A stretch of DNA of 64,000 bases, taken from contig NZ_BSTQ01000009.1 of the NCBI RefSeq assembly GCF_030269605.1, positions 124,001 through 188,000 of the forward strand, given 5' to 3'. Numbering within the stretch: position 1 is the stretch's first letter; the number at the start of each line of letters is the position of its first letter. Below the pieces are notes generated by a model. It made no database searches and had not been told where the DNA came from. It was given only the letters and a program-made list of their open reading frames with translations. Shown here piece after piece: positions 1 to 64,000 of this stretch. The stretch comes from Lentzea sp. NBRC 105346. GTDB lineage: Bacteria > Actinomycetota > Actinomycetes > Mycobacteriales > Pseudonocardiaceae. The translations under genes were made by a program, and so were the position numbers.

Positions 1-873
<873 letters not shown>

Positions 874-877
<4 letters not shown>

Positions 878-2112
878 AGGTCGTGGTGATCGGGGCCGGA
901 ATCGCCGGCCTGCTGGTGGCGCACGTGATCGGCGGCGACGTCGTGGTGCTGGAACGCGACAAGCTGTCCGACGAACCCCGTTATCGCGCCGGGGTGCCGC
1001 AGGGCAGGCACGTGCACGGGTTGCTCGTGCGCGGTGCGGAGATCATGGAGGACCTGCTTCCCGGTCTGCGTCAGGAGCTGGTGGCGGCCGGGGCGTACCT
1101 GACCGACGCGGGCGACGCGCGGTTGCTCAACACACACGGCTGGGCCGCCGGAGGCCGGACCGGACTGCCGCTGCTCACGGTCACCCGTCCACTGCTGGAG
1201 ACGCACATCCGCCGCCGCGTCACCGCCAAGGTGCTCGACGGTGTGCACGTGACCGGCCTGTCGTTCAGCGGATCCACTGTGGATGGTGTGCTGACCGGTG
1301 ACGGCCGGATCGACGCCGACCTCGTGGTCGACGCCTCCGGCCGTTCGTCGAAGCTGGCGACGTGGCTCGCGGCGGCCGGAGTCGTTGTGCCGCAACCATC
1401 CGTGGTCGACTCACGCACCGGCTACGCGACCCGCCTCTACACCGCGCCACCGGACTTTCCGGCGGTGCTCGCCGAGTCGTTGTCCGCGCCGAGCACCCCG
1501 CGCGGCTGCGCCGTGATGCGGGTCGAGGGCGACCGGCTGATGGTGACCGCGCAGGGCGCCGGTGGCGACCACCCGCCGCGCGATCCCTCGGGGTACCAGG
1601 AGTTCCTGGAGTCGTTGCGGCTGCCGGTCGCCGAGATGTTGCGACCGGCCGAACCCCTGTCGCCCGTGTACCTGTTCGCCCGGACCGCCAGCCGCCGCAA
1701 CGCGTTCGAGGACACCCGCTCGTGGCCCGGCGGCCTGGTCGCGATCGGCGACGCCGTCTGTTCGTTCAACCCGGTGTACGGGCAGGGGATGACCGTGGCC
1801 GCGATGGAGGCGCTGCTGTTCCGGCGGCACCAAGACTTCAGTGCCGCGGGGTGCGTTTCCTTTCAACGCAGGATCGCCAGGACCACGCGGTCGTCGTGGC
1901 TGTTGTCGAGCGGCGCCGACCGGGGCTGGGTCGGTGACGCCCGGCCGGGTCCGGCTTCCCGCGTGTTCGCCTGGTACATGAAGAAGTGGCAGATCGCGAT
2001 CACCCGTGACGCCGACATGTTCCGCCGGTTCATCCGCGTGGTGAACATGGTCGCCGGACCCGCCACTCTGCTGAGCCCTGTCGTGTTCCGCAGGCTCATG
2101 GTCTCCCACTAG
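874..2112 (+). CDS. FAD-dependent oxidoreductase/monooxygenase
   Basis: A 412-aa flavoprotein. The GTG at 874 is chosen because it puts the Rossmann motif VVVIGAGIAGLL at the very N terminus; an in-frame TTG at 850 would add eight unlikely residues. The segment GVPQGRHVHGLLVRG and the downstream GDAVCSFNPVYGQGM (second FAD motif) place it in the group of FAD hydroxylases and reductases related to geranylgeranyl reductases and halogenase-like enzymes. I do not see the halogenase WxWxIP motif. It follows another FAD enzyme on the same strand and ends opposite a convergent epoxide hydrolase, with a strong hairpin between them. Substrate unknown. Confidence 0.8.
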
Positions 2113-2325
2113 GCGCATTGCGTGGAGTAGAACCGCGTCGCCCACCGATCGGCAGGTCGCGCAGGAGGTCGGCCGCCGCCGGCGCGGCCAGGCGGTTCAG
2201 CAGACGCGAGAGGACGCGCGGCGGTACTCGAGGTGGGTCGGGTCGATGGGCGTCGGCATCGAGAAGTGCCGCCCCGCACGCCGAACCGGGGCACCTCGAA
2301 GTTCACCTCGACGTAGCCCAGCACG
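2113..2325 (-). pseudogene. Decayed gene remnant, possibly Rieske-oxygenase-like
   Basis: No intact gene fills this gap, but the minus strand carries protein-like fragments in successive frames: LGYVEVNFEVPRFGV, then HFSMPTPIDPTHLEYR, then RLLNRLAAPAAADLLRDLP. The middle piece resembles the 'PTPID.TH' stretch near the C terminus of Rieske-type proteins, and the order fits one gene broken by frameshifts. The 5' part is missing at the hairpin that starts at 2327. The identification is tentative. Confidence 0.3.
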
Positions 2326-2326
2326 C

Positions 2327-2380
2327 CGCCGCCCTACCCGGACATCGCCTGGTGGTGGCGATACGCCGGGTAGGGCGGCG
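2327..2380. terminator. Long hairpin between convergent genes
   Basis: Arms CGCCGCCCTACCCGG (2327-2341) and CCGGGTAGGGCGGCG (2366-2380) are perfect 15-bp complements. A second small hairpin (ATCGCC/GGCGAT) sits in the loop. It lies just beyond the epoxide hydrolase stop (2391) and downstream of the FAD gene, so it may act as a terminator in both directions. No T-run follows. Confidence 0.55.
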
Positions 2381-2390
2381 GGGACCCGCG

Positions 2391-3515
2391 TCAGGAGCGG
2401 AAGAAGGTGCGCAGGTCGCCGACGAGGACGTCCGGGCGCTCCATCGCCGCGAAGTGCCCGCCGTCGGGAAACTCCGACCAGTGCACGATGTTCGAGTTGT
2501 CCCGGGCCGCGAACGCCCGGATCGTCTTGAAGTCGTCGGCGAAGACGGCGACCCCGGTGCGTGACGGGTTGACCTCCGGCTCGCGCGCCGCCTTCGTCTC
2601 CTCGAAGTGGTAGCGCCCGGCGGTCGCCTGGGTGTTGGTGAACCAGTACAGCGACACCTGGGTGAGGATCTGCTCGGTCGTCATCAGACTCGTGCCGTTG
2701 CCGAAGTTGTTGAACAGCTCGCTGTACGCCAGCTGCCCGACCGGTGAGTCGGCGATGCCGGCGGCGACGGTCTGCGGGCGCGTCCCGTTCATCTGGTTGT
2801 AGCCGCCGACGGACTGGAACCACTGCAGGTGCTCGAGTGCGGCGTAGTCCTTGGGCTCGAGGTGCTCGAACTCGGCGGGGTCGCCGGACGGGAACGAGAA
2901 CAGCTGCAGCACGTGCAGGCCGAGGAAACCCTCCGGCTGCAGGATCCCGAGCTCGCGGGAGATCATCGCGCCGGCGTCACTGCCGTGCGCGCCATAGGAG
3001 TCGTACCCGAGCCGCCGCATCAGCTGGTCGAACGTCTCCGCGACCCGCCGCATCGTCCAGCCGCGGCCGACCAGCGGTGTGCTGTACCCGAAGCCGGGAA
3101 TCGAAGGCACGACAACGGAGAACGCGTCCGCCGCGTCGCCGCCGTGGGCGACCGGGTCGGTGAGCGGGCCGATCATGTCGAGGAAGTCGGCGAACGAGCC
3201 GGGGTAGCTGTGCAGGAGCAGCAACGGCGTCGCGTTCTTTTCCTTCGACGGCACGTGGATGAAGTGGACGGTCTGGCCGTCGATCTCGGTGAGGTAGTGC
3301 GGGAACCGGTTCATCCGCGCTTCCTGGGCGCGCCAGTCGAACTTGGTCCGCCAGTGGTCGACGGTCTCGCCGAGGTAGCTGTTCGGGGTGCCGTACTCCC
3401 AGTCGTCGGTGGGCGCGGGCCGCGGCAGGCGGGTGCGGGCGAGGCGCTCGTCCAGGTCGTTCAGGTCGGCCTGCGGGACGTCGATGCGGAAGGGGCGGAT
3501 CTCGTTGTTCGTCAT
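2391..3515 (-). CDS. Epoxide hydrolase (alpha/beta-hydrolase, microsomal-type N-terminal region)
   Basis: A 374-aa protein starting MTNNEIRPFRIDVP. The N-terminal region (RIDVPQADLNDLDERLARTR, then DWEYGTPNSYLGETVDHW) is the EHN domain of microsomal-type epoxide hydrolases, which opens epoxides to diols. HSYPGS (102-107) is the oxyanion-hole motif, usually HGWPGS. The nucleophile is Asp180 in HGSDAGA, and the catalytic His lies in the C-terminal GGHFAAMERPDVLV. An ATG at 3515 is used; a much longer open frame upstream is only antisense to the WYL gene. It diverges from that regulator across a 51-bp gap holding a palindrome, so it is very probably that regulator's target. Natural substrate unknown. 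Confidence 0.9.
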   Translation of the reverse strand: MTNNEIRPFRIDVPQADLNDLDERLARTRLPRPAPTDDWEYGTPNSYLGETVDHWRTKFDWRAQEARMNRFPHYLTEIDGQTVHFIHVPSKEKNATPLLLLHSYPGSFADFLDMIGPLTDPVAHGGDAADAFSVVVPSIPGFGYSTPLVGRGWTMRRVAETFDQLMRRLGYDSYGAHGSDAGAMISRELGILQPEGFLGLHVLQLFSFPSGDPAEFEHLEPKDYAALEHLQWFQSVGGYNQMNGTRPQTVAAGIADSPVGQLAYSELFNNFGNGTSLMTTEQILTQVSLYWFTNTQATAGRYHFEETKAAREPEVNPSRTGVAVFADDFKTIRAFAARDNSNIVHWSEFPDGGHFAAMERPDVLVGDLRTFFRS

Positions 3516-3535
3516 GACACAGACGTTAGAAGCCT

Positions 3536-3558
3536 TATAGGAACACTTGGTTCCTATA
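3536..3558. promoter_or_regulatory. Perfect palindromic operator with divergent -10 elements
   Basis: TATAGGAAC (3536-3544) and GTTCCTATA (3550-3558) form a perfect 9-bp inverted repeat with a 5-bp spacer, in the 51-bp gap between the epoxide hydrolase and the WYL regulator. TATACT (3555-3560) reads as a -10 box six bases before the regulator's GTG at 3567, suggesting a leaderless mRNA. On the other strand TATAAG overlaps the opposite arm about 20 bases before the hydrolase ATG. A protein bound here would block both promoters. Confidence 0.7.
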
Positions 3559-3566
3559 CTTCCAAG

Positions 3567-4568
3567 GTGCTCGAAACTTCTTCTCGGCTGCTCGCGCTGC
3601 TGGCCCTGATGCAGTCCCGGCCGGCGTGGCCGGGCTCGGAGCTGGCCGAGCGGCTGAACGTCAGCGGGCGGACGATCCGCAACGACATCGACCGGCTGCG
3701 CGAGCTCGGCTACCCGGTGGAGGCCGTGCGCGGACCCGCCGGGTACTACCAGCTGGGTGCGGGCGCGAAGCTGCCGCCGTTGCTGCTCGACGACGAGGAG
3801 GCCGTGGCCGTCGCGATCGGACTGCGCGCCGGGCGCGGGGTCGCGGGCATCGAGGACAGCGCCGCGCGGGCGTTGACGAAACTCGAACAGGTGCTGCCGC
3901 ACCGGCTGCGCCGCCAGGTGAGCGCGTTGCACCAGGCGACGTCGGAGGGACCGGCGAACACCGGCAGCAACGTCGAGGACCCGGTGGTGGACGCGACCGT
4001 GCTCGCGACGATCGCGGCGGCGGTCCGGGACAGCGAGCTGATCCGGTTCGACTACACCGGACCGGCTCGCTCCGAGCCGCAGCGCAACGACGCCTCCGCG
4101 CCGTTCGGGGACTGGCCGGTGCTCGTGGAGCCCTACCGGCTGGTGAGCTGGGAGCGGCACTGGTACCTCGTCGCGCGCGGACCGGAGACGGGCGCATGGC
4201 ACACCTACCGCGTCGACTGGATCTCGCTGCGGATGGCGACCGGTCGCCGGTTCACGCCGAACCCGCTGCCGGGCGGGGACTACACGGGTTTCGTGCTGCG
4301 GGACGTGGCCGTGGCCGGGTGGCGGGTGCACGCGCGGATCACCGTGCACGCACCCGCGGAGGCCGTGCTGGCGCGGATCAACCCGGCCGTCGGTGTGGTC
4401 GAGGCGGTGGACGCCACGACGTCGGTGCTCGTGACCGGGGCGGACAGCCTGGAGCTGATCGCCGTCTACATCGGAATGCTCGGGCTCGACTTCCGCGTCA
4501 CCGAGCCGGCCGCTCTCGTCGAACACCTTCGCGTGCTCGGCAGCCGGTATCTCCGCGCCGTCGAGTAG
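3567..4568 (+). CDS. WYL-domain transcriptional regulator (DeoR-like HTH)
   Basis: A 333-aa regulator beginning MLETSSRLLALLALMQSRPA. Residues 1-60 are a winged helix of the HTH_11 type (GSELAERLNVSGRTIRNDID). The central part (LDDEEAVAVAIGLRAG) and the WYL domain (ERHWYLVARGPETGAWHTYRVDWI) follow, with a C-terminal WCX-like extension. Such proteins sense small ligands through the WYL domain and act as repressors or activators. The GTG at 3567 is chosen because the HTH starts there; an extended upstream frame is antisense to the hydrolase. It is divergent from the epoxide hydrolase and likely controls it and itself through the palindrome at 3536-3558. Confidence 0.9.
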   Translation: MLETSSRLLALLALMQSRPAWPGSELAERLNVSGRTIRNDIDRLRELGYPVEAVRGPAGYYQLGAGAKLPPLLLDDEEAVAVAIGLRAGRGVAGIEDSAARALTKLEQVLPHRLRRQVSALHQATSEGPANTGSNVEDPVVDATVLATIAAAVRDSELIRFDYTGPARSEPQRNDASAPFGDWPVLVEPYRLVSWERHWYLVARGPETGAWHTYRVDWISLRMATGRRFTPNPLPGGDYTGFVLRDVAVAGWRVHARITVHAPAEAVLARINPAVGVVEAVDATTSVLVTGADSLELIAVYIGMLGLDFRVTEPAALVEHLRVLGSRYLRAVE

Positions 4569-4577
4569 GCCTTGAGC

Positions 4578-4808
4578 TCAGTCGTTCATGCAGGTGTTGC
4601 CGTAGGCGGGGTTCAGGATGCCGACGACGTTCACGGTGATGCCGCAGACGTTGACCGGAACGTGGATCGGAGCCTTGATGTTGGTGCCGGCCACGACGCC
4701 GGGCGAGTCCCATGCGTCTCCGGGGGCGTAGGCGCCCGCGTTGGCTGCGGGAGCGGCGAGCATGGTGACCGCGGCCCCCAGGAGGGCGGCCTTTCCGATG
4801 GTACGCAT
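4578..4808 (-). CDS. Short chaplin (secreted amyloid-like surface protein)
   Basis: A 76-aa protein with a Sec signal peptide (MRTIGKAALLGAAVTMLAAP, cleavage near ANAGA) and one chaplin domain. The domain shows the family pattern: DSPGVVAGTNIKAPIHVPVN, then VCGITVNVVGILNPAYGN and TCMND, with the two conserved cysteines. Short chaplins assemble on the outside of aerial hyphae and spores and make them hydrophobic. It ends 9 bp from the WYL regulator stop, tail to tail. This points to a sporulating or aerial-mycelium-forming actinomycete. Confidence 0.9.
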   Translation of the reverse strand: MRTIGKAALLGAAVTMLAAPAANAGAYAPGDAWDSPGVVAGTNIKAPIHVPVNVCGITVNVVGILNPAYGNTCMND

Positions 4809-4979
4809 GGCCCGATCTTTGCGGCCAAACAGTCGTGCCGTCGATAGGCCAAGAGCGTGAAGATCGAAAATCCGCCCAGGGTGTGGCGGTCGTCATATCC
4901 GCCAATTGGGACGACCCCTAGTCCGGGTGCTGGCCGTGATCTCCTGCGACGGCCACGAGCGAAACGGCAGGAACCGCCG

Positions 4980-5714
4980 ATGACTATCACGACTGACCGG
5001 GCAACCGTGCCCACTACGGCCACGACCAAGAGGCGCCCGTGGTGGCGCCACCCGTGGACCGCCGTCGCGGTGATCGTCGTGGCGTTCATCCTCTTCGCCT
5101 TGTTCCCGTACGTGACCTTCGACCCCAGCCGGTCACGGATCCCGCTGCGGGGCGACATCCCGCTCTACTACCCGGTCCTCATCTTCCACATCTTCACGGC
5201 GACCGTCGCGGTGATCTGCGCCTGCCTGCGGATCTCGCCCTGGTTCAAGCGGCGCTACCCGTCGGCTTTCCGGGTCAGCGAAGCAATCTACGTCTTCGCC
5301 GGGGTCATTCCCTCCGGCATCTCCGCCCTCGCGATCGGCGCGGTCAGCTCGTTCGGCCCGATCACCAGGACCAGCCACATCCTGGTGGCCACGCTGTGGC
5401 TCGTCTGCACGATCAAGGGCTACCGGCTCGGCCGGCGGGGTGAGGTGGACGAGCAGCAGCGGTGGATGTGGCGCAGCTACGTCCTGACGGCGGCGGCCAT
5501 CACCAACCGGATGTGGGCCATCATGTTCCTGCTGGTGTTCACCCCGCAGCTGGACTCGCTCTTCGGTGGCAACGAGAAGGTCATGCTGCAGACGATCTCG
5601 AGCATGGCGGCCTTCCTGAGCTGGACCGTCCCGTTGATCATCCTGCAGTGGTGGCTGGACAACCGGGACGCCGCCGCGCGCCGCCAGCACCTGGCTGGAC
5701 TGAACGGGTCATAG
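4980..5714 (+). CDS. DUF2306-type integral membrane protein
   Basis: A 244-aa membrane protein. The ATG at 4980 has a GCAGGA ribosome site ahead of it and gives a short hydrophilic N terminus; the frame continues open to 4857 but that part looks non-coding. About six hydrophobic segments are visible, starting TAVAVIVVAFILFALFPYV and including the second helix YYPVLIFHIFTATVAVICAC. Histidines in HIFTAT and TSHILVATLW sit in or near helices, as in this family, whose biochemical role is not known. It stands alone between a chaplin and a secreted LVIVD protein. Confidence 0.75.
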   Translation: MTITTDRATVPTTATTKRRPWWRHPWTAVAVIVVAFILFALFPYVTFDPSRSRIPLRGDIPLYYPVLIFHIFTATVAVICACLRISPWFKRRYPSAFRVSEAIYVFAGVIPSGISALAIGAVSSFGPITRTSHILVATLWLVCTIKGYRLGRRGEVDEQQRWMWRSYVLTAAAITNRMWAIMFLLVFTPQLDSLFGGNEKVMLQTISSMAAFLSWTVPLIILQWWLDNRDAAARRQHLAGLNGS

Positions 5715-5795
5715 GACGTATGACATCTTCCTAACCGTGTAATCGGGACATAAAGTGCGGCCGACTGGGGGACCACCCAACTCCCGGAGGCAGTT

Positions 5796-7694
5796 ATGCG
5801 GGGTCAACGAAGACATCGCATGTCCCTACTCGGCGTGAGCGTGCTGGTACTCGGCGGGCTCACCGCGGGGATCGCGGACGCCCATCCCGAACACGGAGGC
5901 GGCCGCGAGGACTTTCCTGGTGAAGGTGTCGCCGACGGCATCTACAAGCAGCACAACGGCGACGAGGGCCACCTGCCGCCGGTCAACCGCAATGTCCAGC
6001 TCGTTGGCAAGGGCGAGGTGACCAACCCCGCCGGGACCGGCAACACCGGCCGCGTCGCCGACGTCACCGCGTTCGGCGACTACGCCTACCTGAACGCGTT
6101 CCGCGAACCGACGTGCCAGAAGACCGGCGTGCACGTCATGGACATCTCCAACCCGGCGGCACCGGTCGAGGTCACCAGCGCGTTCATCCCGACCAGCGAT
6201 GGCTCCTACGTCGGTGAGGGCATCCAGGTCGAGCACATCGACAACGCGTTCTTCACGGGCGACCTCCTGGCGCACCAGAACGAGACGTGTCCCGGCGCGA
6301 CCCCGGCACCCCCGAACCTCGGCGGCATCTCGCTGTGGGACGTCACCGATCCACGCCACCCCAAGCCGGTCACGCTGCACACCGGTGACTTCACCAACCC
6401 GGCGGGCGGCACGGACGCCGCGCCGAACCAGACCCACAGCATGCGCATGTGGACGAACACCGGTGACAAGAAGACCTACGTGGTCCTGGTCGACGACGAG
6501 GAGCTGACCGACGTCGACATCATGGACATCACCGACCCGTACCACCCGGTGATGGTCAACGACGAGCTGGACCTCAGTGAACTGTTCGGCGTCGACCAGC
6601 CGGCGCCGGCCAACCTGACGTCGATCTTCAGCCACGACATGATGATCACGAAGATCGGTCAGCGCTACGTGATGAACATGAACTACTGGGACGGCGGCTA
6701 CGTCCTGCTCGACGTCACCGATCCGCGGCCCGGCAAGGTCACGCTGATCGCCGAGAGCGACTACGCGCTGCTGGACGAGGAACGGCTGGCGCGCGGTCAG
6801 CAGATCTCGCCCGAGGGCAACTCGCACCAGTCCGAGCTGTCGCCGAACAAGAAGTTCCTGCTGGGCACCGACGAGGACTTCAACCCGTTCCGGGTCACCG
6901 CGAAGATCGACTCCGGGCCGTACGCGGGCACCGAGTACGTCGCGACCCAGGCCAGCGACACCCCGCGGATCGACGAGAACACGACGATCAGCGGGCCGAC
7001 CACCTACGTCGGTGACGCCTGCGCCGCGCTACCCGCGGGCACCGGTACGGCGCTGGTGGAACGCGGCACGTGCGCGTTCCAGGTCAAACTCGACAACATC
7101 GTCGCCGCCGGGTACACGTCCGGCATCGTGTTCCAGAACGTCCGGGGCGACTGCCTCGGGCAGGTCACCATGCTGGCCGCCGGCAACATCCCGTTCGTGT
7201 TCGTCAACCGCACCACCGGGCTGAAGCTGCTCGGCGTCGCGGGCGTCACCGACGCCAACGCCTGCACGACGGCCACGCCCGCCGGGGCGACCGGCAACGC
7301 CACGACCATCAAGGCCGTGTTCGACGGATGGGGTTACGTCCGGCTCTTCGGCGTGAACGTCCCGAAGACCGGGGCGGGGTCGATCTCGCAGATCGACACC
7401 TACTCGATCCCCGAGGCGCAGGACCCGGCGTACGCGCGCGGCTTCGGCGACCTTTCGGTGCACGAGGTCGCGATGGACCCGGACAACAGCCGGATCGCCT
7501 ACATCTCGTACTACGCGGGCGGTTTCCGCGTCGTCGAGTACGGCACGGGTGGCATCCAGGAAGTCGGTGCCTTCATCGACCAGGGAGGCAACAACTTCTG
7601 GGGCGTCGAGGTCTGGCGTGACGAGACCGGGCAGAAGTACGTGCTCGCCAGCGACCGCGACTTCGGCCTCTACGTGTTCCGGTACAACGGCTGA
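5796..7694 (+). CDS. Secreted LVIVD-repeat protein with PA domain
   Basis: A 632-aa exported protein; CGGAGG precedes the ATG. Signal peptide about residues 1-29 (SLLGVSVLVLGGLTAGIADA). Repeats of the LVIVD type follow, for example GVHVMDISNPAAPVEVTS, GISLWDVTDPRHPKPV and VDIMDITDPYHPVMVN, which usually form a beta-propeller. Residues ~405-500 form a protease-associated (PA) domain (TGTALVERGTCAFQVKLDNI, then GIVFQNVRGDC), inserted within the propeller series before the last repeats. Function unknown; likely a cell-surface or extracellular binding protein. It is followed by a strong terminator and is probably monocistronic. A related secreted LVIVD protein lies at 60264. Confidence 0.85.
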   Translation: MRGQRRHRMSLLGVSVLVLGGLTAGIADAHPEHGGGREDFPGEGVADGIYKQHNGDEGHLPPVNRNVQLVGKGEVTNPAGTGNTGRVADVTAFGDYAYLNAFREPTCQKTGVHVMDISNPAAPVEVTSAFIPTSDGSYVGEGIQVEHIDNAFFTGDLLAHQNETCPGATPAPPNLGGISLWDVTDPRHPKPVTLHTGDFTNPAGGTDAAPNQTHSMRMWTNTGDKKTYVVLVDDEELTDVDIMDITDPYHPVMVNDELDLSELFGVDQPAPANLTSIFSHDMMITKIGQRYVMNMNYWDGGYVLLDVTDPRPGKVTLIAESDYALLDEERLARGQQISPEGNSHQSELSPNKKFLLGTDEDFNPFRVTAKIDSGPYAGTEYVATQASDTPRIDENTTISGPTTYVGDACAALPAGTGTALVERGTCAFQVKLDNIVAAGYTSGIVFQNVRGDCLGQVTMLAAGNIPFVFVNRTTGLKLLGVAGVTDANACTTATPAGATGNATTIKAVFDGWGYVRLFGVNVPKTGAGSISQIDTYSIPEAQDPAYARGFGDLSVHEVAMDPDNSRIAYISYYAGGFRVVEYGTGGIQEVGAFIDQGGNNFWGVEVWRDETGQKYVLASDRDFGLYVFRYNG

Positions 7695-7703
7695 TCACTC
7701 CGT

Positions 7704-7743
7704 CCCGCGATAGGTCGAACAGCACTGTTCGACCTATCGCGGG
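7704..7743 (+). terminator. Hairpin terminator after LVIVD/PA gene
   Basis: CCCGCGATAGGTCGAACAG (7704-7722) pairs perfectly with CTGTTCGACCTATCGCGGG (7725-7743), a near loop-less 18-19 bp stem starting ten bases after the stop codon. No long T-run, as usual in GC-rich actinobacteria. Confidence 0.75.
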
Positions 7744-7778
7744 TTCAGGCCGGCCACGCTCGCGGGTCTGCGGCCCGG

Positions 7779-7982
7779 CTAGGCGGCGCCGCGCCGGCGG
7801 CGGGGCAGGAACCACATGTAGACGCCGGTGCCCATGAGGACGAACAGCGGGAGCAGGGGCACATAGGACACCCACACCGCCGAGCTCTTCAGGGTCAGCG
7901 CGACGGCCGTGAAGACGACGGTCGCCATGAAGAACATGCTCGTCCAGCGGTGGAACCTGCGGATTCCCTTGTTGCCGCTCAT
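7779..7982 (-). CDS. Small two-helix membrane protein
   Basis: A 67-aa protein starting MSGNKGIRRFHRWTSMFFMA. Two hydrophobic helices (about residues 13-28 and 36-57) flank a short loop, and the tail is strongly basic (LPRRRRGAA). The upstream in-frame extension to 8078 is rejected because it is hydrophilic, proline-rich and overlaps the operator of the next gene. I do not recognise a named family; such small proteins often accompany redox or transport systems. Function unknown. Confidence 0.6.
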   Translation of the reverse strand: MSGNKGIRRFHRWTSMFFMATVVFTAVALTLKSSAVWVSYVPLLPLFVLMGTGVYMWFLPRRRRGAA

Positions 7983-8070
7983 CTTTCCCGCCCTCCAGGT
8001 CGTTGGCTTGCCGAGGTCAACGCTAGAAGCGGGAGGTCCCGGCGTGCTTCTCGATTCCTGACCGGGTTGC

Positions 8071-8122
8071 ACTGACACCGGTTCGCCGGCCGGTGTCAGT
8101 GCCGTGACAGCCGGGTGTCCGG
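8071..8122 (+). promoter_or_regulatory. SARP-type operator (heptads at 11-bp period) for the DUF4097 gene
   Basis: ACTGACACCGG (8071-8081) and CCGGTGTCAGT (8090-8100) make a perfect 11-bp inverted repeat. Starting in its right arm, three direct heptads lie exactly 11 bp apart: TGTCAGT at 8094, TGACAGC at 8105 and TGTCCGG at 8116. This is the layout bound by SARP-type winged helices. The last heptad ends 45 bases before the ATG at 8168. The same layout recurs at 12065-12115, before the P450 gene. Confidence 0.7.
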
Positions 8123-8167
8123 CGTGGTGGCGAATGTGGGCGCAACAACCGACAAGGGAGACACGAG

Positions 8168-8995
8168 ATGTCCACGTTCACCACGCCAGAGCCGATCACC
8201 GCTTCGCTGACCACCGCGGGCGCCCGCGTGCGGATCGCCGCGAGCGACCGCGCGGATACGGTGGTCCGGGTAGAGCCCGTCAACAGCGCGAGCTCTCACG
8301 ACGTGAAGGTCGCCGAGAAGACCAAGGTCGATTTCTCCGGCGGTGTGCTGACGGTCAAGACGACCAAGTCCGGTGGCCAGAACGGTTCGGTCGCCATCAC
8401 GATCGAGCTCCCGGCCGGATCCGGGCTGGACCTGAACACCGCGTGGACGGAGGTCCAGGCCGACGGCGTGCTCGGCGAGTGCGCGGTCAACATCGGGTCC
8501 GGGCAGGTTCGGCTCGACCGCGTGGCCACGCTGCGGGGCAACCTCGGGACGGGCGGGATCGCGGTCGGTCACGTCGCCGGGAAGGTCGACCTGGAGGGCG
8601 GCTCGGCCGGGGTGCGGATCGGTGAGGCCGAAGGCGCCGTCAGGTACGAGGGCACGTCCGGCAAGGTCTGGATCGGCCACGCCCGCGCCGACGTCGACCT
8701 CGGCGGTTCGAGCGGCAGCTTCGACATCGGCCGGGCGGACGGCGGTGTCGTCGCCAAGGCGGCGAACTGTCCTATCCGGATCGGCCGGGTCACGCGCGGC
8801 CAGGTGGAGCTGATGAACGCCTCCGGCGGCATCGAGATCGGCGTCAGCGCCGGCACCGCCGCCGTGATCGACGCGAAGAGCACGAAGGGTCTGGTACGCA
8901 GCTCCGTTCCCGTGCCGGACAACGCGGGCGATTCCGTCCAGGTCTACGCCCGCACGCGGCTCGACGACATCGTCATCCAACCCGCCACGGTGTGA
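8168..8995 (+). CDS. DUF4097-family beta-strand repeat protein
   Basis: A 275-aa protein with no signal peptide, starting MSTFTTPEPITASLTTAGAR. It is made of short repeats of the kind GKVWIGHARADVDLGGSSG and GSFDIGRADGGVVAKA, which form a right-handed beta-solenoid in DUF4097/adhesin-like proteins. AGGGAG-like ribosome site before ATG 8168. It is followed after 25 bp by an AfsR-like regulator, a gene pairing I have seen often in actinobacteria. Role unknown; since it is cytoplasmic it may be a partner or target of the regulator. Its promoter carries the operator at 8071-8122. Confidence 0.85.
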   Translation: MSTFTTPEPITASLTTAGARVRIAASDRADTVVRVEPVNSASSHDVKVAEKTKVDFSGGVLTVKTTKSGGQNGSVAITIELPAGSGLDLNTAWTEVQADGVLGECAVNIGSGQVRLDRVATLRGNLGTGGIAVGHVAGKVDLEGGSAGVRIGEAEGAVRYEGTSGKVWIGHARADVDLGGSSGSFDIGRADGGVVAKAANCPIRIGRVTRGQVELMNASGGIEIGVSAGTAAVIDAKSTKGLVRSSVPVPDNAGDSVQVYARTRLDDIVIQPATV

Positions 8996-9020
8996 GCCCG
9001 CGCCTGGCAGGATCGGATGG

Positions 9021-12000
9021 GTGCAGATCAGGATCCTGGGGCCGTTCGAGGTGCGTGCCGACGATGGCACCGTCGCGGACGTGCCGGGCGCACGGCTGCG
9101 CGGGCTGGTGGTCGCCCTCGCACTCAGCCCCGGTCAGGTGGTGTCGAAGGCATCGCTCATCGACTGGATCTGGGGCGAGCACCCGCCCGCCGACGCGGCG
9201 AACGCGTTGCAGCGCCTGGTTTCCCGGCTGCGCAAGGCAATCCCGGGCGTGGTCGTCGAGGCGCTGACGGACGGGTACCGCCTGGCGGTCCCGTCCGACG
9301 CGGTCGACGCCGTGCGGTTCGAACGCCTCGGTGCCGAGGCCCTCGATCTGTGGCGTGGCCCGGCGTTGCAGGACGTCGGTCTGCAGGACAGCGAGGCGTT
9401 CGACGCGGCGGCCACCAGGCTGGAGGCGTTGCGGCTGGCCGCGCTCGAGGACCGGTTCGACACCGAGATCGAGCGCGGCCGCGGCCCGGAGCTGGTCGCG
9501 GAACTGACCGACCTGGTGGCCGCGCATCCCGTGCGGGAGAAGCTGGTCGCCGCACTGATGCGCGCTCTGGCCGCCGCCGGCCGCAACAGCGAGGCACTGC
9601 TCGCCTACCAGCGTGTCCGGGAAGCCCTCGCCGACGAGCTCGGCGTCGACCCGTCACCGGAACTGTCGGAGTTGCACGTCGCGTTGCTGCGCGGCGAGGT
9701 CGGGCGGCGGGAGGAGAACCGCGCCACCAACCTGCGGGCCGAGCTGACCAGCTACATCGGCAAGGAGGTCGATGTCGCCGCGGTCCGCGGGCTCGTCGCC
9801 GCCCACCGGCTCACCACCCTGACCGGCCCTGGCGGATCGGGAAAGACCAGGCTGGCAACGGAAACCGCGCGCACGCTGGTCGGCGTGATGCCGGACGGTG
9901 CGTGGCTGGTGGAGCTCGCGGCGATCGGCACCGGTGATGATGTCGGCCAGGCAACGCTTTCCGGGCTCGGACTGCGGGACGCGCTGCTCGGCGAAGCGCA
10001 GAACCTGGAGCCCGCGGACCGGTTGATCGCCGCGATCCGCGACCGGGACATGGTGCTGGTCCTGGACAACTGCGAGCACGTGATCGAGTCGGCGGCCGCG
10101 CTCGCCCATCGGTTGCTCGGCGAGTGCCGCAAGTTGCGGATCCTGGCGACGAGCCGGGAACCGCTCGGCATCACCGGCGAGGCGCTGTGGCCGGTCGCAC
10201 CGCTCGAGAACGCGGCCGCCGTCGAGCTGTTGCGGGACCGGGCCGCGGCCGTCCGCACCGACCTGGTGGTCGACGAAGGAACGTTGGCCACCATGGCACG
10301 CGTGTGCCGGGCACTGGACGGGATGCCGCTCGCGATCGAGCTGGCCGCGGCCCGGTTGCGCACCATGTCGATCGACCAGCTCGCGACCCGGCTCGACGAC
10401 CGGTTCCGGCTGCTGACCGGCGGCAGCCGCACGGCGTTGCCCCGGCACCGGACTTTGCGGGCGATGGTCGACTGGAGCTGGGAGCTGCTGTCCGACGCCG
10501 AACGCGTGGTGCTGCGCAGGCTCTCGGTGTTCGCCGGAGGTGCGAACCTGGAAGCGGCCGAGCGGGTCTGTTCGGGTGATCTCGTCGAGGAGTACGAGGT
10601 CCTCGATCTGCTGACGTCGTTGACCGAGAAGTCCCTGCTGGTCGCGGCCGGAGAGGGTGCTCCGCGGTACCGGATGCTCGGCACGATCAAGGAGTACGCC
10701 GCCCAGCGGCTCGCGGAGGCGGGGGAGTCGGACCTGGCCCGCCAGGCGCATCTCGCCTGGTTCACCGAGCTCGCCGAGACCGCGGAACCGCACCTGCGCC
10801 GTTCCGAACAACTGGACTGGCTCGCCACCCTCAAGGCGGAGCACGACAACATCACCTCCGCGATGCGCGGCGCGCTCGCCGCCGGTGACGCGCACGCGGC
10901 GATGCGGCTCGCGGCGGCCGCCGGCTGGTACTGGTGGCTCATCGGCCACAAGGCCGAAGGCATGGAGCTGATCAGAGCGGCCATCGACACGCCCGGCGAG
11001 GTCCCCGACGGGATCCGGGCCTGGGTCTACGCCCTCACCACGACGTTCATCACCTCCGGGCCGGGCGACGTGCCCGAGGCCGCGGAGTGGATCCACAAGG
11101 CGTACGAGATCAGCCGGCGGGACCAGCGGCACCACCCGGCGCTGGGGCTGGTCGTCCCGCTGGAACGGATGCTGCGCGAGCCGGACGCCGTCGTGCCCGC
11201 GTGGGAGTCGTTGCTGGACAACGAAGATCCGTGGGTGCGCGCGTTGTCCCGGCTGCAACTCGGCAAGATGTGGATCATGCTCGGCCGGGGCGGTGACGCG
11301 GAGGCGTACTTCGAGGAGTCGCTGGTCGAGTTCCGGGTGCTGGGTGAACGGTTCGGGATCTCCTTCGCACAAACGGAACTGGCGGATCGCATCGCCATGC
11401 GCGGTGAGTTCGCCGAGGCGTGCGAGCACTTCGAACAGGCGATCGCGGTCGTCACCGAGCTCGGCGCCGTGGACGACGTCATCCTCCTGCGCGCGCGACA
11501 GGCCCGGTTGTACTGGCTCATGGGCGACAAGGACGCCGGTGCCGCCGCCATGGCCGAGGCCGGTCGGCGAGCCACGGGCGTCACCTGGCCGGGCACGCTG
11601 GCCGCACTGGCCCTGGCCAAGGCCGAGCTCGCACGCTGGAACGACGACGCCGAGGAGGCGTTCGACCAGCTCGGCATCGCGACCGGGTTCCTCGGCGTCG
11701 AGGCCAAGCAGGCGCACATCCGCGCGATGACCCACGACCTGCGCGCCTACTTCGCGGACGACGGGGAACTGGCGCGCGAGCACCGTGCGGCGGCGTGCCA
11801 GGCGGCGGCGGAAACGGGGCACGCACCCGTGATCGCGCAGATGCTCGCAGGTGTCGCGGACCTGGCGTTGCGCGAGGGGCAGTACGAACAGGCCGCGCGG
11901 CTGCTCGGGGCGAGCGCGCGCGTGCTCGGCCTGGTGGACCGTTCCAACCCGGACGTGGCCCGGATCGAGCAGGCAGCCCGCGCCCACCTCGGCGACGCCG

Positions 12001-12068
12001 CGTTCGACGAAGCGGCCGGCGCGGAGTTGGACTGGAACGAGCTGGTAGCGGTCACGCTCGCACCCTGA
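9021..12068 (+). CDS. AfsR/SARP-like regulator (winged helix, BTAD, NB-ARC, TPR-like)
   Basis: A 1015-aa regulator from GTG 9021. Residues 1-90 form an OmpR-type winged helix (QIRILGPFEVRADDG), ~92-235 the bacterial transcriptional activation domain (BTAD), and an NTPase follows with Walker A GPGGSGKT (269-276) and Walker B MVLVLDNCEHV. The C-terminal ~450 residues are helical repeats with many Trp/Leu pairs. Proteins of this plan activate secondary-metabolite or stress genes and sense signals through the NTPase and repeats. Two near-identical operators flank the gene, one before the DUF4097 gene and one overlapping its own stop codon before the P450 gene, so it probably controls both neighbours. 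Confidence 0.9.
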   Translation: MQIRILGPFEVRADDGTVADVPGARLRGLVVALALSPGQVVSKASLIDWIWGEHPPADAANALQRLVSRLRKAIPGVVVEALTDGYRLAVPSDAVDAVRFERLGAEALDLWRGPALQDVGLQDSEAFDAAATRLEALRLAALEDRFDTEIERGRGPELVAELTDLVAAHPVREKLVAALMRALAAAGRNSEALLAYQRVREALADELGVDPSPELSELHVALLRGEVGRREENRATNLRAELTSYIGKEVDVAAVRGLVAAHRLTTLTGPGGSGKTRLATETARTLVGVMPDGAWLVELAAIGTGDDVGQATLSGLGLRDALLGEAQNLEPADRLIAAIRDRDMVLVLDNCEHVIESAAALAHRLLGECRKLRILATSREPLGITGEALWPVAPLENAAAVELLRDRAAAVRTDLVVDEGTLATMARVCRALDGMPLAIELAAARLRTMSIDQLATRLDDRFRLLTGGSRTALPRHRTLRAMVDWSWELLSDAERVVLRRLSVFAGGANLEAAERVCSGDLVEEYEVLDLLTSLTEKSLLVAAGEGAPRYRMLGTIKEYAAQRLAEAGESDLARQAHLAWFTELAETAEPHLRRSEQLDWLATLKAEHDNITSAMRGALAAGDAHAAMRLAAAAGWYWWLIGHKAEGMELIRAAIDTPGEVPDGIRAWVYALTTTFITSGPGDVPEAAEWIHKAYEISRRDQRHHPALGLVVPLERMLREPDAVVPAWESLLDNEDPWVRALSRLQLGKMWIMLGRGGDAEAYFEESLVEFRVLGERFGISFAQTELADRIAMRGEFAEACEHFEQAIAVVTELGAVDDVILLRARQARLYWLMGDKDAGAAAMAEAGRRATGVTWPGTLAALALAKAELARWNDDAEEAFDQLGIATGFLGVEAKQAHIRAMTHDLRAYFADDGELAREHRAAACQAAAETGHAPVIAQMLAGVADLALREGQYEQAARLLGASARVLGLVDRSNPDVARIEQAARAHLGDAAFDEAAGAELDWNELVAVTLAP

Positions 12069-12115
12069 CAGTCCCGGTTCGGGCCGTGTCAGCGTCGTGT
12101 CAGCCCGGTGTCCGG
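12065..12115 (+). promoter_or_regulatory. SARP-type operator for the P450 gene, copy of the one at 8071
   Basis: CTGACA (12065-12070) overlaps the regulator's TGA and forms an inverted repeat with TGTCAG (12087-12092), centred 22 bp apart exactly as at 8072/8094. Direct heptads TGTCAGC at 12087, TGTCAGC at 12098 and TGTCCGG at 12109 have an 11-bp period. The last one ends 46 bases before ATG 12162. The sequence after it (GGCGAA, then CAAC) is also shared with the other copy. Confidence 0.7.
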
Positions 12116-12161
12116 CGGGTCGGCGAACCTCGTGGCATCAACCACCACGAAGGGGAATCCG

Positions 12162-13370
12162 ATGACGGTTTCCGTCCCGCAGGGCCTGCCGATGGAGCGC
12201 GACGCGGGCCCGTTCGACCCGCCGAGCGCGATCACCACGTTGCGTGCGGCCCGCCCGGTCAGCCCAATGGTGTTCCCCGACGGTCACCAGGGCTGGCTGA
12301 TCACCGGGTACGAGGCGGTCCGCCAGGTCATGGCCGACACCAGGTTCAGCTCGCGCCAGGACCTCGGCGTGCTCCACGTGCCGTTCGAGACTCCCGGCAT
12401 GCCGGCCGCGACCGAACCGTCGCCCCAGGTGCCCGGTCTGTTCATCAGCATGGACCCGCCGGACCACACCCGGTTGCGCCGCAAGCTCACCGGCGCGTTC
12501 ACGGTCAAGCGGATGAAGCAGCTCGAAGACGGCATCATCGCGATCGCCGAACAGCAGCTGGACCACCTGGCTTCCTTGACGCCACCGGTGGATCTGGTCC
12601 AGGAGTTCGCGCTTCCGGTGCCGTCACTGGTGATCTGCGAACTGCTCGGCGTGCCCTACGCGGATCGCGAGACCTTCCAGTCGAACTCCTCGAAGTTCAT
12701 GGAACGGGACATCACGCTCGAGGACAAGATGGCCGCGTTCGGCGCGATGTTCGGTTACCTGGCGGAACTGGTGACGACCAAGCGCGCCGATCCGGTCGAC
12801 GACATCCTCTCCGACCTGGCCCGCGACGAGGAGCTCGGCATCGAGGACCTGACCGGCATGGCGTTCCTGCTGTTGCTGGCCGGGCACGAGACCACCGCGA
12901 ACATGCTGGCGCTGGGCACGTTCGCGCTGCTGGAACACCCGGCACAGCTGGCGGAACTGCGCGCTGACCCGTCATTGCTGCCCGACGCCGTCGAAGAGCT
13001 GATGCGCTACCTGTCCGTGGCGGACATCTTCTTCCGTTACGCCACAGAGGACATCGAGCTCGGCGGCGAACTGATTCCCGCAGGCTCGACCGTCGTCGTC
13101 TCGCTGCTGGCGGCGAACCGCGATCCGTTGCGCTTCGAGAACCCGGATGCTTTGGACGTGCACCGCAAGGTCCGCGGCCAGGTCGCTTTCGGACACGGCA
13201 TCCACCAGTGTCTCGGCCAGCAACTGGCACGCATCGAGATGCGCGCCGGCTTCGAGGGCCTGCTGCGCCGCTTCCCGCGGTTGGAGCTCGCCATCCCCGC
13301 CGGCGACGTGAAACTCCGGACCAACATGCACATCTACGGCGTCCACGAACTCCCGGTCACCTGGGCCTGA
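12162..13370 (+). CDS. Cytochrome P450
   Basis: A 402-aa bacterial class I P450. The ATG at 12162 follows AAGGGGAA and gives MTVSVPQGLPMERD; the in-frame start at 12108 would run into the operator. The oxygen-binding I-helix motif AGHETT is near residue 240 and the heme ligand is Cys350 in FGHGIHQCLGQQLAR. It needs a ferredoxin and reductase, not encoded nearby. It precedes an alpha/beta hydrolase by 26 bp and both are likely in one unit driven by the adjacent AfsR-like regulator. Substrate not predictable; a tailoring or xenobiotic oxidation role is possible. Confidence 0.93.
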   Translation: MTVSVPQGLPMERDAGPFDPPSAITTLRAARPVSPMVFPDGHQGWLITGYEAVRQVMADTRFSSRQDLGVLHVPFETPGMPAATEPSPQVPGLFISMDPPDHTRLRRKLTGAFTVKRMKQLEDGIIAIAEQQLDHLASLTPPVDLVQEFALPVPSLVICELLGVPYADRETFQSNSSKFMERDITLEDKMAAFGAMFGYLAELVTTKRADPVDDILSDLARDEELGIEDLTGMAFLLLLAGHETTANMLALGTFALLEHPAQLAELRADPSLLPDAVEELMRYLSVADIFFRYATEDIELGGELIPAGSTVVVSLLAANRDPLRFENPDALDVHRKVRGQVAFGHGIHQCLGQQLARIEMRAGFEGLLRRFPRLELAIPAGDVKLRTNMHIYGVHELPVTWA

Positions 13371-13396
13371 ACCACCGTCTACTTAGGAGTAAAACC

Positions 13397-14173
13397 ATGA
13401 CCGCCTGGACCGGCATGCTGCCCGTCGACGACACCGAGCTGTACGTGCGCGACACCGGAGGCTCCGGCCGCCCCGTCGTGTACCTCAACGGCGCCTACGC
13501 CGACCAGTCCCACTGGAAACGCGTCATCGCCGGCCTCGGCGACGACTACCGGCACATCACCTTCGACGAGCGCGCCCGCGGCAAGTCCGGACGCTCGGCG
13601 GACTACTCGTTCGACGCGTGCCTGCGTGACCTCGACACCGTCCTCGAGGCCAGGGGAGTGGATCGGCCGCTGCTGGTCGGCTGGTCCTACGGCGGCGTCC
13701 TGGGGTGGCACTGGGCCGACCGGAACCCGGACCGCGTAGCCGGTCTGGTGACCGTGGACGCCTTCCCCGTCGGCCTGACCGGTGAGGCCGGCCGGCAACG
13801 GATCCGCAAGACGTTCCGCCGGTATCGGTTGATCCTGCCCATCGCCGCCCGGTTCGGCATGGGCGCTCGCATGAGCGCGGACCAGCACGCCGACGTCAAC
13901 ATCGAGCTCAACCAGATCGCCGCCGACAGCGTGCCGGTGCTGAACCGCCTGACCTGCCAGGTCCGGTTCGTCCTGGCCACGGGCGACAGCCTCGGCAGTG
14001 AGGCGGGCGAGATGGAGGAGGGCCGGAAGGTGCTCGACGAGGTGGTCGCCGCCAACCCGAACGTCAAGGTGAGCGCCAAGGTCGCGAGCAACCACAGCAA
14101 GATCCTGCGCAACGACTCCCCGGCGGTCGCCGAGGCCGTGCGCTCGCTCGCCGCCAGCCGGGCGACCGGCTGA
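13397..14173 (+). CDS. Alpha/beta hydrolase
   Basis: A 258-aa protein starting MTAWTGMLPVDDTELYVRDT with TAGGAG as ribosome site. The nucleophile elbow is GWSYGG (Ser97), the oxyanion-hole segment is YLNGAYADQSHW and the strand DERARGKSG is typical of the fold. The region of the catalytic His reads ASNHSKIL instead of the usual GH, still offering a histidine. It follows the P450 gene closely and ends at a strong terminator, so P450 and hydrolase probably form a two-gene operon. Likely esterase or lyase-like activity; no substrate can be named. Confidence 0.85.
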   Translation: MTAWTGMLPVDDTELYVRDTGGSGRPVVYLNGAYADQSHWKRVIAGLGDDYRHITFDERARGKSGRSADYSFDACLRDLDTVLEARGVDRPLLVGWSYGGVLGWHWADRNPDRVAGLVTVDAFPVGLTGEAGRQRIRKTFRRYRLILPIAARFGMGARMSADQHADVNIELNQIAADSVPVLNRLTCQVRFVLATGDSLGSEAGEMEEGRKVLDEVVAANPNVKVSAKVASNHSKILRNDSPAVAEAVRSLAASRATG

Positions 14174-14179
14174 GGCTCA

Positions 14180-14214
14180 GGGCTTCCCGTCCGCGGACGG
14201 GAAGCCCTCTTGTT
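14180..14214 (+). terminator. Rho-independent-like terminator after hydrolase
   Basis: GGGCTTCCCGTCCG (14180-14193) and CGGACGGGAAGCCC (14194-14207) are perfect complements, followed by TCTTGTT. It closes the P450-hydrolase unit. Confidence 0.85.
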
Positions 14215-14231
14215 GGTGCATGCTCGTACTC

Positions 14232-14798
14232 ATGATCGACGAATTCGCGAAGGAGTACCTGCACAGCGATCTGCGAGATATCCGTGAGGTGATGCTCCAG
14301 AAGCTCGACGGGTTGTCCGAGTACGACATCCGGCGTCCACTGACCTCGACCGGCACCAACCTGCTCGGGCTGGTCAAGCACCTGTCGGTGTCGGAGGCCC
14401 GGTACTTCGGCGAGGTCTTCGATCGGCCGTTCCCCGAGTACGTCCCCCGCTGGGACGACCTCGAACAGCGTGGTAAGGACATGTGGGCGACCGAGCACGA
14501 GACCCGTGAGGAGATCACCAGCCGCTACCGGCGCGTCTGCGCACACTCCGACGCCACCATCGCCGCGCTCGCCATCGACTCGCCCGGCTACGTGCCCTGG
14601 TGGCCACGGCCGAACGTGATGCTGTTCAACGTCCTGGTCCACATCCTCACGGAGGCCAACCGGCACGCCGGGCACGCCGACATCCTGCGCGAGCAGCTGG
14701 ACGGCTCCACCGGGATGGATGCGGCCGGGCGGGGGCCGGATTTCTGGGAGAACCGGCGTGCGGAGGTCGAGCGGGCGGCCAAGGCGGCCACGAGCTGA
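14232..14798 (+). CDS. DinB-like/DUF664 protein
   Basis: A 188-aa protein of the DinB/YfiT-like four-helix fold. The conserved opening LDGLSEYDIRRPLTSTGTNL with LLGLVKHLSVSEARYFG supplies the first metal-ligand His, and further histidines occur in ILTEANRHAGHADILREQL, the usual third ligand site. Family members are metal-dependent thiol transferases or of unknown function; in actinobacteria some use mycothiol. The ATG at 14232 (MIDEFAKEYLHSD) fits family starts better than ATG 14220; neither has a clear ribosome site. Its stop abuts the stop of the convergent dehalogenase-like gene. Confidence 0.85.
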   Translation: MIDEFAKEYLHSDLRDIREVMLQKLDGLSEYDIRRPLTSTGTNLLGLVKHLSVSEARYFGEVFDRPFPEYVPRWDDLEQRGKDMWATEHETREEITSRYRRVCAHSDATIAALAIDSPGYVPWWPRPNVMLFNVLVHILTEANRHAGHADILREQLDGSTGMDAAGRGPDFWENRRAEVERAAKAATS

Positions 14799-15674
14799 CT
14801 ACCAGCCGCGGATCGCCTGGCTGACCTCGTCCGCCGCGTCGGACTGCACGAAGTGTCCCGCTCCCTTGACGATCACCGTGGTGTGGTCCGGGAACTTCGC
14901 CTCCAGCCGCTTCCGGTCGTTGTCGCCGAACGCCACATCGCCGTCGGCCCACACGATCAGCGCGGGCAGGCCGGCGAGCAGCGGCAGGTTGTCTTCGACG
15001 CCGGAGAGGAAGTCGCGGCTGCCGGTGATGGCGCCCGGCAGGATCGCGCAGGCGTTGCGGCGTTCCGGAGTTCCCAGTGCGTCTCGATAGTGGTTCAGCT
15101 CGGCCTGGGAGACCTTGCGGCGGCGGTGCCCCGCGGGGATCAGCGCGTTCACGAACAGGTTGAACCGCCTGATCAACTCACGTCCGATCGGCCCGCCCAT
15201 CACGCGTGAAGCCAGTTCGGCGCGCAGTTCGCCGTTCGTCGGCCATGCCCAGGTGTTCGCCAGCACGATCCGCTCGAACCGGCCGGATCGCTGTTCGGCC
15301 GCGAAGAGCCCGATCGGCCCGCCCCAGTCGTGGGCGACGAGTGTCACCTCGGACAGGTCCATGCGGTCGAGGAACTCCACGACCACACCGGCGTGGTCGG
15401 CGGGCTGATAGCCGTAACCGGGTGCGGCGACGGACAGCCCGAACCCCGGATAGTCCACAGCGATGCACCGGAACCGGTCGCGCAGCGAGGCGATGACGTC
15501 GCGGTACACGAAGGACCAGGTCGGATTGCCGTGCAGCATCAGCAGAACCGGCCCTTCGCCCTCATCGACGTAGTGGACGGCATGCCCGTTCAGCTCGATG
15601 AAGTGGCTCTCGAAGGGGAACAGATCGGCATCCACCCACGAGGGCCGCGTGCCTGCGGTGTGCTGCGGCGACAT
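14799..15674 (-). CDS. Haloalkane dehalogenase-like alpha/beta hydrolase
   Basis: A 291-aa hydrolase. HGNPTW (48-53) supplies the oxyanion hole and Asn, and the nucleophile is Asp116 in AHDWGG followed by a Trp, the arrangement of haloalkane dehalogenases and related epoxide hydrolases. The acid may be in VWADGD and the base is the His in GAGHFVQSDAADEV. The enzyme would cleave carbon-halogen bonds or epoxides through an aspartyl ester. It is divergent from an HxlR regulator over an AT-rich gap, which probably controls it. Actual activity (dehalogenase versus other hydrolase) cannot be settled from sequence. Confidence 0.88.
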   Translation of the reverse strand: MSPQHTAGTRPSWVDADLFPFESHFIELNGHAVHYVDEGEGPVLLMLHGNPTWSFVYRDVIASLRDRFRCIAVDYPGFGLSVAAPGYGYQPADHAGVVVEFLDRMDLSEVTLVAHDWGGPIGLFAAEQRSGRFERIVLANTWAWPTNGELRAELASRVMGGPIGRELIRRFNLFVNALIPAGHRRRKVSQAELNHYRDALGTPERRNACAILPGAITGSRDFLSGVEDNLPLLAGLPALIVWADGDVAFGDNDRKRLEAKFPDHTTVIVKGAGHFVQSDAADEVSQAIRGW

Positions 15675-15747
15675 CTGTCTGCACCTCTTTGAGCTATAGT
15701 TTTTTAAAGTGCGCTATCGAAAGTAAAGCATGCGGGTGGTGGTGGCA
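15675..15747. promoter_or_regulatory. AT-rich divergent promoter region, hydrolase/HxlR
   Basis: This gap is far more AT-rich than its surroundings (a run of six T at 15700-15705 followed by AAA). It holds a direct repeat GCTATAG (15693-15699) and GCTATCG (15713-15719), 20 bp apart, plausible operator half-sites for the HxlR protein. On the minus strand CTATAG can serve as a -10 for the hydrolase. Confidence 0.45.
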
Positions 15748-16383
15748 ATGCGGTCCTACGGCCAGTACTGCGGCCTGGCGCGGGCGCTCGACGTCGTCGG
15801 CTCGCGGTGGAGCCTGCTCATCGTCAGGGAGCTGCTGGTCGGACCGGCCCGCTACGGCGAACTGCTGGCCGGCCTGCCGGGCATCGCGACGAACCTGCTT
15901 GCCGCGCGGCTGCGGGAACTGGAGGAGGCCGGGGTGGTCCAGCGCACCCTCGACACCGGCAGCAACGGTGTCGTGTACGTCCTCACGCCGTGGGGCAGGG
16001 AGCTCCGGGACACCGTCGCGTCCTTGGTGCGGTGGAGCACCCCGCTGATGATCTCCGGCCCGCAGGGCGACACGTTCCACGGTCGTTGGCTGGTGGTCGC
16101 CCTCGACGCGCTGTTGCGCGACCGGAGAACGACCAGGCCGACGACGATCGGACTGGCCGCCGCCGACGCGGTGGTCGCCGTCCATGCGGACCGGACCGGC
16201 ACGCGGGTCGAACCCTGTGGGGGCGATCAGCCCGACACGGTCTTTCGGGGGGAGCCCGCCATCGTGCTGGGTCTGGCCTCCGGCATGTTGACCGTCGAGC
16301 AGGCGGTAGCGGCCGGCGGCGTGCTCCGTGGCCGCGAAGCAGATCTCGAAGCCGTGCTCGGGGTGGCGTCGTCGACTCGTTGA
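15748..16383 (+). CDS. HxlR-family transcriptional regulator
   Basis: A 211-aa regulator when started at ATG 15748 (MRSYGQYCGLARALDVVGSR), which matches the usual start of the family; an upstream ATG at 15730 would add six residues. The winged helix covers residues ~1-95 (LLVGPARYGELLAGLPGI, then LAARLRELEEAGVVQR). Cys8 is the conserved N-terminal cysteine used by redox-sensing members. The C-terminal half (~100-210) resembles an SCP2-like or ligand-binding extension seen in longer HxlR proteins. It is divergent from the dehalogenase-like gene and probably regulates it. Confidence 0.88.
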   Translation: MRSYGQYCGLARALDVVGSRWSLLIVRELLVGPARYGELLAGLPGIATNLLAARLRELEEAGVVQRTLDTGSNGVVYVLTPWGRELRDTVASLVRWSTPLMISGPQGDTFHGRWLVVALDALLRDRRTTRPTTIGLAAADAVVAVHADRTGTRVEPCGGDQPDTVFRGEPAIVLGLASGMLTVEQAVAAGGVLRGREADLEAVLGVASSTR

Positions 16384-16448
16384 ATCACCTGCAAAGGGCG
16401 AGTTGAACCCACGGGGCGACATGCCACGGTGGATTCAGGAGGCCGCTG

Positions 16449-17198
16449 ATGCTCGTCGCGTTGTGTTCCCTGAAGGGCTCGCCCGGAGTGACGACCCTGG
16501 CTCTCGCGCTCGCGGCGCGCTGGCCTGGGTCATCGATCGTCGTGGAGGCGGATCCGGCCGGCGGCGACCTGCTCGCCCGCTTCCGCCTCCCCGAATCACC
16601 GGGCCTGGTGAGTCTGGCGGCTGCTCGGCACAGCACCGATCCATCCGTTTTGACGCAACACTCGCAGGTGCTTCCGGGAGGGCTGCGGGTTGTGCCCGCT
16701 CCGGTCGAGGGTGACCAGTGCCGCGCCGCGTTGTCGGCTCTGGCTTTCTCCACGCCGTGGCGGAAGCCGGGCACGAACGTTGTGATCGACTTCGGCCGGA
16801 TCGACGCGAACCTGACGGCGTTGCCGCACATCCGGACGGTGGACGCACTGCTGGTTCTCGTGCGGCCTCAGGACGACGAGCTGGCACGGGTCGCGGTGAA
16901 GTTGCAGGCGATCGACCGGTGGACGCGTCGACCCGGCCTCGTGCTGGTCGGCGACGGATACTCCGCTCGTGAGGTGTCCAACGGGCTCGGCGTGCCGGTC
17001 GTGGGCCGGATCCCCCGGGACGACAAGGGCGCGCTGGCGTTGAGCGGTCGCGGCAGTTCGCGCCACGGTCCGGCGCGCTCCCGGCTCGGGCGCGCGGCTG
17101 CCGCACTGGCAACACATCTGGTCGCGCCGGCGTTCGTTCCGCAAGCACGGCTCGTGGACACGGCGGCGCAGCTCGCCGGGCCGCCGTCCCGGAACTGA
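16449..17198 (+). CDS. MinD/ParA-like ATPase with deviant Walker A
   Basis: A 249-aa protein with CAGGAGG before ATG 16449. The N terminus ALCSLKGSPGVTTLALALAA is a deviant Walker A of the SIMIBI class in which the usual KGGxGKT is KGSPGVTT; VVIDFGRID resembles the Walker B region. Members of this actinobacterial group usually sit beside a CpaF-like ATPase and pilus or secretion genes. Here it stands alone, between an HxlR regulator and a TetX-like monooxygenase. Its partner, if any, is elsewhere. Function unknown. Confidence 0.7.
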   Translation: MLVALCSLKGSPGVTTLALALAARWPGSSIVVEADPAGGDLLARFRLPESPGLVSLAAARHSTDPSVLTQHSQVLPGGLRVVPAPVEGDQCRAALSALAFSTPWRKPGTNVVIDFGRIDANLTALPHIRTVDALLVLVRPQDDELARVAVKLQAIDRWTRRPGLVLVGDGYSAREVSNGLGVPVVGRIPRDDKGALALSGRGSSRHGPARSRLGRAAAALATHLVAPAFVPQARLVDTAAQLAGPPSRN

Positions 17199-17306
17199 CG
17201 AGCAGACGAGTGCACCCCGCGAGTTCGAAATCGCCAGGTCACCTACGGGAGGTCATAGATCTCCGTACACTCCGGACCGTCATCCGGATGGGAATTGGGG
17301 GCCGTG

Positions 17307-18533
17307 GTGAGCGAAGTCAGCGTGTTGGTGGCAGGGGCGAGCATCGCGGGACCCGCGCTGGCCCATTGGCTGCGCCGGCGGGGTGCCCAGGTGACCGTGG
17401 TGGAGCGGGCTCCTGGGTTGCGTCCCGGCGGTCAGGCGGTGGACGCGCGCGGGGTGGCCAAGGAGGTCATCCGGCGGATGGGGCTGGACGCGGCGGTGCG
17501 CGCGGCCTGCACCGACACCGCCGGCGCGTACACCGTGGACGTGGACGGGAACGTGCTGGAGACCTACCGCGCCGACGACCACGGTGGCGACGGGTTCATC
17601 GCGGAGATCGAGATCCTGCGCGGGGACCTGTCCCAGGTGCTCTACGACGACACCCGTGCCGGTGTCGAGTACGTCTTCGGTGACCGGATCGCCGAGCTCA
17701 GCCAGGACGCGGACGGCGTCGACGTGACCTTCGTGAGCGGCGTCCGGCGGCGTTTCGACCTGGTGGTCGGGGCCGACGGGCTGCACTCGTCGTTGCGTGC
17801 GATGGTGTTCGGGCCGCGTGAGCGGTTCGTCCGCCACCTCGGGCTCGTGCTGGCCTTCTACAGCGTGCCCAACGAGTTCGGGCTGGACCGCTGGTTCATC
17901 GAGTACCAGGACAAGGAGTCCGCGCGCTCCGCAGGTCTGCGGCCCATCCGGGACGCCACGCAGGCGATGGCCATGTTCGCCTTTCCCGCGGCCGACTTCG
18001 ACGTCGACCACCGCGACGTCGAGGAGCAGAAGCGCCTGCTGCGGGAGCGGATGGGCGGCCTGGGCTGGTCGACCCCGCGCATCCTCGCGCACCTGGACGA
18101 TACCCCGGACTTCTACCTCGACCAGGTCGCCCAGGTGGTGATGGACCGCTGGTCGAACGGACGGGTGGGGCTGATCGGCGACGCGGCCTTCTGCTCGTCG
18201 CCGATGTCCGGGGCGGGCACCGGACTGGCCCTGGTCGGTGCCTACCTGCTGGCCGGAGAGCTGGCCGCCGCCGGGTGGGACCCGGAGGCCGGTTTCGCCG
18301 GCTACGAGGCGCGGATGCGGTCGTTCGTCGAGGCCAACCAGGAGATCGGCCGGCTGCACGCGCACAGCCGCGCCGTCCCCCAGCCGGATCCGGAGCCGGA
18401 TGCAGGGCCGAGCCCGGAGCCTGACATGGACGCGCTCATGGCACTGGTCGACCGCGCGCTCAACGGCATCGAACTGCCCGACTACACCGGTGTGCCGGAC
18501 TTCGGGGCCTCGGAGTCGTCAGCCAGGGCGTAG
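17307..18533 (+). CDS. FAD-dependent monooxygenase, TetX/PHBH-like
   Basis: A 408-aa flavin monooxygenase. GTG 17307 lies five bases after GGGGG and gives MSEVSVLVAGASIAGPALAH, the FAD Rossmann motif; GTG 17304 and TTG 17295 are alternatives. VVGADGLHSSLR is the NAD(P)H/FAD motif and GLIGDAAFCSSPMSGAGTG the second FAD motif. Such enzymes hydroxylate small aromatics or antibiotics. The C-terminal region has a Pro/Glu-rich insert (PQPDPEPDAGPSPEPD). It lies 240 bp before the first NRPS gene on the same strand, so a tailoring role in the cluster is possible but not shown. Confidence 0.88.
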   Translation: MSEVSVLVAGASIAGPALAHWLRRRGAQVTVVERAPGLRPGGQAVDARGVAKEVIRRMGLDAAVRAACTDTAGAYTVDVDGNVLETYRADDHGGDGFIAEIEILRGDLSQVLYDDTRAGVEYVFGDRIAELSQDADGVDVTFVSGVRRRFDLVVGADGLHSSLRAMVFGPRERFVRHLGLVLAFYSVPNEFGLDRWFIEYQDKESARSAGLRPIRDATQAMAMFAFPAADFDVDHRDVEEQKRLLRERMGGLGWSTPRILAHLDDTPDFYLDQVAQVVMDRWSNGRVGLIGDAAFCSSPMSGAGTGLALVGAYLLAGELAAAGWDPEAGFAGYEARMRSFVEANQEIGRLHAHSRAVPQPDPEPDAGPSPEPDMDALMALVDRALNGIELPDYTGVPDFGASESSARA

Positions 18534-18566
18534 GTGGATCGACCGGGTTCCCCAACCACAGCGCCA

Positions 18567-18725
18567 ATGGATCGTCAGCAGTACGACGTTGCGTTCGTTC
18601 GCCGGGATCTACCCGAAGCCGGTCTGACGGCAGGTACGCAGGTTGTGGTGCTCGAGGTGTACGAGACGCCTTCTCCGGCGTACGAGGTCGTCGGTATCAG
18701 ATCGCTGACCAACGGCGGGCGATGA
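18567..18725 (+). CDS. Small DUF4926-like protein
   Basis: A 52-aa peptide MDRQQYDVAFVRRDLPEAGL, then TAGTQVVVLEVYETP and AYEVVGI. The pattern (V..RDLPE.GL.AG..V.V..VY....AYEV) is that of DUF4926, a small SH3-like barrel found alone or next to toxin genes. The ribosome site is weak, and the start could be ATG 18534. It sits between the monooxygenase and the first NRPS gene. No partner toxin is seen. Confidence 0.5.
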   Translation: MDRQQYDVAFVRRDLPEAGLTAGTQVVVLEVYETPSPAYEVVGIRSLTNGGR

Positions 18726-18745
18726 CAAGGGGCGCGTCACCGCCG

Positions 18746-18763
18746 GTTCAGCGCTGAGTCAGT
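18746..18763 (+). promoter_or_regulatory. Possible SARP heptads before the first NRPS gene
   Basis: GTTCAGC (18746-18752) and AGTCAGT (18757-18763) are 11 bp apart, directly before the start region of the A-PCP gene (18771). GTTCAG recurs before the hydroxymandelate synthase (23639, 23651) and upstream of the large NRPS (29184). Weak but consistent with control by the cluster's SARPs. Confidence 0.35.
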
Positions 18764-18770
18764 GTGCGAC

Positions 18771-20606
18771 ATGACCATCCCTTTCATGGGAGCCATTCAG
18801 GAAACCACGCTGCACGAACTGATCGCTGCCCAGACGCGTGTGGCCCCGTCGAGGATCGCGGTCACCGGACCCGACGGCGACCTCACCTACGGCGATCTCG
18901 AGAGCCGGGCCGAGCGGGTGGCCGACCGGCTCGCCGCGCTCGGCGTGGGAGTGGATCGGCCCGTGGGACTGCTGGTTCCCCGATCGGCGGCGATGATCGT
19001 GGGGATGCTCGGGATACTCCGGGCGGGCGGGGCTTACCTGCCGCTCGACCCCGACCATCCCGACACCCGCGTCCACGCCCTGCTGTCGGCCGCGGGCGCG
19101 GCGGCCGTGGTGACGGTTCCGGAGCTCGCGGAGCGGGCCGGGACCGCCGGGCTGCCCGTCGTCGTGCTGGGGGAGGAGGGGCCCGGCGAGAAATGCCGGC
19201 CCACGCCCGGCTCGGCCCTGTGCTACGTGCTCTTCACCTCGGGCTCGACCGGCGCGCCCAAGGCCGTCGCCGTCGAGCACCGGCAGTACATCCACTACCT
19301 GAACGGCCTGTACGAGCGGATCGAGCCGGGGTGGTCCTGGGCGCTGGTGTCCACGTTCTCCGCGGATCTGGGCAGCACCAACGTGTTCGGCGCGCTGACC
19401 ACCGGCGGCCGGCTGCATGTGCTGTCTCGTGAGCAGGCGATCGACTCGGAGGCCTTCGCAAACTACTTCGCGCTGCACCGGATCGACGCGATGAAGCTCG
19501 TGCCGAGCCACCTCGCGGCGCTGGCCGGCGAGGACGTCGCGGGAGTGCTGCCGCGGCGCCTGCTGATCTGTGCGGGCGAGCCGCTGACGCCGAACCTCGT
19601 TCGCCGGGTCCGGGCCGCCCGGCCGGACCTCGCCGTCGAAAACCATTACGGCCCAACGGAGACCACGGTCTCGATGCTCGCCCACCGGGTACCGCAGGAG
19701 GTGCCGGCGACGATCCCACTCGGCCGCCCGTTCGCGGGTGTTCGCGTGCACGTCCTCGGGCCCGACAAGGAGCCCGTCGAAGACGGCGTCACGGGGGAGC
19801 TGCACATCACGGGCGGGAACCTCGCCCGCGGTTACCTCAACGCCCCCGCCGCGACCGCGGTCGCCTTCCCGCCGTGCCCCGCCGGGCCGTCCGGGGCACG
19901 CATGTACGCGACCGGCGACCTCGTGCGGCGGCTGCCGAGCGGGGATCTGGAGTTCGCCGGCCGGGTCGACGACCAGGTCAAGGTCATGGGATACCGCGTC
20001 GAACCCAGCGAGGTCGCGGCCGTGCTGGCCCGCCATCCGAGCGTGGGGCAGGCGATTGTCGTGCCGTACGGCGCCGCGGGCGAGCTGCGGTTGGCGGGCT
20101 ATGTGACCGGATCCGGCGTCACCGGGGCGGATGTACGCGCGTTCGCGGCGGATCTGCTGCCGGAGCACATGGTGCCTTCGGCCGTCGTGGTGCTCGACGC
20201 CCTGCCGTTGACCTCGAACGGCAAGATCGACCGCGCGGCCCTGCCCGCTCCCGTCGTCGAGCCGACCGAGCACCACGTCGCACCCCAGACGGGGCTGGAG
20301 GAGCAGGTCGCCGCGGTCTGGGCCTCGACGCTCAAGCTCGCGCACGTCGGCGTGCACGACAACTTCTTCGACATCGGCGGCACGTCGCTGCTGCTGATGC
20401 GGCTCAGGGTCCGGCTGATCAAACTGCTCGACCGGGAGATCTCAATGGTCACGCTGTTCCGCAACCCGACCGTGCGCCTGCTGGCGCGCCATCTCGAGAC
20501 GGCCGAGGCGCCCGCGTTGGAGGCGGACAACGGCCGGGGGCGGAGCAGGCTGACCACGGCCGCCCGTGCCCGGCGGCGCGCCGCGATGAGCGGAGACGAG
20601 CGATGA
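18771..20606 (+). CDS. NRPS loading module: adenylation-PCP
   Basis: A 611-aa A-PCP protein. The A domain (~13-490) has LFTSGSTGAPKAVAVEH (A3), HYGPTETTV (A5), GDLVRRLPSGDLEFAGRVDD (A7-A8) and NGKIDRAAL (A10). Reading the pocket against GrsA gives about DLTKIAHVSK, nearest to the Asp code DLTKVGHIGK, so Asp or a close analogue (Asn, beta-modified Asp) is suggested. The A4 stretch FSADLGSTNVF is unusual but keeps the key Asp. The PCP is ~505-580 with phosphopantetheine Ser539 in DIGGTSLL. There is no C domain, so it starts a chain or feeds another module. Its TGA overlaps the PKS ATG, suggesting that its PCP hands over to that KS. ATG 18771 is used; GTG 18762 and ATG 18786 are alternatives. 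Confidence 0.9.
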   Translation: MTIPFMGAIQETTLHELIAAQTRVAPSRIAVTGPDGDLTYGDLESRAERVADRLAALGVGVDRPVGLLVPRSAAMIVGMLGILRAGGAYLPLDPDHPDTRVHALLSAAGAAAVVTVPELAERAGTAGLPVVVLGEEGPGEKCRPTPGSALCYVLFTSGSTGAPKAVAVEHRQYIHYLNGLYERIEPGWSWALVSTFSADLGSTNVFGALTTGGRLHVLSREQAIDSEAFANYFALHRIDAMKLVPSHLAALAGEDVAGVLPRRLLICAGEPLTPNLVRRVRAARPDLAVENHYGPTETTVSMLAHRVPQEVPATIPLGRPFAGVRVHVLGPDKEPVEDGVTGELHITGGNLARGYLNAPAATAVAFPPCPAGPSGARMYATGDLVRRLPSGDLEFAGRVDDQVKVMGYRVEPSEVAAVLARHPSVGQAIVVPYGAAGELRLAGYVTGSGVTGADVRAFAADLLPEHMVPSAVVVLDALPLTSNGKIDRAALPAPVVEPTEHHVAPQTGLEEQVAAVWASTLKLAHVGVHDNFFDIGGTSLLLMRLRVRLIKLLDREISMVTLFRNPTVRLLARHLETAEAPALEADNGRGRSRLTTAARARRRAAMSGDER

Positions 20607-23600
20607 CCGCGCAACAGGCGGAGCCGACCGGGCTCGAGATCGCCGTCATCGGCATGGCGGGACGCTTCCCCGGCGCGGACTCGGTCGGGCGGTTCTGGGA
20701 GAACGTGGTCGACGGCGGCGAGCGGATCGCGTCGTTCACCGCGGAGGACGCCATCGCCGCCGGTGTGGCGCCGGACCTGGCCCGGCACCCCGACTACCGG
20801 CACGTCCACGGCGTGCTCGACGGCGTCGAGTACTTCGACAACGTCCTTTTCGGATATACACCGCGCGACGCCGCCATGCTCGACCCGCAGCAGCGCATCT
20901 TCCTGGAATGCGCCTGGGCCGCGATGGAGGACGCGGGGTACGCACCTCGCGCCGAACACCCGCCCGTGGGCGTCTACGCCGGTGCCAGCCAGAACGCCTA
21001 CCTGCTCAACAACCTGATGCGGTCCCCTGGCGTGCTGGCGAGCCTGAGCCCGCAGGAGCTGCTGATGGCCACCGAGAAGGACCTGCTGGCGGCCAGGGTC
21101 TCCTACCACCTCGACCTGCGCGGGCCGAGTGTGAGCGTGCAGTCCTCGTGCTCGTCGTCGCTGGTCGCCGTGCACATGGCCTGCCAGGCGCTGCTCGCGG
21201 GCGAGTGCGACGTGGCCCTGGCCGGCGGCGTGACGGTCCACGTGCCCCAGTTGGAGGGCTACCAGTACACCGCCGGCTCGGTGTTCTCCTCCACCGGGCG
21301 CTGCCTGCCGTTCGACGCCGGCGCCGACGGGACGGTCTTCGGCAACGGCGTCGGGGTGGTCGTGCTCAAGCCCCTGGCGGACGCACTCGCCGACCACGAC
21401 ACGGTTCACGCCGTCATCCTGGGGTCGGCGGTGAACAACGACGGCGCGCGCCGGATGGGCTTCACCGCTCCGGGAGTGGACGGGCAGGTCGCCGCCCTCC
21501 GCGCGGCCCACCGCGTCGCGGGTGTGGATCCCAGCACCATCACCTACGTGGAGACCCACGGGACGGGCACGTCGCTGGGCGATCCGATCGAGTTCGAAGC
21601 GCTCGTCGAGGCGTTCGGCACCGACGGTCCCCCGTGCACGCTCGGCACCCTGAAGGCGCAGATCGGCCACCTCGCCTCCACGGCGGGCGTGGCGGGTCTC
21701 ATCAAAACGGTGCTCGCGCTCAAACACGGCGTCCTGCCACCCAGCCGTCACTTCACCCAGCCGAACCCGGAGATCGACCTGGACGCCGGCCGGTTCCGGC
21801 TGCTCGCCGAGGCGACACCGTGGCCGGAGCACGGCCGGCGGCGGGCCGCGATCAGTTCCTTCGGCATCGGCGGCACGAACGCGCACATGGTCCTGGAAGA
21901 GCCCCCGCCCCCGGCTCCACGCTCTGCAAAGGGCCGCGAGCACGAGGTGCTGCCGCTGTCCGCCCGTGAGGACGAGCCGCTGCTCGAACTGGCCGCCCGG
22001 CTCCGGGAGCACCTGGAGACCCATCCGGAGGCCGAACTGGCCGACGTCGCCGCCACGTTGCAGCATGGCCGCACCCCTCAGCGCCGCAGAGCATCGGTCA
22101 CGTGCACGGACATCGACTCGGCGGTCACCGCCCTGGCCGGCGTGCGGCCACCGACGGTGGACGCACGCGATCGTGGCGTGGTCTTCATGTTCCCCGGACA
22201 GGGTGCTCAGCGGGTGGGCATGGGGCGGGACCTGTACGAGACGGAGGAGATCTTCCGCACCTGGATCGACGCAGCGGACGAGCGCCTGGACTTCGACCTG
22301 CGCGGCCTGCTGTACGCCGGTGACCCGGCCGAGAACGCGAACACGTTGGCGCACACCCGATACACGCAGCCGGCGCTCTTCGCCGTCGAGCACGCCCTCG
22401 CCCGCCTGTGGCTGGATCTCGGGCTCGAACCCAGGGCGATGATCGGGCACAGCCTCGGTGAATACGTGGCGGCGACCATCGCGGGATGCTTCGACTTCGC
22501 GACCGCGCTCGATCTGGTCGCGGCGCGGGCATTGCTCATGCAGGACCAGCCGTCCGGCGCCATGCTCACCGTCGCCCTTCCGGTGGACGAGGTACGGCCC
22601 CTGCTCGACGGCGAGATCGCGGTCGCGGCCGTGAACGGTCCCGCCCTCTGCGTCGTGTCCGGCCCCGTGCCGGCGGTGGAGGCGCTGGAGGAGCGGCTGC
22701 GCGCGGCCGGGGTCACGTGCCGCCGGCTGCGGACGTCCCACGCCTTCCACTCGCCGATGATGGAAGCCGTGGCCGCACCGTTCGCGGCGCGGCTGCGCGC
22801 GGTTGAGCTCCGGCCGCCGAGGATTCCGTTCGTCTCCAACCTGACCGGCGACTGGATCCGCCCCGAGGAGGCCGTCGATCCCGAGTACTGGGTCCGCCAT
22901 CTGCTCTCCCCGGTCCGGTTCCACGACGGGGCGGGGCGGCTGCTGAGCGGCCCGCCCTCCGTGCTCCTGGAGGTCGGTCCGGGGGCCACCCTTCGGGCGC
23001 TCGTCGGCAAGGCCGGTGACGATCACGTCGTGCTCGGCGGCCTGCCCGGCCCGGAGCGCGAAGCCGACGGTGCCTACCTGGCCCGCACGGTCGGCCGACT
23101 GTGGGAGGCGGGTGCGCCCGTGGACTGGAGCCGGTGGCGCCGGGGCCAGTGGTCGCGCGTACCGCTGCCGACGTATCCGTTCGCACGTAGGCGGCACTGG
23201 GTGGAGCCGGTGGCCGGAACCGGTTTCGGCGCCGCGGTCCCGGCAGCGGAAACTCTTGGCGCGCAAGACGTACAGCCTCCTGCCGGCAGCGAGCCGGTCG
23301 GCGGTCTGTCCGAGACCGTGCTGCGCGTCTGGCGGGAGTTGCTCGGCATCGAAGACGTCGGTCTCGACGACGACTTCTTCGAGCTCGGCGGCCACTCGCT
23401 GCTGGCGACCCGAATCATCGCCTTGGTGTCCGACAGGACCGGTGTCGAGCTGCCCGGCGACGCGCTTTACACGGCACCGACGCCCAGAGAGCTCGTCGCG
23501 CTCGTCGAACGCGACTCCCCGTCCTCAGCGGACGAACTGGAGGACCCGGAACTGATGGCACGGCTCATCGCGGAGATCGCGGAGATGTCGCCCGAGGAGG

Positions 23601-23629
23601 TCGACGACCGGCTGCGCGAGGAAACCTGA
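20603..23629 (+). CDS. Type I PKS module: KS-AT-carrier protein
   Basis: A 1008-aa minimal PKS module. The KS (~10-430) has Cys183 in VQSSCSSSL and the His motifs ETHGTGT and KAQIGHLAS (usual KxNIGH). The AT (~530-830) has Ser617 in GHSLGEY and HAFHSPMM, the HAFH signature of malonyl-CoA specificity. The carrier domain (~890-965) has Ser932 in ELGGHSLLATR and looks PCP-like, so a downstream C domain may take the chain. KR, DH and ER are absent, so the beta-keto group would stay unless changed in trans. The acidic C terminus (ELEDPELMARLIAEIAEMSP) is a likely docking segment. It is coupled to the A-PCP gene by an ATGA overlap. Confidence 0.93.
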   Translation: MTAQQAEPTGLEIAVIGMAGRFPGADSVGRFWENVVDGGERIASFTAEDAIAAGVAPDLARHPDYRHVHGVLDGVEYFDNVLFGYTPRDAAMLDPQQRIFLECAWAAMEDAGYAPRAEHPPVGVYAGASQNAYLLNNLMRSPGVLASLSPQELLMATEKDLLAARVSYHLDLRGPSVSVQSSCSSSLVAVHMACQALLAGECDVALAGGVTVHVPQLEGYQYTAGSVFSSTGRCLPFDAGADGTVFGNGVGVVVLKPLADALADHDTVHAVILGSAVNNDGARRMGFTAPGVDGQVAALRAAHRVAGVDPSTITYVETHGTGTSLGDPIEFEALVEAFGTDGPPCTLGTLKAQIGHLASTAGVAGLIKTVLALKHGVLPPSRHFTQPNPEIDLDAGRFRLLAEATPWPEHGRRRAAISSFGIGGTNAHMVLEEPPPPAPRSAKGREHEVLPLSAREDEPLLELAARLREHLETHPEAELADVAATLQHGRTPQRRRASVTCTDIDSAVTALAGVRPPTVDARDRGVVFMFPGQGAQRVGMGRDLYETEEIFRTWIDAADERLDFDLRGLLYAGDPAENANTLAHTRYTQPALFAVEHALARLWLDLGLEPRAMIGHSLGEYVAATIAGCFDFATALDLVAARALLMQDQPSGAMLTVALPVDEVRPLLDGEIAVAAVNGPALCVVSGPVPAVEALEERLRAAGVTCRRLRTSHAFHSPMMEAVAAPFAARLRAVELRPPRIPFVSNLTGDWIRPEEAVDPEYWVRHLLSPVRFHDGAGRLLSGPPSVLLEVGPGATLRALVGKAGDDHVVLGGLPGPEREADGAYLARTVGRLWEAGAPVDWSRWRRGQWSRVPLPTYPFARRRHWVEPVAGTGFGAAVPAAETLGAQDVQPPAGSEPVGGLSETVLRVWRELLGIEDVGLDDDFFELGGHSLLATRIIALVSDRTGVELPGDALYTAPTPRELVALVERDSPSSADELEDPELMARLIAEIAEMSPEEVDDRLREET

Positions 23630-23638
23630 GAAGTCCTT

Positions 23639-23669
23639 GTTCAGCAAAGCGTTCAGCGTGCCGTAAAGA
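23639..23669 (+). promoter_or_regulatory. GTTCAGC direct repeats before the Hpg genes
   Basis: GTTCAGC occurs at 23639-23645 and 23651-23657, with a third weaker copy GTAAAGA at 23663, giving a 12-bp period. They lie in the 105-bp gap between the PKS and hydroxymandelate synthase genes, about 65-95 bases before the GTG at 23735. They may be activator sites giving the Hpg genes their own promoter. Confidence 0.4.
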
Positions 23670-23734
23670 CCCCGGTGTTTGGATGGCTTCGAGGGGCCCG
23701 AACGGGGCCACCTGGGGTGCACTGGGGAGCAATC

Positions 23735-24805
23735 GTGGATCGATCGCGTCTTAGCCATGTCCATCTCTATGTCGGGGACGCCTGTCAGGCGGCCTACTTC
23801 TACCGCAAGGCTTTCGGCTTCCGTCCGATCGCGGAGTCGCCCGCGGCCCGGCAGCCCTACACGGTGCTGCTGGCGCAGGGCGACATCCGCCTCATGCTGA
23901 CATCGACGACAAACGCGGCCGACCCGGTCGCCCGCTACGTGGCCGCGCACGGCGATGGCGTCGCCGACATCGCCATCGCGGTACCCGATGTGGCACAAGC
24001 GTTTCGCGCCGCGGTCGAACGCGGCGCCGACCCGATCATGGAGCCGTCGGCCCGCACCGGCACCGGCTGCACTGTCGTGAGCGCAACGGTTCGCGGCTTC
24101 GGCGACGTCGTGCACACGCTCGTGGAAGCGGGTACACCGTTGCCACATCCCACTCTTTCGCCCATCGACGGAGCGCTCGGCGCGCCTTCGGACGGTGAGC
24201 TGCTCAGGGCCATCGACCACTTCGCGGTGTGCGTCCCGACCGGTGAGCTGGACAAGACGGTGAGCCGGTACCAGGAGGCGTTCGGCTTCGACGAGGTCTT
24301 CTCGGAGTTCATCGAGGTGGGCGAGCAGGCCATGTCCTCGAAGGTGGTGCGCCACCCGTCCAGTGGCATCACACTCACCATCCTGGAGCCCGACGCGTCG
24401 CACGAGCCCGGCCAGATCGACACTTTCCTGCTGTCCCACGGCGGAGCCGGCGTTCAGCACGTGGCCTTCGAGACCGGGGACATCAGGGAGGGCGTGCGGC
24501 GCATCGGCGCTCAGGGCGTCGAGTTCCTCAAGACGCCCGCCGCCTACTACGACCTGGTGGAGGACCGGGTCGGGGAGCTCGGCGCCGAGCTCGACGACCT
24601 GCGCGCGCGGGGCATCCTCGCCGACCGCGACGAGTGGGGCCTGCTGCTGCAGATCTTCACCCGGTCCCCGTACGCCCGCAGGACCCTGTTCCTGGAGCTG
24701 ATCGAGCGGCGCGGCGCGCGCACCTTCGGCAGCGGCAACATCAAGGGCCTCTACGAGGCGGTCGAGCGGGAACAGAGCCGCGAGGACGGTGCCGATGCCG
24801 TCTGA
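23735..24805 (+). CDS. hmaS: 4-hydroxymandelate synthase
   Basis: A 356-aa Fe(II) dioxygenase of the HPPD/HmaS family, which converts 4-hydroxyphenylpyruvate to 4-hydroxymandelate, the first committed step to 4-hydroxyphenylglycine. Two vicinal-oxygen-chelate halves are visible; iron ligands are His162 (IDHFAVC), His242 (GVQHVAF) and Glu321 (LFLELIER). Features of HmaS rather than HPPD include GDGVADIA, GFGDVVHTL, VEFLKTPAAYYDL and the end ARTFGSGNIKGLYEAVERE. GTG 23735 follows GGGGAG at a good distance. It overlaps the next gene, which supplies the following two steps, by 11 bp. That context makes HmaS much more likely than HPPD. Confidence 0.9.
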   Translation: MDRSRLSHVHLYVGDACQAAYFYRKAFGFRPIAESPAARQPYTVLLAQGDIRLMLTSTTNAADPVARYVAAHGDGVADIAIAVPDVAQAFRAAVERGADPIMEPSARTGTGCTVVSATVRGFGDVVHTLVEAGTPLPHPTLSPIDGALGAPSDGELLRAIDHFAVCVPTGELDKTVSRYQEAFGFDEVFSEFIEVGEQAMSSKVVRHPSSGITLTILEPDASHEPGQIDTFLLSHGGAGVQHVAFETGDIREGVRRIGAQGVEFLKTPAAYYDLVEDRVGELGAELDDLRARGILADRDEWGLLLQIFTRSPYARRTLFLELIERRGARTFGSGNIKGLYEAVEREQSREDGADAV

Positions 24806-27212
24806 GCACGGCGACACGCCTCCGTTGAATCTGGACGACTACGAGGAACTGGCCCGCGCCGCGCTCGATCCGGGGATCTGGGACTTCATCCGCGGAGGCG
24901 CGGGCGACGAGCGGGCGGTCGCCGCCAACACGGCGGCCTTCGACGCGGTGCGGTTCGCACCGCGGGTGCTGTCCGGAGTGGACAAGGTCGATCTCTCGAT
25001 CCGCCTGCTCGACCAGTCGTGGGCGATGCCGATCGCCGTCGCTCCGATGGCTCATCACACGATGGTCCATCCCGAAGGAGAGGTGGCGACGGTCCGGGCG
25101 GCCGGGCGCTTCGGAGTCCCGGTCGTGGTCAGCACCTTCGCTGGCCGCACGTTCGAGGAGCTCGCTGCGGCGGCCGCCGGCCCGCTGTGGCTGCAGCTGT
25201 ACTGCTTCCGCGACCGCGGGCTGACGCGTGAGCTGGTCGAGCGCGCCGCCGCCGCGGGCTTCACCGGGCTGGTGCTCACCGTGGACGTTCCGCGGCTGGG
25301 CCGGCGGCTCCGCGACGTCCGCAACGCCTTCCGGCTGCCCGAGCACGTGCGGCCGGTGAATCTGCCCGCCTCCGCCGCGTACTCGTCGACCGACGTCCAC
25401 GCGCGCTCGGAGCTCGACCCGGCGCTGGACTGGTCCGTTGTGGACTGGTTGCGGGCGATCAGCCCACTGCCCTTGCTGCTCAAGGGAATCCTCACGCCCG
25501 ACGACGCACTGCACGCGGCCGGGGTGGGTGCCGACGGCGTCATCGTGTCCAACCACGGCGGCCGCCAGCTGGACGCGGCGCCCGCCACGCTCGACGCGCT
25601 GCCCGCCGTCGCCGACGCCCTCGGCGGGCGCTGTCCGGTCCTCCTGGACGGCGGGGTGCGGCGGGGACGTGATGTCGCGGCCGCCCTCGCGCGCGGCGCG
25701 GACGCCGTGCTGGTCGGGCGGCCGGTCCTGTACGGGCTGGCCGCCGCCGGGGAGGAGGGCGCCGCGGGCGTCCTCGGCATCCTCGCCGACGAGCTCACCG
25801 ACGTGCTGCTGCAGACGGGCCGGCGGAGTCCGTCCGATGTGGACGCCTCGCTGCTGTTCGGCGGCGCGGCGCCCGCCGTCGCCGCCCCGGCGGTGGAGGG
25901 CCCGGCCGACCCCGGCGGAGGGCTGCTGGCCAAGCAGGGACTGCATTCCAGCGTGTCCGCGCCGGTGATGGACACGATGAACTTCCTCAACGAGATCACC
26001 ACGCGCCATCCCGGCGCGATCTCGTTCGCGCCGGGCCGGCCCCTGGAGGACTTCTTCCAGACCGAGCAGATCTTCCGATGGCTGCGCGGCTACATCGACC
26101 ATCTGACGGGCCTCGGCCGGTCCGGGGAACAGATCCGCACCACGCTGTTCCAGTACGGCGCGACCGCCGGGCACATCCGGGACCTGGTGTCCCGGACGCT
26201 GGCCGACGACGGCGTCACCGCCGATCCCGCCGACATCGTGGTCACGGTCGGCGCGCAGGAGGCGATGTTCCTCGCGCTGCGGGCGTTGTTCGCCTCGCCG
26301 CGCGACGTGCTGCTGGTCGCGAGCCCTTGCTACGTAGGGATAACCGGCGCGGCCCGCATGCTCGACATCGCCATGGCCGAGGTCCCCGAGGGGCCCGATG
26401 GGCTGACCGCGGCGGCTTTCGAGCACGCGGTGGCGGAGGTCCGCGCCAAGGGGAACCGGCCGCGCGCGTTCTACCTCGTGCCCGACTATTCCAACCCGTC
26501 CGGCAGCACCGTGCCTCTGCGGGCACGGCACGAGTTGCTGGAGGCCGCCGCCCGGGACGGCGTCCTCATCCTGGAGGACAGCCCGTACCGGATGGTCGGC
26601 TCCGCCCCGCCGCTTCCGCCGTTGAAGGCACTCGACCCGGCGCGCTGCGTTGTCCACATAGGATCGTTCGCCAAGTCCGCCTTTCCCGGCGCCCGGCTCG
26701 GTTATCTGGTGGCAGACCAGGAGGTCGTGGACGCCGGTGGCGAGCGCACCCGCCTGGCCGACGAGATCGCCAAGCTCAAGAGCATGCTCACCGTCAACAC
26801 CCCGAGCCTGAGTCAGGCCGTGGTGGGTGGGCTGCTGCTGGAGTCGGACTTCGGTCTGCGGGCACGGAATGAAGTGGCGGCGGCGGCCTACGATGCCAAC
26901 CTCATCGCGGTGCTGGACACGCTGAACCGGCTGTTCCCGGAGGACGGGCAGGCGGAGCACGGCGTCTCGTGGAACCGGCCCACGGGCGGGTTCTTCCTAG
27001 CGGTGAACGTGCCGTTCGCCGCCGACGAAGCGGCGCTGGCCGTCTCCGCCGAACAGTACGGGGTGATCTGGACGCCCATGCGCTACTTCCACCCCAGCGG
27101 CGGCGGCGAGAACGTCATCCGCCTGGCGTGGAGCTACCTGACGCGGGAGCGGGCCGTCGAGGGCATCGAACGGTTCGCCGCCTTCGTCACCGAGTACACG
27201 GGCGTCCACTGA
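24795..27212 (+). CDS. Fused hydroxymandelate oxidase and hydroxyphenylglycine aminotransferase
   Basis: An 805-aa two-domain enzyme. Residues ~1-365 are an FMN-dependent alpha-hydroxyacid oxidase (HmO type): WDFIRGGAGDERA, VAPMAHHTMVHPEGE and catalytic His254 in SNHGGRQLD; it would oxidise 4-hydroxymandelate to 4-hydroxybenzoylformate. After a Pro/Ala/Gly-rich linker, ~385-805 are a fold-type I aminotransferase (HpgT type) with LVPDYSNPSG and PLP Lys627 in SFAKSAFPGARLGY; it would form L-4-hydroxyphenylglycine. In many Hpg clusters these are separate proteins. The ATG at 24795 follows GAGG; GTG 24789 is an alternative. It is coupled to hmaS upstream and followed after 23 bp by a regulator gene. 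Confidence 0.9.
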   Translation: MPSEHGDTPPLNLDDYEELARAALDPGIWDFIRGGAGDERAVAANTAAFDAVRFAPRVLSGVDKVDLSIRLLDQSWAMPIAVAPMAHHTMVHPEGEVATVRAAGRFGVPVVVSTFAGRTFEELAAAAAGPLWLQLYCFRDRGLTRELVERAAAAGFTGLVLTVDVPRLGRRLRDVRNAFRLPEHVRPVNLPASAAYSSTDVHARSELDPALDWSVVDWLRAISPLPLLLKGILTPDDALHAAGVGADGVIVSNHGGRQLDAAPATLDALPAVADALGGRCPVLLDGGVRRGRDVAAALARGADAVLVGRPVLYGLAAAGEEGAAGVLGILADELTDVLLQTGRRSPSDVDASLLFGGAAPAVAAPAVEGPADPGGGLLAKQGLHSSVSAPVMDTMNFLNEITTRHPGAISFAPGRPLEDFFQTEQIFRWLRGYIDHLTGLGRSGEQIRTTLFQYGATAGHIRDLVSRTLADDGVTADPADIVVTVGAQEAMFLALRALFASPRDVLLVASPCYVGITGAARMLDIAMAEVPEGPDGLTAAAFEHAVAEVRAKGNRPRAFYLVPDYSNPSGSTVPLRARHELLEAAARDGVLILEDSPYRMVGSAPPLPPLKALDPARCVVHIGSFAKSAFPGARLGYLVADQEVVDAGGERTRLADEIAKLKSMLTVNTPSLSQAVVGGLLLESDFGLRARNEVAAAAYDANLIAVLDTLNRLFPEDGQAEHGVSWNRPTGGFFLAVNVPFAADEAALAVSAEQYGVIWTPMRYFHPSGGGENVIRLAWSYLTRERAVEGIERFAAFVTEYTGVH

Positions 27213-27235
27213 TCGAGCGGGCATGGGGGAGCAAG

Positions 27236-29080
27236 GTGGAGTTCCGAATCCTCGGTTGCCTCCAGGTATGGGACGGCGACCGGCTGATCGAGATCGACGC
27301 GGACAAGCAGCGGACCGTGCTGGCCGTCCTGCTGCTGCGGGCGGGCCAGACCGTGCCCGTGCACGAACTGGAGGACCAGGTCTGGGGCGGGGTTCCGCCC
27401 GTGACGGCCAAGAACACCCTGCAGGCCTACGTTTACCGGCTGCGCAAGGTGTTGCGGTTCGACTCGGACACCGCGCTGGTGACCGAGGCGGGTGGCTACC
27501 GGATGATGCTGCCCGAGGGCGCGCTCGACCTGCACCGCTTCGAGGAGCTGACGGCGAGCGGGCGCGCGGCGATCAAGGCCGGGCGGGCGGAGGAGGGATC
27601 AGCCGCCCTGCAGGCGGCGCTGGACCTGTGGCGTGGGCCCGCCCTCGCCGACGTGACCGCCGCGTCCCTCCAGGGCGACGTCCAGCGCCTGGAGGATCTG
27701 CGCATCGGGGTCGCGGAGGACGCCGCCGAGGCGGCGCTCGCGCTGGGGCGGCAGGCGACGATGGTGCCCCGGCTGGAGACCTTGGTCGCCGTCCATCCGT
27801 ACCGCGAACGGCTGTGGGCGCTGCTGATGGTGGCGCTCTGCGGCACCGGGCGCCAGGCCGACGCGCTGGCGGCGTACGGGCGCGCCCGTGCCCGGTTGCG
27901 GGAGGACCTGGGCATCGAGCCGGGGCCCCAGCTGCGGCACCTGCACCGCGACATCCTCTCCGGGCGGCCCGTGGGCCGGATGGGAGACGCGTTCTGGTCC
28001 GGGGGAACGACTTCCGTTCCCCCGCATACCGGCGGGGGACCGGTCCGGCTGGCCGCCGAGCTGCCCCGGGACACCTCGACGTTCGTGGGTCGCCGGAGCG
28101 AGCTGGCGGAGGTCTGCGACTGGTTCTCCGCGGACGGGCCGGGGCGGATCGGAATGATCAACGGTCCGGCTGGGGTCGGCAAGACCACCCTCGCGGTGCA
28201 CGCGGCCCACCGGCTCGCCGCACGATTTCCCGACGGCCAGCTGTACGCCAACCTGCACGGAGCCGACGACACCACGCCGGAGCCGGCGGAGATCCTCCGG
28301 CGCTGGCTGCCGATGCTGGGCGTCACCACGCTGCCCCGCTGCGGCGAGGAGGCGGCCGCGCTGTTCCGGTCCGCGCTCGCGACCCGGCGAGTGCTCGTCG
28401 TCGTGGACGGCGCGGCCGCCATCGGCCACGTCAGCCCGCTCCTGCCGGGAGCCGGCGCCTCCGCCGCGCTGGTGACGGGGACGCGCGCCCTCACCATGAT
28501 CGACGACTCCGCGCACCTCACCCTGCACGTCCCGGACGACGAGGAGGCGCTGGAGCTGTTGCGCCGCACGGCCGGGCCGGACCGGGTCGACGCGGAGCTC
28601 ATGGCCGCGCGGACCGTCGTCCACCTGTGCGAGAACCTGCCGCTCGCGATCCGCATCGTCGCGGCGCGACTGGCCGCCCGGCCGGAACTCCCGCTCAAGG
28701 CCGTGGCCGATCAGCTCGCCGACGAGCAGCAGCGCCTGGAGGAGCTCGCCTTCGGCGGGCTGACCCTGCGGGCCCGCATCCGGGCGGGGTACGACCGGCT
28801 GTTGTCGCCGGACGCGCGAAGGATGTTCCGGACGCTCGGGGAGTGGCCGCACGTCGACACCACCGGGGTGGCTGCGCCCGTGCTCGCCGCACACACGGGG
28901 CTGACGATTCCTCGGGTGCGCGCCGCTCTCAACACGCTGGCCGATGTGCATCTGCTGCTGGCGCGGCATGACGGGTCGTACCGGATGCCGACGCTCGTCC
29001 GGCTCGTCGCGGCCGAGCTGGAGGCCGAGCCGGGGGATGTCAGGTGGTTGCCGGCTGGTGGTTTGGCCGATGGGGCGTGA
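27236..29080 (+). CDS. AfsR-type pathway regulator (winged helix, BTAD, NB-ARC)
   Basis: A 614-aa regulator from GTG 27236, preceded by GGGGGAG. Residues 1-95 are the DNA-binding winged helix (VEFRILGCLQVWDGDRLIEI), ~100-245 the BTAD and ~280-520 an NTPase with Walker A GPAGVGKT (310-317) and RVLVVVDGAAAIG as Walker B. It lacks the long C-terminal repeats of the AfsR-like protein at 9021. It lies inside the cluster, 23 bp after the HmO-HpgT gene, and is most likely the pathway-specific activator. A strong hairpin follows before the NRPS genes. Confidence 0.9.
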   Translation: MEFRILGCLQVWDGDRLIEIDADKQRTVLAVLLLRAGQTVPVHELEDQVWGGVPPVTAKNTLQAYVYRLRKVLRFDSDTALVTEAGGYRMMLPEGALDLHRFEELTASGRAAIKAGRAEEGSAALQAALDLWRGPALADVTAASLQGDVQRLEDLRIGVAEDAAEAALALGRQATMVPRLETLVAVHPYRERLWALLMVALCGTGRQADALAAYGRARARLREDLGIEPGPQLRHLHRDILSGRPVGRMGDAFWSGGTTSVPPHTGGGPVRLAAELPRDTSTFVGRRSELAEVCDWFSADGPGRIGMINGPAGVGKTTLAVHAAHRLAARFPDGQLYANLHGADDTTPEPAEILRRWLPMLGVTTLPRCGEEAAALFRSALATRRVLVVVDGAAAIGHVSPLLPGAGASAALVTGTRALTMIDDSAHLTLHVPDDEEALELLRRTAGPDRVDAELMAARTVVHLCENLPLAIRIVAARLAARPELPLKAVADQLADEQQRLEELAFGGLTLRARIRAGYDRLLSPDARRMFRTLGEWPHVDTTGVAAPVLAAHTGLTIPRVRAALNTLADVHLLLARHDGSYRMPTLVRLVAAELEAEPGDVRWLPAGGLADGA

Positions 29081-29240
29081 GGGGTTCGGCGGTTGATCGT
29101 CTTGGCGCGACGGGCCGTGCCGGGGGCGTCAGGTGGTCGCCGGCCGGGGCGCGGATTCAGGTGTGCAGCGGAGTGAACGTGGCGTTCAGGGACAACTACG
29201 TCCCCATCCGTCACGTTCGCTGCGACCTGCATCCGTTTCG

Positions 29241-29293
29241 GTCACGCGGGAGCCCCGCGATGCGTGACATGCATCGCGGGGCTCCCGCGTGAC
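29241..29293 (+). terminator. Perfect 23-bp stem hairpin upstream of the large NRPS gene
   Basis: The arm at 29241-29263 (starting GTCACGCGGGAGCCCCGCG) is fully complementary to 29271-29293, with the 7-base loop GTGACAT, then TTTC. It lies 160 bases after the regulator stop and about 125 bases before the NRPS start. It may end the upstream operon or act as an attenuator. The rest of the 337-bp gap holds a GTTCAG site at 29184 but no gene I can support. Confidence 0.75.
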
Positions 29294-29417
29294 TTTCAGA
29301 CCCCGAGTGGAGGGGTTCGACGGCGGACCAGCGGGCAGTCAGCGGCGCGCCAGAGCCCGAGGCGAAGGTGGGTCGTGCGGTCCACGGCTGGGCCGCGGGG
29401 AGGTGGACCAGCCAGCC

Positions 29418-32400
29418 ATGACCAGCGCCCACGACCCGAACGGCCCGGACACCGTCCACGGCCTGTTCGAACGCCAGGCCGCCGCGACACCGGACGCCGT
29501 CGCGGTCCTCCGCGGCGACACCGCGCTCACCTACGCCGAGCTCGACGAGGCGGCGTCCCGCCTCGCGGTGCGGCTGCGTGAGCGCGGTGCCCGCCGCGGC
29601 GGTTACGTCGGTGTGCTGCTCGACCGCTCGCCCGAGCTCGTCGTCGCGCTGTTCGCGGTGCTGAAGTCGGGTGCCGCCTACATCGGTCTGGAACCGGCGT
29701 ATCCGCCCCGCCGGCTCGGTGTCCTGCTCGACGACGCCGGCGCCGGCCTCGTGGTGACCCGGTCCGATCTCGCCGACCGGCTGCCCGCCGACGCCTGCCC
29801 CGCGGTGCTGGTGGACGAGCCCTCCCCGCGCGGCGATCTCCCGGCCACCGCACATCCGGGCGACCTGGCCTACGTCATGTACACCTCCGGCTCGACCGGG
29901 CGGCCGAAGGGCGTCATGGTCGAGCACCGGTGCGTGACCGCCTTCCTCGCCGGGATCGGCAGCCGGGTCGACTTCGGTCCGGGGACACGGACCCTGCAGT
30001 TCGCCGGGATCACGTTCGACGCGACCGTCGGGGAGATCTTCGGGCCGTTGACCAACGGCGGTGCGGTGGTGCTTCCGCCGGCGGGAGCCGACCTGATCGG
30101 CCCGGGACTGGCCCGGCTGCTCGAACGGGAGTGCGTCACGACGGCGTTCCTGCCGCCCTCGGTGCTCGCGGTGCTGCCGGACGCGGAGTTGCCCGACCTG
30201 CGCGCCTTGGTGATCGGCGGCGAGGTGGTCCCCGCGGACGTCGTCGAGCGCTGGGAACGGGACCGGGCCTTCCACGTCGCCTACGGCCCCACCGAGACGA
30301 CGCTGATCGTCACCACGAGCGATCGGCGGTGGCCGGACCGGCCGCCGCCGATCGGCCATCCGCTCCCCGGTGTCGAGGCGTACGTCCTCGACGCCGACCT
30401 CTGGCCGGTCACGCCGGGAGCCGTGGGTGAGCTGTACCTGGGCGGCCCGACGGTGAGCCGCGGCTACCTCGGCCAGCCGGCGATGACCGCCGAGCGCTTC
30501 GGCCCGCATCCCTTTGCCGAGCAACCGGGTGCGCGGCTCTACCGGACGGGCGACCTCGCGCGCGTGTTGCCCGACGGGCAGCTCGAGTTCGTCGGCCGGA
30601 CCGACGACCAGGTGAAGATCCGCGGCGTCCGGATCGAACCCGCCGAGGTGGAGCGGGTGATCTCCACTCTGCCCGGCGTGCGCCAGTGCGCCGTGGTCGC
30701 CCGCGGCGAGGGCGCTGACGCCCGGCTGGTCGCGTTCGTCTGCGGTACCGAACTGTCGGCCGCGCGACTGCGGCGCGAGGCCGCCGCCGTCTTGCCGCCG
30801 ACGATGGTTCCGAGCCTGTTCGTGCCGCTCGCGGCGCTGCCCATGCAGACGCACGGCGGCAAGGTCGATCGCGCGGTGCTGCGCGCGCTGGAGCTCGACC
30901 CCAGGCCGGACGGCGTGCCCTTCGAGGACCCGGCGGACGACCTCGAACGCGCCATCGCCGCCATCTGGGAGGACGTGCTCGGCGTGCGGCCCGTGGGCCG
31001 GGCCGACGGCTTCACCCGGCTGGGCGGCAGCTCCCTGCAGGCCGCCGGCGTGCTCACCAGGATCGCCGCCGACCTCGGCGCCCGGCCGACCCTGCGGGAG
31101 TTCCTCGAGAGCGAGTCACTGGGCGGTCTCGCCGCCCTGATCCGCTCCGGGGTCGACGGACGAGCGTCGATCCCCGAGGTCACGCCGTCGAACGAGCCCA
31201 CCGTCCCATCGCCGGGACAGCGCAGGCTCTGGTTCCTGTCCCACCTGAACCCCGCCGCCGGTCCGGCCTACACCGTGCCGAACGCGTTGCGGCTGCGTGG
31301 ACCACTGGACCCGGCCGCACTCGAGAGGGCGCTCGCCGCACTCGTCGCCCGTCACGACGCGCTGCGGACGGCCTTCGAGCTGGTCGACGGCGCCCTGGTC
31401 GCGTCCGAGACCGCCGAGGTCAGTGCTCCGCTGAAAGTGGTCGACGCGACCGGGCGTCCGGCCGAGGAAGTCCTGGCCCAGGCCGCGACCGAGGCCGCGT
31501 CGCCCTTCGACCTCGCTCGTGCGCCGCTGATGCGGGCCACCCTCTACGAGCTCGCGCCGGACGATCACCTGATGGTCGTCGTCCTGCACCACCTGGTCAC
31601 CGACGGGTGGTCGCAGAACGTCTTCGACCGCGACCTGGCCCTGCTGTACGCGCGGGAGACCGGGGCGGGGCGGGACCCGAGTCCGCCCGCGCTGCGCTAC
31701 GCCGACTTCGCGCGCTGGCACGACGCGCTGGCCCGGTCCGGCGCGCTGGAACCCGGCCTCGCGTACTGGAGCGAGCAGCTCCGTGACGCTCCCACCGCCA
31801 TCGAACTGCCTGCCGACCGGCCCCGGCCGCCGGTCCAGACCCACCGGGGCGGCCGGGTGGCCACGACGCTGACCGCGGACCAGACGGCCGCCGTCGCCGC
31901 GCTCGCCGCCGCCGAGAACGCCACCCCGTTCGCGGTGTACCTGGCGGCCTTCGGCGCGCTCCTGCGCGGCGTCGGCGCGGGGGACGACATGGTGGTGGCC
32001 GCGCCGACGGCCGGGCGGCCGAGCCCGGACACCGAGGACGTGATCGGCTTCTTCACCAACACCGTGCTGCTCCGCCTGCGCCCGGACGCCCGGCAGACCT
32101 TCCGCTCGCTGCTCGGACAGGCCAGGGACCGCACGATGGACGCCCACGAGCATCAGTACGTGCCGCTCGACGCCGTCGTGGCACGGGTCGCGCCCGACCG
32201 CGACCTGTCCCGGCAGCCGATCGCGCAGGTGGCGTTCGCCTACCAGGGACCGCTGCGGCCGCGGGCCGCGCTGCCGGGACTCGCCGTCGAGCCGGTCGCG
32301 CTCGACAACGGCACCGCGAAGTTCGACCTCACGCTCGAACTCGACGAGCTGCCCCAGGGAACGCGGATCACCGCGGAGTACAGCGCCGACCTCTTCGAGC

Positions 32401-35400
32401 CCGCCACCGTCCGGCGACTCCTGGACTGGTACACGCGGCTCCTGGACGCGGCCGTCGCCGCCCCCGGCGAACAGCTGGGCGTCCTGCGGTTCACCACCGA
32501 GGCCGAACACAGCGTGATCCCGCCCAAAAAGGCCGGCACGGGCGGTTGCCTGCACGAGCTCTTCGCCGCCCAGGCCGCCCGCACCCCGGACCGGGTGGCC
32601 GTCAGCGACGACCGGACCAGCCTCACCTACCGCGAACTGGACCTGGCGTCCAACCGGCTGGCGCACCGGCTGCGTGCCCGCGGCGCCCGACCGGAGACGC
32701 TCGTCGGGATCTGCCTCGACCGCGGGGCGGACCTGGCCGTCGCGGCACTGGCCGTGCTGAAGGCGGGCGCCGGCTACGTGCCGCTCGACCCCGCCTACCC
32801 GCCGGCCCGGCTCGCGCTGACCATCGAGGACTCCGGCTGCCGCATGGTCGTGGGACGCGCAGATCTGGCCGTGGGGGCCGAGCTCGTCGACATCGCCGAC
32901 GCGTACGACACCACCGCGCCCGGCACGCCGCCGGACAGCGACGCGCGTCCGGAGCACACCGCCTACGTCATCTACACCTCCGGCTCGACCGGGCGCCCGA
33001 AGGGCGTGGTGGTGACGCACGCGAACGTGACCCGGCTGTTCGCCGTCACCGCCGGGGACTTCGGGTTCGGGCCCGAGGACACCTGGTCGCTGTTCCACTC
33101 CTTCGCCTTCGACTTCTCCGTGTGGGAGCTGTGGGGAGCGCTGCTGCACGGCGGCCGGGTCGTGATCGTCTCCTACCCCGTGAGCCGGGATCCCGAGGCG
33201 TTCTGGGAGCTGCTGCGCACCGAGCGCGTCACCGTGCTCAGCCAGACGCCGTCGGCGTTCCGGCAGCTCGCCGCGGTCGCCGCCGATCGCGGCCATCCGG
33301 CGACGGACCTGCGCCTCGTCGTGTTCGGCGGGGAGGCGCTCGAACCCGCGGTGCTGCGCGACTGGTTCGCCCATTACGGCGAGGAGTCCCCGCGGCTGAT
33401 CAACATGTACGGGATCACCGAGACGACCGTCCACGTGACACTGCGGCCCGTTGTGGCAGCGGACGCCGAGGCGGCAGGTAGCCCCATCGGCGGCCCGCTC
33501 GCCGACCTCGGGCTGGCATTGCTCGACGCAGACCTCGAACCGGTCCCGGTCGGCGTGCGGGGCGAGCTGTACGTGAGCGGCGCGGGCGTCTCCCGCGGCT
33601 ACCTCGGACGGCCCGGTCTCACCGCGGAGCGCTTCCTGCCCGACCCCTTCACCGGCGGCCGGATGTACCGGACCGGGGACCTCGCGATCCTGCGCCCGGA
33701 CGGCGAGCTCGTGTTCTGCGGGCGCGCCGACCAACAGGTGCAGCTGCGCGGCTTCCGGATCGAGCCGGGGGAGATCGAGGCGACGCTGCTCGCCGAGCCC
33801 GAGGTCCGTTCGGCGGCTGTGGTGGTGCGCGCAGACGGGAACGTGGAACGGCTCGTCGGCTACGTCGTCCCGGCACCGGGCGCGGAACCGGACGTCGCCG
33901 CACTGCGCGGACGGCTCGCCGAGCGGCTGCCCGCGCACATGGTGCCCGCGGTGCTGGTCGTTCTCGACGAGCTGCCGCTCACGGTGAACGGCAAGCTCGA
34001 CCGTGCCGCGCTCCCGGCCCCGGAGGTGCGGCGGCCCGCGGTGGTGAGGCCGGACGCGTCCGCCTCCGCCACGTTGTGCGGCATCTGGGCGGACGTGCTC
34101 GGCGTCGAGCGGGTCACCGAGGACGACGACTTTTTCGTGCTGGGCGGCGACTCCATGCTCGCCGTCCAGGTCGTGGCGGCCGCCCGTGCCGCCGCCCTGC
34201 CGATGACGGTCGCGGACCTCTTCGCCCATCCCACAGTCGCCGAGCTGGTGGCGTCCGTTCGCACCGTCGAAGATGCGGCAGGCGACGCGCTGGACCGCCT
34301 GACCGACGGCACGGAGGGCCTGGCCGACGCCTACCCGGCCGCGACGCTGCAGACCGGGATCATCTACGAGTACGAGATCCGCGACGACCCGACCCTCTAC
34401 CACGACCTGAGCACCGTCCGCCTCTCCGGACCGCTCGACCCCGTCGCACTCGACGACGCGCTGAACGCCGTCTCGGCCCGGCACGACCTGCTGCGCGCCT
34501 CGTTCGACCTGCTGCACGAGGACGGACCGGTCCTGCGGATCCACAAGGAGGCACCGCTCCCGCTCACGGTGCTCGAGGCACCGGACGGGCACGCGTCGGT
34601 CCGGGACTGGTGGACGGCGCAGTGGCACGAGTGGTTCGACCTCACCGAGCCTCCGCTGGCCAGGTGTCACGCGCTGGACCACGGCGACGGCACGTGGACT
34701 CTGGCGCTGTCCGTGCATCACGCGGTGCTGGACGGATGGAGCCTCGCGGTCTTCCTCACCGACGTCGTGCGCGCCTACGACCTCCGGTTGGCGGGAGAGC
34801 GCGGCGAGCACGAGAGCGCGGGCTCCTACCGCGACTTCGTGGCACTCGAACAGCGGACGGCGACCGACCCGCGTGCCGCCGAGTTCTTCACGACGATGCT
34901 GCGGGGACGCGGTCCGGCGCCGGCGACGTCCGCCTTCGACGGGCCGGCCGATCCCGATGTCGACGTCCGGCGCCTGATCGAGCCGGAGGTATGGCGCGGT
35001 GCGCAGGACGCGGCCACGCGGCTGGGTGTGCCCGTCAAGAGCGTCTTCCTCGCCGCGCACCTGCGGGCGCTGGCCACCCTCACCGGCTCCGCCGACGTCG
35101 TGACCGGCCTGACCGTCAACGGCCGCCCCGAGACGGACGGCGCGGAACGCCTGATCGGCATGTTCGTCAACAGCGTGCCGCTGCGCGTCGACACCAGCGG
35201 CGGCTGGCCCGACGTGATCACCTCGGCCTGGGCCGCGGAACGCGAGCTCGCGCCCTGGCGCAGGTTCCCCGTGGCCACCCTGCGCGGCGCCCTCGGCTCG
35301 GCGCCGTTCGACGTCCTGTTCAACTACGCCGACTTCCACGCCTACGACTCGCTCGCCGGCCTCCGGCACGTCCGGCCGCTGGAGTTCTGGTACTCCGACC

Positions 35401-35567
35401 GCAACGACTTCCCGATGACCGTCACGGTCGCGCGGCGGCCACTCGCGAAGGAACGGGAGCTGATGGTCCGGGTGCGGCCGGACCTCGCCGGCGACGGGCG
35501 GGCCGCTCGCATGGCCGATCTGGTGTTGGCGTCGCTCACCGATCTCGAAGGGCGGCCGGTCCGATGA
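29418..35567 (+). CDS. NRPS: A-PCP-C-A-PCP-C
   Basis: A 2049-aa NRPS. Domains: A1 ~10-490 (pocket reading about DAGFVGALI plus Lys, no clear match); PCP1 with Ser539 (TRLGGSSLQ); C1 ~595-1020 with HHLVTDG (724-730); A2 ~1045-1530 with FDFSVWE and NMYGITETTVH, pocket about DFWSVGMVHK, very close to the Thr code DFWNIGMVHK; PCP2 with Ser1579 (LGGDSML); and a C-terminal C domain ~1637-2045 with HHAVLDG (1767-1773). A1 has no C before it, so this protein can start a chain; A1 is the best place for Hpg by elimination, although its code is not the usual Hpg one. The ending C domain passes to another C in the next protein. ATG 29418 is used; GTG 29403 and ATG 29289 are in frame. ATGA overlap with the next gene. 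Confidence 0.92.
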   Translation: MTSAHDPNGPDTVHGLFERQAAATPDAVAVLRGDTALTYAELDEAASRLAVRLRERGARRGGYVGVLLDRSPELVVALFAVLKSGAAYIGLEPAYPPRRLGVLLDDAGAGLVVTRSDLADRLPADACPAVLVDEPSPRGDLPATAHPGDLAYVMYTSGSTGRPKGVMVEHRCVTAFLAGIGSRVDFGPGTRTLQFAGITFDATVGEIFGPLTNGGAVVLPPAGADLIGPGLARLLERECVTTAFLPPSVLAVLPDAELPDLRALVIGGEVVPADVVERWERDRAFHVAYGPTETTLIVTTSDRRWPDRPPPIGHPLPGVEAYVLDADLWPVTPGAVGELYLGGPTVSRGYLGQPAMTAERFGPHPFAEQPGARLYRTGDLARVLPDGQLEFVGRTDDQVKIRGVRIEPAEVERVISTLPGVRQCAVVARGEGADARLVAFVCGTELSAARLRREAAAVLPPTMVPSLFVPLAALPMQTHGGKVDRAVLRALELDPRPDGVPFEDPADDLERAIAAIWEDVLGVRPVGRADGFTRLGGSSLQAAGVLTRIAADLGARPTLREFLESESLGGLAALIRSGVDGRASIPEVTPSNEPTVPSPGQRRLWFLSHLNPAAGPAYTVPNALRLRGPLDPAALERALAALVARHDALRTAFELVDGALVASETAEVSAPLKVVDATGRPAEEVLAQAATEAASPFDLARAPLMRATLYELAPDDHLMVVVLHHLVTDGWSQNVFDRDLALLYARETGAGRDPSPPALRYADFARWHDALARSGALEPGLAYWSEQLRDAPTAIELPADRPRPPVQTHRGGRVATTLTADQTAAVAALAAAENATPFAVYLAAFGALLRGVGAGDDMVVAAPTAGRPSPDTEDVIGFFTNTVLLRLRPDARQTFRSLLGQARDRTMDAHEHQYVPLDAVVARVAPDRDLSRQPIAQVAFAYQGPLRPRAALPGLAVEPVALDNGTAKFDLTLELDELPQGTRITAEYSADLFEPATVRRLLDWYTRLLDAAVAAPGEQLGVLRFTTEAEHSVIPPKKAGTGGCLHELFAAQAARTPDRVAVSDDRTSLTYRELDLASNRLAHRLRARGARPETLVGICLDRGADLAVAALAVLKAGAGYVPLDPAYPPARLALTIEDSGCRMVVGRADLAVGAELVDIADAYDTTAPGTPPDSDARPEHTAYVIYTSGSTGRPKGVVVTHANVTRLFAVTAGDFGFGPEDTWSLFHSFAFDFSVWELWGALLHGGRVVIVSYPVSRDPEAFWELLRTERVTVLSQTPSAFRQLAAVAADRGHPATDLRLVVFGGEALEPAVLRDWFAHYGEESPRLINMYGITETTVHVTLRPVVAADAEAAGSPIGGPLADLGLALLDADLEPVPVGVRGELYVSGAGVSRGYLGRPGLTAERFLPDPFTGGRMYRTGDLAILRPDGELVFCGRADQQVQLRGFRIEPGEIEATLLAEPEVRSAAVVVRADGNVERLVGYVVPAPGAEPDVAALRGRLAERLPAHMVPAVLVVLDELPLTVNGKLDRAALPAPEVRRPAVVRPDASASATLCGIWADVLGVERVTEDDDFFVLGGDSMLAVQVVAAARAAALPMTVADLFAHPTVAELVASVRTVEDAAGDALDRLTDGTEGLADAYPAATLQTGIIYEYEIRDDPTLYHDLSTVRLSGPLDPVALDDALNAVSARHDLLRASFDLLHEDGPVLRIHKEAPLPLTVLEAPDGHASVRDWWTAQWHEWFDLTEPPLARCHALDHGDGTWTLALSVHHAVLDGWSLAVFLTDVVRAYDLRLAGERGEHESAGSYRDFVALEQRTATDPRAAEFFTTMLRGRGPAPATSAFDGPADPDVDVRRLIEPEVWRGAQDAATRLGVPVKSVFLAAHLRALATLTGSADVVTGLTVNGRPETDGAERLIGMFVNSVPLRVDTSGGWPDVITSAWAAERELAPWRRFPVATLRGALGSAPFDVLFNYADFHAYDSLAGLRHVRPLEFWYSDRNDFPMTVTVARRPLAKERELMVRVRPDLAGDGRAARMADLVLASLTDLEGRPVR

Positions 35568-38500
35568 GCCGGGATCTCGGCGAGCTGCTGGACAAGCTCA
35601 CTCCGCAGCAGCGCAGGCTGCTCCAGGCCAGGCTGGCCCAGCGGAGCGCGGCACCAGCGGACGAGCTGTTACCCCTGTCGCCCGCGCAGGAGCGGCTGTG
35701 GCTGGCCGACCGGCTCGCGCCGGGCCGATCGGTGCCGGTCGCGTTCGCGGTCCGAATGACCGGCCCACTGGACCAGACCGTCCTGCACGCGGCGATCGGG
35801 GACGTCTTCGCTCGTCAGTCGGCGCTGCGCACGGTGTTCCGGGAGACACCGGACGGCCCGCGCCAGCTCGTTCTCGACGAGTTCGTGCCGCCCCTGCCGG
35901 TGATCACCGCGGAGGCACCGGAGATCGCCGAGCGGGCCCGGCCGGAGTTCGACCTGACCGCCGCCCCTCCGGTGGCCGTGACGTTGTTCGAGCTCGGCCC
36001 GCAAGAACACCTGCTGCTGGTCTGTGCCCACCACATCGTCATCGACGGCTGGTCCACCGAGGTCTTCCTGGGCGACCTGGTCGCCTGCTACGCCCGCCGC
36101 ACCGGCGGAGACGCCGAACTGCCCGAGCTCCGCCTGCGCTTCGCCGATCACGCCGCGGCGGAACGGGAGGCGGCCGCCGACGAACGGCTCGCGGCGCAGC
36201 TCGCCCACTGGCGCGAGCGGTTGGCCGGCGCCCCGGCCCTGTCGACCGTCCCGGAGGACCGGCCCCGCCCACCCGTGCAGAGCGGGCGGGGCGCCCAGAC
36301 GGAGTTCGCACTCGCCGCCGAGGTGACCGACCGCCTGGTGGCGACGGCCCGGCGGGCCGGGGTCACCCTCAACAACGTCGCCACCGCGGCCTTCGCGGCA
36401 CTGATCCACCAGGCCACCGGTCAGGACGACGTGCTGTTCGGCACGCCGGTCGCGCGCAGGCGGCGCACGGAACTCGAGCCGATCGTCGGCTGCTTCGCCG
36501 ACACGCTGGTGACGCGGGTCGATCTGTCCGGTGGTCCGTCGGGCGCCGAGCTGATGCGCCGGGTCCAGCGGTCGGCCGCCACCGCGGCGGCGCACCAGGA
36601 CGTGCCGTTCGCCCGGCTCGTGCAGGAGCTCGCGCCCGCCCGGCGGCTCGCGTACAACCCGCTGTTCCAGATCATGCTCAGCGTCAGCGAGATCGGCGCG
36701 GAGGACCCGCGCGAGGCGGGCGGCGTCACGTTCACGCCGGAGCACGTCGACACGGGCACCACCGACTTCGACATGTTCCTGACGCTGCGCCGCACGGCCG
36801 CCGGGCTGACCGGTGTCCTCAGGTACAGCACCGACCTCTACCTGGACGAGACGGCCCGGCACGTCGCCGACGGGCTGGCAACCGTGCTGACCGGACTCGC
36901 GGACGACCCGGACCGGCCGATCGCCGAATTGGTCCGCCGTCGCACGGTCGGGGTGGCGGCGTCGTTCACGGCCGAGCCGATGGGCGAGGCGATGCGGTTC
37001 TGGTCCGGCTACTCCCGCGTCCCGTGTGACGTGCGGTTCGCGCCCTACGGCCAGGTCCTCCAGCAGCTCCTCGCCGGTGACGCGAACGACGGACAGATCG
37101 TCCTCCTGCGCTGGGACGACTGGTCCCGCCGCAGGTCCGGCGACTCCTCCGCGGACTTCCTCGACGGCGTGGCCGACGACCTGCTCGCGGGCGTCGCCGC
37201 CTTCCGCTCCCGGACGAGCGCGCCGTTGCTGATCATGGTGTGCCCGTCGGAGGAAGACGCCGCGGCCGCCGACGAGAGGCTGGCCATGGGCCTGGCCGGT
37301 GTGCCCGGCGTGGAGGTGACCTGGCCCGCGGAGTTTGCCGCCGGGCTGGGTGTCACGGAGGTCGCCGACGCCGCCGCCGATGCGTTCGGGCACGTCCCGT
37401 TCACCGACGAGTTCTTCGCCGCAGTGGGAACGCTCGCCGTGCGGCGGATGCACGCCGCGTGGCGCGTGGTGCCGCCGGGGCCGCAACGCGCGGACCACAC
37501 CGCGACCGAACTCGCCACCGCCGCGCAGATCATGAAGGCGGCGCGGCGGCCCGCGGAGCCCACCGTCGTCGAGCAGGAGCACGTCCCGCCGCGCACGGAA
37601 ACGGAGCAGCGGCTGGCGGCGCTGTGGGCGGATCAGCTCGGCGGCGCCGAGGTCGGCGCGCGCAGCAGCTTCTTCGCGCTGGGCGGGCACTCGCTGCTGG
37701 CCACCAGGATGCTTTCCCTGGTGCACCGGGAATTCGGCGTCACCGTGCCGTTCCACGACTTCTACGCCGACCCCGTGATCACGGCGATGGCCCACGCGAT
37801 CGACGTGGCGCGTGCCGCGGGCGACGATGCCGCCCCGGAGCCCGGTGGTCCGGCCATCGTCCCGGTGTCCCGCGACCGGCCCGTCGAACCGCCCGCGACC
37901 CAGCGGCGGCTGTGGGCGCTCGCGCAGCTCGGCCTCGACTCGGCGGCGATCACGTTCGCGGCCACCCTGACCGGGCCGCTCGACGAGGCGGCGCTGTGCG
38001 GGGCCGTGGACGACGTCGTACAGCGGCACGAGGTCCTGCGCACGACGTTCGGCACCGAGCGGGGCCGCCCGGTCCTGGTCGTGCACGACCGGCTCGACAC
38101 GGTCCGGATCGACAACGTCACCGGCGACCCGGCCGCAGCGATCCAGGCATTCGCGAGTCAGCCGTACGACCTGGCGACGGGACCGCTGCTGCGGGTACGG
38201 CTCCTGCGTGCCGGACCCGACCGGCACCACCTGCTGATCGGCATCCACCCCATCGTCTGCGACGACGGGTCCTGGCACCTCTTCCTGTCGGACCTGTCCG
38301 CGGCCTACCGGGCCCGGCTGGGCCAGGACGAGCCACTGCCCCCGCTGCCTGTCCAAGTCGCGGACTACGCGGTGTGGGAACGAGACAAGCTGGTTGCCGA
38401 GACCGACTCGGCCTACTGGGCCGACAGGCTCCGCGACGCCCCGCCACGGCTGGAACTGGCTCGTGCCCGTGCGGGCTCGGCGGGCAACGCCGGTGCGGCG

Positions 38501-40222
38501 ACCCGGCCGCTGGGCGACGACCTGGGCGCACGCGTCGAGGAGCTCGCTCGGGTGTGCGGCGTCAGCACGTTCGTCGTGCTGCTCACCGCGTACGCGCTGG
38601 TGCTGGGCGAGGAGAGCGGCCGGGGTGACGTCGTGCTCGGCGTGCCGTCCGCGGGCCGGGACCGCCCGGAGCTGCAGGACGTGATCGGCCGCTTCGCCCA
38701 CCTGATGCCGCTGCGCCTGGACGTGTCGGGGGCGGCGACGTCGCGGGCGCTGCTGCGCCGCGTGCACGAGACGGTGCTGAGCGCGCAACGCCATCAGGGC
38801 GTGCCGTTCAGCCGCATCGTCGAGGTGGTCCGGCCGCCGCGCGACCCGTCGCACCATCCCGTCTTCCAGCACGCGCTCAACGTGGTGGGCGAGACGTCGG
38901 CCGGCCTCGACCTGCCGGACGTGTCCGTGCGGACGCTCGATGTTCCGGAGCGGGACACCAGGTTCGAGCTGTTCTTCCACCTGCACTGGCGGGACGGCGT
39001 GCTGTCCGCGAACGCCGAGTACGACACCACCAGGCTCGGCGCGGACGTGGTGGACGACCTGCTCGCCCGGTTCGAGTCGGTCGTCGTGCGAATGAGCGAC
39101 GCGCCCGACGCCGCCGTTCCTGGGCCACCGCTACCGGAGCCCGTCCGAGTCCGGCCGCGGGTCGTGCCGAGGCTGGCCGTCGCCACAACGCGTGACGCCG
39201 GGCCGATCCGCGACGAGGCCGAGCGGCTGCTGGCGCGCTTCGACATCAAGCCCGGTCTCGCCGTCACGTCCCGTGTGTTCGGCACGTTGCTCGATCCCGC
39301 CGGCGCCTTCGCCGCCGAGGGGATCAACGTGGTCGTGCTGCGCTGGGCCGATCTGATCGGTGCTCCGGTGCCCGCACGGCTGGGCGCGCTCGTGCGCCGC
39401 CTGGACGACGCGGTGACCGGCGTCGTGGCGGCGGTCCGGGCGTACCGGTCCTGGTCGAGCCGCCCGCTGGTGGTGCTGGTTCCGACCTCCGATGGCGTGC
39501 TGGAGCCCCGGCTGGAGGCACGCCTGGACGCCCGGCTGCACGTCGAGCTCGCCGCGCTGGGTGGGATCGAGGTCCTGAGCGGCCCGTTGCCGGCGTCGGC
39601 CGGCGAGACGGCCGTGCGGCGGCTGCACCAGGCGTTCCGCGTCAGCCCGGTGAAATGGGTGATCACCACGGAGACCGGCTGGTCACCGGTCGACCTGGTC
39701 CGGCTGGCCGCGCTGCAGCACGGTCACGGCCGCCGGCTCGTCGTGTGCGTGCCGCCCGGCACCGAGGCGCCCGCTCACCTCGAGGGGGTCCGCCTGATCG
39801 AGGGCGACATGGCCGCCGCACTGTCCGAAGTGGACGGTACTGAGAGTGTTGTGCTGCTGCCGGAGGGTGACGACCCCTGGGTCGCCGTGGAAAGGTGCTG
39901 GGAGCTGGACCCGCCGATGGCGACGTCCGGCTGGTCGCCCGCGGTGCCGCTGACCCTGGCGGAACCGGCGGGCGAGAAACCCCGCGACGATCGGGAACGG
40001 ATGCTGGCGCGTATCTGGGCCGACCTGCTGGACCTGCACGTCGACCTGATCGGCGTCAACGAGAACTTCTTCGCACTCGGCGGCGATTCGATGCTCGCCA
40101 TCCAGGCCGCCCACCGAGCGAACGAGGCCGGTGTCCCCATGACCGCAAGACAGTTCTTCGCGCATCCCACGATCGCCGAGCAGACCGCCCTCGTACCAGG
40201 GAAGGACATGAGTCGCCTGTGA
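35564..40222 (+). CDS. NRPS without adenylation domains: C-X-PCP-C-X-PCP, X FkbH-N/SGNH-like
   Basis: A 1552-aa protein. A helical N terminus (LGELLDKLTPQQRRLLQARL) leads into C1 (~36-460, HHIVIDG at 156-162); X1 (~463-645); PCP1 (Ser710, LGGHSLL); C2 (~778-1190), where the HHxxxDG motif reads HPIVCDDG at 895-902 so the catalytic second His is Pro; X2 (~1203-1450); PCP2 (Ser1509, LGGDSML). X1 has GVAASFTAEPM, FAPYGQVLQQLL and VLLRWDDW, the pattern of FkbH/HAD-IIIC N-terminal domains; X2 is a diverged copy (TLLDPAGAFAAEG, then NVVVLRWADL). No A-domain motif and no TE is present, so both PCPs must be loaded in trans. Coupled at both ends by 4-bp overlaps. Confidence 0.88.
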   Translation: MSRDLGELLDKLTPQQRRLLQARLAQRSAAPADELLPLSPAQERLWLADRLAPGRSVPVAFAVRMTGPLDQTVLHAAIGDVFARQSALRTVFRETPDGPRQLVLDEFVPPLPVITAEAPEIAERARPEFDLTAAPPVAVTLFELGPQEHLLLVCAHHIVIDGWSTEVFLGDLVACYARRTGGDAELPELRLRFADHAAAEREAAADERLAAQLAHWRERLAGAPALSTVPEDRPRPPVQSGRGAQTEFALAAEVTDRLVATARRAGVTLNNVATAAFAALIHQATGQDDVLFGTPVARRRRTELEPIVGCFADTLVTRVDLSGGPSGAELMRRVQRSAATAAAHQDVPFARLVQELAPARRLAYNPLFQIMLSVSEIGAEDPREAGGVTFTPEHVDTGTTDFDMFLTLRRTAAGLTGVLRYSTDLYLDETARHVADGLATVLTGLADDPDRPIAELVRRRTVGVAASFTAEPMGEAMRFWSGYSRVPCDVRFAPYGQVLQQLLAGDANDGQIVLLRWDDWSRRRSGDSSADFLDGVADDLLAGVAAFRSRTSAPLLIMVCPSEEDAAAADERLAMGLAGVPGVEVTWPAEFAAGLGVTEVADAAADAFGHVPFTDEFFAAVGTLAVRRMHAAWRVVPPGPQRADHTATELATAAQIMKAARRPAEPTVVEQEHVPPRTETEQRLAALWADQLGGAEVGARSSFFALGGHSLLATRMLSLVHREFGVTVPFHDFYADPVITAMAHAIDVARAAGDDAAPEPGGPAIVPVSRDRPVEPPATQRRLWALAQLGLDSAAITFAATLTGPLDEAALCGAVDDVVQRHEVLRTTFGTERGRPVLVVHDRLDTVRIDNVTGDPAAAIQAFASQPYDLATGPLLRVRLLRAGPDRHHLLIGIHPIVCDDGSWHLFLSDLSAAYRARLGQDEPLPPLPVQVADYAVWERDKLVAETDSAYWADRLRDAPPRLELARARAGSAGNAGAATRPLGDDLGARVEELARVCGVSTFVVLLTAYALVLGEESGRGDVVLGVPSAGRDRPELQDVIGRFAHLMPLRLDVSGAATSRALLRRVHETVLSAQRHQGVPFSRIVEVVRPPRDPSHHPVFQHALNVVGETSAGLDLPDVSVRTLDVPERDTRFELFFHLHWRDGVLSANAEYDTTRLGADVVDDLLARFESVVVRMSDAPDAAVPGPPLPEPVRVRPRVVPRLAVATTRDAGPIRDEAERLLARFDIKPGLAVTSRVFGTLLDPAGAFAAEGINVVVLRWADLIGAPVPARLGALVRRLDDAVTGVVAAVRAYRSWSSRPLVVLVPTSDGVLEPRLEARLDARLHVELAALGGIEVLSGPLPASAGETAVRRLHQAFRVSPVKWVITTETGWSPVDLVRLAALQHGHGRRLVVCVPPGTEAPAHLEGVRLIEGDMAAALSEVDGTESVVLLPEGDDPWVAVERCWELDPPMATSGWSPAVPLTLAEPAGEKPRDDRERMLARIWADLLDLHVDLIGVNENFFALGGDSMLAIQAAHRANEAGVPMTARQFFAHPTIAEQTALVPGKDMSRL

Positions 40223-41574
40223 AACGCGCTTCTGGTTTCGCCGGGTTCACCGTGATGTGGTCCGGCCAGATGCTGTCGACGGTTGGCACCCGGATGACGA
40301 ACTTCGCCATCGCCATCCAGGTCTACGAGGACACGCACTCGGCCCTCAACGTGACCCTGCTGACGTTCATCGCCTTCGGCGCGACCGTCATCTTCTCCCC
40401 GATCGCGGGGGCGCTGGTCGACCGATGGAGCCGCCGCACCACCATCATCGCCTCGGACGTGGGCTCGGGGATCGTGACCCTGGGGCTGCTCGCCGGCTAT
40501 CTGTTCGGCGAACCGCACCTCTGGCACCTGTACCTGGTGAACTTCCTGACCGGCGCGTTCCTCGCCTTCCAGGCGCCCGCGTACGGCGCCGCCATCACCC
40601 TGATGATCGAGAAGGGTGGGTACACGCGGGCGAACGCGATGATGACCATGCTCCGGGCGGCACCGTACGTGGCCGCCCCCGCCATCGCCGCGCCACTGCT
40701 GTCGGCGATCGGGATCGCCCCGGTGCTCGCGGTCGACTCGGCCTCGTTCCTGCTGGCGATCGCCGCGGTCTTCGCCGTGACGCTGCCGCCCAACCCCGTC
40801 CGCGAGCGCGTGAAGGCGGGAGCGGCCGGGTTCCGGCGGGACCTCGGCGCGGCCTTCCGCTACATCGCGCGGCGGCCACCGCTGCGCGGGCTGCTGATGA
40901 TCATGCTCTCGATCAGCTTCCTGTCCGCGCTCGGCTGGGTGCTGTTCCCGCCGCTGGTCCTCGCTCGCACCGGCGACTCGGCCGGCGCGGTGGGCATCGT
41001 CCAGGTCGTCGGGGCGATCGGCGGGACGCTGGCGGCGATCTGGCTGGCCTCGCTCAAGCCCACGAACAACAAGATCTTCCGCATGCTCGTCGCGATCCTC
41101 GTCCTGGCCGTTCCGGGCCGGATGCTCTTCGGCTTCGACGGCATCTGGATCTGGTCGATCGCGTTGTTCTTCGGCTGGGCCGCCCTTCCGTTCATCGACG
41201 GCTACAACCAGAGCATCTGGCAGGAGAAGACCCCGCCCCACCTCCAGGGGCGCATCTTCGCCGCGGTCCAGATGATCGAGAACATCGCGAGCCCCATCGC
41301 CTATCTCGCCGCGGGCGTGCTCGCCGACCGGGTCCTCGAACCCGCCATGCGGCCGGGCGGGTGGCTCGCCCCGGTCTTCGGTCCCATCACCGGCACCGGA
41401 CCGGGCGCCGGGATCGCCGTCCTGTTCATCCTGTCCGGCGCGGCCGCGGCCGTCCTCGCCCTCGTCGGCTTCCTCAGTCCCACCATCCGGCACGCGGAAA
41501 GCCTGCTGCCGGACGGCGGCGACGACGAAGCCGAGCCCGCCACGGCGACACCCAGCGCCGCGCCCGCCACCTGA
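40219..41574 (+). CDS. MFS exporter
   Basis: A 451-aa transporter with about 12 hydrophobic segments. The loop after helix 2 reads [18 protein letters not shown], the major-facilitator motif A region, and the family of enterobactin exporter-like (MFS_3) proteins fits best. GTG 40219 overlaps the NRPS stop by 4 bp. The C terminus is a hydrophilic tail ([17 protein letters not shown]). Proton-driven export of the cluster product across the cytoplasmic membrane is the natural role. Confidence 0.9.
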
Positions 41575-41590
41575 CCTGAAGGAGCCGTCC

Positions 41591-42028
41591 ATGACCGACA
41601 CCGCCGCCACGGCCGACCCCGCCTACCGGGTGGTCGTGAACGACGAGGAGCAGTACTCAATCTGGCCGGACCACAAGGAGAACCCGCCCGGCTGGCACGA
41701 CGCCGGGAAGACCGCGAGCAAGCAGGAGTGCCTCGCCTACATCGAGGAGGTGTGGACGGACATGCGCCCGCGGTCCGTCCGCGAGGCCGGGTCCGACGCC
41801 ACGCCGCTGGTCCGGCTCATCGCCGAGGTCCTGCAGACCGACCCGGCGCTGATCGACGACGACTCCGGGCCGGGCAGGTCCGGCATGTGGACGAGCCTCA
41901 AGCACGTCCAGCTCGTCACGACGCTGGAGCACACCTTCGGCATCTCGTTGTCGCAGGCCGAGATCCGCGGCATGAACTCCGTCGCGGCCATCCGGGACAC
42001 GCTGCGAGCCAAGAACGCGCTCGTCTGA
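41591..42028 (+). CDS. MbtH-like protein fused to an acyl carrier protein
   Basis: A 145-aa fusion. Residues ~8-68 are MbtH-like, with [19 protein letters not shown] and [18 protein letters not shown]; MbtH proteins bind A domains and support their folding and activity. Residues ~72-145 are a carrier protein ([19 protein letters not shown]) with the likely phosphopantetheine Ser102 in [17 protein letters not shown] precedes the ATG. MbtH fused to an A domain is known; fusion to a lone ACP is unusual. It lies just before the E1/E2 genes, which suggests that the ACP receives their acyl group while the MbtH part tethers it to an A domain of the NRPS. Confidence 0.88.
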
Positions 42029-42076
42029 CCGAATCGACCGGCCCGCCCGCCGCAGACACCGGGAGAGGACCAGCAA

Positions 42077-43015
42077 GTGACCAACGACCTGGCGACGACC
42101 ATCGCGACGGTGCCGGACGGCACCGGCAGCGGTTCGCCACCGGCGGACGCCGACCTGGCGACGATGTTGCTGATCCGCCACTTCGAGCTCGCCCTGCTCG
42201 ACCTGTTCGCGCGGGGCGAGCTGCACGGCACCACGCACACGTGCCTGGGACAGGAACACGTACCGGTCGCGCTGGCACCGCTGCTGGGCGAGCGCGACTA
42301 CGTGTTCAGCAACCACCGCGGCCACGGCCACTACATCGCCAGGTTCGGCGACCCCGCCGGCCTGCTCGCCGAGATCATGGGCCGGGAGGGTGCCGTCTGC
42401 AACGGTGTCGGGGGTAGCCAGCACATCTTCCGCGACCGCTACCTGTCCACCGGCGTGCAGGGGGAGAGCCTCCCGGTCGCCGCCGGGGTCGCCCTGCACC
42501 TCAAGCGGCACGAGCCGGGAGCGCTCGCGCTCACCTACATCGGCGACGGCACCTGGGGTGAGGGCGCGGTCTACGAGGCGCTCAACATGGCGGCGCTGTG
42601 GCGGCTGCCGCTCCTCGTCGTCGTCGAGCACAACGGCATCGCCCAGTCGACGGCCACCGACGCGAACATGGCGGGCACCATCGGCGCCCGCGCCGCCGCG
42701 TTCGGCATCGCCCACATGCGCGTCGAGAGCATCAGCCCCGCCGAGATCCGGACCGTGGCGGGGCCGCTCGTCGACAAGGTGCGGCACGGCGCTCCGCTGG
42801 TGCTGGAGTTCGTCACGAACCGGCTCGGGCCGCACAGCAAGGGCGACGACACCCGGACGGACGCGGAACTGCGCCGGGTGCGCGCGGCCGACTGGCACGC
42901 GGTGTACCGGGAGGCGCCGGGGTTCGCGGAGGCCGACTCTCTCGCAGCGGCCCAGGTCGCCCAGTTGGTGGACGAGGTGTCCGCGCGGCAGCCGGCGGTT
43001 TGGAGCACAGCGTGA
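42077..43015 (+). CDS. TPP-dependent 2-oxoacid dehydrogenase E1 alpha-like subunit
   Basis: A 312-aa E1alpha homologue. The thiamine diphosphate motif begins GDGTWGEGAVYEALNMAALW (from residue 156) and ends at VVEHN about 30 residues later; FSNHRGHGHYIARFG and NGVGGSQHIF are also typical of the family. With E1beta it would decarboxylate a 2-oxoacid or cleave a ketose and pass the two-carbon unit to a lipoyl group. Start GTG 42077 after GGGAGAGG. It overlaps E1beta by 4 bp. Placed inside an NRPS cluster next to an ACP, it is unlikely to be the housekeeping pyruvate dehydrogenase. Confidence 0.92.
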   Translation: MTNDLATTIATVPDGTGSGSPPADADLATMLLIRHFELALLDLFARGELHGTTHTCLGQEHVPVALAPLLGERDYVFSNHRGHGHYIARFGDPAGLLAEIMGREGAVCNGVGGSQHIFRDRYLSTGVQGESLPVAAGVALHLKRHEPGALALTYIGDGTWGEGAVYEALNMAALWRLPLLVVVEHNGIAQSTATDANMAGTIGARAAAFGIAHMRVESISPAEIRTVAGPLVDKVRHGAPLVLEFVTNRLGPHSKGDDTRTDAELRRVRAADWHAVYREAPGFAEADSLAAAQVAQLVDEVSARQPAVWSTA

Positions 43016-44049
43016 ACGGGCGGCCGGTGCGGGTGGTGGAAAACCTCAACCACGCGCTGCACGAGAGCATGCTGGCCGACTCCCGGCTGTACGTGCTCGG
43101 CGAGGACATCGCCGACCCGTACGGCGGCGCGTTCAAGGCGACGCGCGGGCTGTCGCAGGCCAACCCGGACCGGGTGATCACCACACCGATCAGCGAGAAC
43201 GGCATCGTCGGCGTGGCCGCCGGGCTGGCCATGGCCGGGGACGCGGCGATCGTCGAGATCATGTTCGGCGACTTCGCCGGCCTCGCGTTCGACCAGCTGC
43301 TCAACTTCGCCAGCAAGTCCGTGTCCATGTACGGGCGGCCGCACCCCATGCGCCTGGTGGTGCGCTGCCCGTCCGGCGGCAGCCGCGGCTACGGTCCGAC
43401 GCACAGCCAGACCCTGCTGAAGCACTTCATCGGGATTCCCGGACTGTCGCTGTTCGAGATGTCACCGTTCCACGACAACCGGGCGGTGCTGGCGCACATG
43501 CTCGGGCTCGGCGAACCGTGCGTGTTCATCGAGGACAAGGTGCTCTACACGCGCCGGATGGCCGGGGACGGCCAGGTGGACGACCTGTTCGACTACGGCT
43601 TCCTCGGCGCGGGCGACACCGCCCCGGCGCACGTGTACACCGAGGCCCATGGTGACGTGGACTGCCTGATCATCGCGCCGGGCGGCATGGCGGAACGCGC
43701 CCTGGCCGCCATGCGGGATCTGTTGCTGCGCCACGAGATCAGCTGCCGGCTCGTGGTCCCCTCCCGGCTGTACCCGGTGGAGACCGATGCGCTGCTGGAC
43801 GCGGCACGGCACGCCGCGCACGTCTGCGTCGTCGAGGAGAGCACGGCGGGCGGGACCTGGGGCGCGGAGGTCGCGCACGTCCTGCACGAGCGGCTGTGGG
43901 GGCGGCTGCGCCGGCCCGTCCGGCTGGTCCACTCGGCCGACAGCGTCATCCCGACGGCCGTCCACTTGGAACGAGAGATTCTGGTCCAGGCCGACACGAT
44001 CGTCGAGGCCGTGCTCGCGGACCTGCGTGGCGAAGGGAGCCCGGTGTGA
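43012..44049 (+). CDS. TPP-dependent 2-oxoacid dehydrogenase E1 beta-like subunit
   Basis: A 345-aa transketolase-like E1beta. Pyrimidine-binding domain ~1-190 (LYVLGEDIADPYGGAFKATR, then TTPISENGIVGVAAGLAM and SRGYGPTHSQ), and transketolase C-terminal domain ~205-335 (LVVPSRLYPVETDALLDAA, CVVEESTAGGTWGAEVAH). Start GTG 43012 overlaps the E1alpha stop (GTGA), and its own TGA overlaps the E2 start, so the three subunits should be made in equal amounts. Confidence 0.92.
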   Translation: MNGRPVRVVENLNHALHESMLADSRLYVLGEDIADPYGGAFKATRGLSQANPDRVITTPISENGIVGVAAGLAMAGDAAIVEIMFGDFAGLAFDQLLNFASKSVSMYGRPHPMRLVVRCPSGGSRGYGPTHSQTLLKHFIGIPGLSLFEMSPFHDNRAVLAHMLGLGEPCVFIEDKVLYTRRMAGDGQVDDLFDYGFLGAGDTAPAHVYTEAHGDVDCLIIAPGGMAERALAAMRDLLLRHEISCRLVVPSRLYPVETDALLDAARHAAHVCVVEESTAGGTWGAEVAHVLHERLWGRLRRPVRLVHSADSVIPTAVHLEREILVQADTIVEAVLADLRGEGSPV

Positions 44050-45221
44050 TCGACATCGAGGTGCCGAAGCTCAACAACAACGACACCACCTACGTGCTCG
44101 TCGAGTGGCTCGCGGAGGACGGGCAGCGGCTGGAGGAGGGCGATCCGGTGGCCGTGGTCGAGACGTCGAAGGCCGCCGAGGAGCTGTGCTGCGAGCACGG
44201 TGGTGTCCTGCAGCGGCTCGTCACCGCGACGCCGGCCGACTGCGGTCAGGGCGACGTCATCGCCCACCTCTTCGCGTCCGAGACGGAGCGGCAGGAGTTC
44301 CTGGCGAACCAGAGCAGCACCAAGCCGTCTACAGTGGACATTCCCGTCGGCTTGCCCACACTCACCGAACCCGCGCGGCTCCTCGCCGAACAGCACGGCG
44401 TGGAGCCGGCCGCCCTGGCGCGGCTCGGACTCCGGGTCGTCCGCGAGGCCGACGTGCGCCGGCTGCTGAGCGAGGCGTCCAAGATCGAGGCATCCAGTGG
44501 TGGCGAGGCGAAAACGCACACCCCGAACCGGGCACAGCGCGCGGTCGCCGCGGCGGTTTCCCAGTCCCACCAGGAGATTCCGGCCGCCTTCACCGCCGCC
44601 GTCGTCACCGTCGACTCCGCGCTGGCCACCGCCAGGGAGCTGTCGGAGCGGACCGGAGCGCTCATCGGGCTCCCCGAGCTGCTCGTGGCCGTCCTCGGCC
44701 GCCTGCACGAGCGGTTCCCACTCTGCTACGGCACTCCCACCGCCGAAGGCACGCTGTTGCTGCCCGAGGCGGCGCACGTCGCCATCACCGTCGACGTCGG
44801 ACGCGGGCTCTTCGCGCCGGTGGTGAAACGGGCGGGCGAGCAGCCGCTCGACGAGATCTCCGGCCTGCTGATGGACTACCGCATCAAGGCCATGCGGGAG
44901 GCCTTCCAGACCGAGGACCTCAACGGTGCCAACATCCTGCTGTCGCTGAACAACGACGACGACATCCTGTTCGCCCAGCCGATCGTGTTCCCGGGCCAGA
45001 CGTGCGCGGTGGCGCTGGGCGGCACCCGCCGGGAGGCGGTGTTCGCCGACGACGGCTCCGTCACCTCGCGATCGGTGGCCGTCGTCGGGCTCGCCTACGA
45101 CCATCGGTTCGTCAACGGCAGCACCGCGGTGGAGTTCCTCAAGGCGATCAAGGTGGCGCTCGAGTCGCCCGCAACGTTCGTGCGGGGTGCGGAGGTGGGT
45201 GCCGATGCCGGCGACCGCTGA
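44046..45221 (+). CDS. Lipoyl-E2 acyltransferase-like protein
   Basis: A 391-aa E2 homologue. Residues 1-78 are a lipoyl domain with Lys42 in VVETSKAAEEL (usually ETDKA). Residues ~100-145 look like a weak E3/E1-binding domain (ARLLAEQHGVEPAALARLGL), and ~160-390 the catalytic domain with His353 in AYDHRFVNGSTA. In normal complexes the acyl goes to CoA; here an ACP is the likely acceptor, as in the acyl-ACP systems known from naphthyridinomycin/quinocarcin pathways and the E2-like enzymes of tetronate pathways. No E3 gene is in the window. It overlaps the FkbH-like gene by 17 bp. Confidence 0.9.
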   Translation: MIDIEVPKLNNNDTTYVLVEWLAEDGQRLEEGDPVAVVETSKAAEELCCEHGGVLQRLVTATPADCGQGDVIAHLFASETERQEFLANQSSTKPSTVDIPVGLPTLTEPARLLAEQHGVEPAALARLGLRVVREADVRRLLSEASKIEASSGGEAKTHTPNRAQRAVAAAVSQSHQEIPAAFTAAVVTVDSALATARELSERTGALIGLPELLVAVLGRLHERFPLCYGTPTAEGTLLLPEAAHVAITVDVGRGLFAPVVKRAGEQPLDEISGLLMDYRIKAMREAFQTEDLNGANILLSLNNDDDILFAQPIVFPGQTCAVALGGTRREAVFADDGSVTSRSVAVVGLAYDHRFVNGSTAVEFLKAIKVALESPATFVRGAEVGADAGDR

Positions 45222-46764
45222 GCGGGACGCCCTGGCCGACGCGGCCGCCGCCGTGCGGACCCGCCGCCGGGGCTTGTCCGGGGCCCCGGCCGACTTGACC
45301 GTGGGGCTGCTGGCCTCCTACACGATCGATCCGATCGAGCCGTACCTGCACGTGGCGCTGGTGGACGCCGGCCTGGTCCCCGAGATCGTCGTCGGGCCGT
45401 TCAACCAGATCCTGCCCGAGTGCCTCGACGACCGCGGGCGGATGGCCCGGCTCGCTCCCGACGTGCTCGTGGTCGCTCCGCGCTGGGAGGAGATGCCGGA
45501 CGGCGAGGAGGAGGGCGAACTCCTGCGGCTCGCGGACGCGGCGCTGCGGGCCACGGATCGGTGGGAGACGTGCCTGGTGTTCGTGCTGCCGGCCCTGCCG
45601 CAGCACGAGGCCGGGGTGGCCGACGCCGGGCACACCGACGGGATCACCGCGGCCGCCACGGCGGCCAGGCAGCGACTGCGGGATCGGCTCGCGGGCCGTC
45701 CTCACGTGCTGGTGGCCGATGCGGAGGAGGCGGTGCGCGACGTCGGCGCCATGCGTGCCCACCACCCGGCGCTCTTCGCGTTCGCGCGCATCCCCTACAC
45801 CGAGGAGGTGTTCTGGCGGCTCGGGCTGGGCGTGGCCCGGCTCGTGGGCGTTCGCTTCGGCGGCGTTCCCCGCGCTGTGGTGCTCGGCGGCGACGTCCTG
45901 ACGCAGCCGTCCGCGGAGGTGCTCCGCGACCCGTTGCTCCGGCTCGGCGAGGCCGGAGCGCGTCTTGCCGTCGCCGTGCCGGACGACGAGGACGCGTTCC
46001 TGGAAGCGCTGACGGGCGAGTGGGCTCCGCTGGCGCCGCGCCTGGGCGTCGGGCCGTTACCCGAGGTGGGCACGCGACTCGGACCGAGCCTGCTGCTGAC
46101 CGCGGACGCCGGGCTGGCGGACGCGGCCGGCGCGATCGACGGGGTGCGGCCGGTGCTTCTCGGTCCGGCGCCCGAGACCTGGCCCGCGCAGCTGCGGGAG
46201 GCCGGTGTCTTCGACCGGCCCCTGCCCCGGCGGCCCGCACCGGACGGCGTGGCCCAGCCCGTGTCGCCGGTGGAGTCCGGGCAGACGTTGTCGCTGGAGG
46301 ACTTCGTGGCCGGCCTGGACGTCTCGGTCACGTTCGACGAGCCGGGCGCGGTGTCGGAGAAGATGACCGAGTTGCTCGCGCGGGCCAAGGACTTCGTCCT
46401 CGGCCCGGTGCCCGAGGACTTCGCCGCCCGCGACGACCGGCTGCTGCTCACCGCCGGAGTGCGCGACCGGTTCGGCGACTACGGCATGGGTGCGGTGGCA
46501 GCGTTGACGTTCACCTCCGGCGTCTGCGGAGTCGAGGTGTTCTCGGTGTCCTGCCCGGTGATGGGCCGCGGTGTCGAGCCGCTCGTGCTGCAGCGGATCG
46601 TGGAGATCGCGGGACGCCGCGGCTGCGGTGTCGTCGAGCTCGTTCTGAACCCCACCGGGCGCAACGACGTGGCACTCGAGTTCGCCGCCGAGGCCCAGGG
46701 CCGCACGTGGAGCGACGGCGACGGCCGGGCGATCGCGGTCCGCGCGGTGGAACGCCGATGGTGA
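45205..46764 (+). CDS. FkbH-like protein with degenerate HAD domain
   Basis: A 519-aa protein with three parts. N-terminal SGNH-like domain (~33-205): TVGLLASYTIDPIEPYLHVA and VVGPFNQILPECL. Middle HAD-like domain (~215-385), where the usual LDLDNTLWGG reads VVLGGDVLTQ, so the nucleophilic Asp is Gly. C-terminal acyltransferase-like domain (~400-519): RDRFGDYGMGAVA and VSCPVMGRGVEPLV, matching the FkbH C terminus. FkbH proteins load glyceryl from 1,3-bisphosphoglycerate onto ACPs; this copy probably cannot do the phosphatase chemistry. ATG 45205 follows GGAGG. It shares its N-terminal domain type with the two X domains of the NRPS at 35564. Confidence 0.82.
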   Translation: MPATAERDALADAAAAVRTRRRGLSGAPADLTVGLLASYTIDPIEPYLHVALVDAGLVPEIVVGPFNQILPECLDDRGRMARLAPDVLVVAPRWEEMPDGEEEGELLRLADAALRATDRWETCLVFVLPALPQHEAGVADAGHTDGITAAATAARQRLRDRLAGRPHVLVADAEEAVRDVGAMRAHHPALFAFARIPYTEEVFWRLGLGVARLVGVRFGGVPRAVVLGGDVLTQPSAEVLRDPLLRLGEAGARLAVAVPDDEDAFLEALTGEWAPLAPRLGVGPLPEVGTRLGPSLLLTADAGLADAAGAIDGVRPVLLGPAPETWPAQLREAGVFDRPLPRRPAPDGVAQPVSPVESGQTLSLEDFVAGLDVSVTFDEPGAVSEKMTELLARAKDFVLGPVPEDFAARDDRLLLTAGVRDRFGDYGMGAVAALTFTSGVCGVEVFSVSCPVMGRGVEPLVLQRIVEIAGRRGCGVVELVLNPTGRNDVALEFAAEAQGRTWSDGDGRAIAVRAVERRW

Positions 46765-47546
46765 GCCGCAGCCGGCTCACCCCGTTGTTGTGGCGCTTCG
46801 GCGACGCCGCCGACGCCGGGGGAGTGACGTTCGTGCTCGCCCCGTTCGCCGGCGGCAGCGCGTACTCGCTCGCCACCCTGCCGCCCCGGCTGCTGCGGCC
46901 GGGCGATACCGCGCTGGTGGTCCAGTACCCCGGCCGCGGGCCCCGCATCACCGAGCCGCACGCCTCCGGTCTGGCCGAGCTGGCGGAGGAGGCCGCCCGC
47001 GACATCGTCCGGCACGCCGACGGCCCGCTGGTGCTGGCCGGGCACAGCATGGGCGGAGTTCTGTGTTACGAGCTCGCCTCGCTGCTGACGGCCATGGGCC
47101 GGCCGCCGGCGTGGGTGGTCGTCTCGGCCGCTCGCGCCCCGGACCGCACCCGGCTCGACCCCGAGCGGGTGCTGTCGATGGGCCGCGAGGACTGGCTCGC
47201 CGAGATCGCCGCGGGCGCGCTGGTACCGCCCGCCGACGTGAGTGAAGTCGCCGACCTGCTGATTCCGGTCATGCGAGCCGACTACCTGATGCTCGCCCGG
47301 TACCGGCCCGTGCACGGCCCGCTCGCGGTGCCGCTGCTCGCGCTCGGCGGGGCGGCCGATCCGTGGGTGACCGACGATCATCTCGCGGCGTGGGAGCCCT
47401 GGACTGCCGGAGACTTCGAGCGCCGGACGTTGCCCGGCGGCCACTTCTACTACCGCGACCGGCTCGCCGAGTTCTGCGCGGCGATCCGGGGCGGGCCCCT
47501 GGCCGCGGCGGACCGTTTCGGCATGCGGCTCGACCTGCGCAATTAA
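46758..47546 (+). CDS. Type II thioesterase
   Basis: A 262-aa alpha/beta-hydrolase of the RifR/GrsT type. Ser97 lies in GHSMGGVLCYEL, the oxyanion segment is LAPFAGGSAYS, the acid is in ALGGAADPWVTDDH and the base in LPGGHFYYRD. Such enzymes remove wrong acyl groups from carrier proteins; in a cluster without a visible TE domain it might also release the product. ATG 46758 overlaps the FkbH-like stop by 7 bp. It is the last gene of the long + strand run. Confidence 0.93.
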   Translation: MVSRSRLTPLLWRFGDAADAGGVTFVLAPFAGGSAYSLATLPPRLLRPGDTALVVQYPGRGPRITEPHASGLAELAEEAARDIVRHADGPLVLAGHSMGGVLCYELASLLTAMGRPPAWVVVSAARAPDRTRLDPERVLSMGREDWLAEIAAGALVPPADVSEVADLLIPVMRADYLMLARYRPVHGPLAVPLLALGGAADPWVTDDHLAAWEPWTAGDFERRTLPGGHFYYRDRLAEFCAAIRGGPLAAADRFGMRLDLRN

Positions 47547-47719
47547 CTGCGCGTCGAAACTCCCGGCTGTTGCGCAACGTCAAATCGGTGAAATGACCGA
47601 TGCATTCTCCGACAGAAGTTGAACCGGACATTATCCTGATGCATTCATCACCGATGAAAGTAACTGTATGCCTGTATGTATAGTGAAAACCAGGCTCATG
47701 GACACAAGGGGGACTGGAT
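47547..47719 (+). promoter_or_regulatory. AT-richer promoter region of the small SARP gene
   Basis: This gap is clearly less GC-rich than the neighbours. It holds a direct repeat GATGCATTC (47599-47607 and 47638-47646), an inverted repeat ATCGGT/ACCGAT (47584-47589 and 47596-47601), and TATAGT near 47690 as a possible -10. GGGGGA precedes ATG 47720. It looks like a regulated promoter. Confidence 0.45.
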
Positions 47720-48547
47720 ATGAGTGTCGTTCAAGTTGTGACGCCCTATGAAACAGGCATTGTTCCAGACAATTATGTCCGTATTCTTGGCCAGGTGGAA
47801 ATAGTCGCCGACGGGATACCAGTTCCGCTCGTGCGGCGCAAGCAGCGGCTTCTGCTGGCACTGCTCGCCTTGGGGGCGAACCGGCCCGTTTCCTTCTCGC
47901 GCATCGTCAGCGTTCTGTGGCCAACGGACGCACCCGTTGCCGTGCGTAATCAGGTTCATGTCCACATTTACGCCCTGCGCCGAGCGCTGACTGCGATTAC
48001 CGCTGGGGGGAAATGTCTGGAGACCAGGCACGACGCATATGTGCTGAACGCTCCGCCCGTCGAAGTGGACCTGCAGCGCTTCGAACAGGCCGTCGCCGAC
48101 AGTGAACGCGCATTAGCCGCCGGCCATCTCGTCGAAGCTCACCGAAAGCTGTGTGCCGCGCTCGATCTCTGGCACGGGACACCACTCGACGGCCTGGACG
48201 GCGTGTTCGCCCAGTCGGAATCGGCCCGGCTGCAAGAACGCAGGCAGATGGTCTTCGAACGGCGACTGGATCTCGACCTGGCCGTGGGCAACCACGCCGA
48301 CGCACTGGCCGAACTGGCCGGGCTCGTGGCCGCCAACCCGCTGCACGAGGGCTTCCAGCGCCGCCTCGTGCTCGCGTTGTACTGCTGTGAGCGCACCGGG
48401 CAGGCGTTGTCGGCCTGCCGGGCGGCGCGCCGCCTGCTCGTCGACGAGCTCGGCATCGACGCCGGCGAACGGCTCAACTCGCTGGAAATGGCCATCCTGC
48501 ACGGGGTGCGGGCCGAACAGCTGGTGGCCGAGGCCGTGGGCTGGTGA
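47720..48547 (+). CDS. Small SARP transcriptional activator
   Basis: A 275-aa SARP: winged helix ~20-110 (YVRILGQVEIVADGIPVPLV, then RRKQRLLLALLALGANRPVS) and BTAD ~115-260 (EVDLQRFEQAVADSERALAA, DLWHGTPLDGLDG, LVDELGIDAGERL). It has neither NTPase nor repeats, like DnrI/RedD activators. The first ~40 codons use more A/T in third positions than the cluster genes, suggesting a different history for this end. It is probably a second pathway activator for the cluster. Confidence 0.92.
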   Translation: MSVVQVVTPYETGIVPDNYVRILGQVEIVADGIPVPLVRRKQRLLLALLALGANRPVSFSRIVSVLWPTDAPVAVRNQVHVHIYALRRALTAITAGGKCLETRHDAYVLNAPPVEVDLQRFEQAVADSERALAAGHLVEAHRKLCAALDLWHGTPLDGLDGVFAQSESARLQERRQMVFERRLDLDLAVGNHADALAELAGLVAANPLHEGFQRRLVLALYCCERTGQALSACRAARRLLVDELGIDAGERLNSLEMAILHGVRAEQLVAEAVGW

Positions 48548-48583
48548 CAGCCCGCACATCCGGCGCGGCCTCGGCCACCCGGA

Positions 48584-49414
48584 TCACTCCGGCTTGCGTG
48601 CGGAGCACGTCCAGGTCAGGGGGACCGGGTCGCCGGGGAGGCGCCAGAAACCCTCGTCGTTCTCGTCGCGGACCATGGAGCTGAGGCGCTGCCGGCAGTC
48701 GATCGGCACCTCGGTGAACGCCTCGATCCGCAGTCCCGCCTCGATCAGCGCGGTGAAGACGGTGGAGATGCTCCACGGCCAGCTGTACTGCTTGTACGCG
48801 TCGATCTCCTTCGCGTCCGCGTACTTGTCCCCGTAGGTCAGGTTGACCTCGTTCTCCTGCGGGCCGCTCTTGTACAGCTCCGACCGGAGGCGCAGCTCCC
48901 CGTCGACCTCGTGCAGCGCACCGAGGATCGGGTGGATCTCCACGATGTGGAAGACACCGCCGGGCTTGAGGAAGTGCGCGATGACCTGGGCCCACTTGCG
49001 GTGGTCCGGCAGGAGGTTCAGCACCCCGTAGTCGGTGTAGACGATGTCGAAGGACCCCTCCAGCACCTTCGGCAGGTCGTAGATGTTGGCGTAGACGAAG
49101 TTGATGTCCACGTTCAGGCCCTTGGCCAGGTCACGGCCGATCTCCAGGGCCCGCTCGGCGAAGTCCACCGCCGTGACGTTGGCGCCCTTGCGGGCCCAGG
49201 AGATGGCGTTCAGCCCGATGTGGCACTGCAGGTGCAGGAAGTCCTTGCCGGCCACGTCACCCACCACGGCCTGCTCCAGCGAACGCAGGCTGCTCTTGCC
49301 GGCCCGGAACGTGTCGAGGTCGTAGTAGCTCGAGTCGATGTGTGCCAGGGCTCGCCGGTTCCAGCCCTCCTGGTTGCTCTGCATGCGTTTCTGGTCGTCG
49401 ATGGCGGTGTCCAA
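48584..49414 (-). CDS. Class I SAM-dependent methyltransferase
   Basis: A 276-aa methyltransferase. Motif I is FLHLQCHIGLNAISWARKG (the LQCH.G variant), followed by VTAVDFAERALEIGR (motif II), FDIVYTDYGVLNLL and LKPGGVFHIVEIHP (motif III). TTG 49414 is preceded by GAGAGG; the ATG at 49384 is an alternative. It is tail to tail with the SARP gene, and could methylate the cluster product, but its target is not evident. Confidence 0.88.
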   Translation of the reverse strand: MDTAIDDQKRMQSNQEGWNRRALAHIDSSYYDLDTFRAGKSSLRSLEQAVVGDVAGKDFLHLQCHIGLNAISWARKGANVTAVDFAERALEIGRDLAKGLNVDINFVYANIYDLPKVLEGSFDIVYTDYGVLNLLPDHRKWAQVIAHFLKPGGVFHIVEIHPILGALHEVDGELRLRSELYKSGPQENEVNLTYGDKYADAKEIDAYKQYSWPWSISTVFTALIEAGLRIEAFTEVPIDCRQRLSSMVRDENDEGFWRLPGDPVPLTWTCSARKPE

Positions 49415-49561
49415 GGGAGGCCTCTCTTCGATGTGACGGCCGGAGTCGGGGCCGCGTCCTCCCGCCGATCGTCTCCGCGGCCGCTGACTCGGTGCTGAAG
49501 TGCGACGAGCCGCGCGCTGGAGCCCGCCTGCTTACCGCGTCTCGTAACGCTGCGCGAACTG

Positions 49562-51199
49562 TTGGTGGTCTTGGTTCGCGCGGTCCGATTTGCTGGCCGG
49601 GTGCTGCGAGTCTTGATGGTCGTCCTGTTGCTGGCCGGAGTTCCGCACGTGGCGCGGGCCGACACCGCGGCGCCGGGCAACCTGCGGGTCCTGGAGGTCA
49701 CGCGCACGACGGCGACGCTCGCCTGGGACGCCGCGCCAGGGGACGTGTTCTCGTACGAGATCAGCCTGCCGGACCGGGTGTGGCGCATCGTGCCCGGCAC
49801 CCGGACCACCAAGGTGATCGACAACCTGACGCCCGGCCGCGCGTACCGCTGGAAGGTCGCGGCGCGCGACCAGGACATGCGCCTGTCGCCGCCCAGCAAC
49901 GAAGTCGTGGTGACGCCACCGGCCTATCCCGCGGACACCACGCCGCCGGGCGCGCCCGGTGCGCCGGAGGTCACCGCCACCACCGCGAACACGGCGACCC
50001 TGAGGTGGACCGCGGCGACGGACGACGTCGGGGTGCAGTTCTACGAGATCTACGACGGCGAGGAGCTCGTCGGTTCCGCGTCCGGGCTGAGCGGAACGGT
50101 GCAGGGCCTGCGTGCGGGCGCCCAGCACAGCTTCAGCGTGCTGGCCGTCGACCTGGCGTGGAACTGGGGACCGCGCGGGCCGTCGACCGGGGCGCGCACG
50201 CGTCCGGGCACCGACCGGCCGGTCGGCGCGGCACACGTCGTCGCCCGCAGCGACGACATCCCGTGGGGGCTGGTCTTCCTGCCCGACGGCTCGGCGCTGT
50301 TCGCCGAGCGGGACACGTTCCGGATCCACCGGGTCACGCGCGCCGGCACGAAGACCCTCGTCGGCACCGTGCCGGAAGTGGATGGTCTGCGGGGCGAGGA
50401 CGGCGTGCTGGGCCTCGAGTATCGCGACGGCTGGCTCTACGTGTTCCACACCAGGGCGTCGGACAGCGCCATCGTGCGGTTCCGCTACCGCGGCGGGCTG
50501 GATGTCGCCAGCAGGCAGATCGTGCTCGCCGGGATTCCGCGCGGTGTCAACCACAACGGCGGGCGGCTGCGCTTCGGGCCCGACGGCAAGCTCTACGCCA
50601 CGACGGGGGAGAACCAGCGGGGTGAGCTCGCGCAGGACCTGAAGTCGTTGGCGGGCAAGGTGCTGCGGATGAACCCGGACGGGAGTGTGCCGTCCGACAA
50701 CCCGTTCCCGGGCAGCTTCGTGTTCAGCTACGGGCACCGGAATCCGCAGGGCCTCGCGTTCGACTCTCGCGGACGCCTGTGGGTGGCGGAGTTCGGGCAC
50801 TACGAGCTGGACGAGGTGAACCTGGTCCGGCCCGGCGGCAACTACGGGTGGCCGTACTGCGAAGGGCCGTGCGGGCGTTTCGCCGACCCGGTGTGGACCT
50901 TCCGCACGTTCGACGCGTCACCGAGCGGGCTCACCATCGTCGACGACGTGCTCTACGCGGCCACCACCAAGGGGAACCGGCTGTGCCGGATCCCCATCGG
51001 TGGTCAGCCTCAGCAGTACTTCGTCGGGCACTACGGCAGGATCCGCACCGTCGAGGCGACCCCGTCCGGGAACCTCTGGCTGACCAGCTCGAACCAGGAC
51101 GGGATCCACCAGCCGGGTGGCGACGACAACGTCGTCGTGGAGGTGCGGCTCACTCGCTCTGGTGCGGCTGCCGACGCCGTCCATACAGGTGCCAGTTGA
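49562..51199 (+). CDS. Secreted FnIII - glucose/sorbosone dehydrogenase-like protein
   Basis: A 545-aa exported protein. Hydrophobic signal VLRVLMVVLLLAGVPHVARA, then two fibronectin type III domains (~35-120, ~128-215: TATLAWDAAPGDVFSYEISL, TATLRWTAATDDVGVQFYEI). Residues ~225-535 are a six-bladed GSDH beta-propeller (DIPWGLVFLPDGSALFAERD, VNHNGGRLRFGPDGKLYATT, FSYGHRNPQGLAFDS, EFGHYELDEVNLV), a PQQ-dependent sugar dehydrogenase fold. The start is uncertain (TTG 49562, GTG 49601). It overlaps the convergent gene at 51150 by 50 bp. Likely extracellular sugar or glycan oxidation or binding. Confidence 0.82.
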   Translation: MVVLVRAVRFAGRVLRVLMVVLLLAGVPHVARADTAAPGNLRVLEVTRTTATLAWDAAPGDVFSYEISLPDRVWRIVPGTRTTKVIDNLTPGRAYRWKVAARDQDMRLSPPSNEVVVTPPAYPADTTPPGAPGAPEVTATTANTATLRWTAATDDVGVQFYEIYDGEELVGSASGLSGTVQGLRAGAQHSFSVLAVDLAWNWGPRGPSTGARTRPGTDRPVGAAHVVARSDDIPWGLVFLPDGSALFAERDTFRIHRVTRAGTKTLVGTVPEVDGLRGEDGVLGLEYRDGWLYVFHTRASDSAIVRFRYRGGLDVASRQIVLAGIPRGVNHNGGRLRFGPDGKLYATTGENQRGELAQDLKSLAGKVLRMNPDGSVPSDNPFPGSFVFSYGHRNPQGLAFDSRGRLWVAEFGHYELDEVNLVRPGGNYGWPYCEGPCGRFADPVWTFRTFDASPSGLTIVDDVLYAATTKGNRLCRIPIGGQPQQYFVGHYGRIRTVEATPSGNLWLTSSNQDGIHQPGGDDNVVVEVRLTRSGAAADAVHTGAS

Positions 51200-51608
51200 C
51201 CGCGGGGTCCTTCGCGAGCACCAGTTCGATGACGTTCCAGAACTCGGCCAGCCACGGGTGTTTCTTGGCTTCCTCGACCGACAACAGGTGTCCGTGCATC
51301 GCGGTGGCCGACCCGTCCAGACACGGCTGCCAGTAGTTCGCGTCCGGCTCGGAGCTGCCGCCCACCGGACCGACTCGGCAGCCGAACGTCACGTGGTCCG
51401 CGACCGTGTCCTTGCCCCAGGTGCCGAGGATGACGTCGATGTACGTTTCCGGTCCCTTGCCGCGGTGGTGGTAGTTGTTGGCGTAGTACACGCCGACCAG
51501 GCGGTCGTCGCGCTCCACGCAGGCCCAGACGCGTTCGAACGGTCTGCCGCAGCACGCGCAGTCGTACAGTCTGCTCTGGCGTTCAGAAAGGTCCATCGAC
51601 AGAGGCAT
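51150..51608 (-). CDS. Hypothetical protein with CxxC motif
   Basis: A 152-aa soluble protein, unknown. An N-terminal CACC pair (LYDCACCGRPFERVWACVER) could bind metal. The rest is rich in Trp and His (VYYANNYHHRGKGPETYIDV, HPWLAEFWNVIELVL, NWHLYG). An ATG at 51608 or the second at 51596 could start it. Its 3' end overlaps the convergent sugar-dehydrogenase gene. I can name no function. Confidence 0.65.
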   Translation of the reverse strand: MPLSMDLSERQSRLYDCACCGRPFERVWACVERDDRLVGVYYANNYHHRGKGPETYIDVILGTWGKDTVADHVTFGCRVGPVGGSSEPDANYWQPCLDGSATAMHGHLLSVEEAKKHPWLAEFWNVIELVLAKDPAVNWHLYGRRRQPHQSE

Positions 51609-51635
51609 GATCGGACCGTACCGCTGAGATCAACA

Positions 51636-52177
51636 TCAGCTCAACGCGGCGGCACCAGCTCGGTTGTCTGAAACCCCAAGGTCGGCGGCGATGTCGTCAT
51701 CGAGGCCGAGCGCGGCGATCAGGTCCGTGTCGAGCTTGTCGCCGAACGCGAGGTCAACGTTCACGCGCAGGGGTGATCCCCTGCGAACCGAGCACAAGCA
51801 TGAGATTCGTCGTGCCCGCCTGCTTGACCGCCTCGGCCGTGCCCGGTTCACTCACCCGGCCGATGCGGACGCCTGCCTCGGCACCGACCTTGGCGGTGAC
51901 GGCACCGGATTTGATGTCAACCCGCACGTTGGAGATCGCGACCTTCACTTTGTCCTTGGTCAGCTGGATACCGCCCACGAGGGCCACATGCCCACTGGTG
52001 ACCTTGCGGGTGTGGGAAGTCTTGCTGTCCTTGCCCACCTTCAGTTCGATGCCGCCATCGGGATGGTTGCCCGCGCCACCGATGCCAACCGCCACAACTT
52101 GTTTGGCCTCGAGGTCGAGTGCCGCGTTGAGGTCCCGCCAGCAGGGCGACAGCAAGACCCGCTGCCGCCGTGGTCAC
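51636..52177 (-). pseudogene. Frameshifted gene, secreted or repeat protein
   Basis: Three minus-strand frames join into one protein: a signal-like start MTTAAAGLAVALLAG (GTG 52177), then from about 52130 DLNAALDLEAKQVVAVGIGG through VALVGGIQLTKDKVKVAISN to NLMLVLGSQGITP, and from about 51768 LRVNVDLAFGDKLDTDLIAA to the stop at 51636. The second break lies in a run of four C, and a one-base change would restore the frame. Either a decayed gene or sequence errors. The product would be beta-rich; no family recognised. Confidence 0.5.
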
Positions 52178-52382
52178 GATCGGCTTTCCCTGAACGCGGC
52201 AGAGATCATCACGTTCGAGTGGTCACACGCTGTACGCCAACCGCACAGCTCCGGCCTGGTTGTGACGGTTCACAAGGGATGATCGTCGAGTCTGGGCGGA
52301 TTCCCACCGCTTTTCCCAGCTCAGTGCCACACCATGGTTTCCGCGTCGCGTGGAAGTAACAACAATGGTGTTGGAGGATCGG

Positions 52383-53225
52383 ATGCGGTTTGTTGCTCGG
52401 ATCAGGGCCGGGCTGGCGGCGGTGGCCGTGGGCACGATGGTGGCGGCAACGCCCGCGGTAGCCCAGGAACCGCTGGAGTACGTCGCTTTGGGAGATTCCG
52501 CGGCAGCCGGTCCGTTGGTGCCGAACCAGGATCCGAACCTGTTGTGCCTGCGCTCGGATCACGACTACCCGGCGGTCGCGGCGGCCCGGCTGGGAGCGCG
52601 GTTGACCGACGTGTCGTGTTCGGGAGCGACGACGGCCGACTTCGCCGGTCGCCGGTTCGGGATTCTGCCACCGCAGTTCGACGCGCTGACGAGCACGACG
52701 GACCTGGTGTCGGTCACGGTGGGGGCCAACGACGCCGGCCTGTTCCAGGAAGCACTCGGCTGCATCAACTTCCTGCCGGAACCCGTGGGGTTGTCGTGCC
52801 GGGATCGGTTGACCGCGGGCGGCGTCGACTCGCTGGCGCGTGCGGTGGACGAGTGGGCGCCGCGGTTCGGTGCCGCGCTGGCGGAGATCCGCCGGCGGGC
52901 TCCGCACGCGACGATCGTGGTGACCGGGTACGGCACATATGTGCGGCCCGGCGGTTGTCACCCGGTGCAGCCGGTGTGGGCGCGGGACGCGGACTACCTG
53001 CAGGGCGTGATGAACCGGATCAGTGCGGCGGCCCGGGACCAGGCTCGGTTGCACGGCGGGCGTTTCGTGGATCTCGCGGCGCTCACCGTGGGACACGACA
53101 TCTGTGCGGCGCCCGAGGATCGCTACTTGGAGGGGTTGATCCCGGTACACGCGGCGGCGCCGTTGCACCCGAACGCGCAGGGCATGGAGGTCTTCGGTGC
53201 CGCGGTCGCGGCGGTGGCCCGATGA
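52383..53225 (+). CDS. Secreted SGNH/GDSL esterase
   Basis: A 280-aa exported hydrolase; GGAG lies just before ATG 52383 and the signal peptide is ~1-28 (LAAVAVGTMVAATPAVAQ). Block I is ALGDSAAAG with Ser39, block III TVGANDAG, and block V PLHPNAQG with the catalytic His. Six cysteines are consistent with disulfides as in Streptomyces secreted esterases. It overlaps the following lipase gene by 4 bp, so the two secreted lipolytic enzymes are co-expressed. The 205-bp gap upstream holds its promoter; I see no gene there. Confidence 0.9.
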   Translation: MRFVARIRAGLAAVAVGTMVAATPAVAQEPLEYVALGDSAAAGPLVPNQDPNLLCLRSDHDYPAVAAARLGARLTDVSCSGATTADFAGRRFGILPPQFDALTSTTDLVSVTVGANDAGLFQEALGCINFLPEPVGLSCRDRLTAGGVDSLARAVDEWAPRFGAALAEIRRRAPHATIVVTGYGTYVRPGGCHPVQPVWARDADYLQGVMNRISAAARDQARLHGGRFVDLAALTVGHDICAAPEDRYLEGLIPVHAAAPLHPNAQGMEVFGAAVAAVAR

Positions 53226-54136
53226 GTCGCGTGTGGACGGTGCTGCTGGGTGCGGTCGCGGTGGCACTGCTCTGCACCAGTGGTGTGGCCGTGGCGGCTC
53301 AGTCGCCGGTGGTCTACAACTCGGCCGCGGCCGTGGCGGCGTCGCTGGCTCGTCCCGGTGGTGCGCCGCCGGGTGCGAACGACTGGTCGTGTCGCAGCGA
53401 GTCCCGGCCCCGGCCGGTGATCCTGCTGCACGGCACGCACGCCAACATGCTGCTGAACTGGAACACGCTTTCCCCGTTGCTGAAGAACAACGGGTACTGC
53501 GTCTTCGCGCTCAACTACGGTGGCCTGCGGTACGGGCAGGTCGGCGGGACCGGGGACATCCCGGCGTCGGGTGTGGAGCTGGCGGCGTTCGTCGACCGGG
53601 TGCTCGCGGCGACCGGCGCGCGGCAGGTCGACCTCGTCGGTCACTCGCTGGGCGGCACGCTGGCGCAGTACTACGTCAAGCTTCTCGGTGGGGCACCGAA
53701 GGTGGGCACGGTGGTGGGGCTGGGACCGACCAGCCACGGGTCGTCGGCACTCGGGCTGGAGGCGGGAATCCGGACGCTGCTGACCATTTTTCCCGCCGTC
53801 GAGCAGTGGGTCAGTACGCAGGATCCCGCGGCGTTGCAGCAGTTGCGCGGCTCGGAGTTCCTGGCGTCGCTGAACGCGAGCCCCGACACCGTGCCGGAGG
53901 TGTCGTACACGACGATCACGACCCGCTTCGACCAGGTCGTCACCCCGTACCGGTCGCAGTTCCTGGAAGGCGGCCGCAACATCGTCGTTCAGGACCTGTG
54001 CGCCAACGACCTCACCGAGCACCTGGCGCTCGCCTTCGACCACGTCGCACTGCGCGAGGTGCTCAACGCGCTCGATCCCGGCAACGCACGCGCACCGGAC
54101 TGTGCGATCCCGGTCCTTCCGGTCATCGGCGGTTGA
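53222..54136 (+). CDS. Secreted alpha/beta-hydrolase lipase (LipA/EstA-like)
   Basis: A 304-aa exported lipase: signal peptide ~1-26 (TVLLGAVAVALLCTSGVAVA), oxyanion segment VILLHGTHANMLLNW, nucleophile Ser142 in VGHSLGGTLAQYY, His near LAFDHVALREVLNAL. Conserved cysteines (WSCRSE, GYCVFA, QDLCANDLT, APDCAIP) resemble those of bacterial triacylglycerol lipases such as Streptomyces and Propionibacterium enzymes. ATGA overlap with the esterase gene; its 3' end overlaps the convergent PucR gene by 14 bp. Confidence 0.9.
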   Translation: MSRVWTVLLGAVAVALLCTSGVAVAAQSPVVYNSAAAVAASLARPGGAPPGANDWSCRSESRPRPVILLHGTHANMLLNWNTLSPLLKNNGYCVFALNYGGLRYGQVGGTGDIPASGVELAAFVDRVLAATGARQVDLVGHSLGGTLAQYYVKLLGGAPKVGTVVGLGPTSHGSSALGLEAGIRTLLTIFPAVEQWVSTQDPAALQQLRGSEFLASLNASPDTVPEVSYTTITTRFDQVVTPYRSQFLEGGRNIVVQDLCANDLTEHLALAFDHVALREVLNALDPGNARAPDCAIPVLPVIGG

Positions 54137-55364
54137 CCGCACTCGCGGTGTGAGCGGCCAGAGCGGCGCCGAGCAGTGCGGCGTCGCCCACCCTCGTCGG
54201 GTCGAGGCCGGTGAGGTCGGTGATCCGGCGCAGCCGGTAGTCGACGGTGTTGGGATGCACGTGCAGGCTGCCGGCGGTGGGCCGGCGGCCGCTGTGCCGC
54301 AGGAACACTCGCAGCGTCTCCAGCAGTTCTTCGTTGCCCGCCAACGGGTCCAGCAGGGTGGCGAGGTGACCGAGGGCGTTGCTGGGGCGCGAGAGCTGGT
54401 ACTCGAGCAGGAGATCCCGCAGCACGTAGAGCTTGGGCGGCTTGCCGAACCTCAGCGCCACCTCGAGCACCTCCTGCGCCGACGTCGCGGCCGCGGCCAC
54501 CCCGGCCGGCACGGCCACCTCGGCCGCGGCCGTGATCGTGGTGCCCGCGGCGCGGGCGACGTCGGCGACGATCCGGTTCAGGCGCGCCCAGTCGTGGTCG
54601 TTCGGCTCGCCGGAGTGCGGCAGGAGCGCGAGGCCACCGTCGGGCGTGAGCGAGGACAGGACCGGGCCGCGGACGTGCCGTTCCAGTTCCGCGCGCAGCC
54701 GCCGGAGCTTGCGCCGCCCGGCGATCACCGGATCGGTGCCGGGCGAGGTCTCGTCGGGGTGAACGCCGACCGAGAGCGCGAGCACGACGTAGTACGGCGG
54801 CAGCCGCAGTCCGGTCCGGGTCGCCGCGGCCTCGACGGCGGTGCCGCCGTCGAGCAGCGCGGCCAGCAGGGTGTGCCGCGCGGAGTGCTCGTCGTCGAAC
54901 ATGGTCTGGCGTTCGTCGAGGTAGCCGGCGCAGACGGCGGGGGTGACCAGTTCCAGGTAGCGCAGGACCAAAGCGTTCACCGCCATGACGCCGTCGACCT
55001 CCTCGGGCCGCACGTGCGGCGTCAGCGAGTTCCACACGACCTGGATGCCGATGTGGTAGGCGGTGAGCACGACGTCGATGGGGATGCCTTCCTCGGCGCG
55101 ACGTGCGGCCGACTCCCGCAGGAAGTCCAGCTCCTCCTTCGTGGGCAGCGTCCGGGTGCGCAGCACGGTGATGAACGAGCGCAGGGTCTGCTCGATCACC
55201 GTGGTGATGTCGCCGGACAGTTCCTCGGCGGGCAGCACGCGGTAGGCGGGGATTCGCTTCGTGACCTCGGCCAGCACGAGCTTGGTGATCGCAGGCAGGT
55301 CCGCGGTCAGCCGTTCGGCCAGCGGACCGCCGCCGACGATGAGCGAACTTTTGTCATTCTTCAC
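54123..55364 (-). CDS. PucR/CdaR-family transcriptional regulator
   Basis: A 413-aa regulator. The N-terminal sensor region (~10-170) holds EEGIPIDVVLTAYHIGIQVV, a GGDEF-like middle domain follows (~185-310), and the PucR C-terminal HTH is ~335-400 (LRVFLRHSGRRPTAGSLHVH, then VDYRLRRITDLTGLD). It is divergent from a long-chain acyl-CoA ligase gene, a common actinobacterial arrangement, and probably controls it. ATG 55364. Confidence 0.9.
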   Translation of the reverse strand: MKNDKSSLIVGGGPLAERLTADLPAITKLVLAEVTKRIPAYRVLPAEELSGDITTVIEQTLRSFITVLRTRTLPTKEELDFLRESAARRAEEGIPIDVVLTAYHIGIQVVWNSLTPHVRPEEVDGVMAVNALVLRYLELVTPAVCAGYLDERQTMFDDEHSARHTLLAALLDGGTAVEAAATRTGLRLPPYYVVLALSVGVHPDETSPGTDPVIAGRRKLRRLRAELERHVRGPVLSSLTPDGGLALLPHSGEPNDHDWARLNRIVADVARAAGTTITAAAEVAVPAGVAAAATSAQEVLEVALRFGKPPKLYVLRDLLLEYQLSRPSNALGHLATLLDPLAGNEELLETLRVFLRHSGRRPTAGSLHVHPNTVDYRLRRITDLTGLDPTRVGDAALLGAALAAHTASAVNRR

Positions 55365-55468
55365 AACGACCGCCGGTGATTTCTGGGATTTGTCCCACCA
55401 TGCCTCCCGTTGTTAGTGATTCATCATGACATTCCCTTGTGGAGAGTCGGTAGTCAAAGGAGACCCGC
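55365..55468. promoter_or_regulatory. Divergent promoter region, PucR gene and acyl-CoA ligase gene
   Basis: A 104-bp gap, AT-richer than the flanking genes, with the inverted repeat GGGA/TCCC (TGGGATTTGTCCCA around 55384-55397) and AAAGGAG as ribosome site for ATG 55469. Likely operator of the PucR protein. Confidence 0.45.
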
Positions 55469-57334
55469 ATGCGTGAGTCCGCCACCGCGCCCGCCGTCCG
55501 CGTACCGGACCACGGCGGTCTGGCCGACCTGGTCTACGCGAACGCGGCCGAGGCGCCCCACAGCGTCGCGTTCCGCCGCAAGGCCGGCAGCTCGTGGACC
55601 GAGGTGACCGCGTCGGAGTTCCGCGACCAGGTCGAGCACGTCGCGCGCGGCCTGATCGCGTTCGGCGTCCGGGCCGGTGACCGGGTGGGGCTGCTGTGTT
55701 CGACCCGGTACGAGTGGACGCTGCTGGACTTCGCGATCTGGGCGGCGGGCGCCGTGCCGGTACCGATCTACGCCACGTCCTCACGCGAACAGATCGAGTG
55801 GATCCTCGCCGACTCGGGCGCCACGGCGGTCGTCGTGGAGACCTTCGAGCACGAGCGCGAAGTCGCCACGGCCATGGTGAACCTGCCGCGGTTGCGCTCG
55901 ATCTGGTGCATCGACGGCGGCGCCGTCGACGAGCTCGCCGAGGCGGGAGAAAGCATCGAGCCGGGCCAGGTCGAGCAACGCCGCCGCAGCGTCGCTCCCG
56001 GCGACATCGCCACGATCATCTACACGTCCGGAACCACCGGCCGTCCCAAGGGATGCGTGCTCACCCACGCGAACCTATTCGCGGAGTCGGGCAACGCCAT
56101 CGCCGTGCTGCGGCCGTTGTTCACCGGCGGCGGAGACGGTGACGCTTCGACGCTGCTCTTCCTCCCGCTGGCGCACGTGTTCGGGCGCATGGTGCAGATC
56201 GGCGCCGTCCAGGCGCGTGCCGCACTCGGGCACACCGCCGACGTCAAGAACGTCGTCGCCGACCTGGCCGCCTTCCGTCCGACGTTCGTCCTGTCCGTGC
56301 CCTACGTGTTCGACAAGATCTACAACACCGCCCGGCAACAAGCCCATGGCTCCGGTAAGGGAAGGATCTTCGACGCCGCCGTCGACACCGCGATCGCCTA
56401 CTCCGAAACCCCCACCCCGGGATGGCGGCTGCGCCTGGCCCACGCGCTGTACGACCGGCTCGTCTACCGCAGGCTGCGGGCCGCGCTCGGAGGCCGTTGC
56501 CACTACGCCATCTCCGGCGGCGCGGCGCTGGGGCACCGGCTCACCCACTTCTACCGCGGTGCCGGACTGACCGTGTTCGAGGGATACGGCCTGACCGAGA
56601 CGACCGCGGCGGCGACGATCAACTCACTGGACGACTTCAAACCCGGCACGGTCGGCAAACCCTTGCCCGGCACGACAATCCGGACCGCCGAGGACGGCGA
56701 GATCCTCATCAAAGGCCCGGTCGTCTTCCCGGGCTACTGGTGCAACGACGCCGCCACCGCGCAGGTGTTCACCGACGGCTGGTTCGCCAGCGGCGACCTC
56801 GGCGCGCTGGACGAAGACGGATTCCTCTCGATCACCGGCCGCAAGAAGGAAATCCTCGTCACCAGCGGTGGTAAGAACGTCGCACCGGCCGTCATCGAGG
56901 ACCGCATCACCGCCCACCCCCTGATCGCCCACGCCGTCGTCGTGGGCGACGGCCGCAAGTACGTCGCCGCGCTCGTCACCCTCGACCCCGACTACCTGCC
57001 GCACTGGAAAACCGTTGCCGGCAAACCGGCCGATGCCACCATCACCGACCTGATCGACGATCCGGACCTGCGCGCCGAGATCCAGCGCGCCATCGACGAC
57101 GGCAACGCCGCGGTCTCCGCGGCCGAGTCCGTACGAAGGTTCCTGATCCTGCCCACGGAGTTCACGATCGACAGCGGCCACCTGACCCCGTCGCTGAAAC
57201 TGCGCCGCGGCGAGATCACCAGGGACTTCGCCCGTGACATCGACGCCCTCTACGCGACGGGGCCGGCCACCGTAGGCGGCGGGGCCGACAGTTTCGGGTT
57301 TGGATGTCGAGAACCGGGTGACCGCTCCGACTGA
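55469..57334 (+). CDS. Long-chain fatty acid-CoA ligase (AMP-binding)
   Basis: A 621-aa AMP-forming ligase: P-loop TIIYTSGTTGRPKGCVLTHA, YGLTETTAAATINS, GDLGALDEDGFLSITGRKKE and the catalytic Lys region (LTPSLKLRRGEITRDF). Length and the long insert between domains fit FadD15/long-chain ligases, which activate fatty acids with ATP and CoA at the membrane. Strong ribosome site (AAAGGAG). Divergent from a PucR regulator. Confidence 0.92.
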   Translation: MRESATAPAVRVPDHGGLADLVYANAAEAPHSVAFRRKAGSSWTEVTASEFRDQVEHVARGLIAFGVRAGDRVGLLCSTRYEWTLLDFAIWAAGAVPVPIYATSSREQIEWILADSGATAVVVETFEHEREVATAMVNLPRLRSIWCIDGGAVDELAEAGESIEPGQVEQRRRSVAPGDIATIIYTSGTTGRPKGCVLTHANLFAESGNAIAVLRPLFTGGGDGDASTLLFLPLAHVFGRMVQIGAVQARAALGHTADVKNVVADLAAFRPTFVLSVPYVFDKIYNTARQQAHGSGKGRIFDAAVDTAIAYSETPTPGWRLRLAHALYDRLVYRRLRAALGGRCHYAISGGAALGHRLTHFYRGAGLTVFEGYGLTETTAAATINSLDDFKPGTVGKPLPGTTIRTAEDGEILIKGPVVFPGYWCNDAATAQVFTDGWFASGDLGALDEDGFLSITGRKKEILVTSGGKNVAPAVIEDRITAHPLIAHAVVVGDGRKYVAALVTLDPDYLPHWKTVAGKPADATITDLIDDPDLRAEIQRAIDDGNAAVSAAESVRRFLILPTEFTIDSGHLTPSLKLRRGEITRDFARDIDALYATGPATVGGGADSFGFGCREPGDRSD

Positions 57335-57374
57335 TGGCGTGCACCCGCACCGGGTGCCGGCGAAGGGAGCGACG

Positions 57375-57722
57375 GTGAAGTACATGATCATGATGTTCGG
57401 CGGGCTCGGCGCCACGCTGGAGAACCGGACGCCCGACTGGATCACGGGCATGCAGGAGCACATGATGAAGCTCGACCAGGAGCTGCGGGACTCCGGCGAG
57501 CTCGTGGCCAGCAGCAAGCTCATCGACCCGAGCCAGGCCAGGACCGTGCGCTTCCAGAATGGCGTGCCCGTGCCGACCGACGGGCCGTTCGCGGAGATCA
57601 AGGAGTCGCTGGCCGGCTACTGGATCATCGATGCCACCGAGGAACGCGCGCTCGAGGTCGCGGCGCGGGTGGTCGAGTACACCGAGTTCCCGATGGAAGT
57701 CCGGCAGGTCATGCACCTGTGA
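57375..57722 (+). CDS. YCII/DGPF-domain protein
   Basis: A 115-aa protein starting MKYMIMMFGG with the DGPF signature (VPTDGPFAEIKESLAGYWII) and the YCII-like ferredoxin fold. GGGAG precedes GTG 57375. It overlaps the ECF42 sigma factor gene by 4 bp; DGPF proteins are the usual partners of ECF42 sigma factors and are thought to take part in their control or be their targets. Confidence 0.92.
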   Translation: MKYMIMMFGGLGATLENRTPDWITGMQEHMMKLDQELRDSGELVASSKLIDPSQARTVRFQNGVPVPTDGPFAEIKESLAGYWIIDATEERALEVAARVVEYTEFPMEVRQVMHL

Positions 57723-58939
57723 CCACGCACGACTTCGAGGACCTGCTGCGTGAGCTCGCGCCGCGGGTCCTCGCCGCGCTCGTGCACCGGTACGGGCAGT
57801 TCGACGCGTGTGAGGACGCGGTGCAGGAGGCACTGGCCGATGCCGTGCGGCAGTGGCCGGTCGACGGCGTCCCGGACCGGCCGCGGGCGTGGTTGCTGAC
57901 CGCGGCGAGCCGGTCCTTGGTGGACGCGTGGCGCAGCGACAGCGCCCGGCGCCGCCGTGAAGCGATGGCCGGGGTACTCGAACCGGTGGAGGTGGCCGAC
58001 CAGGACGACACCCTCGTGCTGCTCTTCCTGTGCTGCCACCCGGCTCTGTCGCCGCCTTCGCAGCTGGCGTTGACGTTGCGCGCCGTGGGCGGGCTCACCA
58101 CCGCCGAGATCGCGGCGGCGTTCCTGGTGCCCGAGGCCACGATGGCCCAGCGCATCAGCCGCGCCAAGCAACGGATCCGGGGTGCGCGGTTCACCCTGCC
58201 GTCGGAGGCGGAGCGGCCGGAGCGCCTGGGCGTCGTGCTGCACGTGCTGTACCTGATGTTCAACGAGGGCTACACCACCAGCAGCGGACCGGAACTGGGC
58301 CGCGCCGACCTGACCGCCGAGGCGATCCGGTTGACCCGCGTGCTGCACCGGCTGCTGCCGGGCGAGTGCGAGGTCGCGGGACTGCTGGCGTTGATGCTGC
58401 TCACCGACGCACGTCGAGCGGCGCGAACGGACCACGCCGGAGCGATCGTGCCGCTCGCCGAGCAACGCCGGGACCTCTGGGACACCGCGATGATCGCCGA
58501 AGGTGTGGCGCTGCTGGAGCGGGTGCTCGGCAGCGGCCCGGTCGGGCCGTACCAGCTGCAGGCCGCCATCGCCGCGGTGCACGACGAGGCCGCGAAAGCG
58601 CAAGACACGGACTGGCCGCAGATCCTCGCGCTCTACGACGTGCTCGTCCAGGTCGCGCCGGGGCCCGTGGTCACCCTCAGCCGCGCGGTCGCGGTGGCGG
58701 AGGTGCACGGCCCACGAGCGGGTCTCGCCGCGCTCGGCACGCTCGACGAGGAAGACCGGATGGCGCACAGCCACCGGCTGGAAGCGGTCCGGGCACACCT
58801 GCTCGAACGAGCGGGAGACCTCACCGCGGCCGGCGAGTCCTACTCCCGCGCCGCGAGAATGACCGCCAGCCTGCCCGAACAGCGCTATCTGATGCTGCGT
58901 GCCGCCGGCTTGCGAAGTCCGGAACCGCCCCGCGCGTAA
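57719..58939 (+). CDS. ECF42-type RNA polymerase sigma factor
   Basis: A 406-aa extracytoplasmic-function sigma factor with a long C-terminal extension. Sigma2 ~10-75 (HRYGQFDACEDAVQEALADA), sigma4 ~105-160 (LTTAEIAAAFLVPEATMAQR). The extension (~175-406) holds the family signature LYLMFNEGY and TPR-like repeats (PYQLQAAIAAVHDEA). ECF42 factors have no anti-sigma factor; the extension controls activity. Coupled by GTGA overlap to the DGPF gene. Confidence 0.93.
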   Translation: MTTHDFEDLLRELAPRVLAALVHRYGQFDACEDAVQEALADAVRQWPVDGVPDRPRAWLLTAASRSLVDAWRSDSARRRREAMAGVLEPVEVADQDDTLVLLFLCCHPALSPPSQLALTLRAVGGLTTAEIAAAFLVPEATMAQRISRAKQRIRGARFTLPSEAERPERLGVVLHVLYLMFNEGYTTSSGPELGRADLTAEAIRLTRVLHRLLPGECEVAGLLALMLLTDARRAARTDHAGAIVPLAEQRRDLWDTAMIAEGVALLERVLGSGPVGPYQLQAAIAAVHDEAAKAQDTDWPQILALYDVLVQVAPGPVVTLSRAVAVAEVHGPRAGLAALGTLDEEDRMAHSHRLEAVRAHLLERAGDLTAAGESYSRAARMTASLPEQRYLMLRAAGLRSPEPPRA

Positions 58940-58970
58940 CGCCTCGGTCCGCCGGCGGCACTGAATCACC

Positions 58971-60203
58971 ATGCCCGATGTGGAGTTCGTGAACCTGTTG
59001 ATCGTCGCTGCCATCGCGGTGACGGCGCCGCTGCTGCTCGGCTTCGCGCCACGGCTGCGCGTTCCGGCGGTCGTGCTGGAGATCGTCGCCGGGATCGTGG
59101 TCGGCCCGTCGGGGCTGGGCTGGGTCGAGATCGACCTGCCGGTGCAGATCGTGGCGCTGCTCGGCCTGGCGTTCCTGCTCTTCCTGGCCGGACTGGAGTT
59201 CGACCCGCGCCGCCTGCGCGGCCCCACCACCTGGCTCGCGCTGCTCGGCTACGTGATCAGCGTCGGCGTCGGGCTGGCCATCGGTCTCGGGTTCGGTGCG
59301 GCCGGGTGGGTGCGCGATCCGTTGCTGCTGGCGGTGGCGTTGTCCGCGACCTCACTGGGCCTGGTCGTCGCGGTGCTCAAGGACGCCGGACGGCTCGACG
59401 GCGCTGCCGGGCAGTCGACCATCACCGCCGCGTCGGTCGCGGACTTCGCCGCCATCGTGTTGCTGTCGCTGGTGTTCTCGACGACCGGCGGCACCGTCAC
59501 CGGCCGGGTGGGGTCGCTGGCGGTGTTCGCCGGGCTCGTCGTGGTCACCGGACTCGTCATCGCGTTCGCCGGACGGTCGCGGCGGCTCGGGGACGTGCTG
59601 TCGCGGCTGCAGGACACGACCGCGGAGATCCGGGTGCGGACCGCGGTGGTGCTGCTCGTGGCGTTCGTCGCGCTGGCCGAGCAGTTCGGGCTGGAGACCA
59701 TCCTGGGTGCGTTCCTGGCGGGCGTCGTGGTGAGCGTGGTCGACCGCGACACCTCCTCGCACCCGCGGTTCCGGATCAAGCTGGAAGCGATCGGCTACGG
59801 CTTCCTCATCCCGGTCTTCTTCATCACCAGCGGGATGCGGCTCGACCTGAGTGGACTGCTCGCCGAACCGGCCGCCCTCGCCCGAGTGCCGTTGTTCCTC
59901 ATCGCTCTTCTGCTCGCCCGCGGCGTGCCGGCGCTCGTCTTCGCCCGCGCGCTGGGCTGGCGGGAGGTGGCCGCGGTGGGACTGCTGCAGGCGACATCGC
60001 TGCCGTTCATCGTCACGGCGACGCAGATCGGCGTGGTCCTCGGCGCGATGTCCCCGGTGACCGCCGCGGCCCTCGTCTGCGCCGGACTGCTGTCGGTGCT
60101 GTTGTTCCCGGTCAGCGCGGTAGGCCTGTTGCCCAGCCGGGACAGAGACCAGACGAACGACGGTGCACGTCGGGTAGCCACTGGACCTACCGTGGGTGAC
60201 TGA
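58971..60203 (+). CDS. CPA2-family cation/proton antiporter
   Basis: A 410-aa integral membrane protein with about 12-13 hydrophobic helices. PAVVLEIVAGIVVGPSGLGW (helix 2) and FLLFLAGLEFDPRRL are typical of Na+/H+ exchanger-domain proteins, and SVADFAAIVLLSLVF carries the conserved Asp of the ion site. No C-terminal TrkA domain is present. It would exchange K+ or Na+ for protons. Stands alone after the ECF42 gene. Confidence 0.9.
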   Translation: MPDVEFVNLLIVAAIAVTAPLLLGFAPRLRVPAVVLEIVAGIVVGPSGLGWVEIDLPVQIVALLGLAFLLFLAGLEFDPRRLRGPTTWLALLGYVISVGVGLAIGLGFGAAGWVRDPLLLAVALSATSLGLVVAVLKDAGRLDGAAGQSTITAASVADFAAIVLLSLVFSTTGGTVTGRVGSLAVFAGLVVVTGLVIAFAGRSRRLGDVLSRLQDTTAEIRVRTAVVLLVAFVALAEQFGLETILGAFLAGVVVSVVDRDTSSHPRFRIKLEAIGYGFLIPVFFITSGMRLDLSGLLAEPAALARVPLFLIALLLARGVPALVFARALGWREVAAVGLLQATSLPFIVTATQIGVVLGAMSPVTAAALVCAGLLSVLLFPVSAVGLLPSRDRDQTNDGARRVATGPTVGD

Positions 60204-60263
60204 CGGAAACCCTGCATCCGTCCGCGTCCTGAGCGGCCGGATTTCCGTGAGGAGCCCAACTTC

Positions 60264-61916
60264 ATGAAGACCCTGCGCCTCGGGGCGCTCGCGGTGCTGA
60301 CGGCATCGGCGATCGCCCTCACGATGTCGGGCGCGTCCGCGCACGACCCGGACACGCCGGAAGGACAGGCGGCGGCCAAGGCGTTCATGGCCGACTACCG
60401 CCCCGCCGAGCGGTACGCCATCACCGGCACCGCGGCCGGTGTGCCCTGCGTCGACGGCAAGGCCGACATCTACCCCTGCAAGAACGTGGACCTGCTCAGC
60501 GTCCTGCCGCTGGCCCAGATGGGCGGCGGCAACGGCAACGACATCTGGGGCTGGACCGACCCGTCCTCCGGCAAGGAGTACGCGATCGTCGGCCGCACCA
60601 ACGGCACCGCGTTCGTCGACGTCAGCACGCCCACGTCACCCCGCTATCTCGGCAACCTGCCGTCCAACGGCGGCAGCAGCACGTGGCGGGACATGAAGGT
60701 GTACAAGGATCACGCCTTCATCGTCGCCGACTTCATCAGCGGCCACGGGATGCAGGTGTTCGACCTGACCCGCCTGCGCACCATCACGACGCCGCAGACG
60801 TTCACCGCCGACGCCCTGTACAAGGAGTTCGGGCCGGCGCACAACATCGCCATCAACGAGGAGACCGGTTTCGCGTACGCGATCGGCTCCAACACGTGCA
60901 GCGGTGGCCCGCACATGGTGGACATCCGCACGCCGAAGTCGCCCAAGAAGGCGGGCTGCGTCTCGCAGGACGGCTACACGCACGACAACCAGTGCGTGGT
61001 GTACCGCGGACCGGACGCGGCCTACCGGGGCCGGGAGATCTGCTTCAACTCCAACGAGGACACGCTGACGATCGTCGACGTGACCGACAAGGCGAACCCG
61101 GTGCAGATCTCGCGCAAGGCCTACTCGGGTGCGCAGTACTCGCACCAGGGCTGGCTGACGGAGGACCAGCGCTACTTCCTGCTCGACGACGAGCTCGACG
61201 AGTCGCGCGGCACCGACAAGCGCACCAAGACCTACATCTGGGACCTGGCCTCGCTGGCCAACCCCGTGCACACCGGCGTGTACAACTCGCCGGCCACCGC
61301 GATCGACCACAACCAGTACATCAAGGGCAAGTACTCCTATCAGGCCAACTACCAGGCCGGGCTGCGCATTCTCGACGTCGGCGGCGTCGCCTCGGCGCAG
61401 CTGACCGAGGCCGGGTTCTTCGACATCTACCCGGCCGCGAACGAGGCGAAGTTCAACGGCGCCTGGAGCAACTACCCGTACTTCGCCAGCGGCATCGTGC
61501 TGGTCAACGGCATCGAGCAGGGTCTCGTGGTGGTCAGGCCGAACCTCGGCACCACCGAACCACCGCCCGCGGGCAAGAAGTTCGAGAACACCACCGACGT
61601 CCAGATTCCGGACGCGGGCGCGGCCGTCACGTCCCCGGTGGCCGTCTCCGGTGTCGCGGACAAGGCGCCGGCGGCGCTGAAGGTCAACGTCGACATCAAG
61701 CACACCTACCGCGGTGACCTGGTGATCGACCTCGTGGCGCCCGACGGTTCGACGTTCCGGTTGAAGTCCTCGGACAACGACTCCGCGGACAACGTGATCA
61801 CCACCTACACGGTCGACGCCTCGGCGAAGACCGCGGCAGGCACCTGGCAGCTCAAGGTGCAGGACGTCGCCGGTGTCGACACCGGCTACATCGACGCCTG
61901 GAGCCTCCAGTTCTGA
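60264..61916 (+). CDS. Secreted choice-of-anchor-B/LVIVD protein with P-domain
   Basis: A 550-aa exported protein; GTGAGGAG ribosome site, signal peptide ~1-26 (LAVLTASAIALTMSGASA). Residues ~70-425 form an LVIVD-type propeller (GTAFVDVSTPTSPRYLGNL, TLTIVDVTDKANPVQISRK, GLRILDVGG); ~435-550 a proprotein-convertase P-domain (DVQIPDAGAAVTSPVAVSG, then HTYRGDLVIDLVAPDGS and GYIDAWSLQF). Function unknown, probably extracellular binding. Similar in plan to the LVIVD/PA protein at 5796. Confidence 0.88.
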   Translation: MKTLRLGALAVLTASAIALTMSGASAHDPDTPEGQAAAKAFMADYRPAERYAITGTAAGVPCVDGKADIYPCKNVDLLSVLPLAQMGGGNGNDIWGWTDPSSGKEYAIVGRTNGTAFVDVSTPTSPRYLGNLPSNGGSSTWRDMKVYKDHAFIVADFISGHGMQVFDLTRLRTITTPQTFTADALYKEFGPAHNIAINEETGFAYAIGSNTCSGGPHMVDIRTPKSPKKAGCVSQDGYTHDNQCVVYRGPDAAYRGREICFNSNEDTLTIVDVTDKANPVQISRKAYSGAQYSHQGWLTEDQRYFLLDDELDESRGTDKRTKTYIWDLASLANPVHTGVYNSPATAIDHNQYIKGKYSYQANYQAGLRILDVGGVASAQLTEAGFFDIYPAANEAKFNGAWSNYPYFASGIVLVNGIEQGLVVVRPNLGTTEPPPAGKKFENTTDVQIPDAGAAVTSPVAVSGVADKAPAALKVNVDIKHTYRGDLVIDLVAPDGSTFRLKSSDNDSADNVITTYTVDASAKTAAGTWQLKVQDVAGVDTGYIDAWSLQF

Positions 61917-61918
61917 GC

Positions 61919-61946
61919 TGAGGGGGTGCCCCAGGGCACCCCCTCA
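61919..61946 (+). terminator. Hairpin between LVIVD/P-domain gene and next gene
   Basis: TGAGGGGGTGCC (61919-61930) pairs with GGCACCCCCTCA (61935-61946), a 12-bp stem with a 4-base loop, directly after the stop codon and 11 bases before the next ATG. It probably terminates or damps read-through. Confidence 0.7.
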
Positions 61947-61957
61947 CGGGAGTGATC

Positions 61958-62830
61958 ATGCGCAAGCCGGGTTTCATCGACTGGATCTTCGTGCTGGTGG
62001 CCGCCCTGGTCGTGGCCGGCGGCGGGTTCGTGCTGTTGCGCTCCACCCCAGCGCGGCCGCACTCGCAGCACCAGCAGGCCGCCGCCGTCGTGCCCGCGAG
62101 CCACAGCGACGGGTTGTCCGAAGTGGAGGGTGGCTACCGCTTCGAGCGCGTGGTCATGCCGACCGGCCGCGGGGTCTCGATTCCGGTGGCGTTCCGGATC
62201 CTCGGCGTGGACGGCAAACCGGTGACCCGGTTCCTGGACGACCAGACCAAGCAGCTGCACTTCTTCGTCGTCCGCGACGACATGAACGTGTTCCGGCACG
62301 TTCACCCGACGTTGGACGGCGACACCTGGCACACCTCGGTCGACCTGCCGGACGGCGGTGCCTACCGCATGTTCGCCGAGTTCATTCCCCTGGACACCAA
62401 GGATCCCCGCCACCCGGTGGTGCTCGGTGTCCCGTTCAGCCTCGCCGGCGACACCGCGCTCGTGCCCGTGCCGGCCCCGGACGCCCGCACGGTCACCGCG
62501 ACCGGCTACACCGTGACCCGCGTCGACGAACCCGCCGCGCTCCCGGTGCTGAGCGAGCGTTCGATCCGGCTGGCCATCCGCATGCCGGACGGCACCCCGG
62601 TCGAGAAGCTCGAACCGCACCTGGGCGCCAACGGGCACATGACCGGGTTCCACACGATGCTGTTGTCCGCCACGCACCTGCACCCCGTGGAACCGGCGGG
62701 CGCACGTCTGACCAACGGCGAGCTGACGTTCCGTTCCGTGTTCGCCGAACGCGGCGAGTACCGGTTGTTCCTGGAGTTCTCCCACGGCGGCAGGCTGCAC
62801 ACGGCCGCACTCACCGTCGCGGTGGAGTGA
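61958..62830 (+). CDS. Membrane-anchored secreted protein, YtkA-like/copper-associated type
   Basis: A 290-aa protein with one N-terminal helix (~8-28, IFVLVAALVVAGGGFVLLRS) acting as anchor or signal. The outside part is two beta-rich units: LHFFVVRDDMNVFRHVHPTL with GGAYRMFAEFIP, and PHLGANGHMTGFHTMLLSAT with YRLFLEFSHGGRLHTAAL. His/Met-rich stretches (HVHP, HTMLLSATHLHP) suggest metal binding; similar proteins occur beside copper genes. Function not known. GGGAG ribosome site before ATG 61958. Confidence 0.75.
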   Translation: MRKPGFIDWIFVLVAALVVAGGGFVLLRSTPARPHSQHQQAAAVVPASHSDGLSEVEGGYRFERVVMPTGRGVSIPVAFRILGVDGKPVTRFLDDQTKQLHFFVVRDDMNVFRHVHPTLDGDTWHTSVDLPDGGAYRMFAEFIPLDTKDPRHPVVLGVPFSLAGDTALVPVPAPDARTVTATGYTVTRVDEPAALPVLSERSIRLAIRMPDGTPVEKLEPHLGANGHMTGFHTMLLSATHLHPVEPAGARLTNGELTFRSVFAERGEYRLFLEFSHGGRLHTAALTVAVE

Positions 62831-62840
62831 CTAGCCGGCG

Positions 62841-64000
62841 TCAGGACCACGGGACGTCGGCCAGGCGGATCCAGCGGTAGCCGTACCCGTTGAGTTGCAA
62901 CGACAACAGGTCGACATCGTTGTCGTAGGCGCCGTCCGCCACGACGTTCTGCGGGGGTTCCTCCTCAGCAGTCTGCGGCGGCACGGACACCTGGCATGGT
63001 TCGGGGCTCAGGTTGTGCGCGAAGAGCATGACACCGCGCGGTCCGCGTGCCACGTGGACGAGGACGTGGGGCGGGCCGATGCCGAGCACCTCGTGCTCGC
63101 CGGTGGCGATCTCCTCGCACTCGCGGCGGGTGTGCAGGATGCGTTCGAACCAGGTGAGCAGGCTGTGCGGGTCGCTGCGCTGGCGGGCCACGTTGACCTC
63201 GGCACAGCCGCAAGGGCCGGTGCTGATCACCGGCATGATCAGTGAGTCCGCCCTGGAGAAGCCGGCGTTCTTCGCGTCCGACCACTGCATCGGGGTACGG
63301 ATCGCCTCTCGTTCCGGCAGCGTCAGGTCCTCGCCCATGCCGATCTCGTCGCCGTAGCGCAGCACCGGGGTGCCGGGCAGGGTGAGCTGCAGGCTGTACG
63401 CGAGCTCCACCCGGCGGCGATCACCGTCGAGCATCGACACCAACCGTCTCCGGATGCCACGCCCGTACAGCCGCATTTCCGGTTCGGGACCGAACGCGGC
63501 GAACACGTCGTCGCGCTCGTCCTGCCGCAGCCTGCCGAGATCGACTTCGTCGTGGTTGCGCAGGAACGTGGCCCACTGCGCGTTCTGCGGCAGGTCCGGC
63601 AGCTCGCGCAACACCGTCGCGATGGGACCGGCGTCGCACCGCGCCAGCGCCAGCATCACCGCCTGGTTGAGCCGGAAGCTGAACAGCATCAGCGCCCGGC
63701 TCGCCCGGTTGTCGCTGTGTCCGAAGTACTCGAGCACCTCGTGGTCCTCGACGTTGGCCTCGCCGAGCACGACCGCGTCCCGCCGTTGCCAGGACGCCGT
63801 TTCCCGGATGTCGCGCAGCAGGCTGAAGTCCTGACCGGAGCGCGACGAGACCAGGAACGGTGCCGCGTCCACCCGGAACCCGGAGACCCCGAGCCGGGCC
63901 CAGAAGCTGACGATCTTGCGGATCTCCGCGCGCACCTCGGGGTGGTCTGTGTTGAGGTCCGGCTGGAAGCGGTAGAACCGATGCCGGTACCAAGCCTCCG
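62841..64000 (-). CDS. GH13 alpha-amylase family enzyme, trehalose synthase-like (5' truncated)
   Basis: The frame stays open to the right edge, so the start is outside the window. RVDAAPFLV carries the catalytic Asp (GH13 nucleophile), LGEANVEDHEV the acid, and TFLRNHDEVDLGRLR the third Asp. GTPVLRYGDEIGMGEDL and REAIRTPMQWSDAKNAGFS are typical of trehalose synthase (TreS) and related maltose-active enzymes. TreS interconverts maltose and trehalose. No maltokinase domain follows. The 10-bp gap to the convergent gene holds nothing. Confidence 0.9.
   Translation of the reverse strand, partial: EAWYRHRFYRFQPDLNTDHPEVRAEIRKIVSFWARLGVSGFRVDAAPFLVSSRSGQDFSLLRDIRETASWQRRDAVVLGEANVEDHEVLEYFGHSDNRASRALMLFSFRLNQAVMLALARCDAGPIATVLRELPDLPQNAQWATFLRNHDEVDLGRLRQDERDDVFAAFGPEPEMRLYGRGIRRRLVSMLDGDRRRVELAYSLQLTLPGTPVLRYGDEIGMGEDLTLPEREAIRTPMQWSDAKNAGFSRADSLIMPVISTGPCGCAEVNVARQRSDPHSLLTWFERILHTRRECEEIATGEHEVLGIGPPHVLVHVARGPRGVMLFAHNLSPEPCQVSVPPQTAEEEPPQNVVADGAYDNDVDLLSLQLNGYGYRWIRLADVPWS

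Follow-up and report, generated by a model that had tools for sequence, protein, structure and literature searches.

How are the carrier domains of a non-ribosomal peptide synthetase (NRPS) loaded when its modules contain no adenylation (A) domain? The question is raised by a 1552-residue product encoded in a stretch of 64,000 nucleotides of Lentzea sp. NBRC 105346 (contig NZ_BSTQ01000009.1), referred to here as the window. Pfam searches have identified two Condensation (C) and two PP-binding (PCP) domains in this protein, the remaining match being a sub-cut-off PapA_C within C1. AMP-binding is not matched even at E<=1. The A domain that a canonical elongation module has between C and PCP is thus missing from both modules, as had been proposed in the initial annotation, and the view of the intervening regions, X1 and X2, as A-domain relics is rejected. 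The distance from C to PCP, previously put at 190-240 residues, is 217 residues for X1; for X2 it is longer, 289 residues. Both PCP serines, 710 and 1509, are invariant in 12 of 12 orthologues. The features of the locus are given in Table 1.

Table 1. Domains of the A-less synthetase and neighbouring genes, in positions of the window
Feature	Position	Strand	Basis
Stand-alone A-PCP	18762..20606	+	
PKS module KS-AT-ACP	20603..23629	+	
Upstream NRPS A-PCP-C-A-PCP-C	29289..35567 (start upstream of A domain uncertain)	+	
A-less NRPS C1-NEX1-PCP1-C2-NEX2(+HAD remnant)-PCP2	35564..40222	+	translation (1552 aa), Pfam, domain map, 11 close orthologues
C1 condensation domain, HHIVIDG at residue 156	35669..36931	+	
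X1 = NEX1, SGNH-fold, FkbH-type N-terminal domain, residues 458-640	36935..37483	+	
PCP1, Ser710	37583..37798 (end approximate)	+	Pfam
C2 condensation domain with Pro instead of the second, catalytic His (HPIVCDD, residue 895)	37877..39112 (start approximate)	+	
X2, diverged NEX part	39161..39637	+	AF2 model, VIA-align
X2, FkbH HAD phosphatase remnant	39638..39970	+	3slr aligned over 249/270 residues; orthologue alignment
PCP2, Ser1509	39980..40192 (end approximate)	+	Pfam
MFS efflux transporter, 451 aa	40219..41574	+	
MbtH-ACP fusion, ACP the presumed donor carrier	41591..42028	+	Pfam (ACP just below cut-off), translation
E1 alpha, ThDP-binding subunit	42077..43015	+	
E1 beta, transketolase pyrimidine-binding and C-terminal domains	43012..44049	+	
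E2, lipoyl domain and acyltransferase catalytic domain	44046..45221	+	
F45: NEX, phosphatase-dead HAD (by motif), GNAT-like domain with Cys motif SCPVMGRGVE	45205..46764	+	motifs, tree
Stand-alone thioesterase	46758..47546	+	

The evidence supports the identification of both X regions as SGNH-fold domains of the type present at the N-terminus of FkbH proteins, recently named NEX. In Smith-Waterman comparisons against 500 shuffles, the likeness of X1 to the N-domain of F45, the stand-alone FkbH-like protein of the window, has a z of 12.5 and that of X1 to X2 a z of 10.2, no shuffled score being as high in either case; the resemblance of X2 to the F45 N-domain is weak (z 2.7, 6/500). The motifs quoted earlier for the likeness of X1 to this protein are located at residues 463, 492 and 513 and, in the stand-alone protein, at 45304 and 45394. 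An HMM of X1 matches the true FkbH proteins P0024-P0027 with domain E-values of about 1e-28 to 2e-27. The structural check proposed with the initial annotation revealed no A-domain fold; the fold is SGNH-like and corresponds to that of the N-domain in an FkbH-like protein. For X2 this match comes from VIA-align, in which 3slr ranks first, as Foldseek gave none for X2 alone at E<=0.001; its best row, the NRPS A-KR structure 6ulw (E 5.7e-3, rmsd 20.8), is not significant. X2, first described as a diverged copy of X1, is more than that, since a remnant of the HAD phosphatase is attached to it. A PDB sequence search with alignment A2 returned one chance row only.

With the FkbH glyceryl transferase/phosphatase family (TIGR01686) F45 has in common a NEX, an HAD-like part, a GNAT-like part and the Cys, but its score of 55.9 bits falls short of the cut-off (146.65) and it has lost the phosphatase nucleophile motif: the site reads VVLGGDVL where DxDNTLW is expected. 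The DxDxT motif is missing in 21 of 21 readable F45 proteins, the HAD stretch of the one at L044 being masked, and the phosphatase is by this motif predicted to be dead. The transferase Cys of the C-terminal part, which we take to be the acyl-carrying residue, is kept in 22 of 22. A PDB search with the F45 sequence gave no match. Across 396 genomes of the phylum only its own genome exceeds 43 bits, with no more than three candidates scored per genome, so that its rarity is a weak claim.

Double C-NEX-PCP loci have been identified at 22 places, which are related clusters and not independent events; two of them (L102 and L106) share one genome, at L107 the first X alone passed the threshold, and at L029 the modules and F45 lie on separate, unjoined contigs, F45 itself over two (L111, L112). 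F45 with an adjoining ACP is constant among them (22/22), whereas E1/E2 is present at 10 of 22. The acyl unit of the E1/E2/ACP set had been suggested to be received or passed on by the X domains, or docked there. Docking or hand-over appears to be the best reading of their role, but the E1/E2 set is not the primary partner and is rejected as an obligatory one. In 20 genomes in which NEX is still fused to a working FkbH, no F45-like partner was found. In the survey of 38 loci three fall outside both classes: L036, which has a C-X whose HAD is dead, together with an ACP and an FkbH that is F45-like and of intact HAD, and L048 and L054, with a single C-NEX-T in Burkholderia. A viral_contigs scan with P0001 returned nothing. 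In a tree that omits the overlapping or fragmentary loci L012, L013 and L015-L017, as well as matches shorter than 120 residues or partly masked, F45 forms one clade (100/100), and a separate group (95/97) takes in 26 of 29 C-X rows. The X domains are therefore not recent copies of F45. X2 of the window, L023 and L024 lies on a long branch and its placement is unsure.

The closest known arrangement is the terminal module C-NEX-T-Red of BurF in malleicyprol biosynthesis, which is loaded in trans by BurJ/BurH and whose NEX is assumed by the authors to mediate contact with the transfer protein BurH (PMC12304814, as far as the parts available here describe it). There also a lone NEX stands between C and T in place of an A domain, the T domain receives an alpha-hydroxy acid and C makes an ester, the scheme that is proposed here. 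X1 is likewise a lone NEX with no phosphatase or transferase in cis, while X2 still has the phosphatase remnant, which lacks the HAD motif. Unlike BurF, the synthetase has two tandem modules and no Red domain was seen; its presumed partners are the HAD-dead F45 and the ACP, with the unit coming from E1/E2 or FkbH. In the C-FkbH-PCP glyceryl modules of foxicin, vioprolide and cystomanamide an FkbH region also replaces the A domain, but according to the sections at hand it loads glyceryl itself (PMC5318452, PMC8949500), whereas here only NEX, with the remnant, is present.

The ACP, E1 alpha, E1 beta and lipoyl-E2 are encoded together as in the glycolyl-ACP systems SclQ1-4 (scleric acid) and QncN/L/M as cited with it (PMC6335953), and DinS/T/U and NapB/C/D (PMC7570522), the comparison being of gene content with the published gene table and not with SclQ/Qnc sequences. 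The NCBIfam PDH/OGDH rows for E1/E2 are all below their own cut-offs among the matches listed. The accessible text of both papers mentions no NEX or F45. For dnacin, in the same portion of PMC7570522, the C2 unit enters at a module with an A domain described as inactive, and loading of the ACP is ascribed, as a proposal, to a KASIII; among the loci studied here KASIII occurs only in sister clusters that also have FkbH.

On balance we consider it likely that the synthetase is a pair of modules loaded in trans, F45 passing an ACP-borne acyl unit to the PCPs while held by NEX. Each module would have been derived from C-FkbH-PCP by loss of the phosphatase and acyltransferase, the N-terminal NEX being kept. 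Since only NEX, with the remnant, is left in cis, loading would have to occur in trans, and F45, with its dead phosphatase and retained transferase Cys, may supply the lost work; what is observed with regard to trans-loading, as proposed for BurF-type modules, is the co-occurrence with F45 and ACP. The acyl unit would first be loaded on the ACP and then taken by the Cys of F45, which, held at the synthetase by NEX, would transfer it to the thiols of the PCPs. Joining the upstream chain to the unit would then fall to the C domain, giving an ester if the unit is a hydroxy acid. For the window, glycolyl is the most likely unit, derived from a ketose phosphate via E1/E2; in sister clusters FkbH (glyceryl) would replace E1/E2 as its source.

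Several observations weigh against this trans-loading model. Neither E1/E2 nor FkbH is found near L044, L045, L047 and L049 (4/22). The same glycolyl set serves scleric acid biosynthesis, for which the gene table shows no F45 (PMC6335953, in the part available). X2 alone has no significant Foldseek match. The catalytic His of C2 is lost in six of the 12 orthologues, the window included, so that the second module may not condense.

A further objection is also the starting point of an alternative, which we regard as unlikely, that the PCPs take an amino acid from the stand-alone A-PCP, F45 then acting as aminoacyl transferase and the E1/E2 unit being incorporated elsewhere. An E-type domain is terminal in most relatives beyond the close orthologues and would suggest an amino acid, the cluster contains both the A-PCP and Hpg-type genes, and trans complementation of dead or missing A domains is known (PMC8949500, in the portion consulted). 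However, the Glu of EGHGR is replaced by A or T in 11 of 11 E-type domains and in 6 of 7 further loci (the motif was not found at L102), as against an intact EGHGR in 3/3 control E domains; the E-type domain is hence rejected as proof of an amino acid. Moreover, 18 of the 22 loci encode E1/E2 or FkbH as a source of C2/C3 hydroxyacyl-ACP.

It is quite improbable that the X domains are themselves catalytic, acting with their own Ser/Thr as SGNH transacylase or editing esterase from ACP to PCP, with F45 doing otherwise. The SGNH signatures are the GDS Ser and the GxND Asn, and these are not obvious by eye in the X domains. The residues conserved in the X domains are conserved as well in the NEX of full FkbH proteins, which are included in the 47 rows and have their own phosphatase and transferase, and the presence of F45 at all 22 loci also argues against it. 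The BurF authors saw no residues fit for mutation (PMC12304814, in the text at hand). Very unlikely is the reading of X1 and X2 as relics without function, mere spacers between C and PCP: one NEX copy of the two has decayed in most lineages and the X2 phosphatase remnant is vanishing (absent from orthologues P0017-P0020 in the alignment; mean pairwise identity among 12 orthologues 0.349, and 0.712 for the NEX part of X2), but the conservation of X1 (0.783) equals that of its catalytic neighbours C1 (0.780) and PCP1 (0.802), and in alignment A2 X1 has 19 invariant columns in common with the sister X domains and the N-domains of two true FkbH proteins.

Going beyond the window, we tentatively suggest that C-NEX-PCP modules form a class, widespread in actinobacteria, whose choice of substrate has been shifted entirely outside the synthetase. 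The phosphatase-dead FkbH would have turned into a dedicated carrier-to-carrier acyltransferase, and a single intact NEX per synthetase would recruit F45 for both PCPs, so that the spare NEX could decay; in one lineage this would be the first copy, in others the second. Exchangeable suppliers of small acids, ketose-derived C2 or 1,3-BPG-derived C3, may plug into the same ACP/F45/NEX core.

No description of C-NEX-PCP combined with a HAD-dead FkbH was found among the CC-licensed papers listed. With a free NEX accompanied by a phosphatase-dead FkbH transferase at 22 loci, the NEX domain gains a testable job. If the proposal is true, NEX together with F45 would offer a portable means of charging NRPS carriers with units other than amino acids, no A domain being needed, and the C-NEX-PCP/F45 family would flag clusters whose products are likely to be depsipeptides containing glycolyl or glyceryl.

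The A-less synthetase gene translates to an open frame of 1552 residues, whose first four bases are shared with the preceding NRPS gene. Pfam domains follow the order C, PCP, C, PCP, and an AMP-binding domain is not found in this frame by Pfam even at E<=1. The C-to-PCP spacing is 217 residues in the first module and 289 in the second. The initial annotation had likened the first of these regions (X1) to F45, a stand-alone FkbH relative encoded downstream, and this is borne out with strong statistical support (z 12.5, 0 of 500 shuffles as high). The shuffle test is likewise strong for X1 against its counterpart X2 (z 10.2), and gives z 2.7 for X2 against F45, which is weak taken alone. The X regions had been rightly identified as relatives of the N-terminal SGNH-fold extension (NEX) of FkbH-like proteins. 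The upstream NRPS terminates in a C domain (HHAVLDGWS), which places two C domains side by side where the proteins join; the second A domain of this NRPS has, by eye, the sequence DFWSVGMVHK, the code for Thr.

Features of the window and of related loci
Feature	Location	Remark
KS-AT-ACP module	20603-23629	
HPPD-family gene	23675-24805	adjoins next frame
2-Hydroxyacid oxidase (FMN-dependent) + class I/II aminotransferase	24789-27212	single reading frame
SARP-type (BTAD) regulators	9021-12068; 26969-29080; 47720-48547	in or near one cluster; NB-ARC/AAA parts in two
Upstream NRPS	29289-35567	
A-less synthetase	35564-40222	
C2	37877-39112	Pro for catalytic second His (HPIVCDD)
MbtH-ACP	41591-42028	in-frame fusion
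E1a/E1b/E2	42077-45221	
F45	45205-46764	
F45-KASIII	L032:16382-18970; L035, near 15937-18906	single protein, followed by intact-HAD FkbH
C-NEX with dead HAD, ACP, F45-like FkbH with intact HAD	L036:8708-13047	Paenibacillus alvei
Stand-alone NEX-GNAT gene without HAD motif	L054:13299-14340	Burkholderia ubonensis; adjoins C-NEX-T module
E1a + E1b + E2 loci	window, L023, L024, L025, L026, L029 (other contig), L031, L041, L059, L102	
Intact-motif FkbH + KASIII loci	L025, L026, L032, L035, L041, L059, L103-L108	

In F45 a HAD-like region lies between the NEX and a GNAT-like end. The FkbH motif DxDNTLW is replaced by VVLGGDVL and the protein scores below the TIGR01686 cut-off (55.9 bits vs 146.65). 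It retains the transferase Cys (SCPVMGRGVE).

The NEX alignment, run against the genome_contigs collection (84,980 species), matched 37 loci, 38 with the window. Of these, 15 carry two C-X-PCP modules and lack a HAD motif after X, in 20 the NEX precedes an intact HAD motif, and 3 belong to neither class. A F45-type gene is present in 14 of the 15; in the fifteenth, L029, where the contig piece stops inside the synthetase gene, two further contigs of that assembly each hold a part of F45, and one of these also carries MbtH, ACP, E1a, E1b and E2. None of the 20 loci with an intact HAD motif has a F45-type gene and, because some of these are short, their whole genomes (several of them MAGs) were searched, with a best match of 64 bits, to the transferase region of an FkbH in cis. 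Conversely, F45 as query against 24 genomes of the window's genus identified seven genes of at least 170 bits in six other genomes, all adjoining C-NEX-PCP-C-(NEX)-PCP-E, MbtH and ACP (the second NEX of L107 scores below threshold). In the combined set of 22 loci from 21 genomes, F45 with an adjoining ACP occurs in 22/22 and shares a contig with the C-NEX-PCP modules in 21; its Cys is retained throughout, and the HAD motif is missing in the 21 readable proteins, the remaining one being masked.

In a NEX tree of 68 rows the 12 F45 rows form a single clade (100/100), separate from the C-X-PCP domains, 26 of 29 of which constitute one group (95/97). First copies cluster together in 10 of 14 cases (86/81), as would be expected from an old module duplication; the exceptions, from L044, L045, L047 and L049, are placed with the second copies, on a long branch. 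X2 of the window, L023 and L024 lies outside the C-X-PCP group, also on a long branch.

The second module and the E-type domain ending most relatives show signs of degeneration. The catalytic His of C2 is lost in six of 12 close orthologues, being Pro in the window and P0013 and Gln in P0017-P0020. The catalytic Glu of EGHGR is lost in 11/11 E-type domains and in six of seven further loci, the exception being L102, where the motif is not found; it is kept in three unrelated E domains (L036, L056, L057). One NEX has decayed in most lineages, usually the second, by a profile that derives from first copies in the group of the window itself and favours such copies; in the L044/L045/L047/L049 group it is the first (HMM scores 20-30 vs 84-88), and in L029 and L031 both score alike. 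Such decay would fit one NEX sufficing per synthetase, but also the simple decay of a spare module. In L103-L108 two adjacent carrier-protein matches end the second module, ahead of the E-type domain.

Two kinds of potential supplier of the acyl unit accompany F45 at most loci. The E1a, E1b and E2 set is encoded at 10 of the 22 loci, FkbH with KASIII at 12, both at four, and neither nearby at L044, L045, L047 and L049. The window's E1 and E2 have NCBIfam matches below cut-off only. The order ACP-E1a-E1b-E2 is common to the window and SclQ1-4 of scleric acid, a likeness of gene order; the scleric acid study assigns SclQ1-4 to glycolyl-ACP through homology to QncN/L/M (PMC6335953). For dnacin, a homologous set is reported to supply a module with inactive A domain, and KASIII is proposed as loader of the ACP (PMC7570522). 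MbtH and ACP share a single frame in L023, L024 and L102 as well; L031 and L103 have each in a frame of its own.

Trans-loading of the PCPs is the best supported picture, and beyond co-occurrence we infer its steps. The acyl unit would be made on, or moved to, the ACP; F45, held on the synthetase at the NEX, would act as Cys acyltransferase; the PCP thiol would accept the unit, and C1 would link the upstream chain to it. The role first proposed for the X domains, receiving or passing on the unit or serving as docking sites, was nearly right: docking or hand-over fits best, with the PCP as the likely acceptor. The trans-loading picture agrees with the published BurF of malleicyprol, in which the T domain is reported to receive an alpha-hydroxy acid in trans and the C domain to form an ester (PMC12304814). 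Speculatively, if C1 took the beta-ketoacyl chain from the KS-AT-ACP module as donor and glycolyl as acceptor, a beta-keto ester would result, a conceivable precursor of a tetronate-like ring.

The L036 arrangement is possibly an in-between stage of trans-loading. The L054 gene shows the same reduction in another phylum. The fused oxidase-aminotransferase frame of the window looks like a Hmo-HpgT of hydroxyphenylglycine supply.

The C-NEX-T kind was already published in 2025; added here are the tandem C-NEX-PCP form, a HAD-dead partner with steady co-occurrence, and interchangeable suppliers.
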